In this document: piece after piece, positions 1 to 43,726 of the stretch
Layout of the letters: each line of letters opens with the position of its first letter
How positions within the stretch are numbered: position 1 is the stretch's first letter
NCBI GenBank assembly: GCA_945883955.1
Contig: CAMCYN010000006.1
Span: 1-43,726, forward strand
Direction of reading: 5' to 3'
Length of the DNA stretch: 43,726 nucleotides
Source of the DNA: Akkermansia muciniphila
Lineage (GTDB): Bacteria; Verrucomicrobiota; Verrucomicrobiia; Chthoniobacterales; Chthoniobacteraceae
Position numbers and translations under genes: made by a program
The notes under the pieces: model-generated
Databases searched by the model: none
Told to the model about the DNA's origin: nothing
Seen by the model: only the letters and a program-made list of their open reading frames with translations

Positions 1-336
1 ACTGACCGGCTTTGCCAAAAATGGAAACCCGCCGATGTCCGTCTTGGTTTCCCGTTGCGCCACAATAGCAGTCAAAAACACGATGGGCACCTTCGCCAAC
101 GAGGCATCCGAACGGATCTGCTGGGCCACGTCCCCTCCATCGATCTCAGGCATGACGATATCGAGGAAAATAATATCGGGCTGAAACTCCCGGGCGGCCA
201 GCCACGCCTTGGTTCCATCGTTCTCTTCCCGAACAATATAACGCCCGGTTTTTTCCAGCGTCAGTTTTAGTAACCGGGTGAAGCCGGATTCATCATCCAC
301 GACAAAAACGCGTTTCTTGGAAGGAGGTGTGATCAT
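1..336 (-). CDS. Receiver-domain response regulator (C-terminus beyond window)
   Basis: This is the N-terminal 112 residues of a CheY-like receiver protein that reads off the left edge of the window. It starts MITPPSKKR at an ATG on the minus strand. The fold signature is complete: an acidic pair in VFVVDDE, a phospho-acceptor aspartate in IIFLDIVMPEIDG, the conserved Thr in FLTA and the Lys in LAKP. It begins 39 bases after the stop of the sensor kinase and runs the same way, so it is probably a partner that takes phosphate from that kinase. Whether an output domain follows cannot be seen; the start is an ordinary single-receiver start. Confidence 0.9.
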   Translation of the reverse strand, partial: MITPPSKKRVFVVDDESGFTRLLKLTLEKTGRYIVREENDGTKAWLAAREFQPDIIFLDIVMPEIDGGDVAQQIRSDASLAKVPIVFLTAIVAQRETKTDIGGFPFLAKPVS

Positions 337-375
337 CGTATTCGGGAGTTTTAAATTTGGAAAATCAGTTGGGAG

Positions 376-2397
376 TCAAACACTTTGGACTTGGAACATC
401 AATGTGGCACGCGCCCCGCCCTGAGGAAGATTCCGGATATCAATCGTCCCGCCATGAAGATCCACAATGGTTTTGACCACCGACAGTCCTAGCCCGGTTC
501 CTTTTCCGGTAGGTTTGGTGGTGAAAAACGGCTCAAAAATCTTCCCTATCTTCTCCTCCGGGATCCCATGTCCGCTGTCATCGATTTCCAACACTGCCAG
601 GGTCTGGCCGACCCGAAAACTTTCACTCTTTTTCCCCGCGATATTGCGGCCAACTCCAGTGAGCTGTTCGGAATAGGTGCGTACAGTGAGCGTGCCGCCG
701 GATTCCATCGCATGCACGGCATTGGTAAGCAAATTCACCAGCACCTGGTTGATCTTCTCGGGATCCAGCGCGAGAACCGGCAGCTCCGGATCCAGCTCCC
801 TCATCACCTCCACCGGGCCGGTCATTTCCACACGCACCAGCTTCAGTGCGGCTTCGACCATCTCGTTGAGATTCTCGCGCCGGGTTTCGAGCTGATTTGG
901 TTTTGAAAAGTCCAGCAGTCCCAAAATCACACTATCGGCCCGACGCACAGCCTCGTGCATCTCCGACAGGATCGCCTTCACGGTGTCATCCGCCCCATCC
1001 TGCTGGTCCATAAAATCGATCCCCATTTTGACGATCGCCAGCGGGTTCTTCACTTCATGGGCAATACCAGCCGCCAACCGGCCGATCAGCTTCATCTTTT
1101 CCGCCTCAATTAACTGCAACTGCACCTCCCGCAATTCCGTATGGGCCGCTTGGAGTTCCGCCATGGCTCCGAGCACTTCCTCACGACTGGCGGCCAGTTC
1201 CACATTCGCCTCCTTTAACTGGGCCTCAGCGAGCTTCTGCTCAGTGATGTTGCGTTTGATACAAACCAACCCCAGGACCCGGCCATCCTCAGCCCGCCAT
1301 GGCACTTTGGTAACAAGCGCCCACTGCATTTGCCCCGCCCCGCCTATGGCCATTTCCTCATAGTTCAGGAGAGGTTTACCCGTGCGAAGAATTGGTTCAT
1401 CGGCCGCGCGAAACCCCAGCGCCACCTCTTCGGGGAAAAAATCAAACGGCGTGTGGCCCACAACCGCCGCCGAACTCGGAGCCCCCAACCACCTCTGATG
1501 CGCCACGTTATCCAAAAGGTAACGCTCGTTGGTGTCCTTCAGAAAAATATGGTCCGGGATATTGTCGATCACCACCCGGAGCAGGTTACGCTCGGTCTCC
1601 AGCTCCGATTCCATCTCTTTGATGGCCGTAATTTCACGCGAAATTCCGCACGTTCCCACAATCCTTCCATTGCGATCTCGAAGCGGAATTTTAGTCGTCA
1701 GCGACCAGGCGCGCGTCCCGTCGTGAAGGGTCTCGAACTCCACTTTGTTCAGAACGGGTTCGCCCGTGATCATCATCCGTCTCTCGTCCTCCAAAGCATC
1801 CTTGGCATGCTCCGGCCCGTAAAAGTCGGCATCGGTTTTTCCGTAAGCGTCTTCGGGGCGACTCAACCCGAAGAGTTTCGTGAGCGCCGAATTGATCCGA
1901 ATGAACCGGCTCTTCTCGTCTTTAAAATAAATCCGGTCCGGAATGTTATCGAGCAGCGTGCGCAGATAACCGCGTTCACGCGCAGACTCGGCCTGATACC
2001 GATACCGCTCCAGGGCATGGTGTATGGCCCGATTGAGCAAAAAGGCATCCAGCCGCTCTTTAAGAAGATATTCTTGGGCACCCGACTGCACGGCTTGCCT
2101 CGCCAGACCTTCCTCATTTTGGGCAACGAGCAAAACCACAGGTAGACCCGGGGCGACATGATGCACCGACAAAAAATTCTCGAGCCCAACGCTATCCGGC
2201 AAAACTAAATCCAGGAGCACAACGTCCACTTCAAGCGACCGAAGCAGCGTGATTCCTTCAGCCAGCGTCGTCGCTTCGCCTACCAGACGGAAACGCCCCG
2301 AATCTTCCTCCGCGGCCATCGCACGAATACGAGACACTTCCTGCGAATCGGACTCGATGACAAGAACCCGGGGGGAATCCAATGAGATCTGGAGCAT
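376..2397 (-). CDS. Hybrid sensor histidine kinase: receiver, two PAS domains, kinase core
   Basis: This is a 673-residue cytoplasmic sensor kinase with no clear membrane segment. Residues 1-125 form an N-terminal receiver with phospho-acceptor D63 ([11 protein letters not shown]). Two PAS domains follow at about 143-260 and 273-388, each opening with a DNIPD-type motif and ending in a PAC-like ITAIKE or ITEQKL segment. A coiled coil at about 390-437 leads to the HisKA helix with H447 ([12 protein letters not shown]). The ATPase domain shows the N box NLLTNA (555-560), G1 DSGHGIP (607-613), F box FEPFFTT (621-627) and G2 GTGLGLS (633-639). An in-frame start 81 bases upstream exists, but the ATG used here gives a natural receiver N-terminus. 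The receiver gene downstream is the likely partner. The signal sensed is unknown. Confidence 0.9.
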
Positions 2398-2508
2398 TTT
2401 CGAGGAGGGACCTGCCTTATAATGAAGATAAACAACAGCAGACGCGAGCCTTTCCCAGATTCCCCCGTCCGTCCTCACCGAGGGCCAACCGGTACCTCCG
2501 CCTCTGAT

Positions 2509-3474
2509 CTAGTTGACCACATTAACAGGCCGGCCAGCGAGCGCCCCGCGGACATTCTCCACCGTTTGTGCTAAGAGCCGCCGCCGTGCATTCTGCGTTG
2601 CCCAAGCAATATGCGGCGTGATTACACAGTTCCGCGCCAAAATCAAAGGATTGTCACCCGAAGGCGGTTCCTGCGACAGGACGTCCAGACCGACCCCCGC
2701 AATCCGGCCTGCGTTAAGGGCGGCCGCCAAATCCGCCTCATCAATCAGGGGACCACGGGCCGTGTTAATTAAAAAAGCTCCCGGCTTCATCGTCATGAGA
2801 CGGGCGGTATTCACCAGACCGCGAGTATCGGGCGTTAACGGGCAATGCAGCGAAACGATATCACTCTGAGCGAAGGCCGTATCGAGATCCACCGGCCGCA
2901 CATAAGCAGGGAGATCGGTTCCGCTAAAATTCCGGCGATAGGCGATCACTTCCATGCCAAAGGCGTGGGCGATCGCAGCCACACTTTGGCCGATCCTGCC
3001 GTATCCGACGATCCCGAGCGTCAGCCCGGCGAGTTCGACGAGAGGATAATCCCAATAACAAAAATCCCGCGAGGCCGCCCACCGTCCATCCCGGACGGTT
3101 TGAGAATGATGGCCCGTACGATTGGTGAGTTCGAGGATGAGTGAAAAGACGGCCTGCGCGACATTGGGCGTGCCGTATTCAGGCACATTGCAGAGAGGGA
3201 TATTGCGCGCACGTGCGGCCGATCCATCCACCATGTTATAGCCGGTGGCCAGAACACAAATGGCCTTCAGTTTGGGCAACGCAGCAAGAGTCGGCGCATC
3301 AAGGGGGACTTTGTTGGTTAACAAAATATCCGCATCCCGGGCCCGCTCCACGATGTCCTGAGGCGAAGTCCGGTCGAATATTTCACAATTTCCAAGCGCC
3401 TCGAGATCGGTCCAGGCAAGGTCGCCAGGGTTGGTTGTATAGCCATCGAGCACAACGATTTTTGGATTATTCAT
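2509..3474 (-). CDS. D-2-hydroxyacid dehydrogenase (glycerate dehydrogenase-like)
   Basis: This 321-residue protein is an NAD(P)-dependent D-isomer 2-hydroxyacid dehydrogenase, reversibly reducing 2-oxoacids such as hydroxypyruvate. The Rossmann motif is GIVGYGRIGQ (about 154-163). The catalytic triad is R240 in NTARGPLID, E269 in LSQEPP and H288 in TPHIAWAT. Length fits the family (about 315-340). The ATG giving MNNPKIVVLDG is preferred; the reading frame stays open for 95 codons upstream, but that extension does not look like protein of this family. Similarity to HprA-type glycerate dehydrogenases suggests a role in serine or C2 metabolism. The exact substrate cannot be told from sequence, so no gene symbol is given. 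Confidence 0.9.
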   Translation of the reverse strand: MNNPKIVVLDGYTTNPGDLAWTDLEALGNCEIFDRTSPQDIVERARDADILLTNKVPLDAPTLAALPKLKAICVLATGYNMVDGSAARARNIPLCNVPEYGTPNVAQAVFSLILELTNRTGHHSQTVRDGRWAASRDFCYWDYPLVELAGLTLGIVGYGRIGQSVAAIAHAFGMEVIAYRRNFSGTDLPAYVRPVDLDTAFAQSDIVSLHCPLTPDTRGLVNTARLMTMKPGAFLINTARGPLIDEADLAAALNAGRIAGVGLDVLSQEPPSGDNPLILARNCVITPHIAWATQNARRRLLAQTVENVRGALAGRPVNVVN

Positions 3475-3774
3475 AATAAGACGAGGATCCAGGGTAAGAG
3501 GTGTAAAGGCGGGATTTTCAAACAGCGATTGGAAACACCTGACTCTGCAATAAACTTCAAGAAATGAAGTCCCACCTGTCGTCCCTTGCCGCAAGTGTGC
3601 TTGCGGGTTGAATTTCAGTTCACACCAGCGCAAGCGCCAATCTCTTCGATCTCGACGGCGCGATAATCGTACCGTTTGCGCAACGGGGCGGGGCGGGAAG
3701 GCATTTGTTTTTTCTCTGTGAGCGCCGACTATCCGATCTCCAACGCATACGCTCCGCAAATCCGGCGACTCAAT
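3475..3774. other. Intergenic region without a recognisable gene
   Basis: This 300-base stretch lies between the start of the dehydrogenase (minus strand) and the decayed gene (plus strand). It should hold the promoter of the dehydrogenase. No convincing -35/-10 pair, riboswitch or hairpin terminator was recognised. A short imperfect inverted repeat (ttcaagaaatgaag) lies near 3556. The right end may contain further, unrecognisable remains of the neighbouring pseudogene. Confidence 0.5.
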
Positions 3775-4264
3775 TGCCCCCCTGTCATCGTCCCGGAGGA
3801 ACGGGGCAATTCAATTTTTGACCTATGAAGACGTGCGTAAACACGCCAAGCAAATCACCGAAGTCACACAATCCCACTTCATGCCGCCCTGGCCTCCGGC
3901 TCGCGAGGGAGCCAGTTTTTTAGGGGAACGTAAACCTACCGATCCGCAAATCGAGCCCATCGAAGGCTGGGTTTCCTTGGCCGCCCCCGACGGCAACCCG
4001 GCAAAGTGCCCTCCACTGCCGCACTTTCACGATCCTTGGCAGTTAGGAAAACCGGACCTGATCGTCACCATGCCAGAGGTATTTTCAATCCCGGCCGACG
4101 GTCCCGACATCTATCGAAACTTCGTCCTTCAGGTTCCCAACACGACACCAATGTTTGTCCGGGCGGTGGAGAATTTGGAGGACAACCCAAAGGTTGTTCA
4201 CCACGGTTGGTGGCATGAATCCGGGACCGTCGAGAGACGCTCAAAATCGATCCAAACCCCGTAG
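3775..4264 (+). pseudogene. Remnant of a cytochrome c / ascorbate-dependent monooxygenase-like gene
   Basis: A broken gene. The conceptual product has a haem-binding segment of the form CPPCHRPG, then QFNF, then LTYEDVRKHAKQIT and MPPWPP, and later DLIVTMP, FSIPADGPD, YRNFVLQVP and NPKVVHH. I recognise this order from a large family of planctomycete/verrucomicrobial proteins joining a cytochrome c motif to a copper monooxygenase-like domain. Two frame changes are needed to read it. One base is missing from a C run at about 3777-3782 (splitting CPPCH), and one T from a T run at about 3814-3819 (splitting NF from LTYE). Similarity stops soon after VVHH at about 4205, so the monooxygenase part is gone, and a stop follows at 4264. 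The upstream signal peptide is not recognisable. The tRNA 3' end lies 32 bases further on. Confidence 0.75.
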
Positions 4265-4296
4265 ACCCCGAAGATGTCGCGCCGGACACAATAAGG

Positions 4297-4371
4297 TGGC
4301 TCCTGAGGTAGGATTCGAACCTACGACCGATCGGTTAACAGCCGATTGCTCTACCACTGAGCTACTCAGGA
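4297..4371 (-). tRNA. tRNA-Asn (anticodon GTT), CCA encoded
   Basis: A complete cloverleaf reads on the minus strand. The acceptor stem TCCTGAG (4365-4371) pairs with CTCAGGA (4301-4307). The D arm is GCTC-AGTGGTAGA-GC, the anticodon stem ATCGG/CCGAT encloses loop CTGTTAA, and the T arm is GTAGG-TTCGAAT-CCTAC. The anticodon GTT is at 4337-4339. The discriminator is G and the 3' CCA is genomically encoded at 4297-4299. Confidence 0.97.
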
Positions 4372-4532
4372 ATTTCCCGCGAAAGCGGAGTTGGTTTGTA
4401 TACGCTCTTCCACGGGGGGCAGGCAACTTTTTTTACGTAGCGTTTGTATCTTCTTTCAACTTTTCCCGCATAGGGGCGGCGGAACATTTTCGACTCGTCA
4501 GTGTGCGCCTCCCCCCTCCACTTTTGTCTCCA

Positions 4533-5192
4533 ATGTATCCCATTCTCGTCGCCCCCTCTGTCCTGGCCTGTGATTTCGGACGTCTTCACGACGAAGTAAA
4601 ACGCGCCCAAACCGCCGGCGCAGACTGGCTCCACATGGACATTATGGATGGCCATTTTGTAGACAACATCTCCTTCGGTCCCGCCTTCGTGGATGCCGCA
4701 GCCCAAGTCGCCACCGTCCCCCTCGATACCCATTTAATGGTGTCGCGCCCGGACCATTATTTCCCGCGTTTCGTACGCGCCTCGCGCAACATCACCATTC
4801 ACGTCGAAGCCGACTGTGATGTTAGCGGCACGCTCGCAGCCATCCGGAGTGCTGGAGCCACCTGCGGACTTTCGCTGCGGCCGGGAACCCCCTTTGAGTC
4901 TCTCGTGCCTCATCTCCACGAGATCGACCTTCTGCTAATCATGACCGTCGAGCCCGGCTTCGGAGGCCAGCCTTTCCTGGCCGGCATGCTCGACAAAATC
5001 CGGGCCGCCGATGAGGCCCGGCGTACTCACGGATTAAAATATAGAATCCAGGTCGACGGAGGCGTCACCGTTGAAACTGGCGCCCAATGTGTCCAGGCAG
5101 GCGCTGACACCCTCGTTGCGGGCACTTCCGTATTCCGGGCCCCGGACATGGCTGCGGCCATCCAGAGCCTTCGCTCCCTGCCTCGCCGCTAA
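4533..5192 (+). CDS. rpe: Ribulose-phosphate 3-epimerase
   Basis: This 219-residue cytosolic enzyme interconverts ribulose 5-phosphate and xylulose 5-phosphate in the pentose phosphate pathway. It has the TIM-barrel signature of the family: APSVLACDF at the start, HMDIMDGHF (H34 and D36, metal ligand and acid/base), H67 in DTHLMV, the flexible-loop motif MTVEPGFGGQ (137-146) and VDGGV with D175, the second catalytic aspartate, followed by GADTLVAGTSVF for phosphate binding. Length is typical. The frame is open far upstream through the tRNA region, but the ATG giving MYPILVAPS matches the family start. It is a single gene between the tRNA and the convergent secretion operon. Confidence 0.97.
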   Translation: MYPILVAPSVLACDFGRLHDEVKRAQTAGADWLHMDIMDGHFVDNISFGPAFVDAAAQVATVPLDTHLMVSRPDHYFPRFVRASRNITIHVEADCDVSGTLAAIRSAGATCGLSLRPGTPFESLVPHLHEIDLLLIMTVEPGFGGQPFLAGMLDKIRAADEARRTHGLKYRIQVDGGVTVETGAQCVQAGADTLVAGTSVFRAPDMAAAIQSLRSLPRR

Positions 5193-5220
5193 TTTTCCGA
5201 CCGCCCTTTTCCGAACAGGC

Positions 5221-5880
5221 CTATTGGGCGGGTGGAGGTGCATCCTCCACCGTCCGCACCCGGCGGGCCGGTGCGGGAGCGGCTGTCCCTGACGGCGGAG
5301 TTGCGGCACGCGGTTGCACGCTCATTCCGGGACGCGGGATTGGGGTTCGGGTGGCTGCCGGTTTGGCCGGAGTACCTGCAGCGGGTTTATTGGCATTCGG
5401 CGCAGCATTCACAGGTGCCGGCCCTGCCGAGATTGCGGCCTGATCAAACTCCACCTTGGCCACATCCGTCCCTTTCTTCACCATGACCACGGACTTGGCC
5501 GCAATCGGAGCCTCGGTCACCGACTCGATTGAAACCCCGTCGGCATTGGGCTTGTCTCCCATAAGCACGATTCGCGTTGATAGATCCCGCGATCGAATAA
5601 AAGCCGTGTAGGAGATGGTGCCTTCCGGAGTCCGATTTTTGGCAAGCCCAGTGACCACCCAGTTGGTCGCAAAATTTTCCGTGGGCGCCACCGGTTCCGG
5701 AGGCAAACTGGCAACGGCAAATGGCGATTTACCAAGAAGACTCTCGTAACGATCGGACGAGAACGCCACGGGCACCACGCTGAGGTCGGCCGCGTACACA
5801 TGACCATCAAAGCCCAGAAGCAACGAGCAACTCAGAGCCGCCAGACGAAAGGTTCGATTTGAGAAATGAGGAGCCATCAT
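5221..5880 (-). CDS. Secreted or anchored HR-domain-like protein (GspC/PilP-like position)
   Basis: This 219-residue protein has a signal-like hydrophobic start (about 10-35, ending VYAADL) and a small beta-rich core (about 78-150) with NWVVTGLAKNR, YTAFIRSR, IVLMGDKPNADGVSIESV and VVMVKKGTDVAKVEF. The rest (about 155-219) is a low-complexity tail rich in Pro, Ala and Thr. The core resembles the HR/PilP fold of GspC and PilP, which link the inner-membrane platform to the secretin; this is inferred from pattern and position. It is the last gene of the pseudopilin operon and its ATG overlaps the stop of the GspM-like gene. A second ATG directly after the first is an equal choice. Confidence 0.55.
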   Translation of the reverse strand: MMAPHFSNRTFRLAALSCSLLLGFDGHVYAADLSVVPVAFSSDRYESLLGKSPFAVASLPPEPVAPTENFATNWVVTGLAKNRTPEGTISYTAFIRSRDLSTRIVLMGDKPNADGVSIESVTEAPIAAKSVVMVKKGTDVAKVEFDQAAISAGPAPVNAAPNANKPAAGTPAKPAATRTPIPRPGMSVQPRAATPPSGTAAPAPARRVRTVEDAPPPAQ

Positions 5881-6410
5881 CGGGGGGCAAACCATTTTGC
5901 GATTGTAAAGTCACCCTGCATTACCGTGGCGTCCGTAGAATCCACCTTCAAGCGAGCTTGCTGAACCACAAGAAAGCGGTCCGGTGCCTGGAGATCGATT
6001 AAGAATCCGCAAAAACCCTTCCAGTTCCCCTTTAACTCAAACTGAACGGGAATTGCCGTCGCTCCGGTTTCATTCCGGGCGGAGGCAAGCTGCTGCTTGG
6101 AAAGAGTGATCCCGTGTTTGGAAGCCGCCTCTTTGAGAAACGTGAGCAGCGTGTTTCCTGCTGCGGCCTCGCTCTCGAGCTTGGGTTGTAATTTCTGCAA
6201 CCACTTGGCCCGCTGGTCCCAGACTTCAGACTGGGCCGAGAGGGCGTCCAGAGATTCGATCTGCGCGCTTTTCTGGCGAGCCAACTCGGCGATCTGCGCC
6301 CGATTGGTCATAAAAAATCTCACCACGATGACATTGAGAAGTACGGCGACAATCGTCGCGAAAATTGCGATCAAGCGCCTTTCACTAGGGGAGAACTGTT
6401 GGAAATTCAT
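5877..6410 (-). CDS. GspM/PilO-like inner-membrane assembly protein
   Basis: This 177-residue bitopic protein has a short cytoplasmic start, one transmembrane helix (about 13-34), a coiled coil (about 36-85) and a small alpha/beta domain with VQFELKGNWKGFCGFLIDLQ and FTIAKW. That layout is typical of GspM and PilO, which pair with GspL/PilN in the inner-membrane platform. The ATG overlaps the stop of the GspL-like gene by ATGA, and its own stop overlaps the next start, so all three are probably translated together. Sequence conservation in this family is low; the call rests on domain layout and gene order. Confidence 0.7.
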   Translation of the reverse strand: MNFQQFSPSERRLIAIFATIVAVLLNVIVVRFFMTNRAQIAELARQKSAQIESLDALSAQSEVWDQRAKWLQKLQPKLESEAAAGNTLLTFLKEAASKHGITLSKQQLASARNETGATAIPVQFELKGNWKGFCGFLIDLQAPDRFLVVQQARLKVDSTDATVMQGDFTIAKWFAPR

Positions 6411-7657
6411 CGCTTGGAAGATGCCGCTACGGAATCCGACTTTGCGCTAATGCGAAATTGGGCGCGTTCGTTGGGCAGAATGTTGGGATTGGGCGACTGG
6501 ATCTGGAAGGAGGCCATGCCCGGCTCCTGCTTCAGCCGGCTGATATATTCAATGGCTTCCGCAAGAGTAGCGGCCTCCCCAGAAAACGAAAACTCCCGGG
6601 GACTCATCTGCAATTCAGTGATCCGAATATCGGCGGCACCCACGGCCTTTTGGGCCTGATGCAAAATTTCCACAAGGTAACGGCTCGGCTCCACAGCCGG
6701 CTCCATCTGCCGCCAACGGCTTTGCCGGGCATTGGACAAGTCCACTTTGGGCTGAAGTTCTGCGAGCCGCTGGTCGAGCTTCTTGAGGCCCGCCTTTTGA
6801 ACTGCCAACCAGGCAAACCCAATTGTGAGCACCCCGAGGTAAGCCATTCCCACCCATTGCAACCGCTCGGCAAACACGGCCTTGCGCGAGCGCGAAGACT
6901 CTTCCACCGCCCAGGCGGGAGGCAACCAGTTACCGGTTAATTCCAGTTCAGGTTCCAACGTCTTTTCCTCTACCCCAATCCCCGGAAGCGTACTCCGGAT
7001 TGCCTCGCTCCAGCCAGGCGCCGCCGCCGATACAAACGCCTGCTGGATCTTCCCTCCGACGCCCGCAAGCTCTGCTCCCAGCAGTGCTCTGGATAATTCC
7101 ATTTCGCACAATGCGGAATCTACTTCGGGCAGACCTTCCAGCCACAACAACGTGCCGCCTTCGGCCAGTCCCAAAAAGGGGCATCCCTGCTCGACCCAGA
7201 CCATCAGTGTCAGGCCCGTTAACCCCTTGAATGCACCCGCTAGCTGCTGGGCGTACACGCCGATAGAAGCCGGCCCACGGCCAATCTTGCGCAACGGCCC
7301 GCAGGACTCTTCGAGGGCAGGAATACTGAGTGTGAGGGCTACCACTTCCACGTTCTGCTCGTCGCCACCGAGTTCCTGAATTTCAAAAACAAACTCCTCC
7401 GCCGCATACGGCAACAGCTTCTCCAATTGGAGCTGCGCCATGGCCAGCAGATCTTCGCGCGGTGCCTTGGGGAGCGTAAAACGCTCTAAAACCGCCGCCC
7501 GCGAAGGAGCCAGCACTTGCACCCGAGCACTCGAAGGCAGTCGGCCACACAGGTCCGCTACCGTCGTTGCGGTAAACCGCGAGCCCCCGGCTTCCAACAG
7601 CCATCCTTCAGCATCCGGGAAAAGACGTACCAGACTGGTATTACGAGGGGGTTTCAT
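6407..7657 (-). CDS. GspL-like (PilM-PilN-type) platform protein
   Basis: This 416-residue protein appears to fuse an actin-like cytoplasmic part (about 1-240) with a PilN-like membrane part. The first part includes LVRLFPDAEGWLLEAG and FTLPKAPREDLLAMAQLQ, then LLPYAAEEFVFEIQ as in GspL. A transmembrane helix follows at about 270-290 (MAYLGVLTIGFAWLAVQ), then a coiled coil and a ferredoxin-like segment with ITELQMSPREFSFSGEA. GspL links the secretion ATPase to the periplasmic parts. The ATG at 7657 overlaps the stop of the GspK-like gene; an in-frame TTG nine bases upstream is less likely. Confidence 0.75.
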   Translation of the reverse strand: MKPPRNTSLVRLFPDAEGWLLEAGGSRFTATTVADLCGRLPSSARVQVLAPSRAAVLERFTLPKAPREDLLAMAQLQLEKLLPYAAEEFVFEIQELGGDEQNVEVVALTLSIPALEESCGPLRKIGRGPASIGVYAQQLAGAFKGLTGLTLMVWVEQGCPFLGLAEGGTLLWLEGLPEVDSALCEMELSRALLGAELAGVGGKIQQAFVSAAAPGWSEAIRSTLPGIGVEEKTLEPELELTGNWLPPAWAVEESSRSRKAVFAERLQWVGMAYLGVLTIGFAWLAVQKAGLKKLDQRLAELQPKVDLSNARQSRWRQMEPAVEPSRYLVEILHQAQKAVGAADIRITELQMSPREFSFSGEAATLAEAIEYISRLKQEPGMASFQIQSPNPNILPNERAQFRISAKSDSVAASSKR

Positions 7658-8616
7658 TCGATCCAAGAGAGTATCCGCGGGGCTCCTGCGCCTTTTCGTA
7701 CAACGACCTGAACTTGTCGAACGACTTTTCCGGAGCGCCCTTCACTTTTAATCCGGAAGGTCTGCTCGCCTGCCGTCACCATTTTCCCAAATCTGGCCCA
7801 CTGCTGGCTCTGAATTCCCAAAGCCTGTCTTACTGCCTCGGCATTGGCAAACTGCGGATCGTCTTCGGTGTGTAAAACCCCGTCTGTCCCGGCCCTCATC
7901 TGCACAAGGCGCGTTACCTGCCCATCTCCTAGGCCCGGCAGCAACTTCAACAACTCTTCGGGCGCTTCGGCAAGGTCGATCAGCCCGGAGCCGTCCACCG
8001 TAAGCAACTCCCGCCATCCGGGATAGGCCAGTAAAAGTCCGGTTCCGGGAATCCGTTTTAATTCATCGAGACTCTGAATCATTCGGTTTGCGGGGTGATA
8101 ATCAGCGCCGTCCTCCTGCCCGTTTAACCGCACTATGCTGTCCGCATCCACATAGTCCAGAAGGCAGTCTACCAGCCGGTCCCTGTCCTGAAGTTCCATA
8201 CCAATCACAAATTCGAGCCATTGCTTAAACAGGTATATCCAGCCCGGTTCCCCCCCCAGAATCGAAACGAGGTTCAACCGGCCCGCCTCCCCTTCCATCT
8301 CCACCCGGTAACCTACTCCAGGCGCGACTTCCGTCGTCAGCAGCGAACTGTACCGGTCCACTTGCGGGTTCATCGCCATGGCCACTCCGGAATGCGCCAT
8401 CGCCAAAGCCTCCGCGCCCCGGCTTTCTTCGCCATGCGCCTGCACCCGTTCCTGAAGCCACAAAAACCAGCCCCCGACCGCCATCGACAATACTGCAATC
8501 GCCCAAAAAACCGCCAACAGTGCCGATCCGGTCTGGTGGCACGAGCCTCCCCTCCTCATCCACGCCCCGCCCGGAGTATGGAAGAAAGTTGGAGCTGCGG
8601 TTCGAAGGCGTCTCAT
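7654..8616 (-). CDS. gspK: GspK-like minor pseudopilin
   Basis: This 320-residue protein has an N-terminal hydrophobic pilin-like helix (GSALLAVFWAIAVLSMAVGG, about 31-50) without the Glu at position 5. That is the usual trait of GspK, the tip pseudopilin. The rest carries the expected GspK parts: an early alpha/beta segment (GRLNLVSILGG), an inserted helical domain with LLDYVDADSIVRLNGQEDGADYH shortened here to the acidic segment around YVDADS, and a helix-hairpin-helix stretch near ELLKLLPGLGDGQV. It starts four bases after the GspJ-like stop. A second ATG 57 bases inside would shorten the leader. GspK caps the pseudopilus and binds GspI and GspJ. Confidence 0.8.
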   Translation of the reverse strand: MRRLRTAAPTFFHTPGGAWMRRGGSCHQTGSALLAVFWAIAVLSMAVGGWFLWLQERVQAHGEESRGAEALAMAHSGVAMAMNPQVDRYSSLLTTEVAPGVGYRVEMEGEAGRLNLVSILGGEPGWIYLFKQWLEFVIGMELQDRDRLVDCLLDYVDADSIVRLNGQEDGADYHPANRMIQSLDELKRIPGTGLLLAYPGWRELLTVDGSGLIDLAEAPEELLKLLPGLGDGQVTRLVQMRAGTDGVLHTEDDPQFANAEAVRQALGIQSQQWARFGKMVTAGEQTFRIKSEGRSGKVVRQVQVVVRKGAGAPRILSWIE

Positions 8617-8619
8617 GGT

Positions 8620-9258
8620 TTAGGGAACCCTGGATGATGGCACAGGTAGTACGATTTCAAAGGGCTGATCCTCCGCCCTTCGCCAAAGCTTCATTCGCAC
8701 CAAAGCCGGCCGAGCGTTGGAATCCTCCCACCGATCCACCCAAACAGCCAGGGCCGGATGAAAATACCGGAACTCCAAAGCCGCCACTTCCGACATCAAC
8801 GGAATCCATTCGTAATGATTGTCGGGCTCTTTGGTGGAACGCCGCCGGATTCCCAGATCCTGTTTGCGGGAAGTGGCCGTCGAGGGCTGCAGGGTTAAGG
8901 TGAGCGCATAATCGTCTTCGGGAGCCGCCGAGGTCAGCAATGCCATTCCTGGTCGGGTAATCCATTGCAGTTCATCGGCAGGAGCCATCCCGACAAGGTG
9001 CGGCACACCGCGCAAAGCGTCCACCTGCTTGGCCGGCACGCCCGCAAGCACCGCCGCCACGTAGCGCACAAGCCCCTCATTCATAGATGCTTCAACCTGA
9101 CTCTCCCGGGACACCTGCAAGGCCTGCAACTGCGTTCCCACGAGCCGGAACATCGTAAAGAGAAGCAACCCGAGCACCCCCACGCCCACCATCACTTCCA
9201 AAAGTGTGAAGCCGCCGGATCCAACCCGGCTCGCTCTAAATTCCAGTCGGGTATGCAT
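8620..9258 (-). CDS. GspJ-like minor pseudopilin
   Basis: This 212-residue protein has a type IV prepilin signal: a basic leader, the cleavage site GG/FTLLE with Glu at position 5, and the hydrophobic helix VMVGVGVLGLLLFTMFRLV. The C-terminal part is a beta-rich pseudopilin domain (LEFRYFHPALAVWVDRWED, MKLWRRAEDQPFEI). Its size and its place between the GspI- and GspK-like genes fit GspJ. The start chosen (MHTRLEFRAS) lies 22 bases inside the upstream gene; a start 36 bases further up is possible. It needs processing by a prepilin peptidase, not encoded here. Confidence 0.75.
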   Translation of the reverse strand: MHTRLEFRASRVGSGGFTLLEVMVGVGVLGLLLFTMFRLVGTQLQALQVSRESQVEASMNEGLVRYVAAVLAGVPAKQVDALRGVPHLVGMAPADELQWITRPGMALLTSAAPEDDYALTLTLQPSTATSRKQDLGIRRRSTKEPDNHYEWIPLMSEVAALEFRYFHPALAVWVDRWEDSNARPALVRMKLWRRAEDQPFEIVLPVPSSRVP

Positions 9259-9682
9259 AAAACCTAAGTTGTTTGGAGGCCCTCGAATTTCCATTGGCCC
9301 AACTCACCTCCAACGTCACGTCCAGCATTCCCTCGACTTTTGCTTTCGTACGCTGATCCAGCAATTCCATAGGAACCACCAACTGGCGCATCCGCATCCC
9401 GGTAAACTCTCCCTTCAAATCGACCCCGGTCGGATTGTCAGCATAAGGCAGCGAGCCGGCTTCAAGTTCACGCATCCAGTTCACCAGAGCCCGCTGCGCC
9501 CGCCCATCCTCGCGTTGCATCACTCCAGCCTGCAATCCCGCCTCCACACACCGCGCCAATGACAGCACGGCCATCACAAAGATGGCCGTGGCCACCATCG
9601 CTTCCAGCAGGATAAATCCCGCCTTCTTCCGTTGGGGCCGAGCTCGGCTGAGTTTGGGCAAGAACAGCTTCACGTTTATCAC
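9236..9682 (-). CDS. GspI-like minor pseudopilin (GTG start)
   Basis: This 148-residue prepilin-like protein has a basic leader (PQRKKAG), the cleavage site G/FILLE with Glu at position 5, and the helix AMVATAIFVMAVLSLARCV. The C-terminal domain is short, with MLDVTLEVSWAN and LRFYAYP, as in GspI. The start is taken as GTG at 9682 because GTGA joins it to the stop of the GspH-like gene, the overlap pattern used throughout this operon. The open frame upstream (42 codons) lies over the other gene and is not pilin-like. A second GTG nine bases downstream is possible. Confidence 0.7.
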   Translation of the reverse strand: MINVKLFLPKLSRARPQRKKAGFILLEAMVATAIFVMAVLSLARCVEAGLQAGVMQREDGRAQRALVNWMRELEAGSLPYADNPTGVDLKGEFTGMRMRQLVVPMELLDQRTKAKVEGMLDVTLEVSWANGNSRASKQLRFYAYPTGI

Positions 9683-10167
9683 TTGGGACGCATGATAATC
9701 ACATCCGGATCCGGAACCAACGCGCCAAACCGCAACTCCCAAATCCCACCCGCCCCCGCGTACGCGACTTCGACCGGTTCGCGGATTCCACTGGGCCAAA
9801 AACTCCACTCCGCCGAAGGCTTGTCCATTCGCGCCGCCACTCGACGCAATTCGACAACCTCATCCTTGCGAAATTCAAACACCAGCGCCGGAACTTCATT
9901 GGGATCGTTTGCATCCCCTACCGACATACCAATCCCTTCCTTGAACCACCGGACACGCACCTCCTGCCGGCTCTCTTTTGCAAGAGCTGCGGCCTGGCGT
10001 ACTACAGCTTCAAAGTCCCCCATCCGGTCACGCAACCGTTGTTCGGCGAAAAGCCCACTCATACTCGGCATAGCCAGCCCGAGCATCAGCAGTCCAATCA
10101 TGACGGCCATTGATATTTCCAACAGCGTAAAACCGCTCCGCGCGGCTCTCAAAACAGACCGCCTCAT
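9679..10167 (-). CDS. GspH-like minor pseudopilin
   Basis: This 162-residue prepilin-like protein has a short basic leader, the cleavage site SG/FTLLE and the helix ISMAVMIGLLMLGLAMPS. A GspH-type region follows (QRLRDRMGDFEAVVRQAAAL, then QEVRVRWFKEG), and the beta-sheet ends IWELRFGALVP. It is the first pseudopilin of the operon. Its ATG overlaps the stop of the Cys-cluster gene (ATGA) and its stop overlaps the GTG of the next gene. A major pseudopilin (GspG), ATPase, platform protein and secretin are not in this window, so they must lie elsewhere if the system works. Confidence 0.75.
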   Translation of the reverse strand: MRRSVLRAARSGFTLLEISMAVMIGLLMLGLAMPSMSGLFAEQRLRDRMGDFEAVVRQAAALAKESRQEVRVRWFKEGIGMSVGDANDPNEVPALVFEFRKDEVVELRRVAARMDKPSAEWSFWPSGIREPVEVAYAGAGGIWELRFGALVPDPDVIIMRPK

Positions 10168-10523
10168 ACGCCAGAGTCCTCCGACACCGATTCAACCACC
10201 CGTAAATGCGGCACCGCTTCACACACCTCTCGCCAGCCCGGAAAATTCCAGGTGTTTGGAAACCCTTGGCACTGGATTGGTTTGGCTTCCTGAACCCGAC
10301 AATCCCGTCCGTCTAAAAAGATACATTCGCCGTTGCCCCTGTTTTTCAAGGAAAGTCCGTCCTTCTGCGGACGCACCTCGGCGTACTCTTGAATGAACTG
10401 CCACTCGTCCAATCCTAAAAGCGCCGCCATCGCCCGGATTTCGCCGTCGCCGATCTTCACCAACCCGGGCCAGCGGCAACAAGCCGTGCATCTTTGACAC
10501 TGGTAATGAATTTGAAATGGCAT
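10164..10523 (-). CDS. YkgJ-family Cys-cluster protein
   Basis: This 119-residue protein has the CxxCxxCC cluster of the YkgJ family near its start (C9, C12, C15, C16 in CQRCTACCRWPG), then GECIFLDGRDCRV and PIQCQGFP with further cysteines. The family is described as a zinc- or iron-binding (probably Fe-S) cluster protein of unknown biochemical role. The ATG giving MPFQIHYQC is preferred over a TTG 33 bases upstream. It opens the pseudopilin operon and overlaps the next start by ATGA. The link between the two functions is not obvious; it may just share the promoter. Confidence 0.85.
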   Translation of the reverse strand: MPFQIHYQCQRCTACCRWPGLVKIGDGEIRAMAALLGLDEWQFIQEYAEVRPQKDGLSLKNRGNGECIFLDGRDCRVQEAKPIQCQGFPNTWNFPGWREVCEAVPHLRVVESVSEDSGV

Positions 10524-10848
10524 GGGGGTGGATACCGGTTGGACAACACCAACCAAAATACGCTCGCTACGAACTCCGAGCCCAAGAAATAGACTCGGTA
10601 TTGGATTTTAAGCAACCAACCCGATTCGCTTCGAGCCTCGCAGGCCCGAGGTTTTAGCCCGGCCCGAATTGTGCAATTTTGTACGCGATCCCCAAACGAA
10701 CGACTTTCTCCCCCCCCTATGCTACGGGAACCCTGACAAAAACGTCCGCCCCATTCTTCTTAGTCACTTTATTACTACTCCCCCCGCTCTCCCTGACCCC
10801 GCTCCGCTTGACTTCACGTCCTCCGATCAGTTCACCTCTTCCCCCGCC
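10524..10848. other. Divergent intergenic region
   Basis: This 325-base region lies between the pseudopilin operon (minus) and the cytochrome/FGE-like gene (plus) and must contain both promoters. An open frame runs from 10669 into the plus-strand gene, but its 60 codons are Pro-rich and precede a good signal peptide, so they are probably untranslated leader. No clear promoter box or riboswitch was recognised. Confidence 0.5.
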
Positions 10849-12258
10849 ATGAAACTCACGTCCCCTCTCACTACTCTGGTCACCATGACCCTCTCCGGAG
10901 CAGCACTGCCCTTAAGTGCCGCCGTAGATTTTGTTAAGGATATCCAGCCCGTACTGGAACTCCACTGCGTGTCCTGCCACCGGGAAGGGAAAGGTAATTC
11001 TAAAGGCGGTCTGCGCCTCGACACCCAGGAGCAGGCTACTACCAGTGGCGACAGTGGCCCCGGAGTGGTTGCCGGAAAACCCGACAAGAGTCCCGTCTAC
11101 ACATCCATGATCCTTCCTGCCGACGACGACGACATCATGCCGCCGAAAAAGAAAGGTCCGCCGCTCCCGAAGGAAACCACGGACTTGGTCAAAAAATGGA
11201 TCGAAGAAGGAGCGATATGGCCGGCGGGAGTGAAGCTTATTTCCCGAAAGAAAGAGGAGGCTCCGAAAAAGGACGAAAGCGTCGTCGTGAAGGAAATTCA
11301 CGAACGTATCGTCGCAACAACTCCCGCGACCAACGAAAAGGAAATGAAGGCTTACGCCTCGGTGATTCCAGGCACTGAAGTGAGCTTTGAAATGCTCCCC
11401 ATTCCCGGCGGCAAATTTAAGATGGGCAGCCCGGCCTCCGAAGAAGGACGCAAGGATGACGAAGGCCCCCAGCGCCAGGTCGAAATCGCCCCGTTCTGGA
11501 TGGGTAAATGTGAAGTTACCTGGAACGAGTTCGAATTGTTCATGTATCCCACCGAAGAAAAACGGATCAGGGAAACACACAAGGTAGACCCAAAACTCAA
11601 CGAACTCACCGACGCATCCACGCGCCCTACACAACCTTACGTTGAGATGAGTTTTGGCATGGGCAAAGACGGCTTCCCCGCCATCTCCATGACTCAACAC
11701 GCCGCCAGCAAATACTGCGAGTGGCTCAGCGCCAAAACCGGCCAGTTCTACCGCCTTCCCACCGAAGCCGAATGGGAATACGCCGCCCGCGCCGGTACCG
11801 AAACGGCCTACTTCTGGGGCGATGACGCCTCCAAAATGGACGAGTACAGCTGGTGGGCAAACAACAGCGACGGCAAGTACCAGAAAGTCGGCAAAAAGAA
11901 GCCCAATCCGTGGGGCCTCTGCGACATCCTGGGCAACGTAATCGAGTGGACCCTCGACGGCTATGACGCCAACGCTTACGACTCCGCTCCGGCCAGCAAT
12001 CCGTGGAACAAAGCCACCAAATCCTATCCGCACTCCGCCCGCGGTGGTGCTTGGGACGACGATTCCGCAGACAAGCTTCGGGCAGCCGCCCGGCGCTTCT
12101 CGGATCCGGATTGGAAAATTCAGGATCCCCAGTTCCCAAAGAGCGTCTGGTATCACACCGACGCCCAGTTCCTTGGCTTCCGCATTGTGCGTCCTCTGAC
12201 CACTCCCTCTGCGGAAGAAATGGAAAAGTATTGGAATAGCGGCGTCGAAAAGGACTAA
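10849..12258 (+). CDS. Secreted planctomycete-type cytochrome c fused to FGE-like domain
   Basis: This 469-residue protein has a signal peptide (about 1-25, ending LPLSAA). A planctomycete-type cytochrome c domain follows (about 27-120), with haem site C40-V-S-C43-H44, the segment KGGLRLDT and the axial-ligand-type motif IMPPKKKGPPL. A charged linker leads to a formylglycine-generating-enzyme/SUMF1-like domain (about 180-460), with IPGGKFKMGS, MGKCEVTWNEF, RLPTEAEWEYAARAG and GLCDILGNVIEWTLD. The final segment reads ARGGAWDDDSADKLRAAARR. The cysteines used for catalysis by true FGEs are absent there, so sulfatase activation is unlikely; a binding or other role in the periplasm fits better. 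No sulfatase gene is nearby. A hairpin terminator follows. Confidence 0.85.
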   Translation: MKLTSPLTTLVTMTLSGAALPLSAAVDFVKDIQPVLELHCVSCHREGKGNSKGGLRLDTQEQATTSGDSGPGVVAGKPDKSPVYTSMILPADDDDIMPPKKKGPPLPKETTDLVKKWIEEGAIWPAGVKLISRKKEEAPKKDESVVVKEIHERIVATTPATNEKEMKAYASVIPGTEVSFEMLPIPGGKFKMGSPASEEGRKDDEGPQRQVEIAPFWMGKCEVTWNEFELFMYPTEEKRIRETHKVDPKLNELTDASTRPTQPYVEMSFGMGKDGFPAISMTQHAASKYCEWLSAKTGQFYRLPTEAEWEYAARAGTETAYFWGDDASKMDEYSWWANNSDGKYQKVGKKKPNPWGLCDILGNVIEWTLDGYDANAYDSAPASNPWNKATKSYPHSARGGAWDDDSADKLRAAARRFSDPDWKIQDPQFPKSVWYHTDAQFLGFRIVRPLTTPSAEEMEKYWNSGVEKD

Positions 12259-12278
12259 CCCTCCTTGGCTCCCAAACC

Positions 12279-12311
12279 AAACGCCGTGCTCCCACCAGAG
12301 ACACGGCGTTT
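12279..12311 (+). terminator. Rho-independent terminator after the cytochrome/FGE-like gene
   Basis: A perfect 10-base stem, AAACGCCGTG (12279-12288) with CACGGCGTTT (12302-12311), encloses a 13-base loop and is followed by a short T stretch. It lies 20 bases after the stop codon. It separates this gene from tolB and should work mainly on the plus strand. Confidence 0.8.
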
Positions 12312-12424
12312 TGGCTTTCCGGACACTGCGCCGTTTATTGGACAGCAGACCAAACGGCTTGGTAATAGGCGGCAGTCCAGCTAACTTTCCGAACTCTTTC
12401 GCAACACTCAGCCAGCTCAAGTTT

Positions 12425-13630
12425 ATGCACACGCAACACTCAGGAACCAGCACTTCACCCCGGTTATTCTCGAACCCATGGAAGGCCTCCGGCCTGCTGG
12501 CCCTTACCCTGACATCCTTGGCTCCGTCGCCCTGCTTTGCTCAAGAGGCTCCAACGATCACCATTACCAAAAGCGACAAAATCGCCATCGGCCTCAACGC
12601 CTTCTCTGGTCCCGAAGGCGCGGCCCTCGCCCAAATCGTCCAGCGCGACCTCCAGGTTTCCGGAGCCTTCACCGTGGGCGGTCCCAATTCCGGCAACTTC
12701 CAAGTCTCGGCGACGAGTTCCGGAAGCAATCTGAAGGGCTCGCTTTCCGAACGCAGCGGCAAATCGCTCCTTGAGCGCTCCTATTCCGGTTCCGCACGCG
12801 CCCAGGCCCACGCCTTCGCCAACGACATCGTCGAAACGCTCACAGGCAACAAAGGCATCGCCGGCACACGGATCGCGTTCGTGGCCACGCAAACGGGCCA
12901 GAAAGAAATCTACATGGTCGATGTCGACGGCTCGAACCTCACCCAATTGACCAAGGATCACTCAATCAGCGTGGCGCCCGCTCTCGCCCCAGACGGCCGC
13001 AAACTCGCCTACACCGGTTATCAGAGCGGTTACGCCGATGTTTATGAAATCGATCTGGCTTCCGGATCCCGTCGGCGAATCATGAAGTATCCCGGCACGA
13101 ACTCCGGCGCCTCTTACTCTCCCGATGGCAATCGATTTGCCGTCACCCTCAGCAAGGACGGGAATCCGGAATTGTATGTCACCAGCTCCAGCGGCGACTC
13201 CCCACGGCGCCTGACTTCCACACCCGGTGTCGAAAGTTCGCCAACCTGGTCACCGGACGGCCGCGAGATCATCTATTCCAGCGACACAGCGGGAAGCCCT
13301 TCGCTGTACAAAATTTCTGCGTCAGGCGGAAGCCCTCAGCAGATTCGTACCGGACAGAGCTATAATACCGAACCCAACTGGTCCCCGGACGGCAAACGAG
13401 TTGTCTTTAATTCCAGGGAAAGCGGCAGTTTCACGATCGCAATTTTAGACCTGACCAGCGGCCAGGTACGTCTCCTGGGTGAAGGTCAGGACCCAGTTTG
13501 GGGCGCCGACTCGCGCCATGTCGTCTACGCGCAAGGCGGCTCCCTGGTTCTCCTGGATATACAAACGCTCCAGAAATCTACCGTCGCAAGCGGCCTCGGC
13601 CGGATCTCGGAACCGACCTGGACCCGATAG
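12425..13630 (+). CDS. tolB: TolB-like periplasmic beta-propeller protein
   Basis: This 401-residue protein has a signal peptide ending CFAQEAP, an N-terminal alpha/beta domain (about 40-165: AIGLNAFSGPEG, QIVQRDLQVSGAF) and a six-bladed propeller. The WD40-like PD40 repeats read DGRKLAYTG, SPDGNRFAVTLS, SPTWSPDGREIIYSS and PNWSPDGKRVVFNS. In the Tol-Pal system TolB binds Pal and helps outer-membrane constriction. Here no tolQRA or pal lies next to it, so it may serve a Tol system encoded elsewhere. The ATG used gives a normal secretion signal; a longer open frame upstream overlaps the terminator and is rejected. Confidence 0.88.
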   Translation: MHTQHSGTSTSPRLFSNPWKASGLLALTLTSLAPSPCFAQEAPTITITKSDKIAIGLNAFSGPEGAALAQIVQRDLQVSGAFTVGGPNSGNFQVSATSSGSNLKGSLSERSGKSLLERSYSGSARAQAHAFANDIVETLTGNKGIAGTRIAFVATQTGQKEIYMVDVDGSNLTQLTKDHSISVAPALAPDGRKLAYTGYQSGYADVYEIDLASGSRRRIMKYPGTNSGASYSPDGNRFAVTLSKDGNPELYVTSSSGDSPRRLTSTPGVESSPTWSPDGREIIYSSDTAGSPSLYKISASGGSPQQIRTGQSYNTEPNWSPDGKRVVFNSRESGSFTIAILDLTSGQVRLLGEGQDPVWGADSRHVVYAQGGSLVLLDIQTLQKSTVASGLGRISEPTWTR

Positions 13631-13687
13631 TCTCCGCCCTTTTTTGCGAATGTTTTCGCCCGCGTCCTTGCCCAACCCCCACGCACT

Positions 13688-14632
13688 TTGACCACCTCCC
13701 CCAGTCTGCTACGGGAGGTGCGCCGCACAGCCCGTCTCGTTTACGCGCAAGACACCACAAAAGACCGAGTCCAACGGCTCAAATACATCATCCGCTGCCT
13801 GATCTTTGCGCGTCAGACCCGGGAATGGTTTGAGTTCCTTGAAAATCCAAAATTCGGGCACCTCCTCCAACGGCATCCTCGCGTCTACAGCAAGCTTCAG
13901 CGTCCCTACCTCAATCACACCTTCAGTTCGCGTCAAAAACTCGAGCTCCTCAAAAACCACTATCGTTTCGTTGCCGAAAACTTTTCGGACCACATGATCT
14001 CGAGCATCTGCACGGGAAGCGGATGGAGAATCGGCGGAGTGAATCTGGAAGGCGTCGGAGAATTTAATCTGTTCCTCCGCACAGGCTCTTTTGAAAAGGA
14101 GGGCGACTTCACCCTCACCCTGGTCGACGAGCAACGAAAGGAAGCCATCAACTCCATTACCTTTACCGTCACCCACTGGAATTCAGAACGGCGGGAACTC
14201 CTCATCGGTGGGCTTCAGGGACATCACTTCACCGACGAAAAGGCGCGGACCATCGAGATCACCCGGGGAATGTTTGGCCTGCGCCCAAAAGCCATGATGG
14301 TGTTTGCCGTCCAACAGTTCGCCACGCTTTGGAACATTACCTGTATCAGGGCGATCAGCAACGACATGCACATTTACCGCTCGCTCCAGAAAAGGCGCAC
14401 CGTCCACGCGGACTATGATGCGTTCTGGATCGAATGCGGTGGAGAAAAAGACACTCAGGGTTCGTTTATCCTCCCGATTGTTCCTCCGCTTAAAAATATC
14501 GCGGAGCTCAAGCCCAACAAACGAACCGTTTACCGCAAACGCTACGCAATGCTCGCAAAACTGGCCGACGAAATTAACGGCCGCCCGACAACGACCGCCA
14601 GCATCCAGTCCACGGCTGAGACCGCTGGATAA
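13688..14632 (+). CDS. DUF535 (VirK/YbjX-like) protein
   Basis: This 314-residue protein matches the VirK/YbjX (DUF535) pattern: HPRVYSKLQRPYLN and LLKNHYRFV early; EFNLFLRTG; SITFTVTHW; LIGGLQGHH; GMFGLRPKAMMVFAVQQFA; CIRAISNDMHIYRS; YDAFWIECGG; and the basic end KRTVYRKRYAMLAKLAD. Family members in enterobacteria are linked to virulence-factor or envelope-stress traits, but the biochemical role is unknown. The start is a TTG 57 bases after tolB; no ATG lies near the family start. It may be co-transcribed with tolB. The 17-base gap after it separates it from the convergent beta-propeller gene. Confidence 0.85.
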   Translation: MTTSPSLLREVRRTARLVYAQDTTKDRVQRLKYIIRCLIFARQTREWFEFLENPKFGHLLQRHPRVYSKLQRPYLNHTFSSRQKLELLKNHYRFVAENFSDHMISSICTGSGWRIGGVNLEGVGEFNLFLRTGSFEKEGDFTLTLVDEQRKEAINSITFTVTHWNSERRELLIGGLQGHHFTDEKARTIEITRGMFGLRPKAMMVFAVQQFATLWNITCIRAISNDMHIYRSLQKRRTVHADYDAFWIECGGEKDTQGSFILPIVPPLKNIAELKPNKRTVYRKRYAMLAKLADEINGRPTTTASIQSTAETAG

Positions 14633-14649
14633 GCGCTCCGTGGCCCACC

Positions 14650-15954
14650 TCAGAATCCGTAGCAGATAATCCGGGCGCCACTACCGTCACGCCCGCGCTC
14701 GTTCTGGCTGACGAAAAGTCTTCGCCCGGCCACCACAGGTATCGTCCAGGTTTCCGGCGCGTCGAAAAGCCGGACACGCTGCTCTACACTCGCGCCTTCC
14801 GCATTGACCTTGATCCGGCACAATTCGCCAAACTCGCCCAAGGCCAGGACTCCGCGATCGCCGAGATCCACAAGATTTCCTCTCCCAAACCGCCCCCCGA
14901 AATCGTCCCTCCATTTCTCCACTCCGGTTTTCGCATCCAGACAGACCAGTTCCGCTAACCTCGGATTCTGGCCGTCGAAGCCGAGGATAAAGCCATCCTT
15001 TTCGATCGGTGTCATAAACTGTGCCCCGAGCTTGGCGCTGCTCCAGACTTTCCGTAACGCCCCGTCCTCGAGAATTTCGCACAACACGCCTCCTGCACCG
15101 TACCCTTCCGTCACAAATACCTGCCGACCCGTCACCAAGGGTGATGAAGCATTTACCGATTCCGCAATGTGCGAGCGATGCGGAAACTCGCCAAGGATCT
15201 GGCCGTTTTCCGCATCAATACAAAGCAGGCCCCCCGTTGGAGGACGGCTCTCTCCACCGGTAAACAGAAGAATCAGTTTTCGCTCCTTCCCTCCCAATTG
15301 CACACGAGTGGGAATTGCCGAGGCGTATCCCGCACCCCATCCGTGAGCGGCTTCCCAAAGTACCTCGCCATTGCGCGCATCCAGAGCCACGACGCATCGA
15401 TTTTTTGCTCCACCGACTGGCACAATAATTCGCCCGTCCGAAACCAGCGGCGTGGATCCATGCCCAAAGAAGTTTTGCTTCATTGCAAACTCACTCGCGA
15501 GGTCCCGCTTCCATCGCAATGTACCGCTTTTCAAGTCCACGCAGTGCAACAGGCCGGTCACCCCGAATATGAAAACATTCCCACCATACACCACGGGACT
15601 GGTGCGCGGACCGTCGCTTGCCCCGTAACGGTCTCTATAGGGAGCCGAGTATCGATAATTCCAGAGCACCTCTCCAGACGCCTTGGCCAGACAATCGAGA
15701 ACCTCCTCCGCTTCAACCCGATGGAAAACGAGCACACTCTCTCCAACCACAGTCGGACAGGCCCATCCCTTGCCCTTTTTAAATTCCCATTCCGTCTTTA
15801 AACCCTCCTCCGGCCACAAACCCGCCACATCCACAGCCGCCGCCCTGCCGTTATAAAACGGACCAAGGAAGTGCGGCCAGTCGCCGGCAAATGCCGAGCA
15901 TTTTAGGGACGCTATTATCCCGAGAACCGAAGCATGTTGGATCAGGCGATGCAT
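14650..15954 (-). CDS. Secreted PQQ-type beta-propeller protein (operon end)
   Basis: This 434-residue protein has a signal peptide (about 1-23, SLKCSAFAGDWP) followed by the DWPHFLGP start motif common in these secreted propellers. Repeated blades carry the PQQ-like pattern, for example LDCLAKASGEVLWNY, LHCVDLKSGTLRWKRD, VALDARNGEVLWE, LLCIDAENGQILGE and LVCLDAKTGVEKWRD. I see no quinoprotein dehydrogenase catalytic signature (no vicinal Cys-Cys disulphide), so a binding or scaffold role is as likely as an enzyme. It is the last gene of the operon, 53 bases after the chorismate-lyase-like stop. A TTG 45 bases upstream is a poorer start. Confidence 0.85.
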   Translation of the reverse strand: MHRLIQHASVLGIIASLKCSAFAGDWPHFLGPFYNGRAAAVDVAGLWPEEGLKTEWEFKKGKGWACPTVVGESVLVFHRVEAEEVLDCLAKASGEVLWNYRYSAPYRDRYGASDGPRTSPVVYGGNVFIFGVTGLLHCVDLKSGTLRWKRDLASEFAMKQNFFGHGSTPLVSDGRIIVPVGGAKNRCVVALDARNGEVLWEAAHGWGAGYASAIPTRVQLGGKERKLILLFTGGESRPPTGGLLCIDAENGQILGEFPHRSHIAESVNASSPLVTGRQVFVTEGYGAGGVLCEILEDGALRKVWSSAKLGAQFMTPIEKDGFILGFDGQNPRLAELVCLDAKTGVEKWRDDFGGRFGRGNLVDLGDRGVLALGEFGELCRIKVNAEGASVEQRVRLFDAPETWTIPVVAGRRLFVSQNERGRDGSGARIICYGF

Positions 15955-16007
15955 CACTCCTTTGAGAACCCTTCGACAAAGGAGTGCAAGCGCCAACAAA
16001 TCCGGCC

Positions 16008-16544
16008 TCAGACGGGAGGCAACACCTCGACGATCCGGGCAATCAACGCTCCGTCATCGTGGCGCAAAATATTACATCGCCCGTACAGCAGGACGCCCAC
16101 ATTGGTTTCCAGAAGGCGGGCCAGACTTTCATCTGGCGACAACTGAAAAAACGCCTGCGGCTCGCTATGATAACGCACCTTATGAGCATTCAAGAGCCCC
16201 CCCAGGGGCACGGTGCCCTCTAAAATCTTCGCCCGAATTCCCGGCTCAAAGGCATCCAGAAATATCTCGATTGCACCATATTCAACCGCTCCACGGTCAC
16301 CTTGGCGGCGCAAAATCACTTCGCGGCAATACTCCTCAGTCTCAGAGCGCAGACTCTGAAGAACCTCCAAAATAACAGGCCCGTGATGAAAAGCTTCCAG
16401 CCGGGAGGTCATGTCCCCGGAATGCACCAAAAGGCTGCGGAAAGGCTCAGGGACCAGTTCTGAATCGATGGCTTCAAATGTGCCTGCAATTTCACCGTGG
16501 AGCCGGGCCAAAGGCTCTAACAATTCCCTGCGAACGGTGCTCAT
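16008..16544 (-). CDS. Chorismate lyase-like (UbiC/DUF98-type) protein
   Basis: This 178-residue protein has the skeleton of chorismate pyruvate-lyase. LLVHSGDMTSRLE matches the LLLEDSMTKRFE region of E. coli UbiC. YCREVILRR (R74) matches LREILL. VPLGGLL matches TPLGRYL. LYGRCNIL (R156) matches the WGRRSRL region, and ARIVEVLPP (E173) matches LTELFLP with its catalytic Glu. The remembered UbiC sequence is the basis of this comparison; no alignment was run. UbiC converts chorismate to 4-hydroxybenzoate and pyruvate. The ATG overlaps the radical SAM stop (ATGA). No ubiquinone genes are near, so the product probably feeds this operon's own pathway. A 3-hydroxybenzoate-forming variant cannot be excluded. 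Confidence 0.75.
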   Translation of the reverse strand: MSTVRRELLEPLARLHGEIAGTFEAIDSELVPEPFRSLLVHSGDMTSRLEAFHHGPVILEVLQSLRSETEEYCREVILRRQGDRGAVEYGAIEIFLDAFEPGIRAKILEGTVPLGGLLNAHKVRYHSEPQAFFQLSPDESLARLLETNVGVLLYGRCNILRHDDGALIARIVEVLPPV

Positions 16545-17881
16545 GTGTAACGGGCGTTTTGATGCCGGGGTAAAAAGAAGGCGGGAAGCAGCGTATCCAC
16601 TTTCAGCAACGCTTCACGCGTCAGCTCAAACCGTTCGCCCTGCCAATCCGCGAGTTTCCGTTGGCCCAGTTCCGCCCACTGTGGAGCAAAACGCGTCCGG
16701 ATATCCTCGCCGAACTTCTGACTAAAATACGGAGCATTCACACGGCCCAACTTCATCTGTAAAATTAGCTCCCGAATCATTCGCTCCTCGGGAGTCGTCG
16801 CCATAGCCCGGGAAACGGGCAGTTCTTCACGTTCAACCCGGTCGATATATTCACCGATCTCAGCCACATTCTGGAAGTGGACGCCGCCAATATGTGAAAA
16901 GGAAGCCACCCCGGCTCCCACCAGGTCCGCCCCTTTCCAGAGCGCGTCACGATAAACAAACCGTGTCCGCTCCGGATCCCGTACCGCCGTATATCCACTG
17001 GTCACGGTATATCCGGCTTTCTCGAGTTCCGCGAAGGCGTACCCTACCCAATCCCGCTTTTGGTTCCAGGTGGCAACCGGCGCCACCAGTTTCCCTTCTT
17101 CTTTCATCTGCTTGAAAATCCCCGTGTTATACGGCACCTCCATCTGATAAATGGTCACGCAGTCGGGGGAGAGCTCGATCAGCTTGCGCACGTTTTCACG
17201 CCAATTTTCGTCCGTCTCCTCCACCATTCCCGCGATCAAATCGACATTGATTTGGGGAAATCCTGCGGCGCGCGCCCATGCAAATGCGCGATGAATTTCA
17301 TCCGCACGATGAGCCCGGCCGTTGATCTCCAAAATGCGGGAATCAAAATTCTCCACGCCCAGACTCAAACGAGTCACCCCAAGCTCACGAATGGCCAGAA
17401 GCTTGGCCTCATTCAACGTTCCTGGTTCGGCCTCAAACGTGACCTCTTCCACCTCATCCCAGGGAAGGAGCGCTTTCATCCGATCCGTCAGCGAACGCAG
17501 TTGAGAAACACTTAGGTAACTCGGCGTTCCCCCTCCAAAATAAACAAACCGTGGTTTTCGGCCGTTCACAAAAGGAGCCGCCGCGTACCTTGCCAGCTCT
17601 CGCATTCCGGCATCCAAATACCGCTGGATCTCAGACGCATTCCGGTCGGTATAAACTCGGAAATAGCAGAAGTGACAGCGTTTGCGACAAAACGGGATAT
17701 GGAAATAGACCCCCAGCGGAGTTTCCGGGGCAGCCGGATTCTTGAGTAACTCTTCGAGATAACGCGCCGTGCCCGCATCCCAAAAATGAAAGGGCGGATA
17801 GTTCGCGATGAAATAATTCCCTGCGGTCGTCTCCTCGGCTTCCGGCACTGGAAGTTGCGAGTCTGGCAGTAGGTTGCTCAT
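16541..17881 (-). CDS. HemN/HemW-like radical SAM protein
   Basis: This 446-residue protein has the radical SAM cluster motif C65-RKR-C69-HF-C72 (HIPFCRKRCHFCYF), GGGTP at 116-120 and a HemN-type C-terminal part (about 350-430: TPEERMIRELILQMKLGRV). In true HemN the cluster motif reads CxxxCxxCxC; here the extra Cys is replaced by Phe and the following residues are RVYTD, unlike HemW's CDFNS. So it is a relative, not clearly a coproporphyrinogen oxidase. Its job may be a radical step in the operon's small-molecule pathway, or haem chaperoning. The ATG overlaps the stop of the preceding propeller gene, and its stop overlaps the chorismate-lyase-like start. Confidence 0.8.
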   Translation of the reverse strand: MSNLLPDSQLPVPEAEETTAGNYFIANYPPFHFWDAGTARYLEELLKNPAAPETPLGVYFHIPFCRKRCHFCYFRVYTDRNASEIQRYLDAGMRELARYAAAPFVNGRKPRFVYFGGGTPSYLSVSQLRSLTDRMKALLPWDEVEEVTFEAEPGTLNEAKLLAIRELGVTRLSLGVENFDSRILEINGRAHRADEIHRAFAWARAAGFPQINVDLIAGMVEETDENWRENVRKLIELSPDCVTIYQMEVPYNTGIFKQMKEEGKLVAPVATWNQKRDWVGYAFAELEKAGYTVTSGYTAVRDPERTRFVYRDALWKGADLVGAGVASFSHIGGVHFQNVAEIGEYIDRVEREELPVSRAMATTPEERMIRELILQMKLGRVNAPYFSQKFGEDIRTRFAPQWAELGQRKLADWQGERFELTREALLKVDTLLPAFFLPRHQNARYT

Positions 17882-19038
17882 GGTTTTGAGGGGTTTGAAT
17901 GAAGTCCGTAAACAGAGCCGTCTTCGGCACCAATAATAATCCAACCGTCTGAAACTGCAGGCGATGCCACCACTGGCGCACCAAGCTCATAGGTCCAACG
18001 CTCGGACCCGTCTTTCATGGAAACGCAATAAATCCGGCCATCCAGCGATCCCACAATAACCGCATCGCCACAGATCACCGGCGACCCGTCTATTTTGCCC
18101 CGCGTGGACACCTGCCAAAGCATGGTTCCATCGGCGCGGTTGAGGCAATGAAGCCTCTTGTCATTCCCTCCAATAACCACGCGATCTGAACTGACTGCGG
18201 CGCTCGACAGGTAGGGAAAATTGCGGTCGCGATATCGCCATAACACGGTGGCGGTTTTGGGATTCAGCCCCATGACCACATTTCCATAATGGCCCACATA
18301 CGCCATTCCGTCATCGGCTACTGCCACTGAAGAAGCCACATAAGCATCAGATTCAATTTGCCTCAACGCCTGCCCGTCCTTGAGAGACACCACCCGAAGT
18401 ATCGCGTCACATCCGCCAAAGATCACCTCGCCTTCCGGCAACAAGGCAGGCGTTCCATTGATGTAATTATCCGTGGCGGCCTTCCAGATCCCCTTTCCCG
18501 TGGAGGCATCCACGCAGTGCAAATTCGAATCGTAGCCGCCTACCAGAATCCAGTCAGCGGTCCCGTCGGGAGATTTCGCGGTATTCGCACCTCCCAAGAT
18601 TTTGTCTCCCGTCTCGTAATGCCAAGTCAGGGTTCCGGATTCCGAATCGAGACAATATAACTTCCCGTCGCTCGAACCCACGATCACCTGTGTGCCCAGA
18701 ACCAAAGGGGTCGCTTCCACGGCTCCCTCAGTTTTAAAGGACCATATCTCTTTTCCCGAGCTGAGATAGAGCGCGTGAACAATACCGGCATCATCCCCGA
18801 CAAAAATCCGGCCTGAAGCAATAGCCGCTCCGCCTTTAATCGGTTTACCCGCCACAAATGACCACTCGAGCTTTGGAGAGGCAGGCGCCGCCATCGAGGA
18901 AACGCCGTTCAGATGCGGATTCCCCCGGTGCATAGGCCAGTCAGACGTTGCCCCATCGACCCGCGCCCCCACCGCACCCACCACCGCACCTAAAAAAACG
19001 GCTCGTGCATCACTCCAACCGGATTTCAGGAAGGTCAC
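17878..19038 (-). CDS. Secreted PQQ-type beta-propeller protein (GTG start)
   Basis: This 386-residue protein has a hydrophobic signal-like start (about 12-30) and the motif DWPMHRGNPHLNG, then seven or so regular blades: VHALYLSSGKEIWSFKTEG, LYCLDSESGTLTWHYETG, LHCVDASTGKGIWKAA, LHCLNRADGTMLWQV and IYCVSMKDGSERWTYELG. These are BamB/PQQ-type repeats. The start is GTG, joined to the alcohol dehydrogenase stop as GTGA. Its stop overlaps the radical SAM start. It is a second propeller inside the same operon and probably acts in the periplasm. Confidence 0.87.
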   Translation of the reverse strand: MTFLKSGWSDARAVFLGAVVGAVGARVDGATSDWPMHRGNPHLNGVSSMAAPASPKLEWSFVAGKPIKGGAAIASGRIFVGDDAGIVHALYLSSGKEIWSFKTEGAVEATPLVLGTQVIVGSSDGKLYCLDSESGTLTWHYETGDKILGGANTAKSPDGTADWILVGGYDSNLHCVDASTGKGIWKAATDNYINGTPALLPEGEVIFGGCDAILRVVSLKDGQALRQIESDAYVASSVAVADDGMAYVGHYGNVVMGLNPKTATVLWRYRDRNFPYLSSAAVSSDRVVIGGNDKRLHCLNRADGTMLWQVSTRGKIDGSPVICGDAVIVGSLDGRIYCVSMKDGSERWTYELGAPVVASPAVSDGWIIIGAEDGSVYGLHSNPSKP

Positions 19039-20171
19039 GTCAACACCTCCGAATAAAGAGCTTCAAAGTCAGCCTGCGAATAAGCCACTGGATTAAACTT
19101 CAAGGTCCATTGTTGGCAGGCCTCAGCAGCCAGAGACGGAATCACATCGGCAGTCACCCCCAGCGTGGCGAGATTTGCTTTCAGTTTTGCCTCTTCCAAA
19201 ATGGACTCCACAGCCTCCAGCAACGCTTCGATCGAACTCAATCCGGCGGCGGCTGCATGCTCCAGATATCCCCTCCGGGCCGCAGGATCGCTGGCGTTTT
19301 TCCGCACCACTCCAGGTAACATCCGGCCAACTGCCTGCCCATGGACAATCCCAAAGCGAGCCGTCAATGGGTTGGCCGCAGAGTGGGCACATCCAAGCAT
19401 TGAGTTCTCGATGGCCAAACCGGCATAAGCCGCGCCCAACTGAATTTGGCCGCGTGCCAGCACGTCCCCAGGATCAAGCAGGACCTTTGGCAATGCACGT
19501 AGGCAGAGCCGAAAAGCTTCACGAGAATAGAGCAGGGAAAGCGAATTTCGCTTCGTCGTAACGGCAGTTTCAAGCGCATGAGCCAGCGCATCCACTCCGG
19601 TACAGGCAGTCACCCGGGGCGGTTGAGAAATCGTTAAGAGAGGATCCAGAATGGCCACCTTCGCAGCGGCTTTGGGATCTCCACACGCCATCTTCTGATG
19701 CGTCTCTGGATCTGAAATCAGAGCAAAAGACTGACACTCGCTCCCGGTCCCCGAAGTGGTCGGAATAGCAATCAGGGGCAGCATCGGTTGCGTGGCTTTT
19801 CCCACTCCCCAATAGTCCCGCATCTGCCCGCCATTGGTCAGCAGGAAATTGGCACCCTTTGCCGTGTCCATCGAACTCCCGCCGCCAAGCCCGACGATCA
19901 GATCGACCTTAGCCTCCTCGGCCACCCGAACGCAGCGAGCCACGTCGTGGGTATCTGGATTCTCACGCACCTCAGCGAAAACATTCACCGAGAGGCCAGC
20001 AGCCTCCAGCGAACTCACCGCATGTGCGGCGTGACCCGCTCGAACAATTCCCGAATCGGTCACGAGCAGTACCCGGGAGCCATTCAACTCGCGGGCAAAC
20101 TCGCCCACACGGGAAAGTGTGCCCTCGCCAAAAACCACACGGGTTCTCAACAGGAAATCAAAGTGTGTCAT
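19035..20171 (-). CDS. Iron-type alcohol dehydrogenase
   Basis: This 378-residue cytosolic enzyme belongs to the group III, iron-containing alcohol dehydrogenases. The nucleotide-binding motif is GGGSSMD (96-102), followed by PTTSGTGSE (137-145). The metal ligands are D194 and H198 (GVDALAHALE), H263 (GCAHSAANPL) and H277 (GIVHGQAVG). All are present, so it should be active. It would reduce an aldehyde to an alcohol with NAD(P)H, or run in reverse. Set beside the aldehyde-dehydrogenase-fold gene and the adenylating enzyme, the likely substrate is the aldehyde they make. A 68-base gap separates it from the upstream gene. Confidence 0.92.
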   Translation of the reverse strand: MTHFDFLLRTRVVFGEGTLSRVGEFARELNGSRVLLVTDSGIVRAGHAAHAVSSLEAAGLSVNVFAEVRENPDTHDVARCVRVAEEAKVDLIVGLGGGSSMDTAKGANFLLTNGGQMRDYWGVGKATQPMLPLIAIPTTSGTGSECQSFALISDPETHQKMACGDPKAAAKVAILDPLLTISQPPRVTACTGVDALAHALETAVTTKRNSLSLLYSREAFRLCLRALPKVLLDPGDVLARGQIQLGAAYAGLAIENSMLGCAHSAANPLTARFGIVHGQAVGRMLPGVVRKNASDPAARRGYLEHAAAAGLSSIEALLEAVESILEEAKLKANLATLGVTADVIPSLAAEACQQWTLKFNPVAYSQADFEALYSEVLT

Positions 20172-20239
20172 AAGGGGGAACAGACAGGTGCTTTATTCTC
20201 CAAAGCGGCCGAGCGTCAGCGCCGCCGAAAACAGTGAAC

Positions 20240-21676
20240 TTACCATGCGCGCTCGATCGAACGGCGCTTGTAGAGGAATTCGAACATATTCCCCTCATGC
20301 GGCTGATCCCATGAAATCTTCATCGTAGAGACCGGACCCAAGTTGAGCCGTTCAATGAGTGATGAAGCCAACAACTGCTCGGTGAGACAGGGATCCTTTG
20401 TAATGGCTGTCACCACCAAAGAAGGCCCGATTTTTTCGAGCATCTCTGCCTGAGGTACCTCCACAACACTGGCATAAGGACACAGATATTCGCGATTGGC
20501 CAGAGGGTGAGCGAACGAATCACACCGGATAATTGTAGCCCGGAGGTAAACACCGCCCGCAAAAACCACCCGTCTTGGCCCGCCGCGATATTTTGCAGTC
20601 ACGTCCTCGGCGCCACTCGTTTTCAGTCCGTCTTCGATTGCTGCATCAATGAAATCGGCCATCTTCGGGTTGGCAAAACCAGACAACTTTGCGCCTTCGT
20701 CCTCGGGAGTCAGTGGCTCAATCGGTCCAAGCTTTTGCGCAAGGGCGTCGGCGATCTCGGCCCCATAACGCGGCACGACAACAGCGGACGCATTTACGCA
20801 TGAGCGGCCTCCGTTGTCAGAAATCGAAGCCGCAATGACATCGATGTATTCGCGCCAGTTTTCGATGCAGTCCTCCCCAATCAGCACTTTCGAAAACCCC
20901 GGGCCGTGAACCGAAAACTTCGGGTTATCGCGGTATTGGGCAACTGTGTTTGCATCACCAAATAAAAGAGCCCGGCCACAAATTTTCAGGACCTCAGCAG
21001 ATCCTTCATGATCGGTTGGATAAAATCCAAACGCCTCGGCCGGCGCACCAGCCGCAATGAAAGACTGAATCAATCGATAAGGCGTCCACGGCTCTTCTCT
21101 CCCAGGTTTGATAATGACCGGCGTTTTAAGCGCAATTGCAGGCAGCCACAATGAATTCACAGCAGGCGAATTACTAGGCATCACCAACCCAAGCGCCTGA
21201 GTCGTAGGATAATAGCTCACAGCAGCTCCACTCTGCTCCCCAAATCCCCGATCGATAACCTCCATTGGTAACCCACGCGTGAGGCCGTTTAGGACTGTCG
21301 CAACGTGCGTGAGCGCGTAATGGATTTTCTCCATATTCCTGCGGACCATCACATGGGGGAGTCCACTCGTACCCGACAAAGTCTTCACATAATCTTCCGC
21401 ACTTTGCTGATGCCCTTTATCTCCCAAAGGAAGCGTGCCCCTTAGAAATAGCTCCCCCGCCTTGGAAGAGATATCGACCAATTCAGCGACCGTGAATTTC
21501 TTTAATGCGGCACGTGCCTCGCCGATAAGCCGCATATCCTTCTTCAGAATCCCAGCGTTCACCTGACTGACCGTTGCAACCACCTGACCGGTGCGATGGT
21601 CAAGCACCTCGGTTTTATCCAGGCTCTCATACGGTTTGCCGCGACGCAGTACGGGCAGATGAGGCAGTGCGCTCAT
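20240..21676 (-). CDS. Aldehyde dehydrogenase-fold acyl reductase
   Basis: This 478-residue protein has the aldehyde dehydrogenase fold. The cofactor region is LGLVMPSNSPAVNS (163-176), then LKTPVIIKPGREEPW. The catalytic Cys is C293 in DNGGRSCVNAS. It lacks the usual FTGS-type turn, as acyl-CoA or acyl-adenylate reductases (LuxC-like) often do. Next to an adenylate-forming enzyme it most likely reduces an activated aryl or acyl carboxylate to its aldehyde. The pair resembles EhpG/EhpF, described for griseoluteic acid biosynthesis. Its ATG overlaps the stop of the adenylating enzyme (TAATG). Confidence 0.8.
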   Translation of the reverse strand: MSALPHLPVLRRGKPYESLDKTEVLDHRTGQVVATVSQVNAGILKKDMRLIGEARAALKKFTVAELVDISSKAGELFLRGTLPLGDKGHQQSAEDYVKTLSGTSGLPHVMVRRNMEKIHYALTHVATVLNGLTRGLPMEVIDRGFGEQSGAAVSYYPTTQALGLVMPSNSPAVNSLWLPAIALKTPVIIKPGREEPWTPYRLIQSFIAAGAPAEAFGFYPTDHEGSAEVLKICGRALLFGDANTVAQYRDNPKFSVHGPGFSKVLIGEDCIENWREYIDVIAASISDNGGRSCVNASAVVVPRYGAEIADALAQKLGPIEPLTPEDEGAKLSGFANPKMADFIDAAIEDGLKTSGAEDVTAKYRGGPRRVVFAGGVYLRATIIRCDSFAHPLANREYLCPYASVVEVPQAEMLEKIGPSLVVTAITKDPCLTEQLLASSLIERLNLGPVSTMKISWDQPHEGNMFEFLYKRRSIERAW

Positions 21677-22746
21677 TAGTAAACGCCCTCCACGATATTT
21701 TTCTCCATTGCGCCAAAAGGACGAACCTCAGCCACTCCATCCCACGCGTATTGCCCCCGCGGCTTACGCCGGAGTGCTTCGTCACGCTCCAGGAAGCGGG
21801 GCATAAAGAACTCCTTGGTCAGCGTGGTTAATTCCACTCGTCCCCATGTATCGTATTCAACCGTACGATCCGTGTCGTTTGGATCGACCACCCGAAGAAT
21901 CGCACGAGGTTGTGGCGCGTAGTAGCTGATGGAAAACTGATCCTCCGGCGTAAGCGGTACGGAGGCTGCAAGTCCCATGAGTGTGTTCCCATAAGTGGGA
22001 TAGAAGCCGATCCTGTTTTCCAGAATCTCTTCCACAATGAACCGGACGTATTGCGGCAGCATGGTAGTCCCTCCGCAGAATACACCACGGATTCCAGAAT
22101 CCCAAAGGTCCACTCGTTCCGCCAGGGCTTCCAGCAGTTTTGGCGTCGTAAACAGGCCGCTGACCTTGCGGTGCTTCAAAATGGTCGCAGCCTGATCTAC
22201 CACGTGATCCATATAGGCTTTAGCCTGATCGAACTGTTTATTGAGGATTAACCGCTTCACCCACCGGGGATCCAGATCAATAAAGTAACAAGCCGATCCA
22301 CGCACATTGGCCAGATGCTCGATGGCCAGTCGCAATCTGCGGGGGCCAGTCGGGCCCATCATGAGCCAGAAATGATTACGCGGAAAATGCTCGTCGCTGA
22401 TCTTATTGCTGAACTCGCTGTAATCGGTTTTGTAATCCTCCCAGCCGATTCGCTGTTTCGGCATCCCTGTTGTCCCGCCAGTTTCAAAGATATTGAAAGG
22501 TCTGCCGTTGTATGCCTTGGGCACCCAGACCTCGGGCTGCATGTCGCGCAGCCACTCGTCCTGAAAATGAGGGAACTTCTTCAAATCGGCAACGGACTGG
22601 ATTTCCGCACGGGGATCCCAACCCGCTTTTTTTGCCCAATCGAGCCAGAACGGAGATCCGGTTTCCGGACTAAAATGCCACTGGATAATTTCGAGGAGAT
22701 GAGACTCAAGCTGGGCCTGAGCTTCGTCGGCGGTCGGATTTTTCAT
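21676..22746 (-). CDS. EhpF-like adenylate-forming enzyme
   Basis: This 356-residue protein resembles a shortened ANL-superfamily adenylating enzyme. The phosphate-binding loop is ETGGTTGMPKQR (88-99). A later motif, YPTYGNTLMG, fits the aromatic/ATP pocket, and DGVAEVRPFG comes near the end. ANL enzymes usually have about 500 residues including a mobile C-terminal domain. That domain seems missing or very short here, which matches EphF-type atypical ANL proteins such as EhpF, thought to activate a phenazine carboxylate for reduction. LuxE (acyl-protein synthetase) is a more distant alternative. With the reductase encoded next, carboxylic acid activation is the likely role. Substrate is inferred as a hydroxybenzoate from the chorismate-lyase-like gene. 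Confidence 0.7.
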   Translation of the reverse strand: MKNPTADEAQAQLESHLLEIIQWHFSPETGSPFWLDWAKKAGWDPRAEIQSVADLKKFPHFQDEWLRDMQPEVWVPKAYNGRPFNIFETGGTTGMPKQRIGWEDYKTDYSEFSNKISDEHFPRNHFWLMMGPTGPRRLRLAIEHLANVRGSACYFIDLDPRWVKRLILNKQFDQAKAYMDHVVDQAATILKHRKVSGLFTTPKLLEALAERVDLWDSGIRGVFCGGTTMLPQYVRFIVEEILENRIGFYPTYGNTLMGLAASVPLTPEDQFSISYYAPQPRAILRVVDPNDTDRTVEYDTWGRVELTTLTKEFFMPRFLERDEALRRKPRGQYAWDGVAEVRPFGAMEKNIVEGVY

Positions 22747-22751
22747 AAGAT

Positions 22752-24227
22752 TTAAACGCGGGGGGCTATCAAAGATTCGTGAGAATTTTCTTCAGGCTTA
22801 GGCTCGGGAAGCCAGTGGGTAAGGATGACACCAATGAGTGCATAGACGCCGGCAACGACAGCGCCAGTAATGGCGATTTTGGAGGCGTTCGGCGGTTTGG
22901 CTTCCGAAAGGGTCAGGGTGATCCACGCAGCCGCAGTCCCGAGTACCCGTCCGCCGATATTAGCGGCAAAACTTTCCCCCGTACCGCGAAGATGAACGGG
23001 AAACACCAAGGGGATGTAGTTGCCCCAAAAGCTGAACTGCGCAACGGTGAGAAGTCCGGCCAGAAAAATTCCCACTTTTACAAGGGGAAGCGAATTCGAG
23101 TTCAGACTCCACGAAATCCACCAGAAAAATAAGGGAATCAACAAGAGGGCTGGCACTTGAAAGATTCGCAGCAATGTGCGGCGACTGACCACGACCACCG
23201 CCAGCAGTGCCAGAAGCACACGCCCGACAAGTCCACCAATCTCTTGCCAGAGAGTGACTCCGGCAACGGCTTTATCGGTGGCGTTGCCTGCGATCTGTTT
23301 TAGCTTTCCAGGCGGCGGCATCGGTTTCCCATCCGCCGTGGCCTGCGCAATGGCGGCCTCCTTTGCGGCCACCCCGACCGCCAGTATTTCTTGCTGGCCG
23401 GTTGTCGGGGCACTCAGAATCTGCGGGAGCTGCTGAATGGCGCCAAAGGCAATGCCGTAACTTGCCGCAAATACCAGTGTGGTTACCACCGTGGTTCTCG
23501 CGAGTTCGGGACTGAAAAGTTCACGCAAACTCGGACGCCGGAACTGTCCGGAAAGGCGCTTCCGCTCCCACTCCGGAGACTCGGGAAGAAACGGACGAAT
23601 CAAAATCAGAGGCAATGCCGGAATAACGCCGGAGATAAGCGTATAGCGCCAAGCCTCATGATTTCCGTGAATCGCCGGAAGACTGAGCGCGATATTCGCG
23701 GCCAAAATATTCGCTCCGGCTACCAGTAAACCTCCCAGCGACGATGCCGCCTGGGTATAACCGAGCACTTTCTCGCGACGTTCGGGATCGGTGAAAAGTT
23801 CAGCCAGCCAAGCCACAGCCGCTACGAACTCGACACACACACCGATAAAAACCAAACACCGGAAAAACAACAGTTGAGGCAGGGACGTGGACAACCCAGC
23901 GCCAACAGCCGCGCCCGCATACAGCAAGATACTAAACGTAAGCACACGCCGGCGCCCAAGCAGATCGGTAAGATACCCTCCCAACAAGCCAAACACTCCG
24001 CCCGCAATCGCAGGAATAAAAAAGAGCGTTCTGGCCCATCGGACATATGGTTCAGACCCGGGAGTTAGAAGCGGCACGCCATCCGCCCCCATGCCGCCAA
24101 GCACGGCCAAAGCCGGCTTGATAACGAGGGGGAGCATGAGCAATTCGTAGATATCGAATGCAAACCCGATGGCAGCAATCGTACATATAAGCCACTGGGT
24201 CCGAGTTAGTGGTATCTTGGCAATCAT
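22752..24227 (-). CDS. MFS transporter
   Basis: This 491-residue inner-membrane protein has the major facilitator pattern of about 12 helices. The conserved loop is GGYLTDLLGRRRVL between helices 2 and 3, and LPESPEWERKR follows helix 6, as in the metabolite:proton symporter group (sugar, aromatic acid or dicarboxylate carriers). The loop between helices 7 and 8 is unusually long (about 275-320, Ala/Pro/Lys-rich). It starts 13 bases after the propeller stop and ends five bases before the adenylating enzyme. Substrate is unknown; in this context an aromatic acid, aldehyde or alcohol is a reasonable guess, for export or uptake. Confidence 0.88.
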   Translation of the reverse strand: MIAKIPLTRTQWLICTIAAIGFAFDIYELLMLPLVIKPALAVLGGMGADGVPLLTPGSEPYVRWARTLFFIPAIAGGVFGLLGGYLTDLLGRRRVLTFSILLYAGAAVGAGLSTSLPQLLFFRCLVFIGVCVEFVAAVAWLAELFTDPERREKVLGYTQAASSLGGLLVAGANILAANIALSLPAIHGNHEAWRYTLISGVIPALPLILIRPFLPESPEWERKRLSGQFRRPSLRELFSPELARTTVVTTLVFAASYGIAFGAIQQLPQILSAPTTGQQEILAVGVAAKEAAIAQATADGKPMPPPGKLKQIAGNATDKAVAGVTLWQEIGGLVGRVLLALLAVVVVSRRTLLRIFQVPALLLIPLFFWWISWSLNSNSLPLVKVGIFLAGLLTVAQFSFWGNYIPLVFPVHLRGTGESFAANIGGRVLGTAAAWITLTLSEAKPPNASKIAITGAVVAGVYALIGVILTHWLPEPKPEENSHESLIAPRV

Positions 24228-24240
24228 GGCGGCAGATGAC

Positions 24241-25818
24241 CTAAGGCTTCACTTGAGCTGGAACCGGCGCAGCACCTTCTCCGTATACAAACAGGTGCGT
24301 TTGAGTGCCAATATACATGGCGCCGTTTGCGACAATTGGCGTCGAATAGATTGGCGCTCCCAGATTACATTCGCTGAGCACTTTCTTTTCCTTGCTCGAG
24401 GCCAAAACCACAAAGTCACCGTCTTCATCGCCGACATAAACCTTCCCATCGGCTACGAGAGTGGAACCCCACATGTGGGCCTGCATGTCATGTACCCAGA
24501 AAAGTTTGCCGGTCTCCGCATCCAGGCAATGCACAAATCCAGAGAAGTCGGCAATGAAGAGAAGTCCGTTTTCCGGATCGATAGATACCGTCGAAATCGA
24601 GCGCTTGATTCCTTTGTAATCCCAAATAAGCGCGGAACTTGTCACATCACCTTCCTTACTGGGATCAATACACAACAAACGTCCCACGCCCTCCCCGTGC
24701 TCTGGATCCTGGCCAACGGCGACATAAACGCGATTTTTATAAAAGACCGGCGTAGCATTCACTTCACTTGGTCCCTCAGCCGCCGGATACTTGATCGGCT
24801 TGCCATTCTTGTCCTTCTTGTACTCCTCTGGCACGCAATCAAACGACCAGAGCGTCTTAAGGAAACTCGAATCTCCTTCTTTAACTGCCTTGGTATTCAG
24901 GGCATACAGAACTCCATCGCCACCACCAAAGTACACCTGCGACTTACCGTTTACCGTGCCGAGAGATGGCGAAGTCCATTGCCCGTGGAGAATCTTTGGA
25001 CCAATCCCGGCATTATCCTCACCGAGAAGTTCACCAGTCTTTTTATCTAACGAGATAAACGAAGGTGACTGGGGAGACGGAATATTGACATGCGTCCAAT
25101 CCTGCCCGTTGGAAGTGCAAACAAAAATGCTATCTCCCTGAATAATCACTGAACAGTTGGATGCATTATGAGGAAACACTCCGAGTTCATCCATCATGTC
25201 GTATTTCCAGAGGATATCGGCATCCGTGAGGAGAACGTCCACCTTGGGTTTTCCAGGCCCAACCATGTATTGGCCTTCATCCTGGAAAGGCCCCTGATTG
25301 CCATTGGCCTGCCCGTGCAGATCCAGGCAAAGGACTTCACAGCGACTGGTCACTATGTAGACCCTATCCCCTTCCACACAAGGCGAAGCCAGTAATCCCA
25401 GATACTCCCAGTCGTTTACTTTACCCGAGGCCAGCTTGGGGACCGTGAGTTGCCAAAGCAGCGAGCCATCGGCCTCGCGCAAAGCGTACAAGATAGATTT
25501 GTCGTCCTTGAAACGGAGATCCCGGGGCGAGGCATTGTTTGTTCCTACGAGAACGACCCCTTGGGAAACCACCGGATTTCCGTAGGACTGCGATCCCAAT
25601 TTTGCGATCCACTTCACGTTCTTCGTGGTGGCCATATCAATCTCCTCCGAGTTGGGCTTAAACTTGCCCGGCGTGAAAGACGAAGGCAGGCCCTTCACCG
25701 GCGAATACATATTCCGCCCGGGGTCGTTCCCCCCCCATTGTGGCCAATCGGCAGCGAAGGCAGAGCAGCTCAAAACGGCCAAACCGATCACGAAAGACGA
25801 ACAAGGAAACAAGTTCAT
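24241..25818 (-). CDS. Secreted PQQ-type beta-propeller protein
   Basis: This 525-residue protein has a signal peptide (about 1-22, VLSCSAFAADWP), then DWPQWGGND, and a propeller with PQQ-like blades such as LYALREADGSLLWQL, VLCLDLHG, LYALNTKAVKEG, VHCLDAETGKLFWVHD and VYVGDEDGDFVVL. Its sequence reads like quinoprotein-family relatives found in planctomycetes and verrucomicrobia. I cannot see a catalytic vicinal disulphide or clear PQQ-contact residues. The ATG used gives a normal signal peptide; an open frame 48 bases longer is less likely. It starts ten bases after the stop of the largest propeller gene. Confidence 0.86.
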   Translation of the reverse strand: MNLFPCSSFVIGLAVLSCSAFAADWPQWGGNDPGRNMYSPVKGLPSSFTPGKFKPNSEEIDMATTKNVKWIAKLGSQSYGNPVVSQGVVLVGTNNASPRDLRFKDDKSILYALREADGSLLWQLTVPKLASGKVNDWEYLGLLASPCVEGDRVYIVTSRCEVLCLDLHGQANGNQGPFQDEGQYMVGPGKPKVDVLLTDADILWKYDMMDELGVFPHNASNCSVIIQGDSIFVCTSNGQDWTHVNIPSPQSPSFISLDKKTGELLGEDNAGIGPKILHGQWTSPSLGTVNGKSQVYFGGGDGVLYALNTKAVKEGDSSFLKTLWSFDCVPEEYKKDKNGKPIKYPAAEGPSEVNATPVFYKNRVYVAVGQDPEHGEGVGRLLCIDPSKEGDVTSSALIWDYKGIKRSISTVSIDPENGLLFIADFSGFVHCLDAETGKLFWVHDMQAHMWGSTLVADGKVYVGDEDGDFVVLASSKEKKVLSECNLGAPIYSTPIVANGAMYIGTQTHLFVYGEGAAPVPAQVKP

Positions 25819-25828
25819 AGCTAGAGTT

Positions 25829-28303
25829 TTAGGGCTTTTCAGGGAGGTTAGAGTTAACGATAACATTGTCTATCCAAGCACGCTGTTCTTGCGGCGTGAA
25901 CGAAAAGAGTCCGGGCGCGCCGTCCGTATGGGCGGTTTTATGGGGCACTTCAATGGTCCATGCCGCAGGTTCCGCGTCCCCTTTCTTCCAGACCTTGGCA
26001 CGCACAACGCCCGATCCATCGGCCGCCAAATCCACACGAGACTTTAGCTGGTACCATTGATTGGGCGACCAAGCGAAAGGAACGGACTCACGCAGGCGCT
26101 CCTGATTCGAACTTACCTCAAGAGCCTGTGCATTACCCTTCAATACAACTAGATAGCGCTGATTAATGAGCCCAATTTCGCTCATCTTCCGCTTGTTGCC
26201 TTCGGTAAGCAAATCAGCCTGGATCGTATAATTGCGGGATCCTGGATGTCCGATAAAAATTTGCCCTCGCTGGAAAAGCTTATTATCGATCGTCTTGCAG
26301 AGCGCTTTATTGTCCCCCTCACCTGGTGCCTTACGCACCTCAAAGCGAAAACGGGCAGAATTCCAAGCAAGAGGAGGGTAAGCAAACGGGGTCGCAGGTT
26401 CCAAAGTGTTCGGAATAGCCGGTGCCGGTGGCATATCCGTGCTCAACGCCAAGTCGAATTGTTCAAAATCAATATTCAGCGGAATGTCCGGCAAGACCCG
26501 CGCCCTCATTGTCCCCTTGAGGTCTCCCAGACTGGCTTGAAAAGCCCCTGCACTCGCCAAAGGAGCGTCATCGGCAACCAGTTTTGCCGCTCCGTCAAAT
26601 TTACCCTTCATTTGCGCCTTCACCAAGGCGGTTGGCGGAATGTAGCTCTCGAACTTCACTTTGCTCAGGTCCACTGACTCCTGAACAGTGAACCCCTTGG
26701 CATCCAGGGAGCGAACCCGAACCTGGCGAGACTCACCAGGCCTCAGAAGCATCTCGCTAGGAATTATTTGCAATCGTGAAGCAGGCCCCACGGCAACCTC
26801 CGGCCAGTTCTCCCGAGCATTCACCTGGGCGGCCGCAGGGTTATTTCCCGCTTTACCAAAGCAATACAACTTTCGATCGGTTTGAACGTAGAGTTTGCCA
26901 TTAAACGGGACAGGAGTCCCGTAGCAGCGTCCCTCCAAAATGGTGCGAGACAGCACTTCCACGTCCCCGTCTCCCGGTTTCAAAACAAACAACTCTCCAT
27001 TGCCACCCGTGTCATTTCCCTCGCCAGCAGCACCGGCCGCGCTGGCGTCAGCTATATAGACAGCCACATACAATTTCCCGTCTCCGTACATTGGTGAACT
27101 CTGACGCTGTTCTGGAGCAAGTTTCCTTCGCCACAGCACCTTACCATTGTCCGCGTCGGCGGCCACGACTTCGCCGGTTCCCGTCACCGAATACAATCGA
27201 TTCCCAACTAAACACGGAGAACTTGCTAGATTGCCTAGCGGATTCCGCCAGATCTCGAGTTCCTTTGGATCAAGCACCATTGGCTTTCCCGCCTCAGGTG
27301 CCGTCACGCCCAGAGGAAGTTTAAAAGCCGCAGACCGTCCAACTTCGCTCGTATCCAAGTTTTCGGATTCATGCACAACCAACAACGAATCCTTATACCG
27401 AAGAATCGAAGCATTAATCCCCCCCTTAGCCCCCGCCTTTGCGGCCGGAAAGCGGAAGATTGGATCCCCAGTTCGGGCATTAATTCCCACAACCGTTGAA
27501 TCGCCTCCTGCCGAAATAAGGACCCGCTGACCGTCCATCCAACTCAGTAACGGATGAGAAAATGTATTGTCCTGAGGCCGTTCACCGGGAGCACTTGTCC
27601 AAACAAGCTCTCCTGTTCGCTTATCGAAAGCATAAAACCGATCTCCGGCTGCTCCATTGGCTCCCCAGTTCGAGGTGATTCCCCTAGTGATCACCAATTC
27701 ACGATCGAGCACAGGCGAAGCGGTCCGTGAATTCGGAAAGGTCATTCGGCCATATGCCTCCATCAACGAATGCTGCCACAGGAGCTTTCCATCTGACGAA
27801 AAGCATGAAAAAAGGCCCTGGGTGCACTGCACATAGACATTTCCAGTTTCGGCATCTACCGCAGGACTCGAAGTCGAATACCGGAGGTAAATTGTATCAC
27901 TTAGAAAGTCATTGAAACGGTGCATCCAAAGCTTTTTACCGCTCTCAGCATCTAGGCAAGCTACAACCTCCTGTAGATTAGAACCTTCCCCAAGATACCC
28001 GTTAATATAAAGGTTTCCCCGGTAAACCACCGGAGTGGATTGTCCAGGGAGATCTGCTGTCCAGAGGGGAGATTTTGAATCCACCGAGGAAGGCAATCCC
28101 ACCTCGGGAGTCGTACCGTTGTGACTCGGTCCCCGCCAGTCAGTCCAGCCTTGAGCGGAGAGGGCAAAATTCCCGGGCCGACCTAAATTGGAAGCCGATC
28201 GTTTCTCTCCACCATGCCCCGAGGAAGGCGTCTGCTGCGGCGCAGCAAACAAGGAGGTTGAAAGACACAAGGTGGCGAAAAGAAGGGCGGAGGGGAGTTT
28301 CAT
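25829..28303 (-). CDS. Large secreted beta-propeller with C-terminal LamG-like domain
   Basis: This 824-residue protein is the first gene of the ten-gene operon. It has a signal peptide (1-20, MKLPSALLFATLCLSTSLFA) and a propeller (about 50-480) starting WTDWRGPSHNG. Blades include VACLDAESGKKLWMHR, FYAFDKRTGELVWT and VVAADADNGKVLWRR. A middle beta domain (about 495-610) contains LRPGESRQVRVRSLDAKG. The final part (about 620-824) looks like a LamG/concanavalin-like jelly roll of the kind also seen in DUF1080-type proteins, with RNYTIQADLL, WSPNQWYQLKSRVD and RAWIDNVIVNS. That domain often binds carbohydrate. It is probably periplasmic or surface-associated. Confidence 0.83.
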   Translation of the reverse strand: MKLPSALLFATLCLSTSLFAAPQQTPSSGHGGEKRSASNLGRPGNFALSAQGWTDWRGPSHNGTTPEVGLPSSVDSKSPLWTADLPGQSTPVVYRGNLYINGYLGEGSNLQEVVACLDAESGKKLWMHRFNDFLSDTIYLRYSTSSPAVDAETGNVYVQCTQGLFSCFSSDGKLLWQHSLMEAYGRMTFPNSRTASPVLDRELVITRGITSNWGANGAAGDRFYAFDKRTGELVWTSAPGERPQDNTFSHPLLSWMDGQRVLISAGGDSTVVGINARTGDPIFRFPAAKAGAKGGINASILRYKDSLLVVHESENLDTSEVGRSAAFKLPLGVTAPEAGKPMVLDPKELEIWRNPLGNLASSPCLVGNRLYSVTGTGEVVAADADNGKVLWRRKLAPEQRQSSPMYGDGKLYVAVYIADASAAGAAGEGNDTGGNGELFVLKPGDGDVEVLSRTILEGRCYGTPVPFNGKLYVQTDRKLYCFGKAGNNPAAAQVNARENWPEVAVGPASRLQIIPSEMLLRPGESRQVRVRSLDAKGFTVQESVDLSKVKFESYIPPTALVKAQMKGKFDGAAKLVADDAPLASAGAFQASLGDLKGTMRARVLPDIPLNIDFEQFDLALSTDMPPAPAIPNTLEPATPFAYPPLAWNSARFRFEVRKAPGEGDNKALCKTIDNKLFQRGQIFIGHPGSRNYTIQADLLTEGNKRKMSEIGLINQRYLVVLKGNAQALEVSSNQERLRESVPFAWSPNQWYQLKSRVDLAADGSGVVRAKVWKKGDAEPAAWTIEVPHKTAHTDGAPGLFSFTPQEQRAWIDNVIVNSNLPEKP

Positions 28304-28705
28304 ACAACAGCGGAGGAAGCCTAGAAGGCCCGAAAGTGATACGTACGCGTATTAATTTTTGCAAGCGTATTTTTCGCTCTTCTCTTGCGGCTCAAGGCCT
28401 CGCCGGTCTTTTCCGCGCGGAGCCTTTACCAGTGCTCACACTCGTCCGCCGACATGGTTCGCGACCCTTCCCGCATCATGGATCCGACAAATCAGCTCTG
28501 CACAATTAACAACTGCCTAAATCACGAACGAGTACACAATCCAACCGCACGATGATGATACAGCCGCCCCTTACAGCTTCGACAGCTATCTCGCATCCAA
28601 TGTTTTACAGATATACATCCGAGAACAAAAGCGCCTCCGATTTACATACAGCCGTATATCCAACGCACCATCTAATACAGTCACTAAATCTACTCCTCCA
28701 CCTAT
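28304..28705. other. Divergent regulatory region between the ten-gene operon and the winged-helix gene
   Basis: This 402-base region separates two divergent transcripts. No coding stretch is credible: the small open frames have no start signal or protein-like composition. Its left end is AT-rich and carries the candidate operon promoter. Its middle is of mixed composition without recognisable repeats or hairpins. An operator for the neighbouring winged-helix protein would be expected here, but I cannot point to it. Confidence 0.5.
28336..28364 (-). promoter_or_regulatory. Candidate sigma-70-type promoter of the ten-gene operon
   Basis: On the minus strand TTGCAA (28359-28364) and TATCAC (28336-28341) are separated by 17 bases, each four of six matches to the consensus boxes. 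The implied start is about 25 bases before the ATG of the large propeller gene. A repeated GCGTATT element overlaps the -35 side. The match is moderate, so this is only a candidate. Confidence 0.3.
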
Positions 28706-29443
28706 ATGCATCTCCAGAAAGACTCCACACCCCTGAAAAGGGCCACCATCCCAAATAAAACCCCGAATCAACGGATCGCGTCACTCAAGGACCTGATGTC
28801 CCTAGAAGAACAACGAGAGGCACTTCAATTGCAGCTAGACAAGATTCAAAGCAAAGTAGCGTCCCTCCAGTTTACGATTTGTTCAACAGTGGACACCCAC
28901 CTTCGCCACGACAGCCACTTGCAATCTTCTGGAGGATCGCGACAAGTCGCACAGCGACCCCGCATGCCACGCGGGGGCCTTCGTAAACAAATATTTGAGG
29001 CCTTACGGGCCGGAGGGTCGACTGGTGTCTTGGTTAAAGATTTAGCGGTCGCCTTAGCGATGCGGCCCGTAAATATCCATTCGTGGTTTCACTCCGCACT
29101 CAAACGCTATCCCCAGATCGAAAAGCTTGCGCCCGGCCACTACCTTCTCAACGGCAATATTCTTCCCACCTCAACCACTGCGCCTTCACAAACCCGACCT
29201 CTTGCAACTGGGCGCAGTGGGCGGCAGCGCATGCGGCCAAAAAGAGGGGAAATCTCCCGTCAAATTTTAGAACTCCTCAGGGGAGCAGGAAGCGAAGGAA
29301 TCAGCGTTGCGCAAATCGCAGCACACACTGGTTCTCACTACAGGAACATTCACGTTTGGTTCTCGAGTACCGGTAAAAAGAATCCGCTGATCCAGCGCAT
29401 AAACCGAGGCATATACCGACTACAAACTTCTAACCTCGTCTAA
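28706..29443 (+). CDS. Tandem winged-helix protein with N-terminal coiled coil
   Basis: This 245-residue protein has an N-terminal amphipathic segment (about 22-55, SLEEQREALQLQLDKIQ) that should form a coiled coil. Two copies of a 60-residue helical domain follow at 89-148 and 180-239. They align without gaps at about 40 percent identity: RG....QI.E.LR..GS.G..V, then NIH.WF.S, then P.I and G.Y.L. The pattern of three helices followed by a two-strand wing (RINRGIYRL) fits winged-helix DNA binding. A basic linker (RSGRQRMRPKRG) joins them. No named family was recognised. It is divergent from the ten-gene operon and convergent with the flagellar operon, so regulation of either is possible. An alternative ATG at 28796 has a better ribosome site but cuts the coiled-coil region. 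Confidence 0.75.
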   Translation: MHLQKDSTPLKRATIPNKTPNQRIASLKDLMSLEEQREALQLQLDKIQSKVASLQFTICSTVDTHLRHDSHLQSSGGSRQVAQRPRMPRGGLRKQIFEALRAGGSTGVLVKDLAVALAMRPVNIHSWFHSALKRYPQIEKLAPGHYLLNGNILPTSTTAPSQTRPLATGRSGRQRMRPKRGEISRQILELLRGAGSEGISVAQIAAHTGSHYRNIHVWFSSTGKKNPLIQRINRGIYRLQTSNLV

Positions 29444-29487
29444 TTCAGGGTTCTCGCAAATTTTTCACCTTCCGGCTCATATCCCGC

Positions 29488-30186
29488 CTACTTCAAAGCC
29501 AGATGAACCGCCATCCGTTGGTTTTCTGGTGCCTTGGGATCAGTCCCTTCCAGGGGCCGCGTGTCGGCAAAAGCGTTAACCCTGAGGATTTGCTGAGGGT
29601 TAAGTTCATAATGAACAAAGCGACGACGCGCGGCATTCGTCCGATCCAGACTCAATTCCCATGGCCCGTATTTGGAAACTTCGCCCGATATAGTGCCCTT
29701 GGCAGTATGACCGTCGATGTACAGCTTCATCGAAAATCGCCTCGCCACCATCGAGAGGTTTTGAATCACAAAATCCCCCCAAGGAGTTAACTCCGCCGTT
29801 CCCTTTTTGAACACGGCCTGATTCGTCCGCTCAAACATCGTCACCTTTAAAACCCCGTTCAAAGACCTGATCTCCACGGGCTTTTCGTTAGGGATATCCG
29901 CCAACTTCAACATCCTGATCAACTCGTCGCTAATCATCTCAAGCTTCTTGTTAGAGTCGGTAGAACTATCTTCACCGCTCAGAGGGGAGTCTTTAACACC
30001 AATCGTGTCCTTGTCTCCACCTGGTGCGCCTTCACTCAAGACTTCGTCATCAAATACGACCTTCTGCTTCTCTTTAGGATCCGGCGCGATAATCCAAAGC
30101 ACAATAAACAAGGCCATCATAGCGGTGACAAAGTCCGCATATGCCACCTTCCACGCTCCCCCATGATGTGCGGCCTTTTTTCCCAT
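29488..30186 (-). CDS. motB: Flagellar motor protein MotB (copy 2 in operon order)
   Basis: This 232-residue stator protein has a short basic start, then GGAWKVAYADFVTAMMALFI. The helix carries the proton-conducting Asp at D18 (YADF). A plug and linker rich in Asp/Ser come next, and the C-terminal OmpA-like peptidoglycan-binding domain has FKKGTAELTPWGDFVI, LYIDGHTAKG, LSLDRTNAARRRFV and QRMAVHLALK. The TAMMALFIVLWI helix matches proton-type rather than sodium-type stators. It follows the Cys-rich gene by 33 bases and is the last gene of the flagellar operon. It is the same length as the other MotB but diverged outside the N-terminal helix. Confidence 0.92.
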   Translation of the reverse strand: MGKKAAHHGGAWKVAYADFVTAMMALFIVLWIIAPDPKEKQKVVFDDEVLSEGAPGGDKDTIGVKDSPLSGEDSSTDSNKKLEMISDELIRMLKLADIPNEKPVEIRSLNGVLKVTMFERTNQAVFKKGTAELTPWGDFVIQNLSMVARRFSMKLYIDGHTAKGTISGEVSKYGPWELSLDRTNAARRRFVHYELNPQQILRVNAFADTRPLEGTDPKAPENQRMAVHLALK

Positions 30187-30219
30187 TTGAACAACCGGTT
30201 TCGCTAAGGAAAATCCTCG

Positions 30220-30582
30220 TTAGTAGGTGCAATCCAACTCTATCCGACGACAACAGGTGCAGGTAACGACAATCTTATCGATGCGGCCAGCATTAGTCAC
30301 CACCTCAACCGAAGGTGACTCTAACGCCTTAGAAATGGATTGACCTTCAACCGCGGGCGGATCGGGAGTAATTTCGTTCCTAGGCTCAACGACATTGCCG
30401 GCTTCCAGCAAGGCTGAACGAAGAGACTGAAATCCTCCGGTCCTTGATAACCCCTCGCCAAAAGTGTCATCGCTATCAAGAAGATCTCGGTACGGCAGCT
30501 CTTCAACAGGAGGCAATACACCGTCAGACTCCGCCGCCACCGCCTTTGGACGGCTGGCAAGAAAGCTTTCCATGAACTTCAT
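30220..30582 (-). CDS. Small protein with Cys-rich C-terminus between two motB genes
   Basis: I do not recognise this 120-residue protein. Residues 1-95 are acidic and low in complexity, with no signal peptide or membrane segment. The last 22 residues are distinctive: IDKIVVTCTCCRRIELDCTY, with four cysteines in CTCC...C spacing that could bind a metal or form disulphides. Its ATG overlaps the stop of the first motB gene (ATGA), so it is translationally coupled to the stator genes. That position suggests a stator or motor accessory role, but there is no direct evidence. Confidence 0.7.
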   Translation of the reverse strand: MKFMESFLASRPKAVAAESDGVLPPVEELPYRDLLDSDDTFGEGLSRTGGFQSLRSALLEAGNVVEPRNEITPDPPAVEGQSISKALESPSVEVVTNAGRIDKIVVTCTCCRRIELDCTY

Positions 30583-31277
30583 TTGAGGAGATTTAGATTA
30601 AGGGTGATCCGCTGATTATCCTGGGAAGCAGGATCGGCTGAAACCAATGGCTGGGTATCCCCGTAGCCAGAAAGCCGAACAATCCACTTCGGTTCCAGAG
30701 CATAATTAACGAGGGCTCGTCGCGCAGAATTTGCACGGTCAGCACTCAATTCCCATAGGCCATAGTCCGGGCCTTGGCTGGGCCCTTTTCCCGCAGAGGT
30801 ATGGCCTTCGATAAACACCCTCATTTTGTTTCGCTCAATAATCCAAGAAAGACTTTCCATCACAAAGTCGCCCCACTTGGTAAGCTTGGCTGAATCTTTC
30901 TCGAACATAGGACGCTTATTGCGGTCAAACAAGGTTAGCTTCAAAGCATCTGCCGTTATCTGGATGTCGATTGGCTTATCATCCGAGTCATTGGCATTAA
31001 CAATTTTTTGCATTTCAGCAGCAATCTTCTCCAACCGCTCAATCTGCTGTTCGGCCGCCATTTTGTCGTAGTCCACGCCCGGGGTGACTACATCGGTCTG
31101 GCTAACGCCTCCCTTTTGCCCAATCAAGGGCTTCTTAAAGGTCGCAGCGATTTCCTCCGCCATCTGTGGCCTATCTTTAATGATCCATAAAACAATGAAC
31201 AAGGCCATCATTGCCGTCACAAAATCGGCATATGCGACTTTCCATGCACCGCCGTGATGTTCGTTCTTTTTTCCCAT
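30579..31277 (-). CDS. motB: Flagellar motor protein MotB (copy 1 in operon order)
   Basis: This 232-residue MotB paralogue starts MGKKNEHHGGAWKVAYADF and shares the whole N-terminal helix with the other copy, including the proton-carrying Asp. The linker differs and has a helical stretch (AAEQQIERLEKIAAEMQ). The OmpA-like domain shows FEKDSAKLTKWGDFV, VFIEGHTSAGKGP, LSADRANSARRALV and QRITLNLNLLK. The ATG at 31277 is preferred to one 21 bases upstream because it matches the MGKK start of its paralogue. It follows motA by 44 bases. Together with MotA it should form a proton-driven stator. Confidence 0.92.
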   Translation of the reverse strand: MGKKNEHHGGAWKVAYADFVTAMMALFIVLWIIKDRPQMAEEIAATFKKPLIGQKGGVSQTDVVTPGVDYDKMAAEQQIERLEKIAAEMQKIVNANDSDDKPIDIQITADALKLTLFDRNKRPMFEKDSAKLTKWGDFVMESLSWIIERNKMRVFIEGHTSAGKGPSQGPDYGLWELSADRANSARRALVNYALEPKWIVRLSGYGDTQPLVSADPASQDNQRITLNLNLLK

Positions 31278-31321
31278 GGGCAGGACTGGATAAATCAATT
31301 AAAGAGGCCTGTGGGTGCGAA

Positions 31322-32179
31322 CTACTTTCCGACTGTCTTTAAAATTTCCTCCAATTGGTCAGCAGAAGGGGTCAAATGATGATCGAGACAACGCCGTGAC
31401 ACTTCAACGGCCATCAAAGGGGCCATTCCTTGAGCAAATCCACACAGTCCCTTCATCAGGCCCAAGTAATACTGGTTTTCAAGACTATTGTTGGCAGTAA
31501 TACGGGCCGCGGTCGGATTAACAAATCCATAAGCGCCAAGAACCCCCATCAAGGTGCCAGTTAAAGCTCCCGCAACGCTCTTACCTACCATTCCTGCGCC
31601 TTGATCAACGATGGCCATTGTGTGGATAATTCCCAACACCGCAGCAATAATCCCTATTCCAGGTAGAGAGTCACCTATCAATTGAAGCATGTGAATTGGC
31701 TCAGCCGCCTCCTCTTCTTTTGCGTTTAAACTGACCATCATCAGTGATTCGAGCTGGTCCGGCTTGATTCGACCATCGATAAGTGGCTTCAAACCGTTAC
31801 AAAGAAAATCTAAACGATCGTGATTACCTGCTAAAGTCTTGTACTTTGAAAAAATCGCACTCTTATTTGGATCCAGGACGTGATCTTCAAGCGCAATCAG
31901 TCCGTTTCTTCGAGCTGTATTAAAGAGCTCATACATCAACTTTAACAACTCCTCCACATCCGGCTTTGCTACCGAGCCTCCCTTCAAGGCGACTACCAAC
32001 GACCCCACTAGGTTTTTGAGGCCCGCCATAGAGCTTGAAATCACCAACAGCCCCAAAGTGATTCCACCAAGCGTCACAAACTCTGACGCGACGAAGAGGG
32101 AGGACACATGGCCTCCGGCCATGGTAAAGCCTCCAATACATCCGACTATCACCAATATATAACCAATGATCAGGAGCAT
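31322..32179 (-). CDS. motA: Flagellar motor protein MotA
   Basis: This 285-residue inner-membrane protein has four predicted helices: two near the start (LLIIGYILVIVGCIGGFTMAG and FVTLGGITLGLLVIS), then a long cytoplasmic loop (about 60-165), then two more in SLPGIGIIAAVLGIIHTMAIV and VAGALTGTLMGVLGAYGFV. That is the MotA/TolQ/ExbB arrangement, and the length is usual for MotA. Its start overlaps the end of fliA by ten bases. As the only MotA here, it must pair with one or both MotB paralogues. Confidence 0.95.
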   Translation of the reverse strand: MLLIIGYILVIVGCIGGFTMAGGHVSSLFVASEFVTLGGITLGLLVISSSMAGLKNLVGSLVVALKGGSVAKPDVEELLKLMYELFNTARRNGLIALEDHVLDPNKSAIFSKYKTLAGNHDRLDFLCNGLKPLIDGRIKPDQLESLMMVSLNAKEEEAAEPIHMLQLIGDSLPGIGIIAAVLGIIHTMAIVDQGAGMVGKSVAGALTGTLMGVLGAYGFVNPTAARITANNSLENQYYLGLMKGLCGFAQGMAPLMAVEVSRRCLDHHLTPSADQLEEILKTVGK

Positions 32180-32964
32180 AAGATAGGGTTGTTCAGTCGC
32201 TTAACAAAATTCCGAAGACTCAAGACAGCTTGCGTGTGGATCTGTGAAATCCGACCTTCCGTTAGCTGATATACCGCGGCGATCTCGGATAGCCGCATAT
32301 TCTCAAAATAATACATAGCCAGCACCTTCTTAGGCAACTCTGGCATTTTACTTATCTGGTCGAGAACAAGTTCATGGATCTCCTTGCGCTCAAGCGATTC
32401 CCGAGGACAATCCTGCGATTCATCCGCCACACGCTCATGGAAAAGGCCTTCTATACTTCCCTCACCTGAAGAAGCCTCGTCCAATGGAACAAAACTTACC
32501 GGCCTAACATCATCCAAGAGGCCCCAATATTCTTCCAAGGAAATATTCAACTCCCGGGCAACCTCCCCTTCCTCGGCAGGACGGCCCAAGCGTTGCTCTA
32601 GGCACTCTAAGGCCTCGCGAACTCTTTTGGCTTTATCTCGAACGCTGCGTGGAGTCCAATCCATTCGGCGCAACTCGTCCCTGACCGCTCCTCGAATATG
32701 CAGCGCCGCAAACCCGGCAAAAACCGTGCCTAATGTCGGGTCGAACTTTTGTACGGCGTTGATCAACCCATGAAATCCAACACTGTAGAGGTCGTTTATA
32801 TCTAAAGCCGCAGGTAAAAATATCCGCATCCTATCCACGACGGCCCGAATCACAGGGAGATTTCGCTCGAGCATTGCCTCCTTCTCTTCCTCTGTGAAGT
32901 AAGCGCGCACGACAGTGGCATTCGTCGGCGGGATTGGCGATGGAGCAGAACTCGGACGGCGCAT
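32170..32964 (-). CDS. fliA: Flagellar sigma factor FliA (sigma-28)
   Basis: This 264-residue sigma factor has region 2 with INDLYSVGFHGLINAVQKFDPT and FAGFAALHIRGAVRDELRRMDW, typical of the FliA/WhiG group. Region 3 follows (RSVRDKAKRVREALECLEQRLGR, acting as the -10 contact helix and linker), then region 4 with LPKKVLAMYYFENMRLSEIA and the recognition helix VYQLTEGRISQIHTQAV. It should direct transcription of late flagellar genes. It lies between the small membrane-protein gene and motA within the flagellar operon; an anti-sigma FlgM is not seen in this window. Confidence 0.95.
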   Translation of the reverse strand: MRRPSSAPSPIPPTNATVVRAYFTEEEKEAMLERNLPVIRAVVDRMRIFLPAALDINDLYSVGFHGLINAVQKFDPTLGTVFAGFAALHIRGAVRDELRRMDWTPRSVRDKAKRVREALECLEQRLGRPAEEGEVARELNISLEEYWGLLDDVRPVSFVPLDEASSGEGSIEGLFHERVADESQDCPRESLERKEIHELVLDQISKMPELPKKVLAMYYFENMRLSEIAAVYQLTEGRISQIHTQAVLSLRNFVKRLNNPILCS

Positions 32965-32979
32965 AATAGAGAAGCCTTG

Positions 32980-33228
32980 CTAGGACACCCGTGAGTTTCT
33001 GTCTTCCTGATCTCCAGCGAGAGACGCCTCAAGCTTCGCCCGTTCTAGCAGACGAGCTCTTAATCCGGCGATAAAAGCCGAATGGAGAATTCTGAAGAGC
33101 ATCCCCCCAACGACGCATCCGATGGCTGCATCACGCAAGGCCAAGGCCGGTCTGTTGCCTGCATAAAAACTAGCAACCAGCACCGATGCGAAACCAATAA
33201 AGCCTCCAAGCAAAAGAAAGTACCTCAT
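32980..33228 (-). CDS. Small two-helix membrane protein after flhF
   Basis: This 82-residue protein has two hydrophobic helices (about 3-22, LLLGGFIGFASVLVASFYAG, and 34-52, AIGCVVGGMLFRILHSAFI) and a basic, helical tail (LRARLLERAKLEASLAG). I do not recognise a family. Its ATG overlaps the flhF stop (ATGA), so it is probably co-translated, and it stops 15 bases before fliA. Many bacteria carry flhG (a MinD-like ATPase) at this spot; this protein is far too small to be it. Confidence 0.75.
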   Translation of the reverse strand: MRYFLLLGGFIGFASVLVASFYAGNRPALALRDAAIGCVVGGMLFRILHSAFIAGLRARLLERAKLEASLAGDQEDRNSRVS

Positions 33229-34331
33229 GCGCTTGCACTCTCCGCAGCATTTTCCAAACCAAATGCCGAGAAGGTTCGCGAAAGAACCGCATCGAACACA
33301 TTTTCCTCACAGTCACCCGCTATGTTTTGCCCCGTACTTAAAAACAAAGGAGTCAACCCTGACCGCAATAGGAAATCCCACATCTTGCCCCAGTGCTGCA
33401 ATTCATCCACATGGGTGAAGACGACATGAGTGCAGTCCAAGCGTGCCCCCACCTCGAAGCAACGCTTGATGAGAACCGGATCATACGCAGCGTTTATGAC
33501 GATCGCTCGGCTTGTTGTAAAAAGCGGATTAAGCGCAACTCTGATTTCTGAAAGCTCGTCCTCAGCCCACAACGCAAATCCAGGGAGGTCAATATACAAA
33601 GTCTTCCCTCGACCAGGGACAGGTGCATCTGCGGGAGTCCGAATATAAGCAGCACCTAACGCCTCGCAGAATACGGATAGTGCATCCCCTGGATTTGCTC
33701 GGTCTAAGTCCAATTTCAGGGCCGCAGGCCGTTCACCCCGCAAAAAGACGTCCATCGCAAGACGCTTACATAAGGCTGTTGTCTTACCCGAACCCGCAGG
33801 ACCTACGAACGCGACTCTCTCTCCAAGTGGCCTTTTGGGTATCAGCCGATATTCTCCCCTTAGCAGTCCCGCAACTTCCGGGAGCGCCCGAGAAATCGGC
33901 ATCGACTCGAATACCCGCCACGCGGAATACGCTTGCAGGCGGGCCAATACCTGTTTCGAAATCCCACCAGCCTCTAGCAATCGAGCCAAGCGACTTCCCG
34001 GTAAAAGATCTAGTCCCGGGGCAGAATAAGGACTCACAGCCCTCAGAACACCCGAGTCACCTTGCGGTAGCCCTTCAACAAGAACCGAAGGCACCACCAC
34101 GGAGGGAGGCGGCACGATTCCGCCGGAAGATTGTGGCGTAGAAGCAACGGGAGAGATATCCATCACCGAAGCCACAACTTCAAGCTTGGGAGATTGAAGA
34201 AAGCGGGCAAGTCCCTTTCCCTCCACCTGTCGCACCGAAACAACCCTCGCCCTTTCGCCAAACCTTTGGCGAAGCACTGATACGGCCTCCTCGGCGGAAC
34301 TCACAACAAAACGGTAACGCTGCTCAGACAT
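33225..34331 (-). CDS. flhF: Flagellar SRP-type GTPase FlhF
   Basis: This 368-residue protein has the FlhF layout: a short N-terminal part (about 1-55, MSEQRYRFVVSSAEEAVSVL), a Pro/Val-rich linker, an N domain (about 105-165) and a G domain. The P-loop is GPAGSGKTT (177-185), the G3 region is LYIDLPGF (with IDLPG in place of DTAG) and the G4 motif is THVDE (306-310) in place of TKLDE. These changes are in the range seen among FlhF proteins. FlhF targets the first flagellar parts to the pole and controls flagellar number and place. It follows flhA by 53 bases. Confidence 0.9.
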   Translation of the reverse strand: MSEQRYRFVVSSAEEAVSVLRQRFGERARVVSVRQVEGKGLARFLQSPKLEVVASVMDISPVASTPQSSGGIVPPPSVVVPSVLVEGLPQGDSGVLRAVSPYSAPGLDLLPGSRLARLLEAGGISKQVLARLQAYSAWRVFESMPISRALPEVAGLLRGEYRLIPKRPLGERVAFVGPAGSGKTTALCKRLAMDVFLRGERPAALKLDLDRANPGDALSVFCEALGAAYIRTPADAPVPGRGKTLYIDLPGFALWAEDELSEIRVALNPLFTTSRAIVINAAYDPVLIKRCFEVGARLDCTHVVFTHVDELQHWGKMWDFLLRSGLTPLFLSTGQNIAGDCEENVFDAVLSRTFSAFGLENAAESASA

Positions 34332-34384
34332 ATTATGCGCTCACCTAAGGTTTGCTTAAATACAAGCTATAGTTCACTAAAGAA

Positions 34385-36556
34385 TCAGACGGCCACAGAC
34401 TTCGAGCCTTGAGGCACATTCGGCGACGGCAAAATAATTGCCACATTTTGGATCTCGGTCTGGGCAGGCAACTCTTGGTAGGATAGCACAATTAACTTTG
34501 TGAGCGAGGGCTCGAAAAAGCGCTTGAATGCTAAACGGAGTTCCGACGTCGTGATCAGCACCGGAACTAAACCTCTCTCGGCCATCTCAGTCATTCGCTT
34601 AGTCAAATCTTGGAGAAGATGCTGAGCCATCTGGGGGTCAATCACTAGCCCAACTTCAAACTGGGTCCGATGTACTTTTGAAGTTAAGATCTGCTCAAGT
34701 CGAGGCTCTAGGGTCATCGCATTAATGAGTCCCCCTTCAGATTCGTACTCGGCAACAAAATACGTTCCGAGCCTACGGCGCACATGCTCTGAAATCTCGT
34801 CCGGATTCTTGCTCACGGGAGCAACATCTCCAATACACTCCATGATCGTCGGAAGATTTTTAATCGAAACGCCTTCCCTCAATAGATTCTGAAGTACCCG
34901 CTGAACCGCCCCAACAGTCAAGTTATCGGGGATCAATTCACTCACCAGAATAGGGTGGGTCTCTTTCAATGCATCTAAAAGCACCTGAACGTCCTGCCTA
35001 CCAAGGATGAGATAGGCACTCCGTTTGACCGTCTCCGAGAGATGAGTAATCAGCACTGAACTGGGATCAACAACAGTGAATCCGTGAATCTCAGCCGTCC
35101 GCTTTTCATCCTCCTCAACCCAGGTTGCCCTCAGTCCAAAAACAGGCTCCACAGTATCAACCCCCTTAAGTTTCACTGGGCTATTGGAAATATTCATAGC
35201 CAACCAATGTTTCAACAAAACCCTGCCGCGCGAAACTTCCCTCCCCCTAAGAAGAAATCGGTACTCCGAACTCTCCAAGTCGAGACTATCCCTGATAGCG
35301 ATCGGAGGAATTAGCATACCTAAGTCTCGAGCGAAGTTACGACGAACGCCGGTAACTCGATCCAAAAGATCGCCGCCGGCCTTTTTATCGGCCAGCCCCA
35401 AAAGCCCCACCCCAAGTTCCACGGAAAGGACATCGACCTCCATTAGCTTGCGAAATTCCTCTGAAACTCCTGTCTTGGCTTTAATCTCGCCCAATGATCC
35501 GGCCTTATCCATAGGCACACCGCCCCCTCTCGCTGGAACGGCGGAAGCAGTCGCCATCGCCAAACGCTCCTCCTCCTCAAACTCAGCTTGGGTCAGCTTC
35601 CAAGCCAGAACGCCGAGCGCTACTGCGAGGATTAAAAATGGAGCCATAGGCATTCCTGGCACCAACGAGAACAACGCCATCATCCCGGCACAAATAGCCA
35701 CTGCACGAGGATAAAGGGTAAGCTGCTTAGAAAGGTAACTTCCAAGATCAGACTCCTCAGAGGCGCGAGTTACCAGAATACCCGCCGCGAGTGAAACAAC
35801 CAACGCAGGAACCTGCGCAACCAATCCATCCCCAATGGACAGAAGCGTATATCGCTTAAGCGCCTCAGCTACAGGCAAGCCCTTTTGGACCACGCCAATA
35901 ATAATCCCACCAACGATATTAATCAGGGTTATGAGAATCCCGGCTACGGCATCCCCCCGAACAAACTTACTGGCTCCATCCATGGCGCCGTAGAAGTCAG
36001 CTTCCTTCTGAATCTTTGCCCTCCGGCGCGTCGCCACACCTTCCTCAATAAGACCTGCATTCAACTCAGCATCAATAGCCATTTGCTTCCCTGGCATTGC
36101 ATCCAGAGTGAAGCGAGCTGCGACCTCTGCGATTCGGCCCGCCCCCTTGGTGATTACCATAAAGTTGATCACCACAAGAATCAGGAATACCACAGCCCCC
36201 ACCACGTAGTTCCCCCGAACCACAAAATCGCCAAACGCCTGAATGATATTTCCGGCATGCCCATCCACCAGAATCAGCCGAGTCGAGGCGACATTTAGCG
36301 CTAAGCGGTAGAGGGTTACCGAAAGAAGAAGGGTGGGGAATCCGGAAAAATCCTCGGGTTCTTTAACATATACGATGATCAGCAGAATGAGCAACGAGAC
36401 GCCAATGCTAGCGGCCAATAGCATGTCTAACACGCCAGGACCAACCGGCACCACCAACAAGACCACTGTCCCGAAAAGAGCCGCGACAAAGGCTAGATCC
36501 CCTTTCTTGAGAGACACAAGGATCTGGCTGGGAGATGGGAACTTCGCCTTAGTCAT
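34385..36556 (-). CDS. flhA: Flagellar export gate protein FlhA
   Basis: This 723-residue inner-membrane protein has about eight helices in the first 330 residues, with the FHIPEP-type signature region (RIAEVAARFTLDAMPGKQ and IDAELNAGLIEE, then GAMDGASKFVRGDAVAGI). A long cytoplasmic domain (about 360-710) has VEPVFGLRATWVEED and VVDPSSVLITHLSE. FlhA forms the nonameric export gate and docks chaperone-substrate complexes. Length is slightly above the usual 690-700, mostly in the linker at about 330-365. It follows flhB by 45 bases. Confidence 0.97.
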   Translation of the reverse strand: MTKAKFPSPSQILVSLKKGDLAFVAALFGTVVLLVVPVGPGVLDMLLAASIGVSLLILLIIVYVKEPEDFSGFPTLLLSVTLYRLALNVASTRLILVDGHAGNIIQAFGDFVVRGNYVVGAVVFLILVVINFMVITKGAGRIAEVAARFTLDAMPGKQMAIDAELNAGLIEEGVATRRRAKIQKEADFYGAMDGASKFVRGDAVAGILITLINIVGGIIIGVVQKGLPVAEALKRYTLLSIGDGLVAQVPALVVSLAAGILVTRASEESDLGSYLSKQLTLYPRAVAICAGMMALFSLVPGMPMAPFLILAVALGVLAWKLTQAEFEEEERLAMATASAVPARGGGVPMDKAGSLGEIKAKTGVSEEFRKLMEVDVLSVELGVGLLGLADKKAGGDLLDRVTGVRRNFARDLGMLIPPIAIRDSLDLESSEYRFLLRGREVSRGRVLLKHWLAMNISNSPVKLKGVDTVEPVFGLRATWVEEDEKRTAEIHGFTVVDPSSVLITHLSETVKRSAYLILGRQDVQVLLDALKETHPILVSELIPDNLTVGAVQRVLQNLLREGVSIKNLPTIMECIGDVAPVSKNPDEISEHVRRRLGTYFVAEYESEGGLINAMTLEPRLEQILTSKVHRTQFEVGLVIDPQMAQHLLQDLTKRMTEMAERGLVPVLITTSELRLAFKRFFEPSLTKLIVLSYQELPAQTEIQNVAIILPSPNVPQGSKSVAV

Positions 36557-36601
36557 CGATAGTCTATGATTCTACCCAACTTTGTAGAGCATGCGCCATG
36601 C

Positions 36602-37693
36602 TCAAATCCGCTGCCGCCGATCTTTCAGCCCCTGAAAGTACTCCCGATGTGCCCTGTAGACAAACGCAAGAATTTCAGCCACTGCATTATACAAGTTAAC
36701 AGGGATAGGCTTGCCGACCTTTCCAAACTTGAACAACATCCGCGCTACAGGCGGATTCTCCACCAAAGGCACCCCCTTCTCTACCGCGAGAGCCTTGATT
36801 CTCCGGGCAAAGGCCTGCTCTCCCTTGGCCACAATCATAGGGGCCATCTCCTTTTCCCGATCGTACCGGAGCGCCACAGCAAAGTGGGTAGGATTTGTCA
36901 CCACCACGTCCGCCATATCCAAGGACTTCAGCATCTGCCTTTGCAGCAGGCGGCGAGCCATGGCACGTAGTGCGCTTTTCACCTTTGGATCACCTTCTGA
37001 TTGCTTAGATTCATCCGTGACTTCCTGCTTGGTCATCATCAGGCTCTTATGAATCTTATTCAGCTGATAGATGTAGTTGGCTGCGGCAATCATTCCCAAC
37101 GCTAGTATACAACGCCAAAGAAGCACCTTAGTCGAATCGACTAAAAATTGCCCCAAGCGACTTAAAGGAACCGGCGTGTTAAAAATCGGATCACCAAGTA
37201 TTTTACTTAGTCCCCCGTAAATAATCCAAGCAACTACACACAGACGCATTGCCTCTAACCCTACTTTAACCAAACCATTTATTGAGAAAATCCGCTTAAA
37301 GCCTGCGGCTGGATCCAGACGGTCAAATTTGATCCCTAGCACCTTTGGTGTAAATTTGAAGCGACTCTGCACTGCACCCATCAGACCACCAGCAAAAGCG
37401 CAAGCAATCGAGAGGGGAAGAGCGAGCGTTATCATTGCACTCAGTGCTGCATACGACCAAGGCCCAGCGGCTTCCGGACGAATCTCTGATTTTCCTAAGT
37501 GAGAAAAGATGTCAACTGACAACGAAGCAATATCGTCACAGACGCCCTTGCCAAAAACAGACAAGGCCCACAAAAAAGCGGCTAGCACCGCGACCAACTG
37601 CAAATCGGGAGCACGTGCAAAATTGCCCTCAGCATGAGCTTCTTCAAGCCGCTTTGCCGTTGGCTCTTCAGTCTTATTTCCTTCACTCGCCAT
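36602..37693 (-). CDS. flhB: Flagellar export switch protein FlhB
   Basis: This 363-residue protein begins SEGNKTEEPTAKRLEEA, the classic FlhB/YscU start. It has four membrane helices (about 32-50, 82-105, 143-165, 188-210) and a cytoplasmic domain with the autocleavage motif NPTH (267-270) in VVVTNPTHFAVALRYD. Cleavage there switches export from rod and hook parts to filament parts. The later region AFARRIKALAVEKGVPLVEN is also typical. The ATG lies three bases after the fliR stop. Confidence 0.97.
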   Translation of the reverse strand: MASEGNKTEEPTAKRLEEAHAEGNFARAPDLQLVAVLAAFLWALSVFGKGVCDDIASLSVDIFSHLGKSEIRPEAAGPWSYAALSAMITLALPLSIACAFAGGLMGAVQSRFKFTPKVLGIKFDRLDPAAGFKRIFSINGLVKVGLEAMRLCVVAWIIYGGLSKILGDPIFNTPVPLSRLGQFLVDSTKVLLWRCILALGMIAAANYIYQLNKIHKSLMMTKQEVTDESKQSEGDPKVKSALRAMARRLLQRQMLKSLDMADVVVTNPTHFAVALRYDREKEMAPMIVAKGEQAFARRIKALAVEKGVPLVENPPVARMLFKFGKVGKPIPVNLYNAVAEILAFVYRAHREYFQGLKDRRQRI

Positions 37694-37696
37694 CTT

Positions 37697-38458
37697 CTAG
37701 GGAATAAGACGCAGCATTACCTCAGGAGCCTCCACCAAGTGGTCGAGCATCAGTTGTGCGGTCAAACCAAGCGTTAAACCAAGGAGGAGCATTCCAACAA
37801 CAATTCTTACCGCAAAGCTCTCGGCAAAAACATTCATTGTCGGTGCAGCCTTTCCAAGAATGGAAAAAATTAAAGAGATGACAAAATTCACACAAATCAA
37901 AGGCGCGGCCATTTGAAGAGCGATAGAGAAAATCTTACCGGTAGATACAACTAACATCACTCCCACATCCTGAGACCCTCGAAATGAGCCCATAGGCGCT
38001 ACGTTATAGCTTTTAAGGAATGCCAGAACCACTGCCTGATGGGCCCCTGAACTTAAAAAGACAAGAGAACCGAAAGCAAACAACAAAGACCCCATCGCAT
38101 TTGATGAAGAGCCACTCAGTGGATCGAGTTGCTGACCCATCGTAAACCCAAGTTCAGTGGAAATCACTTGTCCCGCAAAATCGACGGCATACGCAACAAT
38201 CCTAACGCCCCATCCCATGAACAGACCAATCACCAACTCCAAAACCATCGCTATCGCAATTCCGCCCAAACTGGCCGATACCCCTTGGGGGAGGTTCGTC
38301 GACATTGCAGCGATATAGGCCAAGAAAAGAGTCAAGATTCCCTTGAGTGGGGCAGGGATAGCGCGCCCGGAATACACAGGAGCAAGCAAAAGCAGACCCG
38401 TCGCACGTGATGCCGCCAAAAACCAAGCCACCAAAAAGTCACCTTCGAGCATCTCCAT
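37697..38458 (-). CDS. fliR: Flagellar export protein FliR
   Basis: This 253-residue protein has about six membrane helices and family traits such as FLAASRATGLLLLAPVYSG near the start, VIVELVIGLFMGW-type (seen as MVLELVIGLFMGWGVRI), AGQVISTELGFTMGQQLDP and the C-terminal hydrophobic LLLGLTLGLTAQLML. FliR forms the export core with FliP and FliQ. A second ATG two codons inside is equally possible. Upstream, 39 bases separate it from fliQ. Confidence 0.95.
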   Translation of the reverse strand: MEMLEGDFLVAWFLAASRATGLLLLAPVYSGRAIPAPLKGILTLFLAYIAAMSTNLPQGVSASLGGIAIAMVLELVIGLFMGWGVRIVAYAVDFAGQVISTELGFTMGQQLDPLSGSSSNAMGSLLFAFGSLVFLSSGAHQAVVLAFLKSYNVAPMGSFRGSQDVGVMLVVSTGKIFSIALQMAAPLICVNFVISLIFSILGKAAPTMNVFAESFAVRIVVGMLLLGLTLGLTAQLMLDHLVEAPEVMLRLIP

Positions 38459-38497
38459 AGCCCCATGTAGACGAAAAGCAGAAGGCCAATCGACTCA

Positions 38498-38767
38498 CTA
38501 TCGAACAGCTTCCGGAAGCCGGTTTAGATAACTAATAGTGAAAGTCATCAGTGTCTTCAAAATCCACGGCGAGGTAACAACCATAACCGTCCCCAGCGCC
38601 GCCACTTTAGGAATAAACGTCAACGAAGCCTCCTGTACGCTTGTTACCGCCTGAATTAGACTGACAGCGACTCCTACGGAAACACTGACGGCCAGTATTG
38701 GACTCGCCACTAAAAGAGAGACAGAAACCAGCTCTCGTAGCACCTGAACAGATTGTTCAATATTCAT
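38498..38767 (-). CDS. fliQ: Flagellar export protein FliQ
   Basis: This 89-residue protein has the two-helix hairpin of FliQ: LLVASPILAVSVSVGVAVSL, then the loop IQAVTSVQEASLTFIPK, then a second helix VAALGTVMVVTSPWILKTL. Length is exactly that of the family. Its ATG overlaps the fliP stop (ATGA). It is part of the FliPQR export channel. Confidence 0.96.
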   Translation of the reverse strand: MNIEQSVQVLRELVSVSLLVASPILAVSVSVGVAVSLIQAVTSVQEASLTFIPKVAALGTVMVVTSPWILKTLMTFTISYLNRLPEAVR

Positions 38768-39579
38768 GAGGCAAAGCTTTCAACAAGTGAACGAACAATC
38801 AGATGCCAGCCATCAACTAAAACAAAAAGGAGCAGTTTGAACGGAAGAGAGATCATCATCGGCGGCATCATCATCATCCCCATAGACATCAACGTTGCAG
38901 AAACCAGAAAATCTATGACGAGGAACGGAACGTAAATTAGGAATCCCATCTGAAAGGCGGTCCGCAGCTCACTTAATATGAAGGCCGGTACAACTACGGT
39001 GAGAGGCAGAGCTTCCGTAGTGGCAGCTCCCTGCCCAGACAAGCCGAGGAAAAAGTCTACCTCACTTGGTCTTGCCTGCTTGAGCATGAATGCCTTCAAC
39101 GGAACTGAAGCACGTTCCGCAAATTCAACAGTCGCAATTTGCTTATTAAGATAAGGCTGAAGGGCGTCCTCGTTAATCTTCTTCGCCGTTGGAGTCATAA
39201 TAAACATCGTTAGAAATAACGACATACCTATTAGTATCTGGTTTGAAGGCGCACCCTGTAGCCCGATAGCTCCGCGAATGAATCCCAGAACCACGACAAT
39301 ACGAGTAAAGCTAGTCATCAACATCAAAAACGAAGGAGCCAGCGTAAGTACCGTCATCAACACCACGATCTGAATGGCGTTTGACACGTTCCCAATATCC
39401 CCGTCTCCTCCGCCCATCGATAACGTAAGAGACGGGCCTGGAGTGGTGTTTTGAGCAAAAATCGGATTCGAAAAGAGCCCCGCAAAAACAATATAATACA
39501 GAAAATAACGCGGGATCCCCCGACATATTTTTTCTGAAATGGCTAACAAAAGCCTGGCTGGGCAATTCAGATAATTCAT
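38764..39579 (-). CDS. fliP: Flagellar export protein FliP
   Basis: This 271-residue protein has a signal-like N-terminus (IPRYFLYYIVFAGLFSNPIFA) and then the FliP core: VVLMTVLTLAPSFLMLMTSF, RIVVVLGFIRGAIGLQGAP, SLFLTMFIMTP, LKAFMLKQ and the C-terminal helices PFLVIDFLVSATLMSMGMMM and PPMMISLPFKLLLFVLVDGW. FliP is the major subunit of the export channel. Its ATG overlaps the fliO stop (ATGA). Confidence 0.97.
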   Translation of the reverse strand: MNYLNCPARLLLAISEKICRGIPRYFLYYIVFAGLFSNPIFAQNTTPGPSLTLSMGGGDGDIGNVSNAIQIVVLMTVLTLAPSFLMLMTSFTRIVVVLGFIRGAIGLQGAPSNQILIGMSLFLTMFIMTPTAKKINEDALQPYLNKQIATVEFAERASVPLKAFMLKQARPSEVDFFLGLSGQGAATTEALPLTVVVPAFILSELRTAFQMGFLIYVPFLVIDFLVSATLMSMGMMMMPPMMISLPFKLLLFVLVDGWHLIVRSLVESFAS

Positions 39580-40010
39580 GCTAAACCCTCCGGGCTGATC
39601 TTTGGGAAACTACGAGGGGACTCGTCAACGGCATCAACGTCCGAATCTAAAGGACACAGGTAATCAATCCGTCCGGGGCAAACTCCCAACAGCATTTTTC
39701 TCCCGTCGTATCCCACCACTAAGAGGTACTGCCTTTGTCCAACCGCCTTACTTTCTTCTATCTGTAGCTTTTTAGCAGCCTTGCCTACTATCCCCCCACC
39801 GCCAAAGTGTCCCTTTTTAAAAAGGACAGCCAACCCCGCTCCCAAAAGTATAAGGAGAGCCACAACATAACCAAGCAACTGTACCATATACACCCCATCC
39901 GGCAAGGCACTTGCCTTAGGGACACCAACCACATCGGCAGCTAAAATATAGCTTGATCCTGCGGCCAATAAGCAGACCTGCACGCACAAGCAAAAGCAGA
40001 ATCTGCCCAT
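39576..40010 (-). CDS. fliO: FliO-like flagellar biosynthesis protein
   Basis: This 144-residue protein has an N-terminal signal or anchor helix (about 6-24), a second hydrophobic helix (MVQLLGYVVALLILLGAGLA) followed by a basic stretch, and a short domain with LQIEESKAVGQRQYLLVVGYDGRKMLLGVCPG. That is the FliO pattern (conserved L..GQR..L.VV..G...LLG). FliO helps FliP to assemble. The ATG at 40010 lies 13 bases after fliN; a longer frame starting at 40082 overlaps fliN and is less likely. Confidence 0.88.
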   Translation of the reverse strand: MGRFCFCLCVQVCLLAAGSSYILAADVVGVPKASALPDGVYMVQLLGYVVALLILLGAGLAVLFKKGHFGGGGIVGKAAKKLQIEESKAVGQRQYLLVVGYDGRKMLLGVCPGRIDYLCPLDSDVDAVDESPRSFPKISPEGLA

Positions 40011-40023
40011 AAGGGTATATTCG

Positions 40024-40284
40024 TCAAGCTGGGCCGCCAACCATAGTCGCAACCTTGATAGCAAACTTCTCATCCACAACAACGACTTCCCCTAGTGCGA
40101 TAAGTTTGTCGTTTATGTACAGTCCCACCGGATCATCGGCACGCTGGGCAAGCTGCACCACTGTTCCGGGTTGCAATTCCAGAACGTCACGCATTGCCAT
40201 CTGGCAGGAGCCTAACCGAACCGACAGCTGAACCTTTACGTCAAGCACTGCGTTTAACTTCGAGTCATCAAGAGCGTTCACCAT
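40024..40284 (-). CDS. fliN: Flagellar switch protein FliN
   Basis: This 86-residue protein is a single SpoA domain: LNAVLDVKVQLSVRLGSCQM, MRDVLELQPGTVVQL, PVGLYINDKLIALGEVVVVDEKFAIKV. That is the classic FliN core, without the longer N-terminal arm many FliN proteins have. It would form the lower C-ring with FliM. The ATG lies two bases after the fliM stop. Confidence 0.95.
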   Translation of the reverse strand: MVNALDDSKLNAVLDVKVQLSVRLGSCQMAMRDVLELQPGTVVQLAQRADDPVGLYINDKLIALGEVVVVDEKFAIKVATMVGGPA

Positions 40285-40286
40285 AG

Positions 40287-41294
40287 CTATTCCTTAGAAA
40301 TTCTTTCGTTGAGATGTACTGCGAGTCGGCCTTCCTCCACACCAATGGTACCAAGGAACTCATCCGTCTCCGAAATGCAAACCTTTGTCTGATCAATCAA
40401 TTCCTGCGGTAAATGAATCAAATCACCGGGGCCCATTTCAAGGGCTTCAGAAAGTGATATCTCCCGAACATCCCATTCCGCCCTCAACTCGACGGCAATT
40501 CCGGCATAAGGAGAACGCCATTGCAACGGCTTGGGCCGCGGTTCCACAGCAGGCCCTTTGGACAACGTTGCTAACCGGTTCGTCAGGGCGTCAATTAGAG
40601 AAAAAGGCGCAGCAAGCTGCACCGTTTCAGTCATCTCTCCAATTGTTAGATCCGCACGGAGGACAAAAAATGGAGCGTCATCCGAGGCAATCTGAAGAAA
40701 CCTGCAATTCGCCTCGTGTCCCACAATCACTGGCGTCCCCACGGGCCCATCCTCGAACACAGACGCCCACTCCTTCAATAAAATCATAACCACCTCATCC
40801 AGAAGCGCCACCTCAATTTCTGTTGGGTTACGCTCGAGATCATTAACCACTCCCTTTCCGCCTAGCAATCGATTTGCCAGCGCCAAGGAAGTGTTGGGCC
40901 GTATTTCAAGGATCCCAACGCCATCAAACGGCGCAATTTGAAATAGGGTCAAATGGGTGGGTGGTTCTACTCCATCACAAAACTCTTTGAAGGACTGACT
41001 GGCGCAACGAACGGACTTTTTATCGCTCGAAACCTCCAAGCGCAGAAAGGTCGACAATCGCCCTCCCAAGTCCTGCATAAACCGTCGATGCAGAACCCCC
41101 AACTGGCCAGTGTCCTTCTGGGAGAGAAAACTTGGCTGCCTGAAATTGTACACCAATACTTTCGCCGGATCGATCTCACGGCGTTGACCTAGGTGCGTAA
41201 AAAGGACGCCGTTTGCCCCTGGGCTAACCAAGGCGGCAGCCCGAGAAGCCTTCTCTACGTCCGGATTAGCCAACTCTTCAACAGGCTCACTCAT
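40287..41294 (-). CDS. fliM: Flagellar switch protein FliM lacking the usual CheY-binding start
   Basis: This 335-residue protein has a FliM middle domain (about 45-230) starting KVLVYNFRQPSFLSQKD, then LHRRFMQDLGGRLSTFLR, TLFQIAPFDGVGILEIRP and LANRLLGGKG, and a C-terminal SpoA domain (about 255-330: VELRAEWDVREISLSEAL, MGPGDLIHLP, FLGTIGVEEGRLAV). Typical FliM proteins begin with an LSQxEIDALL-type peptide that binds phospho-CheY. The first 40 residues here (MSEPVEELANPDVEKASRAA...) show no such motif. FliM's stop is overlapped from upstream by the FliL gene pattern ATGA at its own start. It is clearly FliM by domain order. Confidence 0.94.
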   Translation of the reverse strand: MSEPVEELANPDVEKASRAAALVSPGANGVLFTHLGQRREIDPAKVLVYNFRQPSFLSQKDTGQLGVLHRRFMQDLGGRLSTFLRLEVSSDKKSVRCASQSFKEFCDGVEPPTHLTLFQIAPFDGVGILEIRPNTSLALANRLLGGKGVVNDLERNPTEIEVALLDEVVMILLKEWASVFEDGPVGTPVIVGHEANCRFLQIASDDAPFFVLRADLTIGEMTETVQLAAPFSLIDALTNRLATLSKGPAVEPRPKPLQWRSPYAGIAVELRAEWDVREISLSEALEMGPGDLIHLPQELIDQTKVCISETDEFLGTIGVEEGRLAVHLNERISKE

Positions 41295-41896
41295 TGTATA
41301 AGAAAATCAGTGAACTGCACTTGTTTCACGACTGAAGAGTTGAGTGCCTTATTCAGGTTTGCAACCAACTCAGTGCGTAAAACCGTCTTTGCGGATGGCG
41401 ATTCGACATCCGCTAAGGAACGAGAGCTCAAAACCGAAAGAACGACATCCTTTAGCTTTCCCTTGTTTTCCTCAATGATATTTCCAATACCTTTGTCATC
41501 ACTAACAATTTGAAAACCGCATTTTAGATACTGCTTACCCAAGGAACCGGTAAGGTTCGCAGTAACGGTGGGGAATGCGTAGGTCCAACCCTCCTTCGTG
41601 TAGGTCGCCTTAGAGGCATCTTTCGACTCATCCTTTCCACCATGACCACCGCCGTGGCTATCGTCCTTCTTCTTTTCAGCCACATGCTCTTCCGCACGTG
41701 TCTCCGCATCCGCTGACAGGGGCGCCCCTCCGCTAAGAGCCGCTTTCTTAATCTGAGGAATAAGGACAAACTGACACATTAAAAAGCTAACAACCGCTCC
41801 GCCAATGACCCCTCCCAATAGGGGAATCAATGGTTTCGACGCTTTTGGGGCTCCGCTATCCGCGGCACCTGCTTTTTCTAGAGATTCGTCAGCCAT
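41291..41896 (-). CDS. fliL: FliL-like flagellar basal-body protein
   Basis: This 201-residue bitopic protein has one membrane helix (about 24-45, IPLLGGVIGGAVVSFLMCQF), a charged, His/Gly-rich linker (SHGGGHGGKDE) and a C-terminal FliL domain with AFPTVTANLTGS, YLKCGFQIVSD, LKDVVLSVLSSRSLADVES and LRTELVANLNKALNS. FliL surrounds stators and helps torque under load. The stop overlaps the fliM start (ATGA). Upstream, 30 bases separate it from flgE. Confidence 0.93.
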   Translation of the reverse strand: MADESLEKAGAADSGAPKASKPLIPLLGGVIGGAVVSFLMCQFVLIPQIKKAALSGGAPLSADAETRAEEHVAEKKKDDSHGGGHGGKDESKDASKATYTKEGWTYAFPTVTANLTGSLGKQYLKCGFQIVSDDKGIGNIIEENKGKLKDVVLSVLSSRSLADVESPSAKTVLRTELVANLNKALNSSVVKQVQFTDFLIQ

Positions 41897-41926
41897 GTGA
41901 ATAAGAAGATTAGACCGAAGAGGCCG

Positions 41927-43726
41927 TTAGCGTTTCAGATTGACCACCTCTTCGAGCATTTGGTCGGATACCGTAATCACACGTGATCCCGCCTGGAAGC
42001 TTCGCTGGGTCGTAATCATCTTGGCAAACTCCTCGCCGATATCGACATTAGAAAGCTCAAGTGCGCTTCCCTGAATCACGCCCAAACCGGCCTTTCCGGC
42101 AGTAACCGAGGTGAGGTCTGCAATACTCAAATTCTCCCACTTATTCCCTCCGCGTTCACCGGCCAACGCCATTCCGGAAAACAGATTATCTCCCTCACGA
42201 ATCAACGCACCCGGGTCCAAAAAGTCCTGCAGAAGCACCTGGCCCGTCTTGAATGACTGGCCATTCGAAAGGGTAGCCATAATACTACCATCATTACCGA
42301 CAGTGAAACTCTTTACGGCTGGCGCACCCGAGGAGGCCAAGGACACAGTATAATTCGGAAGGGTACCTCCATTAAGATCGACCAGCGTGTAATCCTTGCC
42401 AGCATCGAATGCAATCCGCACATCCCCGATTAACGAGGCAGAAGTATACAGCGTCTTATTACTATTAGTCTGGAAGTTAATATTGAACGCACTTGTGAAA
42501 TTTGCTAAAATTGGGTCTGCATTATTAGCAGTTAGAGACACCCCGTTCCCATCGACGATAGATGTACTTGAACCAGTATACGCATTACCGAACGCTCCAA
42601 AATCAAGCAGGAGACGCGTCGTAGAGGATCTGTCCACTGTCAATACCGCATGCAATTTCGTTGCAGGACTTTGAGGATCACTAAATTCTGCAACCATTCC
42701 ATCAACCACTCCGCTCGTATTCTGCACGGTTACCGCATACACTCGGTTTGAAACTTGGGTAATCGGGCTTCCTGCAGCGGTGAACTGCGTCGCTGCGTCC
42801 GCGAACGTGACCACACCGGCCGCAGTAATATCGGTAATTCTCGTAGGCGATCCGTTCTTAAAATCAGCCGACTGAACCATCATTCCTACCTGCAAACGTC
42901 CCGTGGGATTACCTACTGGATCATAAACATCAGTAACAGGTACAGTTCCTGTAAAGCTTCCCGCAGCTGTGGCAGTCAAATTGATCGGAAGGATTGCAGG
43001 CGGTGCTGCCGGATTGATCAACGGCTTCATAATAGCCGTCAAACCGGAGGCAGCCAATGTGACCGTCTTCGGGTTCATAAACACAAACGTCTGAGGCCTC
43101 GTGGAGGCTAACAACCCATCCATATTTGAAAGCGTGACCGTGGTACCAGAGATTTTTACAATCTTCGCATGATTATTAGGCTGTCCAGCAACACTTAACG
43201 AAGTAGTCGCGGAGAACAAATCAGTAGACTTGCTCGTATACGAACTTTTAAGAACGACCCCGAGCGGACCCGCAGTATTCGTAAACCGGACAGTTGTAGC
43301 ATCAACCAACTCCGAAATAGTCGATCCAGCAGGAATCCCCTCCCCCGTGATCGATTGACCCACCTTAAGGCCACTCAGTACCGTCAATGCATTCCCACTC
43401 GCATCTTTCAATCCTGTAATCCCAGTCACGAGGTCCACGGGATCAGCAACAGTTCCTGCCGTGGTACCAACGAACGGCGGTATGGAATAATTCGAGTACA
43501 CCACCATCCCCACGGAGAGTCCCGTAGGGTCAACTCCAGTAAGCTCAAAGGGGGACGTCGTTGAGATTGCGTATGCACTCTTGGTGAGAGGGTTTGAAGA
43601 AGCTGTCTTTACATCATAATCACCAGTCGCAGGATCGTAGGCTACTTTAGTAGTGGCACTATTGGTCCCTTGAACCCGGTGCCCCTGCTGGGTCACCAGA
43701 TAACCATTTGCATCAAATCGGAAATT
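41927..43726 (-). CDS. flgE: Flagellar hook protein FlgE (N-terminus beyond window)
   Basis: At least 599 residues of a hook-type protein. The 5' end lies beyond the window; the first residues visible are NFRFDANGYLV followed by QQGHRVQG, a typical FlgE segment. The C-terminal D0 domain is intact: GLGVIQGSALELSNVDIGEEF, then AKMITTQRSFQAGSRVITV and SDQMLEEVVNLKR. Before it come D1-type pieces such as NYTVSLASSGAP, TVGNDGSIMATLSNGQS and SGMALAGERGGN. Between the ends is a long Thr/Ser/Gly-rich insertion (residues about 60-350) with repeated beta-strand motifs of the type L.VGM.V and GIPAGSTISEL. Enteric hook proteins have about 400 residues, so this is clearly enlarged. Confidence 0.9.
   Translation of the reverse strand, partial: NFRFDANGYLVTQQGHRVQGTNSATTKVAYDPATGDYDVKTASSNPLTKSAYAISTTSPFELTGVDPTGLSVGMVVYSNYSIPPFVGTTAGTVADPVDLVTGITGLKDASGNALTVLSGLKVGQSITGEGIPAGSTISELVDATTVRFTNTAGPLGVVLKSSYTSKSTDLFSATTSLSVAGQPNNHAKIVKISGTTVTLSNMDGLLASTRPQTFVFMNPKTVTLAASGLTAIMKPLINPAAPPAILPINLTATAAGSFTGTVPVTDVYDPVGNPTGRLQVGMMVQSADFKNGSPTRITDITAAGVVTFADAATQFTAAGSPITQVSNRVYAVTVQNTSGVVDGMVAEFSDPQSPATKLHAVLTVDRSSTTRLLLDFGAFGNAYTGSSTSIVDGNGVSLTANNADPILANFTSAFNINFQTNSNKTLYTSASLIGDVRIAFDAGKDYTLVDLNGGTLPNYTVSLASSGAPAVKSFTVGNDGSIMATLSNGQSFKTGQVLLQDFLDPGALIREGDNLFSGMALAGERGGNKWENLSIADLTSVTAGKAGLGVIQGSALELSNVDIGEEFAKMITTQRSFQAGSRVITVSDQMLEEVVNLKR

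Follow-up and report, generated by a model that had tools for sequence, protein, structure and literature searches.

F and G, the products of two adjacent genes in the 43,726-nucleotide stretch of DNA analysed here (the window), very probably form a stand-alone aryl-carboxylate reductase dependent on ATP and NAD(P)H, a class assignment read from sequence. F is an EhpF-like adenylating protein, and G is an EhpG-like protein of the aldehyde dehydrogenase (ALDH) fold. The explanation that best accommodates the whole locus, which we hold with moderate confidence, places this aryl-acid reductase pair inside a conserved pathway fed by chorismate, while the more specific proposal that the substrate is a hydroxybenzoate is evenly poised.

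Pairs of this kind are already known; what is new is the setting of this one in a widely shared Verrucomicrobiota pathway that is apparently undescribed, and no published account of it was found in the open-licence literature. Aryl-acid reductases made of two proteins had been met here and there in antibiotic clusters; the present pair belongs to a co-inherited set of genes. That set, in which a chorismate-lyase-like protein is joined by a radical SAM protein, an FAD enzyme, and secreted beta-propellers, points to a widespread aromatic pathway. The conserved cluster also suggests which substrate to test, and F and G would be simple, carrier-free acid reductases for biocatalysis.

The Adenylating Protein F

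The initial annotation had described an adenylating protein of 356 residues with a TGGTTGMPK loop, EhpF-like and devoid of the usual C-terminal domain, and each part of this description holds. The open reading frame of F lies at 21676–22746 on the minus strand, and the loop occupies residues 89–97. A single-sequence search of the PDB returned EhpF as the sole convincing relative (E 8e-43 over residues 18–356, about 30% identity), with an alignment that runs out at the C-terminus of EhpF itself. The Pfam scan of F yielded one AMP-binding match, a partial one, and none to a C-terminal domain family. A profile of the F family matched EhpF at E 4e-90 and a phenylacetate-CoA ligase at E 1e-9. Structure prediction and comparison with EhpF, proposed earlier as a check, again placed EhpF at the top (Z 26.1), followed by PaaK1 (Z 21.1); as the pLDDT of the model is moderate (73), this search confirms the sequence result and does not extend it. 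In the tree, F falls with EhpF and other short relatives, and long, fully supported branches separate it from the full-length PaaK-like ligases that these clusters also encode.

F is a true EhpF homologue. It is filed as an EhpF-type homologue and not as EhpF itself because no phenazine gene cluster was recognised around it. Within the GTDB family, homologues of F are 81–90% identical to it; this conservation, together with the matches of both proteins to curated profiles or solved structures, shows that F and G are not chance open reading frames. Relatives at 67–89% identity occur in named Verrucomicrobiota metagenome-assembled genomes (MAGs) and in MAGs labelled Armatimonadetes, Vicinamibacteraceae, and planctomycete, the full range across Verrucomicrobiota and these MAGs being 57–90%. 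Plasmid homologues annotated as "arylcarboxylate reductase" are 31–36% identical to F.

The ALDH-Fold Partner G

G (20240–21676, minus strand; 478 residues) is a predicted reductase of the ALDH fold. Its C293, already pointed out in the initial annotation, sits in the motif GGRSCVNAS, and the reported overlap between the two genes is evident in the DNA, where the stop codon of F (TAA) and the start codon of G (ATG) share one base (TAATG). The match of G to the Pfam ALDH family is modest (48 bits). Both the catalytic Cys and the oxyanion Asn of ALDHs are present (C293 and N169), and Cys293, Asn169, and Glu396 are kept across 12 EhpG-type proteins, as in ALDHs. At the column of the general base Glu268, G carries His257, and all 12 EhpG-type proteins have His, Arg, Leu, Tyr, or Gln; Escherichia coli FeaB and AldA have Glu at this column. 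Judged by these residues, the missing general base fits a protein that would reduce an acyl intermediate rather than oxidise aldehydes hydrolytically.

The tree agrees with the EhpG-like label given to G, which groups with EhpF-associated ALDHs and is set off from both aldehyde-oxidising ALDHs included and from the methylmalonate-semialdehyde dehydrogenase. Ordinary ALDHs appear among the matches of G only at E 5e-9 or worse. All 18 well-covered plasmid relatives of G lie in records that also carry an F homologue; four Pantoea and two Streptantibioticus records of these 18 were matched to organisms counted for F, among the matches listed. By annotation, the two genes are adjacent in Streptomyces goshikiensis, Burkholderia ubonensis, Halalkalicoccus jeotgali, and an E. 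coli phenazine plasmid, and in Streptomyces NBC_00998 they are on opposite strands with about 2 kb between them.

Joint distribution supports the pairing proposed from adjacency. F was found in 19 of 388 genomes drawn across the phylum, and G in exactly those 19. The two genes are not linked in four of the 19: G332, G341, and G376 have them on separate contigs, and in G329 about 115 kb lies between them. A search of relatives found F in 31 genomes and G in 32, the exception being G014 (88% complete), with G only.

A Conserved Gene Cluster

The genes immediately around F and G are on the same strand and closely packed. Upstream are two PQQ-like beta-propeller genes, PQQa, encoding a large secreted protein (25829–28303), and PQQb, whose product has a signal-peptide-like N-terminus (24241–25866), followed by an MFS transporter gene (22752–24227). 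Downstream are genes for an iron-containing alcohol dehydrogenase (Fe-ADH, Pfam PF00465; 19035–20171), the propeller PQQd, also with a signal-peptide-like N-terminus (17878–19038), a HemN-like radical SAM protein identified by Pfam (16541–17878), a protein of 178 residues (16008–16544), and the propeller PQQc (14650–15999), all on the minus strand. The order PQQa–PQQb–MFS–F–G–FeADH–PQQd–radical SAM–178 aa–PQQc recurs within the genus, and elsewhere in the phylum genes for a DUF3311 protein and a Na+/solute symporter stand in place of the MFS gene. A divergent MarR-family regulator gene lies beside the operon in relatives. Cluster maps were made by tblastn, as long antisense open reading frames disturb simple gene calling.

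Outside the genus, the run extends to an FAD enzyme of the halogenase or geranylgeranyl-reductase type, a GT4 glycosyltransferase, a 4HBT thioesterase, a full-length PaaK-like ligase that has its C-terminal domain, and an ABC transporter. In the mapped loci (L205 10383–15500 with L182 1–1187, and L204 395–6029), the thioesterase gene is followed by those for a 177-residue probable membrane protein without a Pfam match, the PaaK-like ligase, an ABC ATPase, and an FtsX-type permease of about 1,060–1,100 residues. The PaaK-like ligase and the thioesterase were not found at the F/G locus in the genome of the window.

Co-occurrence was examined in a set of 48 genomes selected as F/G-positive (31) or F/G-negative (17). 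Fe-ADH and the HemN-like radical SAM protein were each present in 31/31 positive and 0/17 negative genomes, and PQQa in 30/31 and 0/17; the nominal Fisher values for these three, 2e-13 to 4e-12, are descriptive, since related genomes are not independent. The FAD enzyme scored at least 335 bits in all 31 positive genomes, whereas the negative ones held only distant paralogues at no more than 245 bits.

The statement that phenazine core genes are absent from the window is supported by Pfam scans of window genes, which revealed none (thresholds 0.01 to 1e-5, with several short open reading frames matchless). Nor were phz genes recognised in the conserved cluster mapped in relatives. A phenazine context was rejected, as no phz genes were recognised.

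Other parts of the window hold flagellar and motor genes (29488–43696; MotA, MotB, a sigma factor, FlhA, FlhB, FliR, FliP, FliO, FliM, FliL, and a rod/hook protein), type II secretion or pilus-like genes (5877–8616; T2SSM and T2SSK), and a gene whose product combines a planctomycete cytochrome c domain with a sulfatase-modifying-factor domain (10669–12258).

A Chorismate-Lyase-Like Protein

The 178-residue protein encoded at 16008–16544 on the minus strand is predicted, from its modelled fold and aligned residues, to be a chorismate lyase of the UbiC/DUF98 type. Its predicted structure (pLDDT 95.2) best matches AF1396 of DUF98 (2nwi; Foldseek E 1.9e-7; Z 17.6, rmsd 1.8 Å over 143 residues), and it aligns with E. 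coli chorismate lyase UbiC (1g81) at Z 12.3 along most of its length. In the structural alignments with UbiC and DUF98, identity is low (17–22%), and none of 15 members of the family matched the Pfam chorismate-lyase model at E 1. UTRA sensor domains share the same fold (Z up to 13.6), and the lyase activity is therefore a putative one. An alignment of the family with E. coli UbiC shows invariant M45-T46, R74, L78, G90, P113-L114-G115, G155-R156, and E173. Among these, M45, R74, G90, L114, and E173 align with Met34, Arg76, Gly90, Leu114, and Glu155 of UbiC, which we take to line the product site; a structure of a G90A mutant with product bound is available (PDB 1jd3). Rv2949c is presumably also a DUF98-type protein. 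In mycobacteria, it is reported to form p-hydroxybenzoate (PMC7205293).

The protein was found in 29/31 F/G-positive and 0/17 F/G-negative genomes. The complete genome G365 has two in-frame stops in the gene (L182, G365:C1:57620–58084), and the gene was not found in G450, a congener of G365, or in G487. G365 and G450 keep the rest of the cluster despite the damaged or missing gene. A HutX-type heme role, suggested by the HutW-like radical SAM neighbour, was dropped in favour of the chorismate-lyase-like fold.

PQQ-Like Propellers

Abundant propellers accompany the cluster. Strong PQQ_2 matches number 8–17 each in seven F/G-positive genomes (G006, G015, G365, G450, G202, G479, and G458), compared with none in six of eight F/G-negative genomes and 6–7 in the other two; these counts are of matched stretches, not genes, and express a correlation only. 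A cruder PQQ_2 count over the 48 genomes shows a difference that persists after allowing for genome size. PqqE scored over the cut-off in one of the 48 genomes, and 30 of the 31 F/G-positive genomes are without such a match. Ordinary PQQ enzymes supplied with self-made PQQ through PqqE are disfavoured by this distribution, with which scavenged PQQ is compatible. A more speculative idea, to which we give a slim chance, is that the cluster makes a novel chorismate-derived aryl aldehyde or alcohol that serves the secreted PQQ-like propellers as a non-PQQ redox cofactor, substrate, or shuttle. Such a link, if true, would explain the many propellers in F/G-positive genomes that mostly have no PqqE match.

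Proposed Pathway and Alternatives

From the computed homology, domain loss, residue pattern, co-occurrence, and chorismate-lyase-like fold, we infer the substrate, step order, acyl transfer, and end product of the pathway. The 178-residue protein would convert chorismate into 4- or 3-hydroxybenzoate, and with this lyase-like protein the pathway may supply its own aromatic acid. F, by homology, would activate the acid as an acyl-adenylate (hydroxybenzoyl-AMP), from which the acyl group would pass to Cys293 of G as a thioester. G would then reduce the thioester with NAD(P)H to hydroxybenzaldehyde, and Fe-ADH would reduce the aldehyde, probably to a benzyl-type alcohol (hydroxybenzyl alcohol).

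The same reductase chemistry might instead act on an acid imported by the MFS transporter or the Na+/solute symporter, with F, G, and Fe-ADH reducing it for catabolism or detoxification. In nearly all of the mapped lineages, the gene immediately preceding F does encode a transporter, a MarR-family regulator gene is divergent from the operon, and the MFS protein scores, below the cut-off, against an aromatic acid/H+ symporter model. A haloarchaeal F/G pair likewise follows a symporter gene, and some F/G-positive genomes have a damaged lyase-like gene or lack it. We nevertheless judge import rather unlikely, given a chorismate-lyase-like protein in 29 of the 31 positive genomes and none of the 17 negative ones, an ATP cost for aromatic acid reduction that is unusual in catabolism, and no ring-cleavage enzymes recognised among the window genes scanned. 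The enzymes of the extended clusters raise another prospect, in which the PaaK-like ligase would take over the activation of hydroxybenzoate, the FAD and radical SAM enzymes would tailor it, and F and G would reduce the later intermediate. The full-length ligase, the thioesterase, the FAD enzyme, and the glycosyltransferase are consistent with such a scheme, and this second ligase of relatives could activate hydroxybenzoate in place of F. The later-intermediate scheme seems improbable, as neither ligase nor thioesterase was found at the locus in the genome of the window and the characterised relatives of F use simple or tricyclic aryl acids.

Very improbable is an ordinary acyl-CoA ligase coupled to an aldehyde-oxidising ALDH of a catabolic operon, even though F has PaaK-type ligases as its nearest structural matches after EhpF and G keeps the Cys, Asn, and ribose-binding Glu of ALDHs. 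F is without the C-terminal domain used in CoA thioester formation, G is without the general-base Glu, and both trees set the two proteins apart from those families. Phylogeny had been put forward at the outset as evidence able to overturn the reductase reading; F stands apart from PaaK-like ligases and G apart from aldehyde-oxidising ALDHs, and that reading is retained. A plain CoA ligase with a catabolic ALDH was rejected on the trees and the missing general-base Glu. Neither LuxE nor LuxC was matched in Pfam or NCBIfam scans of F and G at E 1e-3, a comparison that covers family models only.

Related Systems

Carboxylic acid reductases (CARs) are single proteins that join adenylation and carrier domains to an SDR-type reductase. 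The overall chemistry proposed for F and G, ATP activation followed by NAD(P)H reduction, is the same, whereas they are two proteins with an ALDH-type reductase and no carrier domain. The pair resembles EhpF/EhpG of the griseoluteic acid pathway of Pantoea agglomerans (EhpF structures 3hgu, 3hgv, and 3l2k) in full-length homology of F, no C-terminal ANL domain, and an adjacent ALDH-fold partner. The window pair differs from it in its identity of about 30%, in having no recognised phenazine genes, and in a cluster with a chorismate-lyase-like protein, Fe-ADH, a radical SAM protein, and propellers. The chorismate-lyase-like protein shares its fold and aligned residues with UbiC and DUF98 (Rv2949c-type) lyases, from which it differs in its low identity and in having no Pfam match.

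Suzuki et al. (2007), as cited in PMC10179220, named GriC and GriD the carboxylic acid reductase of grixazone biosynthesis. Acting on 3-amino-4-hydroxybenzoate, GriC reportedly makes the acyl-AMP and GriD reduces it to 3-amino-4-hydroxybenzaldehyde (PMC10179220). This system of Streptomyces griseus is likened to F and G by description, as two separate proteins reported to reduce a carboxylic acid via acyl-AMP, and a two-protein reductase such as F/G is therefore not without precedent; the window pair comes from a different phylum and gene cluster.

Relatives elsewhere occupy varied surroundings. A Halalkalicoccus jeotgali plasmid (L053 8487–12545) carries Na+/solute symporter, F-like, and G-like genes, an archaeal pair with no biosynthetic cluster evident. 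On a plasmid of Streptomyces sp. Mut1 (L054 9917–19029), an F-like gene directly precedes an 8-kb type I polyketide synthase gene, and no ALDH annotation occurs near it in the 21 kb examined. The F/G pair on a Streptomyces goshikiensis plasmid (L051 11971–25053) is clustered with DAHP synthase, PabB-type, and aminotransferase genes, which suggests that its substrate is another shikimate-derived aryl acid.
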